NCBI GenBank assembly: GCA_014871385.1
Contig: CM026429.1
Span: 6,483,080 to 6,547,079 of the forward strand
From: Ceratodon purpureus
Taxonomy: Eukaryota > Streptophyta > Bryopsida > Pseudoditrichales > Ditrichaceae
Length of the DNA: 64,000 nt
Direction: 5' to 3'
A program made the translations under genes and the position numbers. The notes beneath the pieces were generated by a model. The model searched no databases, was not told the DNA's origin, and saw only the letters and a program-made list of their open reading frames with translations. This document shows positions 1-64,000 of this stretch, piece by piece. Numbering within the stretch: the stretch's first letter is position 1; each line of letters opens with the position of its first letter.

Positions 1-627
1 TCGTTGCTGACAGACAGGAGGAAACCTTTTCATCATATACATACCTGTTAAGTTTAAAGAAACTACTCGCCGAATTGTGGTATTGCTGCAAGTGACGCCG
101 TTCCATCGACAATGATCTTCATTCGACCGTGTATCGCAATCCTGAAGGGTACCATTTGGGTCTGCAACTCCCTGCTTGAATTGCAATAGCCCGTTCTGGT
201 CATCAAGGTTATTTGAGTGAAGTAGCTTTCGGCCTTTGAACTCCTTAACCTCGTCTTCCACAAAACCACTATGTTTAGGAAACAGTTTGCTGAAATGTTC
301 CGTGCCTTCAAAGTCCTTCGTTAGGAGAGAAGAAGTTTGTTAGTATTGGTATAAGATACATTTACACGACACACAGAGTAGGGTAAATCTTAGAGACATG
401 TCTCTTGTGCATACTAAAATTCATCGAATATTGTAAGTTAGAATTCTCCTCTACTCACGCATTTACACATCTCCAAAACTGACCTGTGTATTTGCTGCCC
501 TCACATCGGCGTTGGCTACCACATTCCTCCACGCTTCAGACCACATGTCCTCCGCAGTTACCACGGGGCTTGAGAAAGATACCACAAATAAGAGATAAAT
601 CTCCAGCAACAAAACATTTGTCTTCAT
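1..627 (-). CDS. LRR receptor-like kinase, 5' part (runs off the left edge)
   Basis: Two spliced exons are visible. Exon 1 (627-484) starts at an ATG and encodes 48 residues opening with a hydrophobic signal peptide (MKTNVLLLEIYLLFVVSF). It ends at a CAG|GTCAGT donor in phase 0. Exon 2 (315-45) follows a GAAG acceptor and ends in a GGTATGT donor. It contains a leucine-rich-repeat N-terminal (LRRNT_2) cap: GLLQFKQGVADPNGTL, then DHCRWNGVTC with the paired cysteines, then VVSLNLTG opening the first LRR. This cap is typical of the ectodomain of plasma-membrane LRR receptor-like kinases, where it protects the first repeat. The repeats, transmembrane segment and kinase lie outside the window, so an LRR receptor-like protein without a kinase is possible. 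The linker between signal peptide and cap is unusually long, about 60 residues. The start at 627 is chosen because the reading frame upstream has no other ATG. Confidence 0.75.
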
Positions 628-659
628 TACAGTGTCGTTAGCAAAGTCCTGCAAAGTCT

Positions 660-2170
660 AGTTCAGTAAGTTGAGGTCTATATCACCAATTCACCTTTGT
701 ATTTCAAGTGCTACAAAGACTTATAAATTTCATGAAATCTAAAGACTGATATTTTTACTTTTCCTATTGAAGCAGGGTTCAGGGGGAAACAGCCTCACGA
801 CGATGATAAGATAAACAAAGAAATAACACTGACCCTGCATTCTTCCAAAGAAAACGTACTCTTCAGCTCCGAAATCTCAAATTAACACGCTTGAGGCGAA
901 CCACAGCCTTCCGAGCTTCTTTTAAATCATGGTGACGTCAATAGCAAAGATCGTTGAATGGTGCCCTTCACTTGCATCTCTGTGCGCACGTTTCAACCAC
1001 TCTTCAAGCTCCACCATCTGTCCCGGTAACCAAAATTCCATTTAACTTGAGTGCACTCAGCTGCAAGAATCGGCTAACAATTTGCCCCAGTTCACCCCAC
1101 TAGCTCTATACTGTCCACTTCCCGTACACAGACAAGCAACAATACTTGATGAGTTGATAGTGTCTTCATATTCTCCAACATTTCGGATGCACAAATCTTT
1201 CAACATCCATGCCAATTAAGCCGAGTCTGCTCAATATGATATCAACTTGCCCACACGGCTTGGACCAGAACAAGTGGTCAACAAATATTACTTTTGGCAA
1301 AGGTGCTCCTACATGTGGTCCCTCACCAATGGTTAAGAAGGCAGTGCTCCTTGACTTGAGTGGCAAAAGCTCTTACAAGTGTATCTCCAATACTGGAAGA
1401 AACTTAGTTAAATTCTGCGAGTTTGACAAATCTGCAGTTTACATCTCAAGAAAGAAGAAGACTTACGAAGAGATATGTCACAAAACTGCAGATTTGACAA
1501 CATCGAACTCGTTAGCAAGAGCGAAGGAAATACGCAAGAAGTGACCCAGATGACTAGTAACCTCGAACAAGCTCAACTGATGAAAAGAAGAAACCAAAGT
1601 AATCAACAAATTGGCTGCCAGAATGAGAAACCAAGAACATTTATGCCAATTGGGCTTGTGATTTGAACAGTGGAATGGCTCAAAATGGTGATTGAATTGC
1701 GATGGTGATAGAGGTTGTGGTAGGGTACAATCTCGAAGGAGATTCTGCTGGACGAATCTAGTGATCGATCAAACCGGGTGTTATGCAGGAATAGTATCTT
1801 CGCATTTGAAACCCTAATTATGTGAATGGTCTTCACCGCTCTCTGCTAGCATTGGCGAGTCAAATCATTTCTGACCTACAGCATGAAGTAATTCCACCTT
1901 CACTTGGTCATAGGACTCCAAACTTCCACTTTAATTACACCCAAGATTACACTTTTCACCGCATCTAGTGTAGATGGTTTTAGGAACACATATATTAAAA
2001 TTAATATATTTTGTGTCATAATTTATATAAATTTTATTCAAGAACAAAAATGTGATAAAAAAATGTGCATTCTCTATGAAACTTTCCTCCAACAAGATTT
2101 TATTTTATTTTATTATTTTATTTTAAAATTATTTCATGTTTCCCTTACAAAGATAATACAGTTGCTGGAA
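660..2170. other. Intergenic: upstream region of the LRR receptor gene
   Basis: No coding region is supported here. Short open frames occur but show no domain or consistent splice context. The stretch 2000-2160 is very AT-rich. The part nearest 660 should include the promoter and 5' UTR of the leftward LRR gene, but I see no convincing core promoter element. Confidence 0.4.
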
Positions 2171-2586
2171 TAACTCAAACTTATACTTGGGGCCGGATTT
2201 AGGGCGGGCCCAAACTCATCAAATTTCAACCAATAGAATTGCTCGATTTTTTTCAAACCAGGCCCCAACTTTATACAAGGTACCAACTAGAACTTCAAGT
2301 TATCCTTTGTGGCATCCTATGTGGCACAGTTTTGGCGCTAAAATGTTCGGGTCTCAGTGATGCAATTGGGACAAGGTTTTCATTAGCCCAAAATCCCAAC
2401 TTGAGCCCAAACTCACGGCCAAATTGGATTAGGTGTTCAATCCGGCTCAGCCTCCGGCCAGCCCCAGATTACTTGGTGGTACAAGGATAAAACCATTCCT
2501 TCGAACTGCAAAGTGGGCTTCAAACAACCAACATCTCTCCTCCTGCTTGTTTCCAAACCTACCACAAATGTCTAACTTAGGCCCAC

Positions 2587-2712
2587 TTTATATGTGATCT
2601 GGGGGTGGCCCGAAGTTGGTCCTGATTTGGGATCCTTCCGCACCCCAATCAGGCCTGACTTTTGGGATCCAACCCCTTTGCATGTAAACATGTGAGCCCC
2701 ATTCCTTGGGCC
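2587..2712. repeat. Nested GGCCCA-ended palindromic segment
   Basis: Inside the long-TIR element, 2587 begins TTA then GGCCCACTTTATATGTG, resembling the outer right terminus of the host element read inward. The segment closes near 2712 with TTGGGCC then TAA. Between them is a hairpin with 11-bp arms, CCTGATTTGGG and CCCCAATCAGG. It may be a small related element nested in the larger one, or an internal rearrangement of the same family. Confidence 0.35.
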
Positions 2713-2776
2713 TAATCAGTGTAGAAAATTAGCTCTAATTAGACTCTACATTTGATTTACAACAACGATTGTGCTT

Positions 2777-2860
2777 CTCTACAAATGATTGTGGTTGAAG
2801 CTTCTGTTTTATAAAGCACTCTACAAATGATTGTGGTTGAAGCTTCTGTTTTATAAAACA
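2777..2860. repeat. Two tandem copies of a 42-bp unit
   Basis: The unit containing ACAAATGATTGTGGTTGAAG and then CTTCTGTTTTATAAA occurs twice back to back and is almost identical in both copies. It lies inside the long-TIR element. A third, more degraded copy may follow to about 2910. Confidence 0.7.
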
Positions 2861-2989
2861 CTCTACATTTGATTTACAACAACAGTTGTGCTTTTATTTT
2901 ATGAAGCACTCGGATATTGGCTGTGAATTAACCACTACTGAATCAATGTCTGGCTGAGTTATAATTGCTTGGTTGAAGATGTCAATTGC

Positions 2990-3235
2990 AATATTGCAAG
3001 TAACCCAGAATTCGTCTGTAATCCAAAATTGCAAAACCCAATTGACATTAGTACTGTAAAATGTGGCTGTAACCCAGAATTGCAAAACCCAGGTGACATC
3101 AGTAATACAAAATCGGGAGAATTGCATAACCCAATTGACATCAGTATTGCAAAATTTGGCTCTAACCCAGTATTGCAATTCGTCTGTCACCCAGTATTGC
3201 AATTCATCTGTAACCCAGTATTGCAAACCTCTCTT
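2990..3235. repeat. Diverged tandem repeats of a TAACCCAGTATTGCAA unit
   Basis: At least six copies of a unit built on TGTAACCCAGTATTGCAATT are present. The spacing is about 60 bp on the left, with an AATTGACATCAGTA segment between units, and tightens to 27 bp on the right. Open frames across this stretch are a by-product of a period divisible by three and are not called as genes. Confidence 0.7.
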
Positions 3236-4060
3236 ACAAATTCTACATGGATCAGAGACAAGAAATGAAGAGGAACGAAGCAAGAGGAAGGATGGAGAGA
3301 ACTCTCTTGGTGGTGGATTTACAATCCATTGATGGACGGTGGGGATTCAAAGGATCCAACGGAGGTGCACAATCGGGCCCAAGTTTCATCTTCGGGCCAC
3401 AAAAAACCTTGGCCCGATTGCACCACTTAGGCCCAAAGATTTGGCGTCAAAATACCGCCACATAAGCTGCCATGTAGGATATGGTGATGCTTGGGACGGG
3501 CCCTAGTATAAAACCCTTGGGCCCGATTTGAGAGAATGGAGCAATCCTATTGGTTGAAAAGTGGAGAGTTCGGGCCGGCCCTCAATCGGGACCCATGTGT
3601 AAACTGGGCCTTAGACATGCTACACGAGAGTTTCTAGTTAACAATTAACAAGCTTGATCTGGACGCAGGAGGAAGTGCTTGTGCAGCGTTGGAGTCACCA
3701 TTGGGAATATAATTCTCCAGCATATATGACATCAACAAGCCTCCATCTACCGATAAGTAAGCTGTGGTGCTTAATTGTTTCTGAATCATCTCTTTCAACT
3801 TGGAGGTATTCTCTAGCTTCCGAGTCTTAACTGCCGATTTGTTTAGGCATTGTTGTTATTTCCCCTTTGTTTGAAACCTTTCTATGTGCAAGTATTTTCC
3901 GGAGTATTTTGCCTGAGTGTACAAATTCTGTAACTCCTGTGCTTGTAGATCTAGGTTTTTTCGTCATGGGCTTCCAGATGATGCAAGGAGAATCTGCACT
4001 TTGAATTTTGTGAATTGTAGAAAACTTCATCATGATGGTAGACTTACTTTGTTTTATGTT

Positions 4061-4372
4061 TTTTTTTTTTTTTTTTTTTTTTTTGAAGCAAATGAACAAA
4101 TTTCATTGCATGAAAGAAAGTAACAACCAACCCTCAACGGACCTAAGTCCAGGGTGGCAAGAAAGGGACTTCTGGACAAGGGACAGAAAGGAACACAACG
4201 TAAGGTTAGAACCAGTTGAGCACAATGCCTCTGGGGGGAACTAAGTTCCACCTAACTGTAAGCTCAGTTCTGGTTCCTAAGAGATTTCTAATCAACCATC
4301 TCTCATCAAAGGTGATTAAGTTATCCTGGATCTGAGCCTGAATGCTGCATTTCCTAACAAAAGCCAGGGTCT
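4061..4372 (-). mobile_element. 5'-truncated LINE (non-LTR retrotransposon) with poly(A) tail
   Basis: A poly(T) run starting at 4061 marks the 3' tail of an insertion read on the minus strand. The 14-bp sequence CTTTGTTTTATGTT flanks it perfectly at 4047-4060 and 4373-4386, the target-site duplication expected of LINE integration. The minus strand inside encodes an open C-terminal peptide, including LIRNLLGTRTELTVRWNL, that ends in a stop about 100 bp before the tail. This fits the end of a LINE ORF2 protein, although the ORF2 family assignment is inference. The copy is severely 5'-truncated at about 312 bp including the tail. The exact duplication suggests a fairly young insertion. Confidence 0.85.
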
Positions 4373-4386
4373 CTTTGTTTTATGTT

Positions 4387-6412
4387 CTATATGTCGTCTG
4401 AAGACAGGCGTAATCATTTTCCTCTGATGTTGGATTTAGCGGCGGCTGCTTGACCTTGAACTCAAAGCCTTCCGCTCCATCAATGATATCCATCACTACT
4501 GAATTGCCATAGCGAATCTCTCGTTGTGCAAGTGCCTAGCTACTAAGATTGTGCGTTTGGCGTATCTCCCTTACTGCTGGATTTGGGGGATTAGTTTTGT
4601 GGTGAGTATTACGAGTGCAAGCTCCTTACCCTAATTATAATCCCTCGACTTCGCTTGCACACGCGCCGGGAAAGCAAGCGAGTTTCTCCGCAAGGGCGTT
4701 GAGCAGTGATGGGAAACACATGCGCGTATATCCGCCAGTTCAACAATAACACATGCGCACATTGGATAGAACCGATATCTTTATGTGCAAAATGGTGCTG
4801 AGTTGTGTGAGAAGTGAGGCGACGATATGCAGATTGCAAACCTTGCTGTGTTTTGTCTGGGTTTGCCTTTTCCTTGGTGGTGGTATGTGTTGTTGGAAAG
4901 CAGCATACTATGATGTAACAACTTTCTCTTGAGCAAAACTTCCATGCACGGCATCTTCAGCATTTGCTGAGCATTAGCTTCTGCCATTTGGCTCATTAAT
5001 TCTCGCAGAAGTATTCGCTTAGCTGTTTGGTGAGCGTGCAGAAGGAGCTAAGAGGGAGATGGGTGTGGTGTGTCTCATTGGGAATTTTCTTGGAGTGCTT
5101 GAGGAATTGTTAGAATTGGAACTTTAAGAATTCATTTCACTGCCGTGTAAACTGAGATCTTCTTTGTCTGATTTGAGTTAAATATGCGCGAAGTGTAGTT
5201 CCTACCAAAACAGATAGTGAATCTCAGATGTAGAGTCGCTGTTTACTTCGCCACTCTGTTCCCTCTGCAAGCTGCCCATGAGATTGCTTGCCTTGTTCAA
5301 TGAACAGGATGATTGCCTTAAACTTGATGGCGCAGTTGCAAACTCACACTTAGGATGTAAACAAACTTATAATTTGCACCTTGAGTGAAGTTTCAATTCC
5401 CAATTTCCGTTGTCACTCCACGTAGTGAAGACTGAAATTAGATTGTCTTCGTGTCTGATTTTTCAATTGGTGTAGTTGGCTAAGTTTTGAAATTTGGATC
5501 GACGAGCTTACAATGCTTTTGCAAAAAGAATTTAGTACTCAATTTTAAGCTGACGTTGGCGAGGGGCAAGGTTTGAAGACTCTTTGTGCACTTGCAGCCC
5601 AGAAAAGCTTTGGTGTGGGTACCCAAACCGCCACTTCACCTAGAACTAAAATTACTGAACAGTGGGAAAAAAAAGGATCCTATCCCGCAGTGGTGTTTTT
5701 TTCATCTTTTCAGTGGGATTGCGCCATTTGTATAACTAAAACTACTCCATAATTTGCTAGCAATAGTTTGACTATAGATGATTGTTTACTGTTTGAAACA
5801 TTACAGTGATTCGATTTTCACAGGAACGTTCTTGAACTCTGGGCTAAATTTTAGGTACACATCAAATCAATTCCGTCCTGTAAATTCCCGATTTTACTGC
5901 ATCCTTCTTGTCGATTTTATTTTGTTTGATCCGAATCTTGCCGTTTCACCCCGGTTTGTAAAAGATTATACTTGAAGGATTGTTGGACTGCCAAAGGTGG
6001 AGATAATCCGATCTTGCACGAACTGACGGCAACAATTCCTAACACCAATCAATTTAGAAATGAACAGGCTCAGTTTCTAGCAAAGTGCCCAGTGCACCTC
6101 TTTTGTTCCGAAAACAAAACAAAAAAAAACAAGAAAAAACGAAACAGGCACAGTATCCTCAGTGCAATATCACCGTCAACGATAGAAGTTGAAAACACCA
6201 GCTTCGAAGGGAAAAAATTGGCGCACTTAGAATTCATAGATACCACAATGCGAAGTACTATGAAATCAACGCAAGGAAAACACACTTTTATCAACTTAAG
6301 TTATTAGAGACAAATACTCCACAAACAGCGAACAACTCCGTCTTATTCTTATTCCAGAACAGAAACACCCTTATTCCTGCGATGAATACCGTACTCTACT
6401 GAAATATTCTAA
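4387..6412. other. Intergenic, nothing recognised
   Basis: Several short open frames occur on both strands but none shows a recognisable domain, a splice-supported extension or biased codon use. An A-rich run lies near 6118-6140. Confidence 0.4.
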
Positions 6413-7215
6413 TCAATCCAACAATGCTATTTCTACCCGAATATGACTTATCTCAAATCCCTTCAGACATCAACAAAACCATCAGAAACAGGTTGTGGTT
6501 TGTGTGACACACGTGATACAAGCCTCTATCAACGTAGAGTAGATTCAAACATTTCTGCTACAATCTTAAAACGAAAATGTACGCTTAAAACGAAAGCGTA
6601 TTGCAATCGAGAGGCAAACCAGGAGATGAGATAATGTGGATATTTTACTCAATTGAACTCCGGATTTTCGAAGGACTTCACGTTATCGCACAATACACTT
6701 CTGTGGTCTTATATTTGAAGGAATGCTCTCTAGACTGGTTCATCTGAACTAAGTCTGCAACTCGAGTCTGCAATCCTCTCCTGAAGCTATCAGAGATTCC
6801 CTCTGTGGTTCTCAAAGGACATGTTGATCACTACGCAAACCCATGTGACTTCACCTCATATTCTCTCTTTATTAACTTCATTTAGCAGCAAATTTAATTA
6901 ATATGGCGAAATTCATATTATCTCAAGTTTCTAAATTTTCCACACTCTAGACGAACATCTTTGACTTCCCTATTATCGTGAACAGACATCTCTTTTTCTC
7001 TTGCGAAGAAAACTTTACGGCAATTTTCCATTGAATCCAACAATGCAATTTCCACCCCGATGTAACTCAAATCCGTCAAGTCACCAACAAAATTACCAGA
7101 AACAGCTCGGGGACTGTGGAAGACAAAGTCAAATATCAGTGTAGTGCAGATTCAAGCACTTCTCCTACAAAATTAAATCACAAAACGATTGCTCAGAAAC
7201 AAAAGGCCAGTGAAA
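6413..7215. repeat. Two diverged direct repeats about 620 bp apart, 3' of the first GS1 gene
   Basis: Copy 1 (about 6413-6620) and copy 2 (about 7033-7215) share AATCCAACAATGC, a block reading CAAAACCATCAGAAACAG or AAAATTACCAGAAACAG, then CAGATTCAAGCACTTCT-like and CTACAA blocks in the same order. They look like an old local duplication in the 3' flank of the first GS1 gene. No coding function is evident. Confidence 0.5.
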
Positions 7216-7270
7216 ACAGGTGGCAATTTACCGGGAGAGGATTAAAAAAATCAATGATCAATATATATTA

Positions 7271-7343
7271 CTGTCTTTATTGCGATCATCGAGCCAAACA
7301 GCCTGGGGAACGACACAATCTACAATGTGCTTCAAAAGGTCCC
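7271..7343 (-). promoter_or_regulatory. Conserved 3' flanking/3' UTR block of the first GS1 gene
   Basis: This block of about 73 bp, containing TTTATTGCGATCATCG and AACGACACAATCTA, recurs with few changes at 21984-22056, in the same place relative to the second GS1 stop codon. It lies about 240 bp beyond the stop. The sequence between block and stop is diverged, so the block is either a retained 3' UTR/polyadenylation region or a slowly evolving control element. Confidence 0.5.
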
Positions 7344-7578
7344 TGATCAGGTGGATTGTAAGCGTGAGGTGGATATAAGAAGCGACTGCATAGACCTAGT
7401 TCGCACGCATTGTTCAGCTTCGGAATCAGAAGCTCAACACGCAACTCTCCATCCACCGAAGAATGCGCAGCGCCAAGACCAACGACCACAAATATGTAAA
7501 AAAAAAGCTGAAAATATCCTACAAGTGACCAATGCACTCCGAGAGCGAGAAAATGAATACAATCATGACCGTCTGCTC

Positions 7579-9538
7579 CTACTTGGCTTCCTCGGGCTTC
7601 CACAGGAGGGTGGTGTAGGCGATCATGCCGCACACCACGTAGGGGTCCATGTTGGAAGATGGCCGGCGATCCTCGAAGTAGCCCTTGCCCTCCTTCTCTG
7701 TGTCACGTCCCACACGGACTGAGGCTCCCCTGTTGGCAACTCCCCACGAGAAGGTGTTCATGTCAGCGGTCTCGTGCTTGCCTGTCAACCTCCTCTCGTT
7801 ACCCTCACCGTATGAGGCGATGTGCTCCTTGTGTCTCAAACCGAGCTTCTCGATGGCCTTCTTGATCACCTCATAGCCACCCTCCTCACGCATGGACTTG
7901 GTACTGTTTTAACACACAGTAACAAAGACATGGTCAATAACACCTCAAACACAGACCAGCTTTTCCAATGATTTCTCTTCATTTGCGTCCAAATACAAAA
8001 AAGACAAGCAACCACGTGAAGGGATCCCAAGGTTATGGAACCAATGAACATCAGCCATCAATTCCAAACCACGACCACTGCAGAAAGCTCCGAAAGTTTC
8101 TGAAATGCCCAAAATAGGAAAAAGGCCATTCGTTCCACCAACCTGTAGTTGGTGTGGCATCCAGCACCGTTCCAGTCTCCCTCGATGGGCTTGGGGTCCA
8201 ACGACAGAACAACTCCTGCAATCTCGGTGATCCGCTCCAGGATGTATCGCGCCGCCCACAACTGATCGGCGGCGGCAATGCCCGTGGCCGGGCCAACTTG
8301 GAACTCCCATTGTCCGGGCATCACCTCTCCGTTGATACCACTGATCTGGATGCCAGCGTACAGGCACGCCTTGTAGTGAGCGTTCACGACGTCACGTCCC
8401 CAGGCCTTGTCAGCTCCGGTTCCGCAGTAGTAAGGTCCCTGAGGGCCGGGGTACCCGCCGACGGGCCACCCGAGCGGCCACTTCACGTCCTTCTGCAACA
8501 GCGTGTACTCCTGCTCCAAACCGTACCTGCAGTGACAAGCATGCACATGTCAGCCCCCAGAACTATCAGAGAGAGCAGAGGAGACGATCACGGGTAGGTG
8601 AGCACCATCGTTAAACTAACCCCCGACAGTACGCACACAATGAACACCGCTGAGTAGGCTATGACCTACCACGAAAATGAAACACGCCATAAATTTGTAA
8701 ACGTACAGGACTCATCTCAGTCAAAACCACAAAGACCGAACTTTCACCAACCTCAAGCAGATCGCAAAACAACATGGAGACAACCAAGAGACACACCCAC
8801 GCCACAAACCATCGCCGACGATCATCAAATCCAATTCAGAGCATTACACTGCTATGATCCCCTCCAAAGACAAAACCAACAATGCTGTCTTCTCACCAGG
8901 CATGTATGTCGGTAGAAGACAAAAATAAACCAAAACAGAGAAAAAACATCCCCAAACACTCACAAACAAGAAACCCCTGTACCCTCACATGACACCAACA
9001 CGACGAATTCACGGCAAACTAAACTTTCTAAACGAAAAGACGTGCTTAAAAAAAATCAAAACCCACTCCAGTCACAAACACAAAAACACCAAACCTTGAA
9101 TTGTAAAGAAGACTGCAAAAACAGAGACGGAAAAGCAGAGTTGGAAAAAAAGAAGAAACCATACCATGGCACCTCCTCAGAGACCTCCTTTTTGGAGAAG
9201 ATCTCAGCAGCAGCGGCGCGCTTGTTGGTGGGGATGGGCACACCAGCGGGGGTATACGCATCACAGATCACCAAGATGTTGTTCCCCCTCCGGAACGGGT
9301 CGCGGAAGATGGCCTGCGGGTACAGAATCACCTCACTGTCAGCCCCCGGCGCCTGCCCCGTGCTGGATCCATCGTAATTCCACTTGGGCAACAACTTGGG
9401 GTCCGTCACGGGCTTCGGCAGCGTCCTGGCCTTGGAGCGGAGATCCGAGCCCGACCCACCGATCCAGATGTACTCGGCAATAATCTCCTCGGTGTGATCC
9501 TCCAGGGACAGCGTCAAGAGCTCGTTCAAGGTCGTCAT
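7579..9538 (-). CDS. Cytosolic glutamine synthetase (GS1), copy A
   Basis: Glutamine synthetase (EC 6.3.1.2) joins ammonium to glutamate using ATP and is the main entry of ammonium into plant metabolism. Three exons, 9538-9165, 8526-8143 and 7903-7579, join in frame to 360 residues plus stop, the length of plant GS1. The beta-grasp N-domain contains [10 protein letters not shown] and [14 protein letters not shown]. The catalytic domain shows [31 protein letters not shown] followed by STKSMR across the second junction, [20 protein letters not shown] and [14 protein letters not shown]. Junctions use GTATGG and GTTGGT donors with CAG acceptors. The ATG at 9538 is chosen because MTTLNELL aligns with the known cytosolic start. 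No plastid transit peptide is seen, so the enzyme should be cytosolic. Two introns is few for a plant GS1. The second copy lies 14.7 kb to the right on the same strand. Confidence 0.93.
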
Positions 9539-9598
9539 GGCTGCAATTCTGGTTCTCCCTGCACACACCACCAAACGCACTCCCACAACTTCGAGCGT

Positions 9599-9700
9599 CG
9601 TACACGTCGTGCGGAGCGCGAGCGATGCAAGTGCGAGACTGATGAGAAATGCTGATCGCGGCGCTCTACTTGTGTACTTCACCGATCGTGGACTTCGCTT
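9599..9700 (-). promoter_or_regulatory. Highly conserved upstream/5' UTR block of GS1 copy A
   Basis: This 102-bp block ends about 60 bp before the GS1 start codon and recurs at 24288-24389 upstream of copy B with only four base differences and no indels. The spacer between block and ATG and both introns are far more diverged. The block contains no ATG on the gene strand. Its first part is bounded by GTACAC and GTGTAC, which are reverse complements about 70 bases apart. It is likely 5' UTR or core promoter under constraint; gene conversion is the alternative. Confidence 0.65.
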
Positions 9701-11141
9701 CCAAAAGCTCTCCCCCTCGGATGCCGCTCAACGGACGTTCCACATCGCATCGCAGAAAATTCTTCCTCTTTCCTAGATCTCTTCCCTCAAATCACCCAAA
9801 ATCCTACATATTCCCCCCATTTTCATAGATCCTCCAGAGCCGTGCCTCGCCGAGATGGTTTTGGGTTTACGTTTTGGAGTTCAATTTTCTACAGTTTCTT
9901 TTCTATTTGGGTCCCCAGGTTTGGGCATTATTATCAGGAGAGTGGGCTTAGAAGCGTCAAAAGTGGAGTATGTATGTCGTTTTTAGATTTCAGAGTGGTG
10001 TTCCGGGTGTAGGTGGAGTGAGGGGTTTAGGAGTGGGTGTTGGGATTGGGGTATGAATAGTTTTGTAGTGATCTGCAGATTCTTTGGGTTATTTTTCTTT
10101 TTATGTTCGTGCTATTTTTTTTAATGATGGGGCTATTTTGGCTCGCCCTCGTTTCCTGCAAGTGAATTCGGGTTATATGTGTCTATAAAAAAGGGAAATG
10201 AATTTGGGTTTTAACTGTGGTTATGTGAAGTGGGTTATGTTTTGGGGGAAGGTTTGGGTTATATTGGAAGTCATGGATTATGGTGAAGGTAAAACAGGGG
10301 ATTATCTTGTGTTATTTTGTGCTGTGATTTATGGATGGCTGCAAGCATACAGGAGTTTTTAACAATAAGCAACCCCCAATGGTTGCTAAATTTGTAGGGT
10401 GTTTGGTATTTTTAAAAGATACTCCGGGCGCCAGTCTGGAGGAAGTGGAGACGTGACTTGTCAGGCAATTGATTTGACAATTGACAAAGGATTTGATTGG
10501 AGGATTGCGGCAGACACAGGCTGTGGTGATTCACTTAAGTTTCATTTTTTGTACTGTATTGTTTTCAAGTTTTTTTGAATCTTATTTATTGAAATGTTTT
10601 TAAATAAGACAAATGGAGAAAATTCCACTGCTTTTGTTGAAATGTTTGAGTCCATTGGAGTGCTACTGCTTTTTGTACAATAGTAGGTACTGGTCCATGT
10701 TCAATGTTAGGGTGCAATGAGTTCGAGCTTGTCAAATTCTATGAAGAAGTTGAAATAGCGGCAGGGAAGGTGGATGGAAATGCTTATGTTTATTCTGGAG
10801 CCACTGACTGGCCCGGTGCAAAGTGTGACCGTTTCCATCCCTACTGTTTGAGATTGCACTATAGTCTTTATGTTTGATGTCCTCGTTGACTGTAATACAT
10901 GTCTACAATCGTGAGTATGCGCACATCTGGACCTTGCTATGAGTGTAGGCCTTGCGTTTTTTTCAAAAGAGAATGAGTAAGTAATTCCATGACCACAGAA
11001 AATAAAATTGGGCCAGGAGAAAAGCAAAACTTGTACAATCCACAGTGGACAACAACTTTGGATTGTGGCATGGAGAATTTTGATGCATTGAACTTTTGAA
11101 GAATGACAGGCTATTGAGATTTTAGGTAGGCTTCAGATGCT
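9701..11141. other. Upstream flank of GS1 copy A, no clear gene
   Basis: The first few hundred bases are the likely promoter of the leftward GS1 gene. On the plus strand about 10680-10880 holds one open stretch without a known domain, containing FELVKFYEEVEIAAGKVDG in the frame that ends at the TGA near 10878. Its coding status is uncertain and no flanking exon could be joined. Confidence 0.35.
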
Positions 11142-11384
11142 TTGAATCTGCAATGCTGCATGCACACCATTACCTTTGCAGGGAGCCTCGCCCCTTTTTA
11201 CAAAAGCTTCCAACAATCTGGGATATTGATTGGCAATGTATCAACTCGATGGAATCCAGCATATGGACCAATGGTAATAATTTGGAAAAATTATGAGTCA
11301 GCAGTGGGAATGCCATTCACTAAATTAGAATCAGCGTGGCAAAGAAGACACATGATTTGTGGAAGAATCATGATTGTTGCCTAA
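11142..11384 (+). pseudogene. Degenerate counterpart of the unknown exon at 25621-25863
   Basis: Two blocks match the candidate exon upstream of GS1 copy B: ACAATCTGGGATA near 11213, and TATGAGTCA followed by GGAATGCCATTC near 11293-11320. In the frame used at 25621 this copy meets a stop soon after QKLPTIWD. A different frame is open throughout and ends in a stop at 11384. The simplest reading is that the segment was duplicated along with the GS1 gene and has since decayed. The function of the original is not recognised. Confidence 0.35.
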
Positions 11385-14300
11385 AATATGTCACCACAAA
11401 TCTGTCTTTACACAATATCAGCCCATCCTGTGTTCTATTGTACACAAGTTTCCCCATCTTTGCAGGGGCTGGCAAATAGATCAAAGTATAGAATTCCAAT
11501 GTAACTACTCCGGAAACCGTAAAAACAATCAAATGGGTTCCAAATAAGTGGTTCAGCCTTGTTGCAGGAAGTTGGAGTCCCGCCCCACTTGCCTTTTGAC
11601 TATGAAAGCTCCAAATTGTTCAGTTGAAAATTGAAAAGTGAATTGTAGAAACCGCAAAGACAGAGCTTCAAGTTCTGAGGAATCTGAGCTTCCCAAGCTG
11701 GGAAGAACTCTTGTCCCTATGATTAAACATGTGGCCCAAAATGGTATATTCTTTGTTCCAACTCAGCTTTCACCTCAAAATGGATCTTTCCAACTACTCA
11801 ATATTTTTAACCCTAAAGTTCTTTGACCAAGTTTCTCAAAACATCACTACAAAACTGTCATTTCCAATGCAAAGAGCATAAATGACCCCAAGAAAAAAGA
11901 AATAAAAAAGTTTTTAATTGTAGGATCCTCAATGATATTACTACAATAGGTTGTAGAAAGAGTTTTTTTCACATTTTATAATGTAGGTTTGAGGATTTTA
12001 GCATTTGAAATGAAAAAAAAAAAAAATCTTATGCACCTTTTTTGATAAAGTCAACATGTTTTTACTTTTCTTGAATTGAAATTTTTGCAACATTGATTTT
12101 AAGGATTTTGGACCTCAACATAGGAAACTAAGGTAATTACTTGTATTCCAAATCTTAGAAAGAAGGATCGTGACAAATGCGTATAGTTTTTTAGCTTCTA
12201 TTCATAACAAATGGATAGATCATGGAGCAAGCTCTACTTTGAAGTCTAGTAAGACGATGTAGTCTTAATTTCATGCAATCTTAAAATTGATAGGTTGATA
12301 ATTTTTCTATTAATGGTTTATCCTGAGAATGACGTACTCCTAATTTCTTTGGATTAGAATCCAAGTTTCTTTCTATATACAAATCCTTCATTCAATTATA
12401 TAGAGAGATTTCAAAGCATCAATGGTTTTTACATGATCATAAATTAATTTGTATATAACTTTAAAATTAGTTACAAGCATATTTATCAACAAAATTATTT
12501 TTTGATGTTTCTAAAAATAAACAAATAAATAAGTCTTATTTACAATTGAAGATGCCTCTAATCATCTATGATTGTCACATAATAAATTGTTATTAAACTT
12601 AGTCTATTCTTATTAATAATAGATTCAAATATGGAAATATTGATTGTGGAGATGCAGAAAATATATGACCAATGATTAAATGTAACATCAAATATACCAA
12701 AACCAAATTACAAAATTATACTAGTTAATAAATAGTATTCGTCGGCCCCTTTATTTGTAAGTCCTTTCATTACTCATAAACCAATCCTAAAAAAAAATTA
12801 CAAAAAAAAATTATGTGTCTTTTTAAAACACACAATCATTCTTATTATTCAAAGGGTTGTTTAAATTGTTTGGATTTCTTTAGTAATTTTTAATGTATCT
12901 TTTAATACATGGTTTTGTATATCTTCACACAATGCATATTATAGATGCATTCATACTTTGTTCCTGAAATCCTTAAAATTTTGAATTTAAATTTTTTTTT
13001 TAAAAAAACCAACCAAAAATTTATATATTTCTAAAATGTAAACTTTGAACCTTAAACTAGTAATCAATGCCAAAGCGTTTTGGCACATCATGGTAATTTT
13101 ATATATTTATGAGTGTACTATTATAAAATCATACTTTTGATATGAATTTTTAGTTTTTCATTGGTCATTAAAAATTCTATATCAAATAAGATAAAAATAT
13201 AATTTGATAATTACATTATCAAAAATAATACTTGGAATATATAACTACTTTGACAATGAAAAAACACCTTGATAGACTAAATGTATAAGTTTATTTTACT
13301 ATGTTATTTTATAATGGCTTATAGAGATGAATTTGCATGGTGACCGTAGGTGCCAATGATTTGCAATGGTCGATATTCCAATCCATAGTCTAAAATAATT
13401 CAATTTGATATGAACTATTAAAATATTGAAATTTTTATAATACTTGAATTTTAATTTAAAAATAAAATCCATGAAACTCCTTATTTAAATATCGCTTTAT
13501 AAATATGTAGAAAGAATTTCAGAAATTATAGATTTTATAGAGATATATGGAGTATTGTAAATTTAAAAAATTTGACTGGATTTCTTTGATTTCATAGATT
13601 AATTTTTATTATTTTAAAACAACATTATTTTATAATCTATAATAATGAGTTCAATCCACCTTGTTCAGTGAAGATGTCTTAATTACTTAATACATAGATA
13701 TAAGGTTGCATAGGATTTAAATTATTTCAATAAAATAAAATAAATAATCTACATTAAAGTAAATTAATTCTTTAATAAAAAGACAAGTTTGCAACCAATT
13801 AGTCCAAGTTTCAATTGTATATAAAACCTTTCATGCAATCAAATTTATGTATCTTTTCAACATATGCCTACCTTTAATTTTATCTGAATAATTAATTTAA
13901 GACTTTTTGAAGTTTCTTTGGATAGCATGTATGCCCATTTCTATGAAATTTACATTTTATATATTTTTATATATTTTTTACATGTGCATGTTATAATACA
14001 TTCATACTCTCTTCCTAAAATTCTAAGAGGGATAGGAGTTGAAAGAGGGAGAAAGATGTGGCACTTAAGAAGAAAATAGTTGTTTCCAATATAGTAGAGA
14101 GATATAAATTATGAAAGTTCAAAAACGGTTTTTAATTGTTATTTTTAATATTAAATTTGAAACTAAAACTACTACAGTCAATGTAAAAGTCTTTAATATA
14201 CTATGAAAATTTTACATATATATTCATATATTTTCAGAAGAGAGAATCATCTTAGTGCCATGGACCAACGTTTTAAAACTGCTGAGAGTCATCTTAGTGC

Positions 14301-15385
14301 TATGGACAAGTTTTTGAAACAAAATATGCTATAAATTCAAATAATAGAACAAATAACAATCTACTAAGCAAAGGTGATTCCACCCCATAGCATATTTATT
14401 ACATTTCAAAAAATTATTCAATCTATTTTGAAAAAAAACAAGGTTTGATTTGAAGATTTTACTTAATTTATTTAAAAAATATAGTTCTTATTTATTTTTT
14501 AGTATGAAATCACCACAAATGACCTCAAAAGTAACAAAATATTACAAATTATTAATGGAACACATTGTAAATGGTGAAAACAAAGAAAAGATGATTATAA
14601 GCGTTGATAATAAATACAAAAAGTCACAAAGCTATGGAGTAGAGTTCATACATTGATGTAATTAATTGTTTTTGAATTATGATTAATATTCATTATCTTA
14701 TTTTAATTCAGTATGTTAGCACAAACTAGACCATTCATCAACTTAAGATGAACCGAAGAGTAAAAAAAGGTTGTCAATAAGTACAAATTTATCTAGTCCA
14801 TTAGACATACTTAAAAAAAAACATCTTGAAATGGGTAGCCATTGTCAAATTGTATGTGAGAAATTAATAACATCAATTATTAATTAAAATTAATATCTAA
14901 AGGAAAATTGTCTACATTTGGGTTTTTTTGAATTTAAGCATGTACTTGCGAATTCAAATTACATTGCAAATTTCTAAAATATGAACTAAAAGGAGGCCGT
15001 TTCAAGAGTTTTGTGTGGATATATTTTTAATTTTTTTTTCCAATGTAGGAATAAGAACTTATATTGCTTTAAGAATGAAATTATGTTTTTGGATAACTAA
15101 GGCAAGCCCAATATCTAATGAGGAGGTTTGGTGTAATCTAACGTTTTGGGTGGACATTTATCCTTTGTTGAACCACTTTTAATGTGTAGTTGTTTGGAAA
15201 ATGGAATATGCATGGTTGGCATAAAGAGCCAATTTATTGAGGAAAACATATGGATTAGAAGATGCCCTCTATCAACATTTTGCAAAGTGGAGAAATTTCA
15301 CCCTTCAAGAGGTCAAAGTTTGCTAAGATATACACACAAATAATTAAGACTTATATAATATATACAGACAAATAATTGAGACTTT
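11385..15385. other. AT-rich gene-free stretch
   Basis: Very AT-rich DNA with many homopolymer runs and no credible open frame. A short direct repeat containing TCATCTTAGTGC then ATGGAC occurs twice near 14245-14310. No transposon ends could be paired. Confidence 0.5.
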
Positions 15386-15884
15386 CACTACTGGAAAATT
15401 CCTCTGAAGCAACGTTTGTCGCCGAGCTATATACACTAAAGCCCCAGAATTTCGAAATGTAGAAACCTTGCTACGGTGCCTCTCAATGCGTCGGAAGTCG
15501 TAAGCGACGCTAGAGGGGTCGCTTCGAGCGTTCACTTTGAATCTTGGGAACGTCGTCATCGGGCAGCCAATGATCGTTTTCTTTGGGCAGCCCGGATCGT
15601 GGGAGGATAGAAGAGGCATTGTGGAGATGTATAAATTTGGGGATAGATATTGATGTGTGTAGATGTAAAGATGGAACCATGGGCGCTGGAGATCCGCAAT
15701 CTTTGGCTCTATACCCACACTGTATCGTCCTCCAGTAGAAACAGTGCTTCGGGCTACAAAACGTCGCTTCGGTCCCAGGTTGCTGACTCAGAGACCCTGA
15801 ACCCCGAATAAATTCAAAAACGCTGCACTACTGTACCCAAACGTTGCTTTTAAATGTGGTTTCGGAGGCTAGTTTCTTGTAGTG
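15386..15884. mobile_element. Small non-autonomous CACTA (En/Spm) element
   Basis: The left end reads CACTACTGGAAA and the right end reads TTTCTTGTAGTG, whose reverse complement is CACTACAAGAAA, the well-known plant CACTA terminus. Three-base TTT target duplications sit at 15383-15385 and 15885-15887, the size made by CACTA transposases, although a T-rich site makes this weak support alone. Subterminal repeats of AAGCAACGTTTG and ACGTCGCTTC type occur in both orientations near the two ends, as expected for transposase binding. At 499 bp it has no transposase and must have moved in trans. Confidence 0.88.
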
Positions 15885-15887
15885 TTT

Positions 15888-16543
15888 TATAGTACCAAGC
15901 TATATTTTTCATTGGAAATTAATTTAATATTCCAATTTACATTTAAAATTTATACTTAATTTTTTTTCTGTCTAATTTTCCTTCTTTCCAATGGTTATAC
16001 AAACCAATTCCACACAAACCTTACATACAACTTAATTTATGTGTCTTTTCAAAATATATGACATGTTTTATTACTTGAAGTATTATTTATATGTTGTTTG
16101 AAATTCCTCAATTAGTTTCAACATGATTTTTATACAATCCTTTTATGACATGCTTGTGTATATCTTCAATAATCAATGAATCCATGATTATTTAAAAATA
16201 TTTAAAAATTAAAAATTACCCAAGATTCTATATGTTTTAAAAGTCATAGATTTAAATCTAAAACTAATAGTTTATGCAAAATTTGTTTGGCACCTAATGA
16301 AATCTTTATCTGTTTATATTTTGTATTTTTACAAAATGTATATTTTAGCATATAATTATGTTTTATTTTACTATTATAATGAAAATCACTTTAAATATAT
16401 GTGTGTTTTATCAATGCAAAAATACCTCAATAGTATGGATGTACAAATGTTTTTAGGTGCACTTCTTTATAATGACCTAGAGAAATTAATTTGCATCTAC
16501 GGCGCCAATAATTTGCGATGGCTCATAGGTCTCTGCATAAGTA
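15888..16543. other. AT-rich spacer
   Basis: AT-rich sequence with one 85-codon open frame at 16297-16554 that is low in complexity (Tyr, Phe, Met rich) and shows no domain. Not called as a gene. Confidence 0.45.
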
Positions 16544-16548
16544 GTATG

Positions 16549-16857
16549 TGTTAGGCAGTGAGAAATGGAGGTGAGGCCATAATATGCATCAAAGAGAGTG
16601 AGGGCTGGAAAGCCCTTACTTTATATATGGTGGAGAGGTGTACATCCAGCTGCCATGGGCGTCATCATCATAAATGGTGCACTAACTAATCTGTTGCTTT
16701 ATATAGTACGGTGGGTTAGCGGAGGAATCAGTTAGAGATTGAGTTGTTACCGGGAACAAGGGAATTAGGAACAAGGGAATCAGGAACAAGGGAAGGTGAA
16801 GCGTCTCTTGAGTGGATGATATACCCCGGAGTGGGGATGTAAGTCTTTATCTCAACA
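16549..16857. mobile_element. Solo LTR of an LTR retrotransposon
   Basis: The element begins TGTTAGG and ends CTCAACA, giving the TG...CA ends and short TGTT/AACA inverted termini of plant LTRs. It is flanked by a perfect 5-bp duplication GTATG at 16544-16548 and 16858-16862. At 309 bp it has no internal domain on either side, so it is a solo LTR left by LTR-LTR recombination. Inside are a TATATAG promoter-like box near 16700 and three tandem GGAACAAGGGAAT-type units near 16755-16797. Its GC content contrasts with the AT-rich flanks. Confidence 0.88.
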
Positions 16858-16862
16858 GTATG

Positions 16863-19800
16863 TATAAAATTTGAAATAATATTTTAACTTTCAATATTTT
16901 GATATTTTAAAATAAAAATCATAGATGCATTTATAATGTACGTCGTGTGAAGAAATATTAACTTAGAATAAGTAGGCTTTTAAAAAGAATATTAAACAAT
17001 TTCAAACGATATATACACAATTCTTTAAACAATACAAAAAGTTGCATGGTTTCAAAACAAATACATAATTTAAGCTTCATCTGGATTTTTTTTTTTATAT
17101 AATTGATTAATAATGCACAAACAAGCAAAGTGACATTTTTTTAACAATATAGATTATTATCCATTAAGAAAGTTTATAACTCTTACCTCTACAATGTTTT
17201 TAAAACAATGAATAATAATTCCATTGAAGAGAAAGTTTTTTATTTTTATTTTTTGCATATGGAAAGATTTGGTGATTTTTGCACATTATTTTAAAAAATG
17301 GGAGTCTGATTTCTATTTTGAAAATGCTATAAAAATATAATATTTTCCAGAATTATCTAAATTTTAATTTTGATATTCTTTTAAAAGTGAAATAAATCAT
17401 TTAAATCATTCAAAAATAAATAAAATCTATCTTTAATGATGATTAGTTTTCTCGATTTTTAGAATTAAAGTAAAGGCCAAAAACCTATGCATGTTGATTA
17501 TGGAACTTAAATTTATAGTATAAATTAAACAGTGTCTCTTAGTCCCCTGATCAGCCAAAGTCCTAGAGTGGGCTTTTTGACATTTTGGGTAGGTTCCTAT
17601 AATGTCAATTTTGAGTATGAGTTTCTAAAACTTTTTGCAGATGTAAGCAATTGCAAACAAATTGCGGGATTTATTTTTTATTATTTTTTAATTGTTTTTG
17701 GGTTTTGCACTAAACATTGGAAAAAGTATTTATGGTGTCCAAAATTTTGATACATCCTTCAATTACCTTTGGGATATTTTATGCAAGTAATTATCATGAT
17801 TGGCTTTGAGATTATTAAAAATAAATAAAAATCTTATATTACAGAAGATTTTCATTCTTTAAGGAGCCAAAGTTTTATCATCTTTTTTGGTCATGTTGAA
17901 AAAAATAATTCTTTATCACATAAAAGATAGAGATTTTGTTTTTTTTTTCTACTTCAAGAAAAGACATAAAGCTTTGTTTTAACTCGATGGATTTGTATTC
18001 TAACAAAAAATGATTTATCAAAAAAATAGAATGAGTATCAACAATAACATAAATTCATGTTCCTTATACAACGTTTTTCACAATGCTATATCTTTTTTTT
18101 AAATACAAAATTTGGTGTACAAGTAATTAACATCATTTATATCATATGAATACAAATCCCCTAACTTGAATAGTGCAAAAAATTTACACAAAAAGAAGTC
18201 AAAGTCTGTTGATCCTTTTTGGAAAGAATAAAAACAAACAATGTTTAATACTTCAAACTCTATAATCTTCTAATCCAAGCAGTCAAATTTATTGAATCAT
18301 GATTTTTTTACATGATCTTCTAGAAGTCTTAACTTAGATTCTATAATAAAAGATGCAAAGAAAGATTTAGTTTTGGTTTGTTTACTCATGCTTGAGAAAT
18401 GGTTGATTTTTGAATGTTGTTGGTGAGAAATGGTCAACGCCAAGTAGGGATTAATTGTCAACCACAAGCCAATTCCAACAAAAGCATAATTGAAATATAA
18501 TTTACATCTATATTTAAAATGATAAATCTTTTTAACAAATCAAACGGTTTTTTTATGTATCGATTTCAAAATTTTAATGATTTTCAATATATATTTTTAA
18601 TAAAATCTACTTATTATATACTTATGTTTATCTTCATGCAATGAATTTCATTAATGTATACATATCTGAAAACCTTAAACATTATAAAATCACTTAGAGT
18701 TATATATATTCAAATTCTATATATTATGAAAAAATTAATATTTAAACTCGTTTTTTACTTTCAAGATTTCTATGGTTTTTAAAAAACATCATGAATGTAT
18801 TTTAAGAAGGAATTCACAAACTACTAACAAACTACTAAAAATGATTGGGCATTTCGAAAAACAGAAGAAATAGGTTTTATATAAGTTTTTACATGGAATT
18901 GGTGTCTAGCTTATACGGACAAACATGTTACTTTCATGCGGAGTAAATTTAGACCTTAAATGTGTTGTGGTCCTATGATGCTAAAAATAATTACTATTTC
19001 TTTAGATTTTAAAAATAGATTCTTTAGGTCATTATGTACATTTTAAGCTTTGTTTCATGAGATTCCGGTATATAATACATAATTATAAATTGAATGTTTT
19101 CAATTTCACAAATGCTAACAAAAAATAATTCCAATTGAAAAGAACTCTATATTTTATTTTTCATAATTATAAGAATTATTTCTAATACAACTTAAAGCAT
19201 TAAAGTGTATTCCATATGCATCAATGGTTTTTAAAAATAAATTTTGTTAATACATACTTTTTGTTTCATGAACTCATGTATATGTTTTTGCACAATGTAC
19301 ATTTAACATGCACTCCATTTTTTTTTCCTAAATCATGTAAATTAAAAATAATTAAAATGACTATGAATTTCCTAATTTTGATGTAACATAGTCGATTCAA
19401 AATCTTAAATTATTTTATATACCTTTTTTTTAATAGAGTAGATGCACTAATCATTATTATAATGTGTTCCAATGGTTTGTGATAATTATTTAAAAAAATT
19501 ATTGAAAAAAATTATTTTTTGAAAATGGAAATGTGGCTTTATTTTTGGATCTCAAAATTTCCATGGAATTGAAAACTTTCAAATATTGGAATGGTTTTGT
19601 GAAGTTTCAAGTACTATACTGTTGATGCAAAAAGCTTTTAAGACCATTTGCTAGGTTTAGTGCTTTGAATCAGGTGATTACAGTCTCCCCAGAATATGGT
19701 CTTTAAGCAGCAATGCATGAAAGTCACATGGATAATTTAATGACGCGGGTGCAATCCTCAAGTCCCTAATAAGTCTTTATGGAATACTTTTTGTTACAAA

Positions 19801-20690
19801 TATTATGTTTTGGATTGTGGTGCTAAAGATGAGGTTGTCATCACAGATGATAATTTGTCATAGTCAAGAACCACATTTCAAAAGACTTTCTTGTCATGGC
19901 CATTGCCTAAGACCATTTTACCACAACCAATGACCACCGTGCCATAGCCAAAAATCACTTAGTTGTAGTTAAAGATGAAATGTAATGATTAAATTGATTT
20001 CTTTAGTTTAAATAAGAAATCTAATCAATATCATTATATTTGGAGCTCTTAATTACAATCCGGCCATTACACCTTGACCTTTGTTAATCCTTTATTACAT
20101 AGGATAATTAACAGCAATAGATTCTAGAGCGTTTTTCCACCATGATCGATGTTACCATAAATAGAATATATTAAGTTGAAATTAATTGTAAAATTCTATT
20201 TTCAACTTGTGGATTAAAAAATTCTAAAATTAGATATTCATATAATGGATGGATTGCTAAAATTATAATATATGCTTGAACTATATAATGGGCTCTAAAA
20301 TGGGATTTTTTTGGGGGGGGGGGGGGTGACTTCAAAATTAAGAAATTCAGCAATGACCTCTCTCAACACCTCTTTTATTACTATCTTCTATATTAAGGAT
20401 GAACTTGCATATGATTAAAGTGAATTTTATAACTAAAAGTGACTTATTTATTCAGGGTTTGAAACAAAAATTTACACGTTGAAAATTGAAAGGAGTGAAA
20501 TGTCAGAATATATGCACCAATCCAAATTAAAAAAATTCTTTTCTTCAAAAGGTGCATAAGGTAAATATGCCAATCTAAACTGCAAAATTGAAGTTCCAAT
20601 TCTTCACAAACTCCATGTTATTTGCATTTCTGACGTTGCACTAACCACTTAGTGGTCACTCAGGCAGCAAAGGCATCTGGTCATTACTTG
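16863..20690. other. AT-rich gene-free stretch between the GS1 genes
   Basis: No supported gene. There are many A/T homopolymers and a G13 run near 20313-20327. The part 19840-19980 repeats short words such as CCATTGCCTAAGACCA, CAACCAATGACCACC and CATAGCCAAAAATCAC. It looks like decayed repeat DNA. Confidence 0.45.
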
Positions 20691-20693
20691 TAG

Positions 20694-20761
20694 CAAGATG
20701 GTCTTTGGAATGGCCATGGCAAGATGGTCTTTGGAATGGCCATGGCAAGATGGTTTTTGGA
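20694..20761. repeat. 26-bp tandem repeat, about 2.6 copies
   Basis: The unit CAAGATGGTCTTTGGAATGG plus CCATGG occurs at 20694-20719 and 20720-20745 and partially after that. The first two copies are identical, so this is a recent tandem duplication. Each full unit contains a CCATGG palindrome. Confidence 0.85.
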
Positions 20762-21004
20762 GAGGTGAAACTACAACAAATTGGCTTTGCTGATGGCATG
20801 GTCTTCGGCACAAGGGCACAATACTTGTACAATTTTTTTTCTCACAGCATCAAAAAGCACACCCACGAAACTCAGACTGGCTCTGTTGTCCTGAAGTTGA
20901 TGGAGGCCTTGTACAAAGGTGTGGTAGGGCTCCCAAATTCCAGTTTCAGTGATGCCCAATTGAACCACAGCAAACAAAAACAGAAAACCAGAAAATTCTT
21001 TTAG

Positions 21005-21983
21005 CGCAAGTTAGTTGCATGCCCAGACTCAGGAAGTTTTGTATTCTGTGAGTTTTTGTAGAAAGAGAATTCAGCAAAAAATATTACCTGTCTATTGGTC
21101 AATCGGATGATTTTCTCTGGTTTTGTCATACCGTATGGAGACATTGGACAATTCCAGCATTGGCACTTCCCTCAAGTTTCTGTTGTGCACGTTACTCTAG
21201 CAATCCATATTTGGGACTACAGTGAAAAGATTAAGATTCGTAATTTCATCTTAAGAAGATAATTTTATGCCTTGTAGGTGAATATATGAAAACGCCGCTT
21301 TCAAGAGACAAAGAGTAGACTCTCTGGACTTTCACACTACAGTAAAATGCAAATTATAACTTAGATAAGGACGAAGGTGATGGAAAATCAAGGAGTACCA
21401 CACTGGTAAAAGATATGTTCTCAAGATCAACTTCCACCAACTTTGATTGCATTCGGACAGTGGTTGTGACTTTCACTATAACTGTACTCAGTTGATAGCT
21501 CAACTTATAAATCTCGAAAAACTTGTCTCAGACGGAAGATTCACAAACAAGATCAACTTACGAACCATCCTTCACGATCCATCAAAGTTAGTTGCAAGAC
21601 AAAAGAGAAGAGGAAAACGCCCAGGAAGAAAACAAACAGCACTTCACATAAACATGCTGTCGCAATGTGAGAACCAGCTGAATCAAATACGTAGCTTATC
21701 AACAAAGATATGATTCAATTGATACAGACGGCCTCCAGCAATTGACTGATGTAATACTCAGCAATAATATCCAATTCCAAACGGGATATTTTACTAGAAT
21801 ACACACAATAGTACCAATTTTTAATCGCTGAAAGGCCAGGGACCATCAAAAGAGTCTCTGCAAAGGTGCTAGCACCAACCACCACAAACACACACACCCA
21901 ATGGGAAGTGATACAAAACACAGACAATGAGCCAAGGACAAGTGAACAAGGACAATGAACCGATAAACCTTCAATCTATTGTA
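21005..21983. other. Intergenic, 3' of GS1 copy B
   Basis: Short open frames at 21447-21713 (+, basic) and 21715-21927 (-) show no recognisable domain. No transposon ends could be paired. Confidence 0.4.
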
Positions 21984-22056
21984 CTGTCCTTTATTGCGAT
22001 CATCGCCAAATAGCCTGGAGAACGACACAATCTATCATGTGCTTTCAAAAGGTCTC
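21984..22056 (-). promoter_or_regulatory. Conserved 3' flanking/3' UTR block of GS1 copy B
   Basis: This is the counterpart of 7271-7343. TTTATTGCGATCATCG and AACGACACAATCTA are kept, with small indels between them. It lies about 265 bp past the stop of the second GS1 gene. Retention at the same relative place in both copies shows that the duplication included the 3' flank. Confidence 0.5.
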
Positions 22057-22321
22057 TTATCTTTAAAGTGTAAGCAACCGGCCTATAGACGCGAATGCAG
22101 CAACCGCGATCCCTCGCATGACCCGTCTCGGTATGAGAGTCTACAACAAATTATTCTACTTCCACCGACGAAGGGGCGACGGCACTACGGGTAGTAGCAA
22201 CGACCACATATTTTGTAACAGAGTATCCTACAATGAAAGTGGGAATGAGCAGAACAACCCAAAGTCTGAGAGAATTGATCCTATGAGCAAGAAAATGAAT
22301 CCAGTCATGACCGTCTGCTCC

Positions 22322-24197
22322 CTACTTGGTTGCCTCGGGCTTCCACAGGAGGGTGGTGTAGGCGATCATGCCGCACACCACGTAGGGGTCCATGTTGGAA
22401 GATGGCCGGCGATCCTCGAAGTAGCCCTTGCCGTCCTTCTCTGTGTCGCGTCCCACTCGGACTGAGGCTCCCCTGTTGGCCACTCCCCACGAGAAGGTGT
22501 TCATGTCAGCGGTCTCGTGTCTGCCTGTCAGCCTCCTCTCGTTACCCTCTCCGTATGAGGCGATGTGCTCCTTGTGTCTCAAGCCGAGCTTCTCGATGGC
22601 CTTCTTGATCACCTCGAATCCTCCCTCCTGACGCATCGACTTGGTACTGTTTCAACATAAAAAGGACAACGTTTAGCAATCACTCAGGCACCTGACATGT
22701 AGGAGACAAGAGTTCCGGCACCAAATCAATACGAAGAGTGGAAGAATTCAGTGCACCGAAAGTTTCTACCCACCTGTAGTTGGTGTGGCATCCAGCACCG
22801 TTCCAGTCTCCCTCGATGGGCTTGGGGTCCAACGACAGAACCACTCCTGCAATCTCGGTGATCCGCTCCAGGATGTATCGCGCAGCCCACAACTGATCGG
22901 CGGCGGCAATGCCCTTGGATGGGCCGACTTGGAACTCCCATTGTCCGGGCATCACCTCTCCGTTGATACCACTGATCTGGATGCCAGCGTACAGGCACGC
23001 CTTGTAGTGAGCGTTCACGATGTCACGTCCCCAGGCCTTGTCCGCTCCGGTTCCGCAGTAGTAAGGTCCCTGTGGGCCGGGGTACCCGCCGACGGGCCAT
23101 CCAAGAGGCCACTTCACGTCCTTCTGCAACAGGGTGTACTCCTGCTCCAAACCGTACCTGCAATTCCGAAACAAGCATTGTCAGCGCCAGCGAAACGCAC
23201 TCTCAGACAAAGACACTCAAGAACAATTTACAACTGATGCATTTTCAATGCAAGCCGAGACAGGGGACAGGAGAGAATTTGCACATCACTCCTCCTCATC
23301 TACCACTCACTACCGAGTTTCAACAGCAGACGTTAGCAAGCAGGCCACATCAATCGGGGACCCACTTCTCCAACCGCTGACACAGACAGAAAATTTCGCC
23401 TTGATGCTCCAAGAATTGTAGCTTTCTATGTCGCTAAGTACTAAGTCAGACAACTACATCACAAATCACTGCTCTTCATAGCATACGGCCATAGAGCCAT
23501 AGCAAGCAATGAGCTAACGCCTAGGACGTCCGCAATTAAGTCGAACATTGACGGCACTCACTACTCTGGTCAATGAATTACAATAGAGAGGGGGAAACAT
23601 AAAAAGACGGGCTTCTCAATCCACCAAAAAGGACACCTCACCCCACACGAAAGTAGGAAACCCTCACATCACCATCGGAGCAATTGAGAAGCGAAACAAT
23701 AGCCTAAAGCCCCATAAACAGAGAAGCTACTCTCGGAGACAAAAACCAAAAACCCCAAAGCTAGAATTCCAGAAGCCACAAACTCCAAAACCAAAAAGCG
23801 GCGAAAACAGAGAAGAGCCATACCAGGTCTCCTCCTCGGCGACCTCCTTGGTGGCGAAGATTTCAGCAGCGGCGGCGCGCTTGTTAGTCGGGATGGGCAC
23901 ACCAGCGGGGGTGTATGCATCACAGATAACCAAAATGTTGTTGCCCCTCCTGAACGGGTCGCGGAAGATGGCCTGCGGGTACAGAATCACCTCACTGTCA
24001 GCGCCGGGCGCCTGTCCCGTGCTAGATCCATCGTAATTCCACTTGGGCAACAACTTGGGGTCCGACACCGGCTTCGGCAAAGTCCTAGCCTTGGAGCGGA
24101 GATCCGTGCCAGACCCGCCGATCCAGATGTACTCAGCAATAATCTCCTCGGTGTGATCCTCCAGGGAGAGCGTCAACAGGTCGTTCAAGGAAGTCAT
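22322..24197 (-). CDS. Cytosolic glutamine synthetase (GS1), copy B
   Basis: This gene makes the same enzyme as copy A and has the same architecture: exons 24197-23824, 23157-22774 and 22646-22322, again 374, 384 and 325 nt and 360 residues. All family motifs are present, including [66 protein letters not shown] and [14 protein letters not shown]. The protein differs from copy A at scattered, mostly conservative sites (MTSLNDLL against [20 protein letters not shown] against [17 protein letters not shown] against GPATG, EGGF against EGGY). Both look functional. Introns of 666 and 127 bp do not resemble those of copy A. An in-frame TAA just upstream of the ATG fixes the start. Copies A and B could assemble into the same GS1 decamers if co-expressed, which is inference. 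Confidence 0.93.
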
Positions 24198-24287
24198 GGT
24201 CGCTAGTTAGCTAGTAAATTCACACACCCAAACAAAAACTGTTCTTCCTGCACACAGCACCAAACGCTTCGCTACAAGTTCGACTGC

Positions 24288-24389
24288 CGTACACGTCGTG
24301 CGGAGCGCGAGAGATGCAAGTGCGAGACTGATGAGAAATGCTGATCGCGGTGCTCTACTTGTGTACCTCACCGATGGTGGACTTCGCTT
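24288..24389 (-). promoter_or_regulatory. Highly conserved upstream/5' UTR block of GS1 copy B
   Basis: Counterpart of 9599-9700, with four substitutions in 102 bases and no gaps. It sits about 90 bp before the start codon, against about 60 bp in copy A, so the block is kept while the spacer has changed. It is the best candidate in the window for a functional non-coding element. Confidence 0.65.
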
Positions 24390-25620
24390 CTCCAGTTGCC
24401 TGCCCCCGGCAGCTCCTCAACGGGCGTTCCGCTACGCATCGAGGCCGAAATCTTCCCCACTCCTAGATGTGCCGGTTCCGTTTCGTGATTTTTGGGTACC
24501 GAGGGCGTAGATTTCGTGCTCTGGAGAATCTTTGGGTGCTAAGAGCCGTGACTCCCAAGTGGCACAAAAGGGCCACATTCAGAATTTAGTTTATTAATTT
24601 TTCCACGCACCTATTCTGGGTCCGGGTTTGTTTTTTTAAGAGTATTATATTGTTTTCCTTTCGTAGTTATCTAGGCGTGGCCGTTGATTCTGGTATTTTA
24701 GTTTTTATCTTGTGAATGATTTTTTTCTGGCTTTTTTAGTTTTATTTATTTATTTATTTTCCTTTTCTTTTTGTGGATATTTGGGTCTTCAGACCCGGTG
24801 AATGATCCTCTGCCATAATTTGTGCATGTAGATTCTGATTTTTGATTCAAAGTGTGGATTTTGGGTGTAGGGGAATAATATATCTTCAGGGGTTACGTGG
24901 GTGTATGACATTCTAAATTGTGATGTGTTCTTGGGTTTGGATTAACTTAACTTAGCTTGAACTGCAGCTTTGAAGTCAGTTAGCACTGGATTTCTTGAAT
25001 AATTTAAAGTAAATTATTTGGATTTGGATTAGGGATGTCAGCTTCGTTGTTAAGGCCGTGGTCATATTGGCCTTGAATAGATGAGTTATTTATGCTTTTA
25101 CACAGCGCAGGCAAGCATGAGAGCCGCACCACAATCTACAGAGACCAATGCATCCTGGTTTACTGATTTGGGCGTTCAAATTTGTCAAAATTGTAAGAGC
25201 TGACAGCAAAACTGTCAATGTGAGAAATGCGTGAGCTTGTTTGTTCTAGATGTGGAAAAAAAGTCTTCATAAGAAACGTGTATTCCTACACATCTAGTCA
25301 GGTCTTTTGTAATGGGCAATATAGTCTTCCTGAATAACGTATCCAAGGGGTGCCATAGTTGAAGATGAGTGTTGTGGGATAAAAACGAGAGGCTTGGTAT
25401 GGTTTGCATTACCTTTCTTGCCTCCCCTTTTGTGAAACAATGAGAAGATACAGACTACAGTAATTCCATGGCAAGAAGACAGCAAGAGTACAACTTATGC
25501 ATCATTAAATGCAACACAGTAATTGGTTGTAGGATTGACTTTTTGACAAATGGCTAGGAGTTCCTTGACTGGGTATGGCACAATATTGCTGCACTACTTT
25601 TGTGAGATTTTCATTGCAAG
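24390..25620. other. Upstream flank of GS1 copy B, no clear gene
   Basis: Likely promoter of the leftward GS1 gene near 24390-24700, then T-rich DNA. Open frames at 25215-25485 (-) have no domain or splice support. Confidence 0.4.
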
Positions 25621-25863
25621 AGTAATGTACAAGCTGCCATCAGGCGAGGAAACATGTTCAAGTTATCATCACTTTCGCAAAAGTTTCCCACAATCTGGGA
25701 TAAGTTAACTTACTGGCTGACATCAAAGCCTGACTTCAATTCTTCCCCAGAAGTACCACAAGGAACTAACAGAGATTGGCCAATTAGCTTGGAAGTTGCA
25801 AATCATGAGTCACCTTTGGAAATGCCATTCGTAAAATTGGACCTTGCTCGAAGAATTTCAGAG
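25621..25863 (+). CDS. Candidate internal exon of an unidentified gene
   Basis: An open stretch of exactly 81 codons lies between a plausible acceptor (TTGCAAG before 25621) and a plausible donor (GAG|GTTAGC after 25863), in phase 0 at both ends. It contains FPTIWDKLTYWLTSKPDFNS and NHESPLEMPFVKLDLARR, whose composition resembles real protein. Part of it is conserved in degraded form at 11142-11384 upstream of the other GS1 gene. I do not recognise the family and could not find adjoining exons. It may be a relic of a gene lying head-to-head with GS1 before the duplication. Confidence 0.3.
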
Positions 25864-25872
25864 GTTAGCTAA

Positions 25873-27430
25873 GCATAAGCAAATGCACCTCTTTCCTTAC
25901 TTTTTATTATGTCCTTAAAATCATTTGCTCACCAGAGAGTTCAAACCGCCTCCTAGAAGCAGATTAATTTTGGTCTAAAAGGTGAGCCACCATGATGCAG
26001 GTACAATTTTAGCATTCAAACCCCAAAATACCAACTTGGCCATTTCATGGTTGCTTTCTTTTCTACACTTCACATGAGGTTTTATTTTTAAAAACCATAT
26101 TATTATTTTTTAAATCAATATTACTTTCTTACCTGATTTTGATCATGTCAAGTTGAGTAAAACTCCACTGGTGAGATTATTTGATCCTTTTATAACAAAT
26201 TATTTTAAGAATTTTTTGGAGTAAATTTGACTACATATTTACTAAATTAACATTTTCATTGTAAGCATGATGTCCTTCAAAACAAAATTTAGCACTCGTT
26301 TTTTAAGAATTAAAGAAACTCTTATTTTAGCCAATAGATATTTTTAAATATATTCCAACCACTTTTAGCGACACAAGATTTATAGTTCTTAAATCCAGTA
26401 GAAAACGTTCTTCGAAGGTTTAATTTAAGAATTCATTTTCAAAGAGTCTACTCCAAGGAAATTCTAAGATTATTTCTCATTCCAAAAATATTCAAAATAA
26501 ACTTGTTTAGCCCTAAGCTTCACTTTTATCTAAATACAATCAACTAATTATATAAATTTATACATAAATCAATAAAGTAATGTGTTTTTTCTCAAACAAA
26601 ACGCACCAAATTAACTCAAGGTTAAAGTCCAAATAGATTGTTGAGCTAGAATGTTATAAAATAGGCTACAATGACCTAAGTAGGATTTGCTATAATTCTT
26701 CAACATTTCTACTTTGAAAAATTAGAAAATAGATGCCTCTTTATACTACTTCATTAACAATTGTTGATAATATTATCCAATCACTTTACTTCATTTAGCG
26801 TTATATTTAAAACATTTAAAACATATAAATTGGATGTTTTCAACTTAATTTAAAGTCTAGTAAGGCCCAAATATGTCAATCAAGATACATGAATGCATTG
26901 AATGCAATGCATCACCCAGCCTTCACGAGAACCACAAAGGAATGGTGACATCTCACCAACATGTCAAAACAATCTAAAGACTATACAAACTACACTGAGA
27001 ACTACATCAGCCCCAATCCATCACAACAATAATTTCATTCCACTTCAAAATCCGGATATCATTTCAAAAGCAACCGGTAATTATTTTCACATGCCATATG
27101 TCCTCACCCACACAACCAATTCCTGCACAAAGAATGCAGGCTCTACAACACACCATACCACCAAGCCAACTCACCCGTACTACTGTATCGAATTTGGCCT
27201 CGGAACTCAACAATCCCTCCACACACCATACAAAATTCAGTGGAAGGCAACAGCCTGCCAGTAAAACGGATAGGATAGTACGCACCAAAAGATTGCCCGC
27301 AGCACAGCCCACAATTATACCACCCCACTGTAAAACCACCCACTATCTAGAAACACCCTTCATTCCCCCCATCTAGACCCCTCCTAGAATCCTCATGTAA
27401 GAAAATATTGTCATATGACAATGTCGGCCA
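25873..27430. other. Intergenic, nothing recognised
   Basis: AT-rich to about 26880, then C- and A-rich on the plus strand to about 27380. Several overlapping open frames in 26900-27376 follow from the base composition, not from coding. Confidence 0.4.
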
Positions 27431-27439
27431 AACCAGGGG

Positions 27440-27945
27440 TTGGTAGAGAGGTCGGTCCGGGCCCCGGAATGGGTCCAAGAGGAGAGTAAATTATTATATT
27501 GAGAGGCTAGGGCCCAAGGGAAGCTAAATTGGGCCCCGGAAATGCGACGGAGCCGTGATTCTGAGTCGCAGTGGGGGTGGGGCCCGGTAAAAGGGGGGCA
27601 CGGTAGCCGGCTCCAAGTGTGAGGGGGCAGCGACAGGGGGAGGACGGGCGGATGGCGACGAAGGCGGGGCAGCGCCCGGACGAGCCGCGGGGGCGTCGCT
27701 CAAGCGTTGGAAACGAGTCGCCTCGGCCTCGTTCGGCCCACCCCCACCCTCCCGGAGACGCCCCCCAGCTGCAGCGTCCCCTCGATTGCCGCACTCCTGC
27801 TCTCTCCACCCCGCCTGCGGTTGGGTCCCCTCATTCCCCCCCAGAATGTTCCTCCCGCCTCCTCTGCCCCCGAATCTGCCCCCGCATCCATCCCCACCCC
27901 TGCCCATCCCATGCACTGTGTCACCTTGGCCCCTGACTGATCGTC
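27440..27945. other. GC-rich island of unknown nature
   Basis: A sharp patch of GC-rich DNA in AT-rich surroundings. All six frames are open for long stretches with Pro-, Arg- and Gly-rich translations, as expected from composition alone. GGGCCCCGGAAT and GGGCCCCGGAAAT occur as direct repeats about 75 bp apart. It may be a transposon fragment or CpG-rich repeat. No gene is called. Confidence 0.4.
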
Positions 27946-30369
27946 ATCACTTGAGATCTGTCTAGTGACCTTGATCATCACTTGGACATGGTGAGGGAGA
28001 AAAACTGACAGTGTCTTGTGAAATTCGAGGCTTTGTTTGGAGTTTTGCACATTGCTGTTTGTGCACATTGCATTGAGGGGGAGTATTTTAATGGCCAAGA
28101 GACCAGACTAGCTTGAATTTTTTTGTTGTTGTGAGTAACTCTGGCCAGAAGGCTAGCTTGGAATTTGTTGAGCTTGTGCTTCTAATTGGGCCACTGGTGG
28201 TTAAAAGCCCGAGTCACTGTTAATGCATTCTCTCAAGAGGTAGGCTCTTTTATATTGACTTGACATTTAAGCTTGAGTTTTGTTGAGTTTAAGTGTCTAA
28301 ACTAGGACCACGTCGTTGAGCTGGTTTGGAAGGAGAATTGAGGGAGATGGCGGAGTTGAGCTGGGTTGAGGGCAGCTGTATGGTGTAATTCTGGGAAGGA
28401 AATCTTGCTTTGTGACTTACGTGTTATATAGGAGTAAGTGGATTTTACTAATGGTGCTCGTAAGGTGCTTGCGAATTGAGCTGGTCTGGGATCAAGAGCC
28501 TGGTCTGTACGTGTTGAATTTGAGAATGCTGCACATTGTGGTTGCAAAGAGCAGTTGATTTTCCCGAATTTGTCTTCTCGAGCCCTGTTCTCGTTGACAA
28601 GATTTGCTTGCTTTGCTGTTTCATTGAAAATCTGTGTACTTCAGATTTCAGCGTACAGATGAACGTTGAAAAAAAGTTGGAAGCCGTTTAAATTAATTCT
28701 GAGATGGAAGACAATCGAGAATGCCTGCATTCTTCTATATCTAGTTCGAATCAAAATGCGATAAAAGCAGCGCGGAAGATCTTTGTTGAGACACCAGAAA
28801 ATAGTCAGTGGAAAATGAATTAATCAAGAAGAATTGGTCACTCGGCCCCTGGCATTAATTGAAATTGATGCAGGAGTGCACGCTGTGCTCACTCTGGACA
28901 GGGGAAATGGCACGTCTGAGAGGGAAATTAATCACACTCTGCTACTATGAAATCAAGAGTCTGTGTGTAGATCTCTGGAAAATTTCAACTCACTTCAACC
29001 AGCTCTTATCTACCCTGTTCGAATTGTCGGAAACGATCAGCAGAGCTTCTGAGTTGGTTGGTGCGACTGAAATTAATTCGGAAGGAATCTTTCACTTCGT
29101 CCAGACTTGGCTCTTGCATTGAGGCTGATTCTAGAAATTTAAAATGTAGAAGTAATGAGTGCTTCCCTTGCTGTGTCTCACCTTGATGATCAGTCTTAAT
29201 TAATTTGCTCTGCTCTTTCCCTGCACTCATGATGTCTGTTCCTCAATTAATCTCCCTTCCTCTTTCTCTAGTCACTCTGGCCGGGTTGAGATCATGAATC
29301 TCTTTCAAGCCTGGAACTCACTCCAGTTTAAGTTTCATTTCTCTTCGAAGAAACGTCCAAAGCGTTGATACTATTCAATCCCTTCTTCGTTCACCACAAA
29401 GCACAAGTCAAGTACCTGCTAGAAACCTTCACTATTGGATCAGGAGTCTGAGAGAAATTCTAATAGCCTCACCCACTTGTCCTCCCCCAACACAGAGGAG
29501 GAATTGTCTCCAGATTCCCACGCATAGTCTACACCGCATTTTGACATAGCAATGGTCCAAATTCACAAGAGAGAGATGACCAGGGAGAAGTATCTCTGTA
29601 GAATTTCTGCATGAAACCATACTGCTCTCTTTATTGTTAATTTCCTGCAGACAGAGCATACAATGCGGGTTCAATGCTTAGGTAATGATTGCAACATAGT
29701 ATCGTCGGACGTTAGTCAAGGGTTGAATTTCTAAATTTTAGAAGTTTCTGGGGAGTATATAATCTCAGAAAGATATTAGGTATATGATCCCGCACAATGT
29801 GCTCGTATCTTACGAAGTTCTTCAGTGATCTGTAGATAGAGTTACGGTGGTTGCTAATAATTTGCTCATTCGATGACGAATGCATCCGAGTACTTCGGGA
29901 ATGCAATGCCATGGGAGATAATTTCGGACCGTTTGTAGGTGATTTGATATGGTATAGCGAGAACAAGTGAACAAGTGAACAACGACCTAGATCTCAGTAT
30001 CATTGACTCAAATACGAAATTGTAGCTGCAGTATTCTAGCTTGTATACCGGCGCCATGAGGTGATACCGAATCGGGTGGACATAGATCTCATGAATTTGG
30101 TTCACTTGAGAAAAGAAATGGTCTTTTGTATTCCATTGCGAAAATTGAGTGTACAACGCCGAGCAGAGCTTTAGCAACTGCTAGACGAGGATATGCCAAC
30201 AATGATGTATGAGAGAAACGTCTTGACAATCGTCACATATTATTAATGAGAAAGAACTAAGTCCTCGACAATCAAGTTTTCGAGGAAAAGAATCACGAAA
30301 TTACACTAAGTGTTGCTACAACTGCATACAAGTGTCAGAGCACCTGCAACTAGTACGTTTGAAGTTGGG
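27946..30369. other. Intergenic, 3' of the hydrolase gene
   Basis: No gene recognised. Open frames at 28302-28547 (-), 28859-29122 (+) and 29866-30177 (-) lack domains and splice-supported extensions. The part closest to 30370 should include the 3' UTR of the leftward hydrolase. Confidence 0.4.
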
Positions 30370-31572
30370 TTATTGGTCGATGCAGCGCAAGAGCATAGGT
30401 ACGACTGTTTCAGGCGCACTCAGCTGCGGCAAGTGACCTTCGGTTTGCAAGAGCTCGACGGTCGTCGATCCTCCCAAGTGTTTTCTGAAGTACTCTGCCA
30501 CTTGAACTGGAACAGTGATGTCCTTGATACTTTGAACAACATGACACGGCACTGTAACCTGTACATTGTTCAAAATCAGCTCAGTTTCAATATTCAGGTT
30601 CAGGACACCAATAAATTGTAATCGAATTTCAAAATCAAATCAAGGATCTCCGAGTAGCACAATCAAAGGACATGAAATCGACTCCACAGCCAATCTGTCC
30701 TTGAATTAATCTCTTCACTGAATTAGTCTCTTTCTTGAAACTGTCCAATGCCACAAGCCGCCATGTCCACCAAAGGAGCAGAGCAAGGTTGGGAGCATGT
30801 TATACCTGTGGCAAAATGCTGCGAAGATCGCTTTGAAACACGGCTTGCAAAATGTGCACTGCAACCTCCGGCTTAGTTTTAGACAACGTGCGCCGAAACT
30901 CTTGTACAGCTCTACTGTTCACATCCGCCCCAACAGCCAGTGGAGCAAACGCGGTAACCCAAGCTTGGAAATCAGCTCTCATGCTATCATACACTTGATC
31001 AAGGTCCTGTTGCTCAAATCCCCCGACATAAGACTCGTCATTCAAGTACCTGTCAAAAAATAGAAGCACCATGTCAACCTCCACAATGCCTGAACACTCG
31101 TCTCATTCCATATCTGAAACGCAAAATTTTAAACAATCCAGTGCGAGCAAGAGTCGGCATCCTACCGATTCGGCAGTGCGAGCAAGAGTCGGAAGTTCAC
31201 ACAGTACCTTGGAGACGCACCCAAGAGAATGAGTTTTTCAAAAACTTCAGGCCGCTCAATAGACGCGGTACAACCAACCATTCCCGACATGGAGTGCCCG
31301 ACATACACACAGCTCTGAATCTCCAACTCGTCCAGAATGGCCAGCAGATCGTCGGCGTGTGCGTGGTGGGTCGAATAGCGCTTGAAGTTGAAGCCGTCGG
31401 TGTTGGTTGAGCCGGCTCCCATTACATCGTAAAGAATTACTCTGAGATCCTTCTGCAACAGAGTCGGCACAATGTGCTGAAAACAGGATTGGTCCGTCCC
31501 GAATCCATGTCCCAGTACCACTACTCGGCTGCCGCTGCCCAGGACCTTCACATTATGCGTTGCCAGCACCAT
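30370..31572 (-). CDS. KAI2/D14-like alpha/beta hydrolase
   Basis: KAI2/D14 proteins are alpha/beta hydrolases that bind and cleave butenolide signals (karrikin-like compounds, strigolactones) and signal through an F-box partner. Three exons, 31572-31208, 31049-30806 and 30558-30370, join in frame to 265 residues, close to the roughly 267-270 of the family. The oxyanion region is VVLGHGFGTDQS, the nucleophile is Ser94 in GHSMSG, and Asp216 (SIKDITVPV) and His245 (EGHLPQLS) complete the triad. The lid contains GGFEQQDLDQ and AWVTAFAPLAVG, and the core has IFQSDLR-like VFQSDLRSILPQ. Junctions are AAG|GTACTG, CAG|GTATAA and two CAG acceptors. Two introns differ from the single intron common in angiosperm KAI2. 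Whether it belongs to KAI2, D14 or a lineage-specific clade cannot be decided by eye. Confidence 0.92.
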
Positions 31573-34540
31573 TTTGCCGGGCCGGCCCTACCAAGAATCA
31601 AATCCTCTGATCCGCTCAATGACTTTGTCACTGTAGTGTAGTCCACCCAACCGACGTATACAAGATGTGTTCAATAGCCTTCAAGCTGAAGTTCCTGTGA
31701 ACTATGTGGAACACTCATGCATGATCTTCATGTCCAGAGAAACGGAGAAGCCGATGTCTGATGTTTGTAAATCTGTATTCCAAGCAACGATCAGAAAGTC
31801 ATTCTCTTGTGCAAGGCTTGGAATTCAACTACAGCACATAGAACTTCAACGTAGCAATCTCATACGCCTGAAGAAGATACAATCAATACTTGCTAACACA
31901 CGCTCACCAAAACAGTAGTACCCAGTATTCTAATTGCAAGTGCATTTTCTTCTACAGACTGTCAAGCTCAGTCTGAGAAAAAACTCAAAATTGATCAGGA
32001 GGTGCTCCTGAGCTTGTAGTTTTCGCAGTGTAATGAAGTTAGTATGCTTGTAAGTTGTGTCCTCAAAAAAATCAAAAAATAATAATAATTACAAAAATTA
32101 GAAAATCAGTAAAATAGTGCTCAAAACCCATTCAGCTACGAGCAACCGACCAAGAAGCAGAACTCATGACTGGAGCAAGGAAGTAGAGAATTAGAAACAC
32201 TGACCTAGTGGGGAGCGAAGCCGGCGATGATCGACAGTGGGATGGAGTAGTAACTAGTACACTAGGATGCGAGAAAGGAGGTTTAATAGCAAATGCGGGA
32301 AGCAGGGACGGAAAGACTTCAAGTTGAAGTTGGGACCCAACCTTGCAACGACTGAGGAAACGGTGGTCAGCTTGCAGTTGTGTGCGCTACTAGACACGAG
32401 AAAATCTCCGAACGATCATGTCAACCTTGACGCCCATGTTTCTACTTATGGCATGCGAACTGCCGCTGAAAAGGCCTAATTCGGCATTTTCTGCCACGAA
32501 TCCGATTTCCTCTCTCGCCGAAATCTCTATCACGACTCATCTCCGATTCTGTCCATTTAAATCGTACGTTGCATGGAGTTCGTTGCGTTGGCCCTTGGGA
32601 AGCCCTTTCCACATTTGAGCTTCAATTCTTTTGGTGATGGACCCTGAGTCACCCTCCGCAACAACAACTTGAAAAGGAACAAACAAAAGAGGTCGAAGAA
32701 AGGAGATTCAGCTTTAGATTTCAGTGTCCGACCATGCAAGTCGGATTTCCAATGGTTTGGATTCTCATGGAAAGCGAATCGGAGATCTGATACTCGTGGA
32801 AATATGTGTGATTGAATTGTTGGAAAAATTCATTTGATTTCTTTTGATGACCTCAAGTTGGAACTTGGTTGTGACATCATCATAGTGGACAACTTCATGT
32901 TGTTTTAATATAATAAGTCTTCGACTGAATGATAACTTATACACTTGGATTTCATACCTGGCATTCGCATGACATGATGCCTTTGATTGACCTCAGATTG
33001 TCATCTTTGTGTTGCAGGAATACTGTATGAAAGGAGTTTTTGTGAGATTCTAATGTGCATGGCGGCTTGCAACAGGTTCAACTTGTTGCTCAAGATTTAT
33101 GGGCGCCCATAACTTGAAATCTGTGTTGCAAATGTAGTATTATAGATATTAAGTTATATTGAGTTACCTTTATTGTTGCGAATTCCTTTAAATTTAGGGT
33201 GTCACAAAATGGTTTATTTTTATAGGATTTTACTAATCTATTCAGTAGAAACATTTCTCTGATCCTTTTTTTTTTTTTTTTTTTTGGTGTTCCATGCCGT
33301 TTTCTAAAGATGAGATTGTATTATCATATTTTGATGATTTCAACATTGTAAACTTCTAATGAGTAAAAACCAATATAATACAATTGAACATGAATCATTG
33401 ATTTGATATTCCTGTTTGATAAACTTCATAAATACAATTCATAGCAATCAAAATATTTATACTATTTTGAATCCATAGTCAATTAATGAACTTTGCAAGG
33501 ACCAAACCAATAATTGAAAGTGAAAGATTACAATATCTTTCTTAGATGGTCTTTAATGATATGAAACTATTCATTACCAATGGATTGACCTCCTCTTTAA
33601 CATTCATTTGAACTAAGCTTCTACACAAACAAATAAATATATATTTCATTTTTTTTTGTGTGTTGAAAGTGGATTTAATTATAAAAATTTGGAATATTTT
33701 ACAATACTTTGGGAAGTAATATTTATATGAACTTATGCCCCCTTCCCACAAGTGGTTTAGAAGATGGTACAATGACAGAACATCGGTTTTACACGGAGAG
33801 GGGAGGGGGGGGGGGGGGGGGGTGGGAGAAGGGGGGTGGATAAATCCTGAACCGAGTCAGCAGCTGAGGTGGCATATCTTTCTGGTCGAGTTAACTACGG
33901 TTATACTGCTGTAGTAGCATGGTGTTAGGAAGTGGGCATGGAAGGAGCCTACCTTCTGATAATAGTAAAGAAAATCTTATTCATGTAGAGGTTTGGAGAG
34001 TGAAAGGAATATAGAAGTTAAGTTTTTAGTTTTCTCCAAGTTTATTACGTTGAAACCGCAAGACATTCGGCTACTATGTAGCTATCCGGTGGGTTGCCGA
34101 GCTAACTGCCCTAGGTGCTAATATTTCACACGGCATTCATAAGAGCTGTGCTACAAGAAAACATGCTTTCGGTACTATTTTGTTTCCTAGACTACTGTTT
34201 TATTGCATGCTTTAGAGGCCTCGATAAATCTGTTGCTTCATTTGCAAGGTGGAAGGACTCCTATCAATGGCCGACTCGGTGTTGCACCTACAGGCAAAAT
34301 TATATCAACCGTATAAGTGAGCGCACCTTGTTTTTTTAATTGAATGAATGCAAAAGTATTGTACAAAAAATGCCACACTTTGACATACATCATGAGCATT
34401 TCTAGAAAAGGTTGAGGCACTCTGCCGAGAATTTTTCAACATAGAATGAACTACTGTTTACGGTCACTTCCATTCTACATAGGCACTCAGTTTTAGTTCA
34501 GAGTGTAGAGCTTACATCGGACCTTGAAGGTCTGGTCTTG
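31573..34540. other. Intergenic, upstream of the hydrolase
   Basis: The first few hundred bases should hold the hydrolase promoter. Beyond that no gene is supported. A long T run lies at about 33269-33286 and a G-rich run at about 33797-33822 (see separate entry). Confidence 0.4.
33790..33840. repeat. Poly(G) tract
   Basis: A nearly uninterrupted run of more than 20 G with a second G6 run after it, on the plus strand. It can form a G-quadruplex and is a likely site of length variation or sequencing error. Confidence 0.8.
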
Positions 34541-35318
34541 GGGGGGAAGCACAATAAAGTGGACCACAAAAGTGCTTAGCTCATTGCCAATTTCAGCCCG
34601 TTGTGTGAACACGCTAGAAAGTGGCATCTAAAACTTCTTGATGGGAAATTAAATTTGGGATACGGAAAGTAGACTTGATGTACTACAACTTCCGAAATTC
34701 GCGTTTGTAGTTGTTGAGTTGAAACACCTCTATGAACACCACAAAGTTGAACAAAGTGAATGCAGTCATTTGGAAAAGTGACCGTTTTACATTGTAGTTT
34801 TGACAGAAATCACTTTTGACTTTGCGGGGCCCTTCGTTAGTACATTACGCCGGGTGTACATTACGATAGTACAGCTACGTTAGTACATTACGACAGAAAT
34901 GATCCGGGTGGCCGTGTTTGCAATCCTAGATTGGTGAAAAGTATCTCCGGGACGTTTTTAGAACACTGTTTTTGGTGAAACTTTTTGTGAGGTTTTTTTC
35001 ATTGAACATTGTTTTTTAAATTGGAAAAAACATCCTCTAAAGACAATAGAGGGCCCCAAATGAAGAAATTAAGACTTTGGAAAAGTTCATTTTCATGATT
35101 TAGAACTAGGAGTCAAATTAGTTTCAATTGAAGATGTATTTTTAATTGAAGATGCCTATAGAATACCTTATGACATCTTAAAAAGTGACTAAAATACTCA
35201 AAAACTACACCAAAATGCTCAAAATCAGCTTTGAGCTATAAAAAACAGCACACTTCATATTCACTTCCTAGTGATCACATATTGCACTTGGTGGTCCACT
35301 TTATTGTGCTTCCTCCCC
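34541..35318. mobile_element. TIR element of about 780 bp, family uncertain
   Basis: The left end GGGGGGAAGCACAATAAAG continuing TGGACCAC is repeated in inverted form at the right end, where GTGGTCCACTTTATTGTGC is followed by TTCCTCCCC. The match covers about 30 of 34 bases. Both termini start with seven purines. Only TT is shared outside the ends, so no convincing target duplication is seen. The element is non-coding. Inside, TAGTACATTACG-type words occur three times at 34835-34892. It ends about 150 bp before the decayed Harbinger accessory gene and may be a derivative of a Harbinger or another TIR family. Confidence 0.65.
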
Positions 35319-35534
35319 TTGAAGTTGTCGGAGCTGCACGCCCAGAGATCCACGGACCACGATGAAAGCCGAGACCGGTCCTACCCAATAGCAGGAACAG
35401 TCCTGCACACCCCCCCAAACCCCATCCAATGCCAAAGTCAGTTCTTAGATTTAATTTCCTTTAGGACAACAGAATGACAATGAAAAGAAAAACATTGGAA
35501 CGCAGAGAGCACAAGCTCGGGAACATCCCAGCTG

Positions 35535-36451
35535 ATGAGAGTAGTAGGCAAAGGGCCTCAAAAGGCGAGAGCAAATGATGAGGATGGAGGGCCATCGAGT
35601 AAAAATGAGAGGAACCCCAATTGGAGCAAGGCCGAAATCCAGTCACTTATAGACGCAAAACGTCAAGAATATGTAGAAGAGAAGACAGTTGAGGACCCGA
35701 GAGAGCTTATGTGCCCGAAGTTGGGGACTCATGGAAGAAGATCGCTATGATCCTCAATGCTTTGAAAGGAAAGAGAAATGTAGAGAGAGACAAAGATGCA
35801 TGCACGTATAAATGGAGGACACTCCTATCTGATTTCAAGAAGATTTGTGATTTCCATTCTAGAACCAGAAGGAATAGTGAAGAGTACTTCAGGGAAACAA
35901 CAGCAAAGGACAAGAAACTTCACAAGCTTCCGATGTCATTCTAAGCGGTTGCATACCGTAACATGGCGGAATGGCTCAAGGACAAGGCTACTATGAACCC
36001 TCCCTCCAACACCATCCCCACCCATTGTACTGCATGTAGAAAAGTCTACATAGTCAGCTCTTGCAGGCTCTATCCCGCCCATGAGCAGGCAGGGCTGCCG
36101 TCTAGACGAGGTGCATGTTTTATCATCAACAGCGACCTCTGCAGCTGCAAAGTTCAAATGTACCATAGGGAGTATACGACACCCTTAAAAGACAAGTACG
36201 GAGGCTACAACCATTGCAGATGGAGTGAATCAGAGCGCAAAAAAATGGTGAAGGTGTTAAGCGACATTAATGACATACAGAAGACAACAGAGAGAGAGAA
36301 ATTGAAAGTGCAAACCCGACATTTCCAGGAGATGATCCGGTACAAGCGGGAGAGAGAGACTACGGCTTTAGAGAACACCTGCATAGCTCAAGAGCATGCA
36401 AGACTTGGTTTAATAAACCAACAAATAGTTGTAAAAGCTCTCTCGAATTAG
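35535..36451 (+). pseudogene. Myb/SANT-like accessory gene of a PIF/Harbinger transposon, broken
   Basis: Harbinger elements encode a Myb/SANT-like DNA-binding protein that recruits the transposase. Here NPNWSKAEIQSLIDAKRQEY opens a trihelix/Myb-like domain in the frame starting at 35535. The domain continues in another frame from about 35711 (VGDSWKKIAMIL, then ACTYKWRTLLSDFKKICDFH), which requires a frameshift near 35710. That frame ends at a TAA at 35942-35944, yet homology-like sequence resumes in the same frame (AVAYRNMAEWLKDK) and runs to a stop at 36451 with a charged, probably helical C-terminus. One frameshift and one nonsense codon make this a pseudogene. It is convergent with the transposase remnant to the right, as in many Harbinger elements. 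Confidence 0.65.
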
Positions 36452-37300
36452 GGTTCTGCGATCATCCAGGTGGTTGCACCATCCGTGACCCTGCCCATGG
36501 CACCTGTGTCTACACCGCCCTAGCTCGAGAGGCACCTCCTTCCAATGATCTACCCAAAGACCCCGCTCCTGGTTGAAACAGTATAGTATTTGGAGGCAAA
36601 CCAACATCCGTTAGCAGGTAATTGAGATGGTCATTATCAAAGTAAACATCATAATCATTGCACTTGTTATTCTCTGTCCCCAGGTTTCCTTTACCTGCAA
36701 TTTTCTCCGGTTGCAGTTGTCTTCCTTCTCCTCCACCGCTATCGTTCACCTATACCAGGGAGCACTATAGCAGTCATAATGGTTAGTTCCTCATTTGAAG
36801 TGATTTTAATTGAGCCGATGTGGCTCAATAAAAAAAACGGTATCTCCCTACTTTTTATTGTACTCTCGTAACTCTCCTTATGTCTCCCTCTTAATAAAAC
36901 AAATCCATCTGGCATTCTACGTTTTAAATTGGATCAGAGCACTTCCCTCTAAATGTAGTGTCGTTGGCCAAAGATATCCCGCTTACCTCCCCCTCTACCG
37001 CCAAAGCCACCACAAAACTGTTTTTTTCACACCCGCTTTGACACACTGCTTGTCCCCCACCCTTCTGGTCCATCCTAGAACCCAACCTTGTGCACAGTTC
37101 TCCCTGCCCAGAACCCCCTCCCACCTCCACCAAGCCTCTAGTAATCAAAAGTAAGAATCAATTCCGCTCCTGCACAAGGAATGCTGAGAGACGAGGACGC
37201 TTATTTTCTCCCAATACCTCATCCCGGGAAGGACCGTCCTCCGGTAGCCTCTCCTGGATCAGGCCCCTTCGTCTATCGCAGGAGCCATGCCTTCTCTTTG
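36452..37300. other. Spacer between the two Harbinger genes
   Basis: No further domain recognised. A minus-strand open stretch at 36510-36749 is rich in Asn, Asp and Gly and could be leftover coding sequence of the element. This is not secure. Confidence 0.3.
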
Positions 37301-37980
37301 TTACATCGCCAGTAGCCTCTCTAACTCCTTTGCACTTTGTCCTAAAAGCAAACTATGCAAAATGCAACAACATACGACAACATCTGATAGGAGCGTTACA
37401 TATTGAAGGTCAGATGCACTGTGTAAGTCACGAAAGGTTTGCTTTAGAATGCCAAATGCATTCTCAACGACACTTCTTGCCCTTGACAACTTGCGATTGA
37501 ATAGGGTCTCTTGCACAAAACGTCGGCCACCTAATATGTCACGGTAAGGAGTAATGAGCCAGGAGAAAATCGGATAGCCTTTATCTCCTATGAGATATGG
37601 GATAGAACTTTCAAGCAAATTAGCAGGGTCAATTTTTTTTGTTGTAATAGCCTTATGATAGAGCATTGACCTCCGCATCTGACGTGCGTCATTTGTAGAG
37701 CCACGCATGTCCATTGATAGATTGATAAACTTCTTGGATCGATCAATAGCGGCCTGGCACTGCATAGTGAAGCCACCACTTTTAAAATAAAAGTAAAATT
37801 CAAGGCTTTGATTTGGTTTTTGAATGTGAAAATGAATGCCATCGATGGCCCCAACAACTCTAGAGAGCCCCGAAAATACTCTGAACTGCGCCATAGTTAG
37901 TTGGAGACGCTGCCCAGTGGGCCACAAGATTTCATGATGGATCAGTTCGTCATTAATGGCTTTTACAACATCATGAATGA
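37301..37980 (-). pseudogene. PIF/Harbinger DDE transposase, N-terminally incomplete
   Basis: The open frame encodes the catalytic half of a DDE_Tnp_4 (PIF/Harbinger) transposase. The three acidic residues are visible: Asp in VVGAIDGIHF, Asp in LIGDKGYPIFSWL and Glu in ARSVVENAFGILK. The frame can be extended upstream from 37927 to about 37980 (HDVVKAINDELIHHEILWP), which matches the segment before the catalytic core in this family. Beyond that the helix-turn-helix N-terminus is interrupted by stops; a separate frame to about 38125 is open (EVAVSFLVSYKTQIEHC). The core is intact enough to look recently active, but no full-length start exists here. The termini of the element were not found. 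Confidence 0.8.
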
Positions 37981-38125
37981 TGCCTTAGGCGGGACTGGTC
38001 CCTCACTAGTAGGAATCTGGTCCAAGAAGGCGGTGGCATAAATGACACAATGTTCAATTTGCGTCTTATATGATACAAGAAATGACACAGCAACCTCGGA
38101 GATAAACTTGCTATGCACTGCTGTT

Positions 38126-41100
38126 TGATGTCAGCGCCTCAATGGCTTCACTTGAACATGTATGCATGAGCTCCAGTTCGATTTACCTCGACTGTTGGGT
38201 CCTCGCTAATTTATTTACTTGAAGGAAAAGTTTGATATGTTGAAATTTTTTCAGTGTAAATTTGACAAAAATGTTCGGTTACGTGCAGTCATGTCATTTA
38301 CTCCAGTTGGTAGATGTCGTGTATAATGTACATATTCAGATATTAAAACTCGGACACTTCGACACATACAACATGTGGGTCATTTAGATTGCCGAGCTGC
38401 ATATCACACACAACATGTGGGTCATTCAGGTTTGCAGGAGCTTGAAATCTATGCATTCTTTTTCGGACCTCTTCGTTGATCACTGAATTCAGATATTTGA
38501 GTTTGAATAGATATTAATTTCCCTCGGAGTTTGGGTGCAGTGGTGGTTAGAGTTTCTTGTAAGAGTTTTGCGGATGGATTTGTAGGTTGTTTGTTTTGAT
38601 TTCTGTTGGATCTGCTTGGCGATCCTTCTGGAGGAGGAGTTCCAAGGGTGCAGATTGGCGTGTAGTTTGCATAGTGGCCTATGTGTGAGGAGCATTGATG
38701 GGGGTTTTTTATGGAGATCTCTTGGGGCTTACTTGGTTGATGTTTGATGGAGATCTCTTGGAGCTTTCTTGGTTGATGGAGTTTTATCAACTTGTCGTGC
38801 TTGATGCAATCATGCTTGGCGATGCCATCGTACGTTTAGGTTTTCTCTATTCTGGTGGGGAACATATGTGATGCAACGTGGAATCAAAGAGTGGCGATTT
38901 CGTGTGGCATAGAGCTTGTTGTTCTGTCGTTTTGGAAGTTGTTCTAGCAATCTGGAAGTTAGGGTTTGGCGGCTGATGTTATTTTAATTTTTGCTACTTG
39001 GTGAGTTTTCTCGTAGCTTACATTTGTTGAATTTTGTTTTGTTATGTGGTTTTGCTGTTTTTCTTGGGTCTGATAGAGTTGGTATTGGTCATGTAAATGA
39101 TACATGTAAAAGCGACATGGCTTGGTAGCTGACCATGACTTGAGGCATGTTGTTCAGAGTTTCTACTAGTGATCGAACACATGCATTTCGGAAGCTAATT
39201 CTACTCGTGGTCAAACATATGTGTTGTTGTTTGCAACATCGCGATGGAAGGTTTGTTTCTCGCAAATCCTTCTTCCAGACAAGTTTGTGTTGTTTTCTTT
39301 TCAACCCCATTCACAAATGAATATCGAGTACTTCAAGACCTTTTCCAATCGACCTAGCCTCTACCTGAACCTGAAAATGACTCTTGATGAATCCGTGCGT
39401 TGGTGCAGGGTTCTAGAAAAAGGAGATTTTAGGGGGATTGCTGGACTTGTGGAGAGCGAGACTGTCCGTTTTTCCAGGTGACTGCGACATTGCTTCCAGA
39501 AGCTCACTTAGAGAGGTATGTTTCTGATACATTTTGCAAGTCTTGTGCATTTAAGGAAGCCAATTGCCGTTATGATATCAAGCAAGCCCGAGCCCTACAG
39601 TAATCTCTTGCGTGATTGATTTCGTCAGTGGTTTGGTGTTTGAGTCTGGCATGTCGATGTACTCGAGAGCATGGTTTGAGTGTCTTCGAGGTATTTCTTC
39701 TTCATAGAATGAATAGGGCTCGTATTCACCTTTTCAAATCAATGTGCTGAAAAATGTAGGCTTGGGCAAGTGCCCACAAACCACCCTGAGTAACTAGGCT
39801 CATGTCTTGGGAGTTGGGCTCAGCAATCATGAAGTCGAAGGGCAAGGCGGTGGCTGCGTGTCCGCCCGCATCTCCAAAATCTGTGGCGAGCGCTTCAGCT
39901 GTGATCAAGAAAGAGCTTGAACCAAAAGCACTGAAGCCCAACAATAATGGGAATGTCTCATTCGACCGGAGCACGGGACGCTGACAAGCCTGGACCAAGT
40001 GAGCTTCCGTTCCTAGATGAATATTGATGTATGTACATGTATGCAGGAACATAGGTATGTGATGGTAAGTACTCTTGTCCCCAAACAAGAAGTGTAAGGT
40101 GGTTCCTGGAAGTAACATTATGCATTATCCTGCCCGCTTTAGACAAATTGAATACGGATCCGCCACGTTTCGACTCTTACAATTGTAACGGTTAGAGTAT
40201 GATAGGACTGTATACACTATAAGAATCCCGAGTTTTTTAAGACATCCCGAATCATGTTTAAAAAACAAGTAGACACTGGAAAGAATGTCGTGCAGACATG
40301 GAAATATCTAAGACGCAGGGTACCTTCATACATTCACCATGTAGTACTATGGTACAAGAACGATGGTGAATTCTTGGTGAACACTTGCTAAGTTGAACAA
40401 CCACTTGCAAAATTTGCTACAATTTGGAGTTTAGGAGTAAGAATTATTTGGCAATGAATCGGTCAAGGTTCACTGTGTTACAGTGTTATATTGGTTCGAT
40501 GATCTTCACATCAAAGGTGCAATTTGACAATGGTCCCAAAGTGATAAGAAAATGTTCACAAATTGGTTAAACTACTAATTAAACTAGTGAATTGGTGAAA
40601 GGGAATCCACGTAACTTAAATCGGGAGTCCCCCTATATTAAAACATGGATAAATTGTGTTCATTTCTAATTCTAATTTAATATCTCTTCTCCACTTTTCT
40701 TGGAGCTATTTTTTCACCAAATACAATCAAGCTACTTTTGACCTATGAATGAAGTAATTTATTGTCTCCACCCCAAACTTCTCCTTAAGAACATGTGTTT
40801 CCTTATTGCCAGGAGGTAAAGTGAAGTACTTAATATCTGTGCAAATTTTAGATTTGCAAATAAGTTGTGGAATGATCAAAGGAGAAAAATTTAGAGACAT
40901 GTACAAAGCTTGTGGCAGAGTAGTAATTGGTAAAATCATAATTTTTGAACTCTTCTTGAATTAGTTATGGGAGTTTTAGTGTAAAACTGTAGGTGTTTCT
41001 AAAACCGTTCACCCTAAAATCTAGCTCTTAGGTAGATTGGGTTTTGGAGTTGAGAGCTGGAATCTTAGCTAATCTACCTCCTAGGTAATGCCGCTAGTGT

Positions 41101-42140
41101 GCGGTTCATGGTGGTGTGAGGTTTTTAAACCTGCTACCATGTGTATAGCACCCCAAGATGTCTAATGGTAGAAGCGATGATGTGAAGCAATGAGTAATAC
41201 TTAACACTACTATGTAAAAAGGTTTGTGTACAGTACAGCTTCTATTGAGATGTACTATAGTCGTAGACACTAAATCACAAATTCAGTGTACCGATACCAG
41301 TTTAAGAAGAAAATCACTTGCACAATATTTGTCGCTACAAAAATCCTAATCTTGTCACATCATGTCCAGGCAGACAGTTGTGCATATACAGATTTCAAAT
41401 GGAGCTTTCAAGACTTAAGTTCTCGCGGCTAGACAAGGCAGAAGCTCTGAACGCAGCAGTGGATAGAGAATTCGTTTCATGGTAAGGGCTGATATTCAAT
41501 ATCATACATCAAGTAAAAATGAATCCCAAATCTTTTTAAATCCTTTGTGCACATAATGAACCAAGTTTTAAACCCCAATGACAACAATTTCGTGCATGTT
41601 GCATTTTCATTCACGACTACAAATGTTGACTTTGAGCACCTTTCAGATCATTGTCAGTACTTCGCAGTGTTAAAAATGGGGTTGTCTTCGCCACGGACCA
41701 CGACCTCCGATCAGTTTCCAGATAACTGCGGCATTCATTTGTAACCAGCACATGATCAGGATTGAGTTAAGGAAGATAATTTCATCCTGGTTTTGAAAGT
41801 GGAACTTGCAAATTGTACCAGAGTACGGTATAGTACTTCTATTGCACGGAGAAGTCGTACATGACAAGCTCCAAAATCAATTTGTCACTAGTGGATGTAA
41901 ACTACCTTTAATGCCTCAGAGGAGTGGCCTTGTGCGGTGAAGTGTAAAGATTTCCTCCACCTCCTGTCTTCTTCACCTTGGAGCATTCTGGCGCAGTTTT
42001 TGATTCGAATACTTCATGTACACATTTCCAAATCTTGTTTCTCTGCAACTACAGGCAAAGATTGGAAATGAAGTTCAAAACTATACATTATCAAACAAGG
42101 AGCAAATGCATAAACGTCGTCGTTATGGCTTACAAAAGCC
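38126..42140. other. Intergenic, mostly unrecognised
   Basis: Contains two direct repeats of ACAACATGTGGGTCATT near 38370 and 38410, and two copies of ATGGAGATCTCTTGG about 45 bp apart near 38710-38770. Open frames at 39221-39481 (+) and 40727-40939 (-) have no recognised domain. A small candidate gene at 39829 is listed separately. Confidence 0.4.
39829..39984 (+). CDS. Small basic open frame, possible gene or first exon
   Basis: Fifty-one codons from an ATG (MKSKGKAVAACPPASPKSVA) to a TGA. The translation is rich in Lys, Ala, Ser and Pro and its codon use is GC-leaning compared with surrounding DNA. This resembles the basic N-terminus of a nuclear or DNA-binding protein, but no domain follows and no downstream exon could be joined. 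It could be chance. Confidence 0.22.
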   Translation: MKSKGKAVAACPPASPKSVASASAVIKKELEPKALKPNNNGNVSFDRSTGR

Positions 42141-42150
42141 TTCTAAGGAA

Positions 42151-42412
42151 CTTCGTCCGGCCCCCGGGTGGCCACTTCCTTCCGTTTACAGGTCCTCCGT
42201 TCTAGCTTAGGCAGGTTGCTCTCATGCGGCCTCGCTTTTATTTAGGGTAAAATTAAAAATTTGAGTTCTTCCGTGTGATTGCCGGTTGGCCATGGGCCTT
42301 CCTGGTTGTGCTGCGGTGTGTTTTGTTCTTTGTCCTAAGGCTATGGAATAAAGTCACCATTTGCTTAAATAAAAATAAATAAAAATAAAAATAAAAATAA
42401 AAAGAAAAAACA
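42151..42412 (+). mobile_element. Probable retroposon (truncated LINE or SINE) with A-rich tail
   Basis: A GC-rich head passes into a long A-rich tail of AAATAAA-type repeats (42366-42412). CTTCTAAGGAA before the insert (42140-42150) and CTTCTAAAGGAA after the tail (42413-42424) form an imperfect target duplication with one indel. Just before the tail, ATTTGCTTAA resembles the ATTTGCTTC that precedes the tail of the LINE at 4061-4372. The internal frame ends in a stop near 42205. It is an older insertion than the LINE at 4061. Confidence 0.5.
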
Positions 42413-42424
42413 CTTCTAAAGGAA

Positions 42425-43516
42425 ATAAGAAAATGAAATTCGGTAGAACATGGGCAGTCCTGAAGTATTGAAATCCTTTCCAAGTTGGGCTGAAACCCCA
42501 CACAAAATATACACAAGCCTCCATACAAAGCATCAACTCTGTCCTGTTGACAAGCAACGTAGCAAGGTGCGATACCAATGAGAAACTACAATGTAAACAG
42601 GACAGTGTCTGCTTCGTCGGAAGAGTTGTGTTTATATTTTATGGATTGTTATCCGAATTGAGGGCGTTTCCATACATACGGGACTGAACACGTTCTGCCA
42701 ATTCTTGTTTTCTTTTGGCATCAGAAAGTTAGAATTGTTTTGTGAACGTCTCTAAATTGAAAAATTCCATTCGGGACAATCGCTTTTCAATAACTAATTA
42801 GACCCATTTCATTCTATGGACACACTTGGACGATACAAAACAACGTCTAAGGACAAATTGGCTTGACATCAATTGAATTGATGGTGCTACAGCCACAAAG
42901 CTGCTGAACAATTCATGTTACCATCAGCCTCACTCTACCGTCTCCATGAGTGCTACGAGTAAACAAGGCTCCAAATGTGGCTGCAAATGTAGATGCAATC
43001 TTAATAAACGAAAACCTTGACATCAAACAGCATAGCAATATGCCAGTCTCTACTGAATAACAGAAATGTCAACACCACAATTTCATGCGAACCCTAGAGT
43101 TCTGAACAAAATCGGCCTTACTGTACTGTACACGTTCGGCAGAACTACTTTTACTCGGAAGGAATTGCGCACTTGGTCAGATCGACAAAGATTCTTTCAT
43201 AACCCAACATTCAAAAATTCTCTCGTGCAAAAAATTCGAGACCCTAAAAGATGGGGAAGCTACTAAACTAATTGTACTATTTCAATAGCAGTCTTTGGCA
43301 GTCATCACCATGTTGCACTTACATTTGAGAACTCACTTCAAGTTGTCTGCTATTGGAGCGGACATCCACAAAAAGATCGTCCAACATTTGCGCCTCCACG
43401 TCCAAAGTCAGGGATCACGAAAACCCTTCACTCGCACTCCGCATTCCAAACCACTCTGCTCTTCCGGTCAGCTGCGTTGTGTACGGGTCTTGAAGAAATT
43501 AGACTGCACCTCTGTT
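42425..43516. other. Intergenic, 3' of the TIR-NBS-LRR gene
   Basis: No gene supported. The portion nearest 43517 is the likely 3' UTR of the leftward resistance gene. Confidence 0.4.
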
Positions 43517-46500
43517 CTACAACGTGATTAACTTACAACAGTCCAGCTTGTGGACTCGTTGCAAAATTGGCCGTCCACTCTCAGCATCTTGCACGAGGCG
43601 TAGAAACCCACAATCATTTGCTTCCACCACTCGCATTTCCTTCAAATCTCCACGCACGGAATTCACTTGATTGCCGTCGTCGTATTTGTACCGAGAAGGA
43701 TCACAACGATTTCTGTCCAAAACCATTAGACATGATTCTAAAAGATTGGTGTCGGAAGTGCATCCCCAAATGCGAAGGCCTGGCAACACTCTCAGCACAC
43801 CCAAACCCTCCAGGCTGCCACAATCCAATACTCCTAACCACACCAGCGCACTCAGCTGCCTGAGAGACTCCGGGAGTGGCTGCAACTCACCGCACCCCTC
43901 AATCAACAACTGCTCAAGCCTCGACAAGTGGCCGATGGACTCTGGGAGCTTGGTGAGGGATCTGCAGTGCGCAATGATCAGCCATTCCAAACTCGTGAGG
44001 GCACCCAAACAATCAGGCAGAGTCTCCAGGCTGCTGCATCCTCTCAACTGCAGTCTCGTGAGCAGTTTGAGTTGTCCGATGCAGTTGGGGAGCTCCCGCA
44101 AGTGCTCACAACGCCATAATTCGAGCCAGTTCAGATTCGTGAGAAGTCCGATGGTGTGAGGGAGCTTGCTCATGGCCGGGCAGTCATAAAACTCAAAGTA
44201 GGAAAGGAGGTGGAGATGGGCGAGTGAACTCTTTCTATCGAGCCATATGATTCCCTCGTCACTGCAGTTCGATACATAGAGTTCCTTGAGCCCGTGGAGT
44301 TGTCCAACAGCGACTGCTTGCCATTCAGTCGCAAGGTCTGTACTAAACTCGGAAAGGCCCGTCATGAGCCCCATTGTTTCTGGCACCTTGGACATGGATG
44401 TGCAATAGCTCATGATAAGACGTTGCAACTGAGGCATGGCAGTGATGGAATCTGGCAATGATTCCAGGCTTTCACAATTTTGTAGATGGAGTAATTGCAG
44501 TTGTGTGAGTTGTCGAATTGTACTTGGGAGCTTCCGTAAATTCTTGCACGCAAATAAGTCCAATACTTGGAGTCGAGATAATTGTCCTATGGAATTTGGG
44601 AGGCTAATGATTGATGAGCAATACTTCATATCAAGATTGAGCAGGTTTGGGCAACCCTAGAAAGCACAAGAGATATTGTTTATGAGAAGAGAATCCCAAA
44701 AAGTCCAAGCATCTAAACAACGGATTGCGATTGATAGAATCCAATTCAAAATTCAATTGTAACCATTTTAATTGTAAAAAGTGAACAAAGAATATAATTT
44801 CAAAAATATTTACTTTCTAATCATTTTTGTATAATCCAATTGCAATGTAAGAGTGGATTAAGACAAGTTATAGTTGAACCTTCAAAATATTGTCACAAGT
44901 TACAACAACCAGAAAACTAAGATAATTTTTGTAAAAATTACCATAACACCCTAGTAGGTTCGTTTTCTACTGATCAAATGTTTACTTTTTTTGAATAAAA
45001 TAAGATTTGTCCCTTGAAAATTGATATTCTTCATTTTTGTTTATCAACAAAAAAATGCTAAAAATAACCTCAAATGGTCTAGATGTAACAAAGTATCACT
45101 AAAAACATTTTATTCTATTTTGATTTTTTTGTCTTCAAAATATTTTGATTTTTTCGTTTTCTTTTAGGGAATTATTTATAAACAAACTTGCAATGGTGTT
45201 TTGATATGCAATATAACTCATCACTATAGTTTGAATTTTCAACCATTAACATGATTTTTTAAAATAAAAATGAAGCTACTCATGTAGTTTTACTCATGCA
45301 TCAAATTTTTATTTTCAAATTTTGAATCTATGCTTCTAAAGATTTAATGATTCTAAAACTAATAAAACCAATTCAAACTAGAATGTAGAATACGATACCT
45401 CTGTAGCCGAATTTGATTCTGTCCATATACTTGCAAGGCCGGAGCTATGAGAAAAATCCAATGATACCAAGTTTAAAAAATTAAACCTCGGAGGTAAATG
45501 TTTCGATGGCATGTTCCTCCATTGCAACCACCGTAACTCTTTTGAAACATTATCAAAGTTCCCATTTACATCACATCCATCCAATATGAGATAATGTAAA
45601 TTGGTCATCTTTGCAAAGCTCTCACATTCATACTTGCGCTTATGGCTCTTGGCAAGATTCATCGCCCGAACTTTGTTAAAACCCTGACAATTAAAACAAT
45701 AACAACATCATTCATAATTTTGCACATGTTCCATTTATGTATTCTACAAGATGCTTAACAATCATTTACATCCTCACATACCATAATTTGAAAAATGTAT
45801 ATGGGAATCAAGTAAAAACTTACTTCATAGTTCTCTTCAACAACTTTGGCAGCTTTGTTCTCCCATAAATGGCTTCCACTCAATGTTCCAATGCTTTGGC
45901 CCAATTCTTGCAGTAGACCATGCATCACCATTTCTTCTTGTCCAGAAGAGTTGCTAAGTGCAACTAATGACTTATCAATGAGCTTTCTCAAAGTCATGAA
46001 AGGGGTCTCATATCCACAACATGATGTACATCCCTTACAACTTTTCCAAATTTCTACAACCACTTGCTTTTTGCAATTGCAAAACACACAAGCAATATCC
46101 ACGAACATCAACTTCTCTTCATCAGAAAGGCAATCATAGCTCCATCTCAAAGTTTTCATTACCTTCCACTCTCCCTTCAAAGCATTCACCGCCTCAGGCC
46201 AAATACATTCAAAATCTTCATCACTTTTCATATCCATCAAGCTTGAGCCCACCACCTTCAATGCTAGTGGCAAACCACCACATGCTTTGCTCACATCATT
46301 AGCGACGGCCTTGAACTTTGGAAGAGCTTCTTCGCTGCGAAATGCATACAAGTTGAAAAGCTTTCTAGCGTCGTCATTCTCCAAGGGTGTTACTTCATGA
46401 AGAGAGAAATCCCCAAACTCTTCACCAACAACCTTCAATACATGGCGATTCCGAGATGTAACAATGATGCAACTCCCTTGTGCAAGAAGCCGTGTATCTA

Positions 46501-47944
46501 AGATGAGCTCATCAAATTGGCTTTTCTCATGGATGTCATCCAACACAATCAATGTTGGACCTTTGCTCCATAACTTGTGAAACCAATAACTATAACTGTG
46601 ATCATTGCAATTTCGAACATGCAAAAGATCCCAGAGTAGCTGATTCTGTAATTTCTCCACCATACTTGAAGAACCCAGAGTTGAGCTATGATCAAGTGTC
46701 AAAAAACTCATAGCTTGAAACTTCTGGTGATTTACAAAATGGTTGTAAACCAGCTTGGCAAGAGAGGTTTTACCAACTCCACCCATACCCACAAGGCCCA
46801 ATAAACATGTGGTATTGGATATCATCTCCAATTTCTTGACGCATGTATGGACATGCTCTTCAACACCCACCATGCACCGATCAACTTGCAATGCCTCAAA
46901 TGAAGGTGTCAACTTGCTCAATACGGCACCCACCACTTCCCGTTTCAGTTCGGCTTCATCACTGCGCTACCAAAATCAGCCATTAGTACTTCATAAGTTT
47001 CCCCACTCATTCCAGCATTCATACTTAGTTAAAATGGACTGAAAATTGAATGAGGCATGCCCTGAAATAATCGATACAAGTGATAATTGAACTCCTAATC
47101 ATATGACCGGTGTATCATGACACTGCTTACTCTACACTCCTGTCTAGTACAAAATGCATGCCTGTGACAAGAATAAACTTTGGGTTTGGCATGACTCTCG
47201 TGCCAAAGAATACCCTCTAGTTCTGCATGCCCATGCCTTCGACAGCAAAAGTACAGCACTGCTGTAACTATACCTCAATACCAAACTCAACCATGGCTAG
47301 TGATGCCAACAACGTGGATTACATTTCAATCAAGTCAAGCGCAATCTCAGCACGAAACAAACTTTTCTTCCGTAAGGTACAAACATATCACGTAAACTTG
47401 AAGAGAGAGATACTCACCCCTTGTAATCAGACGGACGATAGCAAAATCCAGTGATGTCCGCCAACTTCCGAAGAGCATCTCTCCATTCCTCCACTTGCTT
47501 CGGTGTTTTCTTAGACTTGTGTTTCTCAAATGCCGCTGCAAACGGGCCATTCTCCACCCACCGCAAGTCCACAGGCTCCACCTCGTAGTACACAGGTATT
47601 ACTGGTTTTCCGCTCATCATCATGGCCACCAATTCATTCAGGCAATACTTCGACTCTGCGTATCCTTTCGAAACAACTGCAACATGGATCTTCGCCACTT
47701 CCAGAGCGTCATTTATGGACCTGAAAGCAGGATCCCCCTTCCTCAAGGATGCCTTGTCCAGAAACGGATTCAACCCAGCGTCCCGAAGTGCTTCATCCAA
47801 ATGGGCCACGAATCCAACTTTCACATCAGGCCCACGGTGGTTCAGGAACACGTCATAGTCCACGTTCATGGCTGCAGAAGAAGAGCATTGCCCTCGGGGA
47901 CGTTTGCAAGGCCGCCTCCATGTTTCAAGAGCCCGGTCGTCCAT
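43517..47944 (-). CDS. TIR-NBS-LRR immune receptor (TNL), four exons
   Basis: TNL proteins detect pathogen effectors and signal through TIR NADase activity. Exons 47944-47418, 46961-45824, 45683-45399 and 44656-43517 join in frame to 1029 residues. Residues about 26-165 form the TIR domain: DVFLNHRGPDV, the BB-loop segment PFLDKASLRKGD, and CLNELV with the expected catalytic Glu. The NB-ARC domain has the P-loop GMGGVGKTS (about 234-242), kinase-2 LIVLDDIHE, RNBS-B GSCIIVTSRNRH and GLPL in CGGLPLALKVVGSSL. The usual MHD is MHG at about 522-524. Exon 3 carries a C-JID/early LRR-like segment (LRWLQWRNMPSKHLPPRF). Exon 4 has about eight LRRs of the LPNSIGQLSRLQVLDL type. Introns are 456, 140 and 742 bp, with GTGAGT, GTAAGT and GTATCG donors. 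An alternative start at MNVDYDVF would drop 25 residues. Confidence 0.92.
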
Positions 47945-50900
47945 GGCTGCACTAGTTTCTAGTCACCATCATCTAATCGGGAGAAATGAGATCATGTATA
48001 GACGGACTTTGGTCCCACAATTGCACTACATCAAGACTTGCACACTCCTGGCAAGTTAGACGAGGTTAACGACCTCAGAGCTCTGGGATGTTGAGGAACG
48101 AACATCTCCTTGACGCGGTACCCCAGTTCCAGACTGAACAATCTAGAGGAGGTGAACATTGATCCTAAAATGTCATCCAGATGCACAATCTGCAGGCTGG
48201 GTGCTCGATTCGCCAGTGGCCATTCTGAAGGCAATCAAATACTGCAGAAACACAAATGCATTGTTTATTACCTCAACTGTGAGCAGTTACTGTGGATAAA
48301 AATACCTCATTGAAATGCAGTTAGAGAGTGATTCAATTCAGGAAACTCTGGGACAGGCTGACAATTTGTCTCCATAATCTGGCACCCACAATTCTAAGAG
48401 GCTGAAATCGATGTCGGCTTCTTCATAAATCAGATGACGAAAGAGCACCACCCCTGCAGTGTCTGCACTTGGACATAATGACCTGCTTCAATGGCTCCAA
48501 GGAAGTGATTTTGGCTGCACAAAAACCAAATAGATTCAAAAGAATATTTTTGCTCCACTTTACGTCATACAAGAATCCTACACCAGAACGCAACAAAACA
48601 AAATTTCACCAAGAGCAAAATTTTCAGGATGAAAGAATCCCGCCTGCAAGCAAGCACTCTTACTTAAAATGCAGACGAGTGATATGTTGTGACGAGGTTC
48701 TCTACTCGTAATCGAAGGAACTTTGTGAATCCATTGTATTTATCCATGACGACCTCCATAGACTAGTTCTAAAATTCTCATTGAAAGTTTACTCCCGGAA
48801 GACAATCATTGCCGACTCAAGCCCTATCCGCGGAACAACACAATTGCTTGTGATGAACCTCGAACACATTCGACCTCAAAAGCTCCAGACAACCATCGAC
48901 CAATCACAAAAACGAGTAAGATTAACTTCCAAAAAAAATCCTCCAAAGAAACCAGTAGTCTGATTATATAGATGTGCATATATTAAGATTCGGCCTCCCT
49001 CAAATCAGGCAGATCGCAACAATCCTCCATTTGTGCAAACGGACAAACTGAAACCAACTTTTGCAATCCTCGATGTAATCTGAAAAAATGAACTCTGACA
49101 TTGTCATCTCTGGTATACCAATCCCACACTAAAACCTATACCGACAACCGGCCGTCCCCATTTCCCCTGCTCCACCTTAACAAGCCCTAAACGGAGCTCA
49201 ACCCCACCCTCCAACTCCCGTAGAGAGACAACCCACTAGTGAGCGGCAACCCACAAACAACAAACCTCCAGCACTCATAGCTGCTGCTTAACCATTAAAA
49301 CAAAAAAATCAAATCAAATTTAACTAAAAAAAACAACCTCCACCACCCCATCATCAAAACAAGCTCAACTTAACCATAACCCAGATTCTCCAACCCCTTC
49401 GAACCAACCACAGTAACATACATCCAGGCTCATACTTCCAATGCACTAAACCAAGTGCAGGAAACCAGACGGTCACCTAAACTTCGATCGGATCAAAGGC
49501 CTAGCGACTGATAACCTATGTTGACGTCAATTCGATAGTCTCCCTCAACCTCCAAAACTCTACTTCTTCGCCGACTCATGATCCCCAACTAGACAACACT
49601 CCCACAAGAATCGTTAAACTGCAAGCTTGTCGATGCCAGAAACGAATAACCTGATAAAACCAAAAAACACTACAATCGCACAAATCCTAAGAGTTGTTGG
49701 TCAAGATTCCAGTCCCCATCAACACACGCAGAAACCTCTCTAGTTCCACCCACTAGCAGCCAAGCTCCTTCTTTCCCCAATCTCAGAGCTTAGATCCAAA
49801 ATACACCGAAACACTACATCAACCAGCCAATATGTTCGGTACCATGATGTTCGGATCAGGCTAATGTACCTCCAAAAACGACACAAGACGAAAGCGCCAA
49901 GCTACCGACAGAAGTGGAAATGGTCGACAAACACAGCACCACATCCTTACTACGGCTCCAACCACATGCTAGAGCATGAAGATGGCCACCAGAAAACCAG
50001 GTCTCCCATCTAGCTAGTAACCCAAACCCTCGGTTACAGATCACAAACGCCAGAGAAACAGTGCACTCCCAGAGAGGCGGATCAAACCAAACTCCACACG
50101 ACAATCCTCCAGAAGGAGCTTCTCAAATTTTCCCTCTTGGGAAAAGGGGAAACATGTCCTAACTTAATACCCATGGTTTACATCTAGGAAAATGGAGTTG
50201 TTTGTTTTCCCCTAGTTACATTCCTCATGTCACTTGGGATAGCGGTGTCATTTCCCTCTTTAGAATTTTTAACATGGGAAAGTTTCTCTGGTTCCCATTC
50301 AGACTACTGTTAATCGGTTTTTCCTCATATGGGAAAGAATACCGTACCCAGGGGTCAGCTTTGGCAGAAAATAATTCCAAAAATAGATGTCAAAATTTTT
50401 AGAAAATTGTAGGCATTTTTTGTCAAATATAATATCAATTATTTTTCAAAATTGCCGGAATGTAAAGAAATTTCACTTCACACTAGACATTTACTCATAT
50501 TTGAAGCATGTGCGAGATAGAGTGGAGAGAATGTGCTCCTTTTGTAATCAAGCTCACACACATTAATTTACAAAGAATATGGGTTAAGAAGTAGCAAGAG
50601 TCTAGGTGAGGTTTTTCAAATGTGTTGTACAGAGTTTTTCGGAGTCCAATTGAGCATAGAAGATGAAGTTTTATAAGTCTTTATGCAAAAGATATGAACA
50701 AATCATTGCAGCCTTGTAAAGATTAAAATAGATAGAATGTGTTTAAAACAGTTTTTCAGAGGTCATTTGTGCATAGAAGATTAACTTTTTTGAAATTTTG
50801 TTGGTCTGAAAAAAAGTTTTAAAATCAAGTAATCTTTCACCTCCAACAAATTTTATGTCATTTGAAGACTATATGCAAAAGTTATGTGTGTTATAAAAAA

Positions 50901-51383
50901 GAAGACTAACTAAGTGCTTCACCTCAAAGTTCACATTTCCCATATGGATTGTTGGATACAACTCCACTCCACTTGCATAAAGCAGAGAGCATTCTCAACT
51001 CTTAATCACATCTATCTTGTCATCCAATGCAAAAAAGATGTGGAGGATTAATATTTTACTTGAAAATTTAAATAAGGCTTTAAAACGAATTTTTAAGAAA
51101 TTAAAAAAGAAATTGTCGAGATTTATTATATATATATATTTTTAGGTGTCGGACATTAAAATTTGAAATTAATTAATTATTCGACCAAGGGGTGTCAAAG
51201 CTGACCCCTTGGGTACGGTAGTATATTTTACTTTTTTGGCAACATACATTCAAAGAATAGTAGCACTGTAAGTGAAGTATATATTTTGGAGAGCATTCAA
51301 GTACAAAAGAGTCTCATCTAAATGTCCCCATCTTCAAATGTCAAATATTCTCCACTCAATGGATTGCGTACGGAGACTCTTCG
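47945..51383. other. Intergenic, upstream of the TNL gene
   Basis: The first few hundred bases should contain the TNL promoter. No gene is supported in the rest. The part 49080-49800 is C- and A-rich on the plus strand. A TA-repeat run lies at 51126-51140. Confidence 0.4.
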
Positions 51384-52505
51384 TCACATTAAATTTAACC
51401 ACCTGTTTGACCAACTTGTGCCAAAACAATTATATTTGGCATCGGTCATTGCCACAAACTTTCTCGAGCGGGGGTCTACCTGATTTATCAAGCACGCTTC
51501 TAAAGTGCCTACCAATCTATTCAGCTCGGTTGGAATCCTAGCCACAACAGGCTCATTGTTGTTTGCCTCCATGTTATTATCACATGAATGAACTTCAAGG
51601 ACAATAGTATATGAAAATGTATCCTCATCCCTCCAATCTTCATGCTTGACAAGCATAATGTCACCCAATTCTGGGAAAGGTGGGACACATCTCGGTTGTC
51701 AAGCCTCTGACAAATGAGTTCTAGGTGCTTGTCCTCAAGCTCATATACCACTACATACTTGTTCTAGGGAATTGGAAAAGTCATAAACTTATAGATAAGT
51801 TGCTGCACCGGCTAGTAAACGGTTTCCCTTGGTTGAGCATTCAAGATTTGCATCCCTATACTATGATGAACTAGCTGCATTGTTGAATCACGATCCTCCA
51901 TTCGTTGCTCAAGGTAGGCAACTCCAAAAAACACTTGCATTTTTCCTTGGAGTTCATGAATGAAGAATGCTAAGATTTTTCCCTTCCACGTCCATGAATG
52001 CACTATGTTTCCCAAATCTGGTTCAACTAAAACCATGTCATTCATCCTATATTCCACACCACGTATGTTATCCACATGCTTCTATATCCTGCAGATTGAC
52101 TAATTTTCGTGTTTGTGTTGCCTGCTCCTCCTCACATTGCAGTTGTATGGTTGCAAAGCTTGTCTACGATATACTCGAAGCAATGATGTCTACGAGATAA
52201 GGCCTGTCTATTATGAAGATCGGACTCATATTCTGTTCTTTCCAATATCCTAGGAGACGCTGTAAGTATCGATATAATTCCAGAATGTGTCAATTGTAGC
52301 TGCAACCTCACATGGGAGCTGACCCGGTTCGATTTTCTTTGACATGTGGACTTGCACAGTGCAAGGCAGTACACAATGAAGTACTTAGCAGCCAGGTAAT
52401 TCCGAACTCGGCTTCATCTTTGTGGCAGACTATTGCCATTTTTCTTCTAATAACTCCCATTGCCCTAGAATTTAGTGTTACATATGTCCATGCCAGTGTC
52501 CTCAC
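51384..52505 (-). pseudogene. Degenerate coding remnant, probably transposon-derived
   Basis: A chain of minus-strand open pieces in shifting frames has protein-like composition. 52505-52308 contains VRTLAWTYVTLNSRAMGVIR and EAEFGITWLL. 52374-52132 contains RHHCFEYIVDKLC. 52075-51812 contains NDMVLVEPDLGNIVHSW and GKILAFFIHELQGKMQVFFG. 51751-51521 contains ELEDKHLELICQRLDNRDV. The order and spacing suggest one gene broken by stops and frameshifts. The WKGKILAFFIHELQGKMQ part recalls C-terminal regions of large plant transposases (for example Kyakuja-Dileera-Zisupton types), but this is a loose resemblance only. Confidence 0.35.
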
Positions 52506-52915
52506 ATTCTCAAACCTCTTGTCTCAATTTGAGCTTCTCCTTCGGCCACTACAACACTCCCTCATCACAAATCACATCAATTGATCGATTGTGCGTGTAT
52601 TGTTCAATGCCCGAGATCAATCCCTTCTCAAACACCATTATACAACATTGTACACCATTCCTGATTCTTTTGCCATTGATAGTGATTAGGGGACAATGTC
52701 AAATTCTTGGGAACCTAGGCTCTGGAGCTTCTAAGCCTTCTTAGCATCTATTAAGCTATTCAACTAACGTGTTAAAGGTATTTAAGAATGCTCAAATAGA
52801 AGTTGTTTGAACAATCTTAAAAGCCTTTCGCACATTTTGGTGCGACGAGGACAGTTACTATACGGTTGGGTGTGAAGATCATGCAATCTGATAGGTACAA
52901 GCGGATCGAACAAAA

Positions 52916-53000
52916 ATGGCGTTTATGCAAAAGCTGAGAGCGTCTAGCAGGCTACTTTGTAGTGCCCCATCGCAGCTGACTTTGTCAGCGGGTTTTGCTG
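52916..53000 (+). CDS. Candidate first exon with mitochondrial presequence
   Basis: The ATG is in good context (CAAAAATGGC). It opens MAFMQKLRASSRLLCSAPSQ followed by LTLSAGFA and a GTAAGT donor, in phase 1. The peptide is rich in Arg, Ser, Ala and Leu, has no acidic residue and would form an amphipathic helix, so it looks like a mitochondrial targeting presequence. Many plant mitochondrial genes split the presequence from the mature part in this way. No second exon could be identified; downstream DNA is repeat and transposon sequence, so the gene may be disrupted or have a long intron. Confidence 0.35.
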
Positions 53001-53957
53001 GTAAGTGGCTGTGAATTCCTTCCATTCGATGCTTGCTATGAATTGTTTGATTATGATGTATGATTGGCTGACTTGGGTTCGTTGGTTGAATGCTGACGTA
53101 GTATCTTGAGTAGTTGAAGTTCGATTGTGAGGAATTGATGTTTGAGGGATGATTACGATGGATATGTGGAGTGATTGCGTTGGCTTGGGTTTTGGAGTTT
53201 TGCTGATGTGTGTGGGGTTTGGGTTGCGATAGTCTGTCTAGGAAGTTGGTGCAGACGAGGCAAATCATCCATTATACAAACTACTACTAATTTTTTATTT
53301 TTTGTTTGTTTTGAAACTGAAGTTGCATTTAGTAACACGGTACCAGTTTTTGCAGTGAATTCATCACTCTAGGCTTCATCATTTCTATTGCAGAGTCGAC
53401 AGTGTTACAAAACGTGTAACGTGTGTGGTCAATGTAGGTTAAGTTACTAAGGTTGAAGGTGCAAGGCAAAGAGATCATCATCATAAAAATAAAAAAATAA
53501 AAAAACATTAGGTTGAAAGGAAGTAGCTTGTGTCTCTTCAATTCAGATTCTGTGGAAGCAAATGCACTTATGTGATTTGGAGCACTGCCGGAGATACATG
53601 TCTCTTGCTTCACATGGATCTTTACCCTTCTTTGTTTTGTAGACGCATGGTGATGCGCTGTACAAGCTAATTTTAGCAATTCCAGCATTACCGGTTAGGT
53701 TCATAGAGTTTGTATTCATAATGTAAGGCATACCCATGTATTCATTCTTTTCCATCCTAATAATGCATAATAATGCAGTGCAAAGGTTTGGTCCATTGTA
53801 TCAAGCAACTAGGCTTCATTTTGAATGTGATTTGTAGATTGTACATTGGAAATCTTTATTCTATAAATGTCATGCACGCAAACATTACAATAGTCTTGAG
53901 AAATCCATGTGAAATGGTACATACCTCTCTAGAGTCGAAGATTCTGTCATGTTTGCA

Positions 53958-54131
53958 GGGAGCACACTTTCAAACATATTTATAGAGAGTACATTCTTGA
54001 ACATGTTCACTAGGAGTACATTCTCAAACATATTCACAATGAGTACAATTTTGATCATGTTCATTGGGAGTACATTTGTGAATATATTCACATTGTGTAC
54101 ATTTACAAACATGTTCACAGTACGTACATTC
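53958..54131. repeat. 27-bp minisatellite, 6.4 copies
   Basis: Six full units of 27 bp built on GAGTACATTCTCAAACATAT plus TCACA lie end to end, followed by a partial unit. Odd units carry CATATT or ATATATT and even units CATGTT, a 54-bp higher-order pattern. AACATGTT palindromes recur. The period is divisible by three, so frames stay open and encode 9-residue repeats on both strands (for example NVLLVNMFK). These are not called as genes. Confidence 0.9.
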
Positions 54132-54249
54132 ACCACATGACAGTGCTTCCAAAAGTCGCGATTTATTGTCGAGGTAAAAGTGATCCGTAATGACACATAC
54201 ACAAGAATGACTCCTCCGTATGGACATGAAAAGTCAAGTGTCATTTTTT

Positions 54250-54670
54250 GGGAACCTTGTCCAAAATGACTCTTTTGCAAGTCATTTAACGCGTCATTAA
54301 ATACGAGATTTCTACTGCTGCCTATAGCGAAGAACTCAGAGCACAAGAAGAGACTTGCTCTCTAACAAAGTTCGAACTATGTGCAAGCCACTGTGAGAAT
54401 TGGCGGTATAGCCAGACGATAATGTGTATTCTGCCTCTCAATATGAGGGCGGAGCTCATTTGCTAAACTGAAGACATGGGACTTCGACATTCGGAAGTTT
54501 TCAAGCCAACGGTTATCGTCATATTCATATAGGACATAACGACTAAACCACGACGTCAAACGAGGAAGTACCCACCACCCGAGCCCCTGATCCAAGAGAG
54601 TGGTCACATGTGCGATGCAAAAATCATGAAGGACAGATGCTACAATTGAGTGCACGTTAACAAGGGTGTC
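54250..54670 (-). pseudogene. PIF/Harbinger transposase N-terminal remnant
   Basis: From about 54670 the minus strand encodes WWVLPRLTSWFSRYVLYEYD, then NFRMSKSHVFSLANELRPHI and TYR-like THYRLAIPPILTVACT before a stop at 54377-54379. This is the N-terminal part of Harbinger transposases preceding the DDE core. After a stop and frameshift the next conserved piece, LFLCSEFFAIGSSRNLVF, continues to about 54260. The catalytic core is missing; the 27-bp minisatellite lies where it should be. This is complementary to the transposase at 37301-37980, which lacks the N-terminus, but the two are about 16 kb apart and need not be the same family. Confidence 0.7.
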
Positions 54671-54933
54671 ATGGACTTGCCCAACGTCGATAGTCGTGTC
54701 ACCCTCGTCCGGAGGAATGACATCGGGAGGTTTTAAAATGCTCTATACGACATTTTGAAGGAGCAAGACAAAGGATGGCAAGAAAAATGCCACGTTCCAG
54801 GGATTGACACGGTGATCCATGGAGGACAAGGGACGATTACGATGCAATAAAACCCTGAAGTCTACTAGACGACAACGGGAAGAGATGTCTTCAGATAGTG
54901 GAACAGATGTAGCCGGCGACCCAACCCTAATAA

Positions 54934-55451
<518 letters not shown>

Positions 55452-55496
55452 GACAGCCTCCTAGACTCCCAAATAAAATATTGCAGGTCAAATCTT

Positions 55497-55980
55497 ACAT
55501 TCCACGTCACCAAATTCCTCCACGCACACGTTCCACGTTTGCTCACGCATTCCACGTCAGATATGTTCATACGTTTTTTGTAACACAGAGCTCTCAAACA
55601 TTGCTTGACCGGTCAAACCCTAGACCTTCCGCGTGAGCCTATCACTCTACAACGCATTCCACGTCAGCGCACTCATTCCACGTCAGACTTCTCAGTACGT
55701 TTTTTTAACGCACTTGAACATGGCGCATGTTACCTATAACGCCTCAATGTTATAAGAAACGCGCTGCTGTGGCTACTACTATAGTCAACCATAGTCAAAA
55801 CTACCTTCCGCGTCAGCCATTGACTCTTCAAGCATTCCACGTCAACGCACTCATTCCACGTCAGTCAATGTGTTACGTTTTTTTTAACACATTTTAACAT
55901 AGCACCTCTGAAGATAAACGTCCTCCCTGTTATAAGAAACGTGCTAACGTGGAGACTTACTATATTTAGTCATATCTAAA
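55497..55980. repeat. 179-bp direct repeats with CATTCCACGTCA motifs
   Basis: Two units start with CCTTCCGCGTNAGCC at 55624 and 55803, exactly 179 bp apart. They share paired CATTCCACGTCA motifs, GTACGTTTTTTT-type runs, TGTTATAAGAAACG and a closing TATAGTCA or TTTAGTCA. A truncated, more diverged unit precedes them from 55497. The motif CATTCCACGTCA occurs six times (about 55498, 55548, 55655, 55674, 55833 and 55852). It abuts the hexamer array. Confidence 0.8.
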
Positions 55981-57139
55981 GTTCCTTGAGATAAAAAAGT
56001 AGGTGAAAAAATTACTATCCAACAGGAACGTGTCCGTTTAATTTAACGTGATGGCGTTATTTTGAACGTATAAATTCTATTCGCGTTTCACCCATATCCT
56101 CTTTGACGCAGTGACGTTATTGGTGACTTTTTCACGTTAAAACGCTTGACGCACGCCACGTTTAATTGGATATTTTTTCCACACTAATTCAGGATAGTGT
56201 GGATTTACGTCATTTTTGATGCATCTCTCCCATAGTGTGCGTCTTCGTGACAATGCGAAGACCTTACCACGGTTTCAAACACGCTAGCCGCTGCTCACGG
56301 TCGGAGTGGCAGAGTTTTTGGAAACTTTCCAACATGCATTAAACGCAACATTGCACGCGATCGGGAACAATTCATGATCCTACCAAGGTACATTAGTGGA
56401 GAACGTAAAACATTCAGCAAGGTGAGTAGACTCTTACCTAACGCCGAGTTAATATGCTCTTGAAAGCGCTCCAAGAGGCGGCGTCGAAGTAGTCCCCAAA
56501 TCAGAACACGCACTACGATGTGAAGACCACGCCCGCGGCACCTTCCAGCAAAACAAAAAGCGGCAACAATTCGAGCAGTGGAGGAGAGGGCGGTTCACGT
56601 TCCGAACGATCCAAACAATGACGAAGACCTACCGAGAAATCAAAGATCAGTGACTGCAATCACAGATTGAGTGACCAACAAAGGGAGTGCACACACACGG
56701 TTGAGGTGGAGAGCAACAAAGACGTTGCAAGGGAAGGAGGAAAGGAGGTTCAAATCATCTGTTCGGCAGAAGGTGATGCTGCCTCTCTTTCCCCGCCACT
56801 CTCCATCGGACTGTCACTTCAGTTTTATTAAAAAAACCCCATTTCACTCACATCCACTTCGTGCCATGATGGCTAACGGGGTGGCCTATGTCTGGATGTC
56901 AACACTCCACTCCATGCCACCTCAACATTGTACCTCTCAAATCTCAAATTTCCACTCCATTCACCCAATAGTGTGAACACAAACCAATTTTTTTGATGTC
57001 CATGGTATTAAGGGGTGGCAGTGTGTAGTTTACCATCCATTGGTGCGAAGGGGGCATTATACCAGTTGTGAGGACTGGTCTAACACGCTAAATTGTGGAT
57101 TCATAAGTTGTCTATGCCACCAAAAAAGTTGTTATTAGA
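55981..57139. other. Intergenic, nothing secure
   Basis: Continues with several ACGTT/AACGT-rich words to about 56170. A minus-strand open stretch near 56440-56590 (RVLIWGLLRRRLLERFQEHI, followed by a GTAAGA donor) has some protein-like character but no known domain. Confidence 0.35.
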
Positions 57140-57141
57140 TA

Positions 57142-57298
57142 CTCCCTCCGTCTCATTAAAAGAAATTTGTTTGCTAATAATATCAAATTTAAGGGCAAAT
57201 CTAAATTTAGAAACAAGTTGGCCAAATTTAGAAACAACGATTTTATTTAGAGACAGATTTTTTGAGCAAACAACAGTCTTTTAGTGAGACAGAGGGAG
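57142..57298. mobile_element. Stowaway-type MITE (Tc1/mariner)
   Basis: The ends are CTCCCTCCGTCTCATTAAAA and, inverted, TTTTAGTGAGACAGAGGGAG, the hallmark Stowaway termini. The dinucleotide TA flanks both sides (57140-57141 and 57299-57300). The length is 157 bp. The interior is AT-rich and can fold back; AAATTTAGAAACAA occurs twice. Such elements are mobilised in trans by mariner-like transposases. Confidence 0.95.
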
Positions 57299-57300
57299 TA

Positions 57301-58102
57301 GAATCAATGTGCATTCTATAGAAGATTTGTTACGCTTCCACTTGTTGTAAACTTGTTGCTGATATCTGTGGTCACCATTGTATATGTGTGGTACAAATGC
57401 AGCGGCTAGTATGTAGCTTTCTGAGCAGAATAGCTTGAAGAAACTACCTTCAGAATTGCAGGGACATAAGAATGAGCTAACAGCAAACTCATGTCAATTC
57501 AAGTAGAGAGTAAATGAATTTCTAAGGGGAGAATATAATCATCGATGGCAGTGTGGCAATTCATACATGCACATACAAATAGAACATTGTCCAACTCACA
57601 TGTTTTCAGAACCAAAGTATGTGCCCTGCCATGGATAAATTCCACTGAGTTCATTGCTATGCAGATCCTGAATTTAACACTTAACCCATGTGTCATTTCA
57701 TGATTTGTCACACAACTTCAAAAATGACATCGAAATTCAATTTCAACACGACTCCGGACTCAATAACCTCGCTCCGAAGTAGCGCATGACGTCATCAACA
57801 GTGACGACCCACAATCACTAGTACCTGTAAATGACAACAACCTCGACTCTTCCTCCAACTCCCCATTCCACGCCTGAGGAGGATCAGCCCCCACACTGGT
57901 ACCCTCGTGGGATGGAGTGTGGGGGTTCATCCGACCTCCCCATCTTAACCCCAGTTGGGCTGCTCCTCGCGTTCCCGTTCGCTCCCGACTTCCCCCCGTT
58001 CCCGTCAGTTCTCCCATCATAAGCCCAATGGAGTTATAACACAAAACTTTGAAACATTCATCAAAATAAGCACACTTGGACATACCTTTTAAGTCCCTAG
58101 GC
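57301..58102. other. Intergenic, nothing recognised
   Basis: A GC-richer patch at about 57840-58010 yields open frames on both strands with no known domain. Confidence 0.35.
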
Positions 58103-58320
58103 AATACCCATCATGAACATAATTTTAAATCCATCGCCATCTTTAAGGTTTACTCATTTTGGCATTACCCATCATAGAGCAATTTTAAATGCATCACGAT
58201 CTCTAGAAAATACCCATCATGGACTACATATGAGATAAATCACAATCACATGGAGGAAATACCCATCATAGAGATACTTTAGATTACATCACAACTCTTT
58301 AAGCCATACCCATCATGGTT
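58103..58320. repeat. Five diverged repeats of an ATACCCATCATAGA unit, period about 46-60 bp
   Basis: TACCCATCAT followed by GGA, AGA or GAA recurs at about 58103, 58163, 58209, 58258 and 58305. Most copies are followed by an AATTTTAAATNCATCAC-like stretch. Divergence is considerable, so this is an old minisatellite. Confidence 0.7.
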
Positions 58321-59316
58321 GCATTTCTAGAGAAAAATTATATCTCTGCTTTATGTAATCATTCCATAACACCTATAAAACTTGGAAATAAAAAATTATT
58401 AAATTGTTACAACAATATGCTCTTAAAATATAAACCATTCAAATGTGCATATATTTCAATGCATGCAATATAATAAAACAAATAAAACTAATGAGTTAAA
58501 GGTTTAAAACATACTCCATTCAAAATTTCAACAATGTTTGACTTAAAAATCTCCTTTGAAACCACAAGTGATATCCACTCCAATTTGTGTCCACAATTCA
58601 TTGGAACTTGGAAGGCAATTTCAAGTTGCAATTGTTCCTTTAAATGGATGTGGGTTCATAAGGATGAGTGCACAATAAGACCAAAAAGCCCCCATTCATC
58701 CACATGTCAAGGTAACTATGGGTTCGAACCATGGATTACCTACTTGGATCCTGATGGATGAGATACCGAAGGGACTATCCACGGCATTCATCCGGTAAGG
58801 TACCAGTGTGAGGGTCAATTCTCCCTGGCCCCATTCCACCTACCCAAGGAACCACCACAGCTAAATAACACCCAAACATCACACTAACACCATCCAGATA
58901 CTCGCCCAGATATCACCTCACTATCACACAAGCACCACCCAGGTACCTGTCCAGGCGTTCCCTCGGTTTCGCTCCAAACCCACCTGCAGACATCATATTC
59001 CAACCATTTCCTCGTAATGCATCGCTCACAGACTTCACCGTGTCCTCAACCCACGCCAACACACGTCTAGTATAAACACCACCAATCTCAGCAATGCCAA
59101 TTCCTACCCTCATCTGTAAAACATCTCATCCCTGTCTCATCGATCTAGTAACCGAGGGAGTGTGATCTCAGTTACGAACTTACTATATTATTATCTAGAT
59201 CTTGTTCTTGCAATTTGTCTAGACAAGTCATCGACAGTGATCTTGCAGTTTGTCTAGACAAGTGATAGATCGTGGTTTGACTGGAGGTGATTAGACGAGC
59301 GAGATAGGTGCGAGCG
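58321..59316. other. Upstream region of the C2-domain gene
   Basis: No gene supported. The stretch 59205-59280 holds two copies of a TTGTCTAGACAAGT word about 40 bp apart, itself a near-palindrome, just upstream of the C2 gene. It could be promoter or 5' UTR. Confidence 0.4.
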
Positions 59317-60265
59317 ATGGCGCACCGGGAGCTTCAAGTGACGGTGATCTCGGCGCAGGACTTGAAGAACGTGCGGCTCTCGGGGCGGGCGATGAGCCCA
59401 TATGCGGAGGTCTGGATTCGGAGCTCCGGGGTGAGCAAGGTGCAGACTGGGGTGGACAGCGGTGGTGGCATCAATCCGTCGTGGAATTCTGTTGTGAAGG
59501 TGCCTTGTGAGGAGGAGCTTTTCCGGAGCGATGGTGCGGTGACAATTGCGCTTCGTCACCGGGGTTCGATTTGTGATAAGCTCATCGGGACGGTCACTGT
59601 TCCGCTGTCGGATCTGAGCTTGCAGTGTCGAGCGGCGGACTCGAATGCTTCGCGAGAGTCGACGCTCATGACGTATCAGGTGGGTAATTCTACCGAAACC
59701 TAATTTCATCATCGTAGTTACTAGAATTTTTACCGGATTGTAAGAAAATTCAGGGAGTTTATTCTATGGCTTGACTGATTCTCGACTTAGCCTAGTTTAT
59801 TCAGGAGCTTATGTCTCGAAGCGTCCTGATTAATTTCGTTAATTTCGTATATAAGCGTCCTGATTTACCGTCGAATTGGTAGTCAAACTAAGGACGTTAC
59901 TAAGTTTCGAATGACTAATTTTTTGTGGAATTGATATTCAGGTTCGAATGAGGTCAGGAAAGCCACATGGGGTTTTGAATATCTCTGTGCTAGTGGGATC
60001 GCTCGTGAAGCAAGCAAGCTATGACAAACCCTCAGTGGCTCATCCATCGGAGACCGCTCCTCCAGTGACAGCATATCCAACATCGACTACAGGATACAGA
60101 CAAGCTGCTGTAACTCCTCCGAATGTGACACAGTACTATCCGCCACAGCAAGTTTATCCTCCACAGCAGAGCGCGTACCCTTTGCAGCATAATCTTCATC
60201 CTCCACAGTACCAGCCTCAATATGCACAGCCGGCGGGGTATAACTACCAACAAGTAGTGTATTAA
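59317..60265 (+). CDS. SRC2-like C2-domain protein
   Basis: SRC2-type proteins are small plant C2-domain proteins linked to membranes and to cold and stress responses. Exons 59317-59679 and 59942-60265 join in phase 0 to 228 residues. Residues 2-115 form a C2 domain: ELQVTVISAQDLKNV, SPYAEVWI, NPSWNSVVKVP and DKLIGTVTVPLSDL. It is followed by TYQVRMRSGKPHGVLNISV, the tail strand typical of SRC2/BAP-like proteins (RxxxGKPxGxLxxxV). The C-terminus is rich in Pro, Gln and Tyr (YYPPQQVYPPQQSAYPLQ). The usual Ca2+-binding aspartates are partly replaced (for example DSGGGINPSWN), so calcium dependence is uncertain. Splice sites are CAG|GTGGGT and TTCAG|GTTCGA. The ATG at 59317 is the first in frame and starts the domain directly. 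Confidence 0.9.
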
Positions 60266-62540
60266 ATTGGAATTACATGTCCTCGAAGCAGGTGCAGAAG
60301 TGGGCTCCAGGCCAGGTTGATGTGAGACGTAACTGAGCAGTACGGCTATATGGCGGTGGTTGTGGATGCTGACCCTGAATGTCGCCTCTCTCTCTCTCAA
60401 CTTACGGTAAGTTGGTACAAATCCTGCTGTAATCCAAAAATGTTTGGACTACAAATGTATATTGAATTTAGACATGCGCTGTAGTCGTGTAGAAATCACT
60501 TGTACATAACGCACATGTACCATTCCAGAGATCCGTGTAAATTGATTTTTGACAAATTCAACTAAGTATCAGCTTTAATTTCTACTTCGTCGGTGGGACA
60601 ACTTGACCGTCATATGGGTTCAATTTTTCCGTTGATTCGTAAGGAGTGCTTGAATTGCAGAGTGTGACAGTAGTCTGCACGAGATGCAAGAGTCTGGATG
60701 TTGAGAGTGCATGCTTTTGGTGAGGAATACCTCCTTGCATTCAGAAGCTTCAAGGGAACTGCCTGAAAGATGTCATCAAAGAAACATGTAGCTTGTGGAC
60801 TTGTGACTTTCCACCATTGGATATATTCAACGTACAGATCAAGAAATTTGCCGAGAAGGTTGTAGCCTAAACAGTGTTGAGATCAGCAAAAATCTAAAGG
60901 AAAGCACGTCAGCCCAACCAATCTAGGCAATCATGGTTGTATGTGTATGGATTTCTGAGGGCTTAGATCTCTGTAATTATTTCAATTAAATATTTCCGAG
61001 TTTCCTAATTGCCAAGTGAAAATACATTATTTAGGAAACAAGGCTGCTGTTATAATCGTAGTGTTGCAGCAAAAATTGAAGTTTGGGACTTAGCGTAGCA
61101 AGAGTAAACAGTATAACGAATAAAACTCAAATTAATGATGGATTTACTCCTATGAATTGGGATCCTACGAAAGTTGGACTAACAAAAATTCTTAACTGTT
61201 CCAATTCAATCTAGGTAGTTGAATATGCTTGTCTAAGCTGTGTATGACACCGCGATTTCTTGTTCCTCTGTTTTTCCTGCCATTTGCTGTAACGTTATGA
61301 ATCTCGAGCATCTAGTGATGCAGTTCTTCAACGTCTAATCATGATATTATTTGCTTGCTTTTGGGTATCTTTGCTATTGGGTCTAGATATAAGACCTCCT
61401 GGTGGGAGTATTTCAAGCACAGCGTATATCTTGGCCTATATCTGCTCGAATGAAGGCCTATAATCATACAACTATAATCAGGCAGCGGTAGTTTGCTCCT
61501 CTGATGAAGGAGCGTCGTCAACAGAAGTCTGTTTTCTGAGATGCAGACTAAGACCCTACTTATCTACCCGGTTATCAGGCTGCAAGAATCAAACTCAACG
61601 TACATCGTTATCGTATATGAAAATAACGCCCAGCTAGAAAACCGTAAACCCCTAATCCCAAATCGTAATATACCAAGTTAAATGTGAACCACGGTTCTCA
61701 CCCGGCTACAAATAAATCTTTGCTTCTAACTTACATGAACATAGCTGAATGTGACTGCTGCAAAATCAAAATGTGCAACTTACAGTAAAACCACTTGATA
61801 GGTTTGAAGTTTCAAACGAAAGATCGGCTAGCTGCTTCTCTGTTTTAGTGCATGACTTTTCGTCATTGAACAGTATCCTCGAGAAGTAAATATGACAGAG
61901 TGTAACTCACATTCAAATCCTTGATAATTTGATGATGAGGATTTTTCTCGAGGGTACGTCACCTCAGCAGCTGCCTGAAAGCCAAGTTGGACTCGTCTCC
62001 GAATGATTCCAGATGAAGGAAAAACATATTTTTCATAGAGTTTATGGTGCACATACGATGCAAGACAGTGTATTCAGTAGTTGGATTCCACAAGTCCCGG
62101 GTCATGTCACAAAGCTACCAACGACGTAACTTCATTTACTGACTAAATGGGAGTTTCATTTTATCACGATTTGCATTCAAGACATCTCAAGATTGATAAC
62201 TTATTTTGTATCAACCGTCCAGCTTCACTAAAAGAGAACATTGCATTAACAAACAAAGAATTTCATCGGCCTCCCCAGCGACCTTACTTTCAAACTCCGT
62301 GCTTCACAACTTTATGGTGAGTACTGTACATTTTAGTCCTGTAGAGGACTCCAGGTAGTACTCTGGAATAACTGTATGCACAACATGCAATGTGCCATGA
62401 TGTTTCCACTTGTATCATCTTTGACTCATTCCTTCTCAGTCAAAGTTCATGCCATGTTGCATCAAGAAACCTTGAATGCTTTAAGTTACAGTCGAACGTG
62501 GCATGCCGCATGTTGCATCACCTGCACTAATGGGAAAATG
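60266..62540. other. Intergenic between the C2 gene and the lectin kinase
   Basis: The 3' UTR of the C2 gene probably extends to about 60550. No other gene is supported. Minus-strand frames at 61339-61521 and 61828-62052 lack domains. Confidence 0.4.
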
Positions 62541-62740
62541 GTATGGGTATACCAACGAGTATACCAACGAGTATACCAACGAGTATACCAACGAGTATAC
62601 CAATATAGTGGACTGCCATTTTACACCAAGCTCGGTGGTATAATCGTTGGTCGCTGGAGACCATCTTTCCACTAGTGCTGGGTCCTGTATTGCAGGTCCT
62701 CCACAATCAAAGTTCATGCCATGTTACATCAACAAGAGCT
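62431..62740. repeat. Pair of 25-bp direct repeats about 266 bp apart
   Basis: CAAAGTTCATGCCATGTTGC then ATCAA near 62442, and CAAAGTTCATGCCATGTTAC then ATCAA near 62708, are nearly identical direct repeats. They bracket the 12-bp tandem array. Confidence 0.7.
62547..62603. repeat. 12-bp tandem repeat GTATACCAACGA, 4.75 copies
   Basis: Four perfect units and a partial fifth lie end to end, each with the palindrome GTATAC. The frame through it encodes VYQR repeats. Perfect identity implies recent expansion. Confidence 0.93.
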
Positions 62741-62782
62741 GCTCTCTTTTTTGTAGGGGGGGGGAGAATTTTAACCAGTGAG

Positions 62783-62921
62783 GCCATATTCATTATATTG
62801 GTCAATTCTGATTATATTGGCCACTCAAATAGTGCAATTTCAGTCCATTTTCTCTTTTTATTTGATTATTGTGGCGGCCAATATAAACAAGATTAAGATT
62901 GACCAATTTAATGAATATGGC
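62783..62921. mobile_element. Foldback MITE-like hairpin element, 139 bp
   Basis: The left arm 62783-62822 begins GCCATATTCATTATATTGGT and the right arm 62876-62921 ends CCAATTTAATGAATATGGC. The arms are reverse complements over about 40 bases with a few mismatches and a small indel, separated by a loop of about 53 bp. No target duplication is clear. It lies about 860 bp upstream of the lectin kinase start. Confidence 0.7.
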
Positions 62922-63148
62922 GTTCAGTATGGAATCTCCCTGGTCAATGTGTTGGGCGCGAGCATCATTGCATTGAGTCCATCTCGTATGTCTACACGAT
63001 GTCTGAAGAATGTGTTCTTTATTTCGGTGTCTTCAATGCCGAAGCCTTGAACAGGTAGTATCTGTCGAGTCTGGGCTTATCTAAGTTGGCAACTATATAA
63101 CAACATCAAAGTGAGGACTCAGGACGCAGTCTCCCGGAGATCTTGTTC

Positions 63149-63340
63149 TCAACTTCTGTGCAAACTATTCTCAAGCAAGCCTTCAGACTTTTGCTCCTGC
63201 TGGGACATCATCACAGAGTTGTTTTCTGTGAAAGTGATGAAACTAGTGGAAGGAGAGACGACCTTGTTATATCCCAGTTCAATTCCGAGAGCGTAGTTAT
63301 TAATGGTGGCTGTGTAGAAGTTGTGTACGTTAATCGCAAT
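63149..63340 (-). CDS. Candidate terminal exon of an unidentified gene
   Basis: After a good acceptor (TCTGCTTGCAG) the minus strand is open for 63 codons to a stop: IAINVHNFYTATINNYALGI, then ELGYNKVVSPSTSFITFTEN. The alternating hydrophobic pattern with an N-x-F/Y-x-A-x-I-x-N core is reminiscent of LEA_2/NHL-type beta-sandwich repeats, but this is weak. Upstream exons were not identified. The plus strand here is also open, so coding is uncertain. Confidence 0.25.
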   Translation of the reverse strand: MAINVHNFYTATINNYALGIELGYNKVVSPSTSFITFTENNSVMMSQQEQKSEGLLENSLHRS

Positions 63341-63781
63341 CTGCAAGCAGACACCAAGTGGCAGTTGATCAAAATCCTTTCCTGTGTCTGTTAGAATCGT
63401 GATTATCATTTCCTCCAACGCACTTGTGAAAGAACTCTCCTCATGGAAGTCCTGGAAGCATAGGGAGGGGTTGGTGATCTTTGTTTACATCAAAGCTTTG
63501 TTTTCTTCCTCTCTTCTCCTGATAATCACAACAACACATACCTTTCGAAAGAGCAGTGGAAATATTGCGAACTTTGTTTGAATATTTCACCAAGGACTTC
63601 ATTCGGATGCGATCTGATCTCTGTATCTGCTTCTAACAAGTGATACAAGCACCTGATTGCAATGGCGAGGCAGACACTTGCCACCCATCCGAATGCCTCA
63701 CAAGCATTTCTCTTCCACAAAGTTCTCGGCAACGGAAGCACAAGAAAGACCCCTCGAGCAACAGTACCCGTTCCACAAGCA

Positions 63782-64000
63782 ATGTGGCATCAACGACAGC
63801 AACTGCAGATTATACTGCTGTTCATTTTCTTCTGTGAATTCATCTTCTGTGTTGCTAACGGTGCAACATCCCTGGGTAGCTCATTGGCATTGAATGGATC
63901 CACAACTTTACAGTTGAATGAAACGTTGGTGTCAGATGATGGGCAATTCGCACTTGGGTACTGGCACAATGATCTGGAATCACCAGACACAGGCTACAAT
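63782..64000 (+). CDS. G-type (bulb-lectin) S-receptor-like kinase, 5' end (runs off the right edge)
   Basis: An open frame of 73 codons starts at ATG 63782 and continues past the window. It opens with a clear signal peptide (QLQIILLFIFFCEFIFCVAN, cleavage predicted near residue 27). This is followed by the start of a B_lectin domain: SSLALNGSTTLQLNETLVSD and DGQFALGYWHND, matching the family pattern of a Leu-rich strand, then LVSxDGxFxLGF. Such proteins are plasma-membrane receptors with bulb-lectin, S-locus or PAN ectodomains and usually an intracellular Ser/Thr kinase. Only the N-terminus is inside the window, so the kinase is inferred. The start is the only ATG giving a signal peptide in this frame. 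Confidence 0.78.
   Translation, partial: MWHQRQQLQIILLFIFFCEFIFCVANGATSLGSSLALNGSTTLQLNETLVSDDGQFALGYWHNDLESPDTGYN

Follow-up and report, generated by a model that had tools for sequence, protein, structure and literature searches.

The two tandem GS1 genes in this 64,000-nucleotide stretch of Ceratodon purpureus DNA (hereafter the window) have introns that align little better than shuffled sequence, yet they share an upstream block of 102 nucleotides that is almost invariant between them. The question raised by the locus is therefore what has kept this short non-coding stretch the same in both copies.

Both genes lie on the minus strand and are complete, with coding exons of equal length as the preliminary description had read them: in gene 1 exon 1 occupies 9165–9538 (374 nt), exon 2 8143–8526 (384 nt, with Pfam Gln-synt_C found on the open-reading frame at 8058–8549) and exon 3 7579–7903 (325 nt), and in gene 2 the corresponding exons occupy 23824–24197 (374 nt), 22774–23157 (384 nt) and 22322–22646 (325 nt), with GT..AG introns in both genes. 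The two products are 360 amino acids long and differ at 18 residues. A PDB search with the gene 1 protein (360 aa) recovered glutamine synthetase chains, including the best match 4is4_A (query residues 1–356, E 1.8e-213), which we take to be plant GS1. The length of this product agrees with that of plant GSII proteins (about 356–361 aa), and its residues 1–356 align to residues 1–356 of 7v4h_J, leaving no apparent N-terminal transit peptide. Relatives were also confirmed outside plants: the best 80 of at least 573 in genome_contigs are all titled bacteria or archaea (best identity 56%), whilst in viral_contigs the best 80 of 187 share at most 53% identity among the matches listed. With just two introns in each coding sequence (7579–9538 and 22322–24197), these GS1 genes fall far short of the number in their angiosperm counterparts; introns may have been lost, or the genes may descend from an old retrocopy.

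The block occupies 9599–9700 (minus strand) in gene 1, 61–162 nt before the ATG, and 24288–24389 (minus strand) in gene 2, 91–192 nt before the ATG. The two copies align without gaps at 98 of 102 positions, bearing out the four differences and absence of indels first reported for them, and the differences are scattered (sense positions 14, 23, 39 and 78). The best ungapped 102-nt match between corresponding non-coding segments elsewhere reached only 50/102 in intron 1, 43/102 in intron 2, 53/102 in the 600 nt 5′ beyond the block and 61/102 in 700 nt of 3′ flank, although such ungapped scores understate the gapped similarity of the flanks, which is present on the 3′ side. Among coding windows of 102 nt, 298 of 982 had four differences or fewer; the identity of the block is thus exceptional for non-coding DNA of this pair and ordinary for its coding exons. 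A dispersed repeat was considered and rejected, as self-BLAST of the window (E 1e-5) placed the block at these two sites only.

Between the two genes, 47 of 361 third codon positions and 37 of 161 four-fold degenerate sites differ, compared with 4 of 102 positions in the block, and the synonymous divergence of the pair is 0.22 by NG86 and 0.30 by maximum likelihood. Fisher tests of the block against all four-fold sites (P 1.6e-5), against those of exon 1, the exon adjoining the block (19/53, P 3.3e-7), and against those of exons 2–3 (18/108, P 0.003) point the same way, with P values that are descriptive, since the block was picked after inspection as the best stretch. The introns are little above their shuffled baseline (30 shuffles each), with matches over the longer length of 0.587 vs. 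0.557 (sd 0.011) in intron 1 and 0.397 vs. 0.376 (sd 0.012) in intron 2, which implies there has been time enough for unconstrained DNA to diverge. The comparison of exon synonymous sites with the block, proposed in the preliminary description as a check, therefore finds the silent sites to be far less similar than the block, and a simple recent duplication is ruled out by the four-fold sites together with the introns. Having diverged less than both the silent sites and the other non-coding DNA of the pair, the block is a candidate conserved noncoding sequence.

Silent divergence is uneven along the genes, the four-fold differences in exon 1 exceeding those in exons 2–3 (P 0.009). Codon usage may constrain the silent sites (GC3 is 0.79 and 0.78 in the two genes), yet G+C is unchanged in just 13 of the 37 four-fold changes (9 C/G and 4 A/T), so such constraint is not shown to cause the unevenness.

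Conservation is not confined to the 102 nt. The spacers between block and ATG differ in length, 60 nt in gene 1 (9539–9598, minus strand) and 90 nt in gene 2 (24198–24287, minus strand), with the 47 nt adjoining the block identical at 36 of 47 positions before the 30-nt length difference begins; the strong divergence originally ascribed to introns and spacer alike thus holds for the introns, whilst the part of the spacer beside the block is conserved. In an ungapped profile anchored on the block and read in 20-nt steps, identity was 2–8/20 from 200 to 61 nt upstream, rose to 11/20 at −60 to −41 and 15/20 at −40 to −21, fell to 9/20 at −20 to −1, was 18–20/20 in each of the five steps inside the block, and was 13, 17 and 11 per 20 in the three steps after block position 100. 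The conserved 5′ region is therefore wider than the block at its core and includes a second island farther upstream. At the other end of the genes, the 3′ flanks align over their first 350 nt at 0.674 vs. 0.553 when shuffled (sd 0.016), and a conserved 3′-UTR stretch in gene 1 (7258–7345, minus strand, AATAAA at 7277–7282) aligns with its counterpart in gene 2 (21971–22060, minus strand, AATAAA at 21990–21995). These patches around AATAAA are probably the polyadenylation region, and together with the 5′ block they place conservation near both expected transcript ends.

The reading we favour, with a probability of roughly 0.65, is that the block is a start-proximal, probably mostly transcribed GS1 5′ leader in an old tandem pair, under purifying selection. 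The block would be the region next to the transcription start, transcribed for the most part as the first portion of the 5′ leader, with core promoter elements at the block or just upstream of it, and purifying selection would have kept it nearly constant post-duplication as it may carry sequence needed for transcription initiation, for efficient translation of GS1 mRNA, or for both. Reading upstream from the start codon, the first ATG is met at 207 nt in gene 1 and at 242 nt in gene 2, 45–50 nt beyond the block, and as neither block nor spacer contains an ATG we read them together as an AUG-free leader of 162 and 192 nt; a stretch of about 200 nt free of ATG is in itself only mildly unusual. 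These lengths, measured from the block edge, fit the medians quoted from the P. patens annotation (157 nt for 5′-UTR exons and 258 nt for 5′ UTRs; PMC3729371, in excerpt). The patchy conservation upstream of the block resembles what separate elements might leave as a footprint, and the AATAAA patch at the 3′ end, which would parallel the 5′ block, counts in favour of a constrained leader. Mid-block lies TCAGTCT, a putative initiator-like motif. Several points count against the leader reading: inspection by eye of the sequence upstream of the block noticed no TATA box, constraint is suggested here by one comparison, of two copies in one window, and the same pairwise pattern would be expected from a gene conversion that affected the block alone. 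Of the two explanations offered in the preliminary description, the functional 5′ UTR or promoter module is accordingly the better supported by 4/102 against 37/161 and gene conversion the less likely, whilst the RNA stem proposed there is not supported.

Short interlocus gene conversion, the main rival, holds that some 100 nt of upstream DNA were copied between the genes and that the block is under no special constraint, which we regard as unlikely. The lower four-fold divergence of exons 2–3 than of exon 1 may speak for conversion in this pair, the more so as codon usage is not shown to account for it, and gene conversion has been proposed for tandem Physcomitrella genes (as cited in PMC3045890), a case like the present one, so far as that citation describes it, in its tandem genes with highly similar stretches, but unlike it in that homogenisation has not reached the GS1 introns, a part of the spacer or the exon 1 silent sites. 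No exon has diverged more at silent sites than exon 1, so a conversion tract could have extended no farther than the spacer; the longest stretch of identical silent sites within the coding sequence measures 35 against 31.1 expected (P 0.28), with no sign there of a long tract, and the spread of the four differences across the block indicates that any such event was not very recent. Conversion mediated by mRNA (cDNA), which would spare introns, was rejected as it is opposed by the spacer length difference, the exon 1 silent sites and the gapped 3′ UTR. We give little credence to another arrangement, in which most of the block lies in a 124-nt 5′-UTR intron conserved for intron-mediated enhancement: a candidate donor, CG|GTGARG, at sense position 19 and an acceptor, TGTGTGCAG, ending 40 nt past the block are common to both genes, as is the 124-nt length, and multi-exon 5′ UTRs make up 39.2% of P. 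patens transcripts with a 5′ UTR in the excerpted annotation; against this, T content is 0.24 in both copies vs. 0.36–0.42 in the four coding-region introns, position +5 of the donor is A in gene 1, and 124 nt is short beside the mean of 520 nt published in the same source (PMC3729371).

That the block is a structured regulatory RNA closed by a GTACAC/GTGTAC stem appears very improbable. Both copies preserve the stem, and it is present in both sense-strand minimum-energy folds, yet the z-scores of these folds against shuffles are unremarkable (−0.32 and +0.80 for the sense strand, +0.12 and −0.68 for the antisense), the fold of copy 2 is less stable (−21.2 vs. −28.5 kcal/mol for copy 1), and two of the four differences hit pairs of the copy 1 fold with no compensation. 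Inverted pairs of 6 nt number two in copy 1 and one in copy 2 against a shuffle mean of 1.17 (copy 1 shuffled 500 times, with two or more pairs in 30% of cases), so the pair occurs at chance frequency, and rather than bounding the block on one side, as it had been placed before, both its arms lie inside it (plus strand 9600–9605 and 9672–9677 in copy 1). Rfam 15 covariance models gave no match in the window at gathering score and none in 9500–9860, covering the gene 1 copy, at E up to 1. An antisense C/D-snoRNA was also considered by eye and rejected on general rules for such RNAs, CTGATGA and CTGA, a few bases apart, being too close together and CTGATGA far from the end stem. Least credible of all is a coding role for the block, whether as an N-terminal (transit) extension of the protein or as an upstream reading frame with a non-AUG start: in both genes one sense frame runs open across the block, reaching the GS1 frame in gene 1, but that frame holds no methionine upstream of the gene 1 start, in gene 2 a stop comes before the ATG (though an upstream exon might be joined by splicing), and the four differences would be two amino-acid-changing and two silent in the open frame.

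A constrained 5′ leader would have parallels elsewhere. The 5′ UTR of the soybean cytosolic GS beta1 gene is, by the title of the work, a translational enhancer (Ortega et al. 2012, in PMC6508842), and the likeness to the block, drawn from that title, is that of a plant cytosolic GS 5′ leader with a proposed role in expression. More specifically, the block might be a GS1-specific leader element shared among mosses which tunes expression post-transcriptionally to nitrogen or glutamine status, an extension of the leader reading that we consider quite improbable. Among the literature matches listed, judged by title, the block is undescribed and nitrogen- or glutamine-responsive post-transcriptional control through a GS1 leader does not appear. 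Exact matches to a 22-nt core of the block were absent from viral_contigs and genome_contigs, collections of viral and prokaryote sequence that may omit records of the window's own genome and are uninformative for plants.

Conserved noncoding sequences near plant genes and duplicates form a general class, which the block resembles in being a non-coding patch near a gene that has diverged less than silent sites and introns, and from which it differs in being known from two paralogous copies in one window. To find a conserved promoter or leader patch beside duplicated metabolic genes is no surprise but what one would expect. Should the block prove to be a constrained leader, its value is as a short and easily tested region setting the expression of a central nitrogen-assimilation gene, and it would suggest that both tandem copies have kept the same control rather than diverging.

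The remainder of the window carries several other features. A fragment of a KAI2-like alpha/beta hydrolase lies at 31162–31587 (minus strand), its four best PDB sequences being PpKAI2-like H, E (two entries) and C, where Pp presumably stands for the moss Physcomitrella. This segment is the main pointer within the sequence, on limited grounds, to a moss host, and it depends on which structures happen to have been solved. TIR, NB-ARC and LRR segments at 43517–47962 (minus strand) make up a probable TNL-type resistance gene, a DDE_Tnp_4 transposase segment is found at 37301–37984 (minus strand), and a C2 domain is also encoded in the window. Finally, a long simple-repeat tract at 54934–55451 leaves several frames open on both strands.
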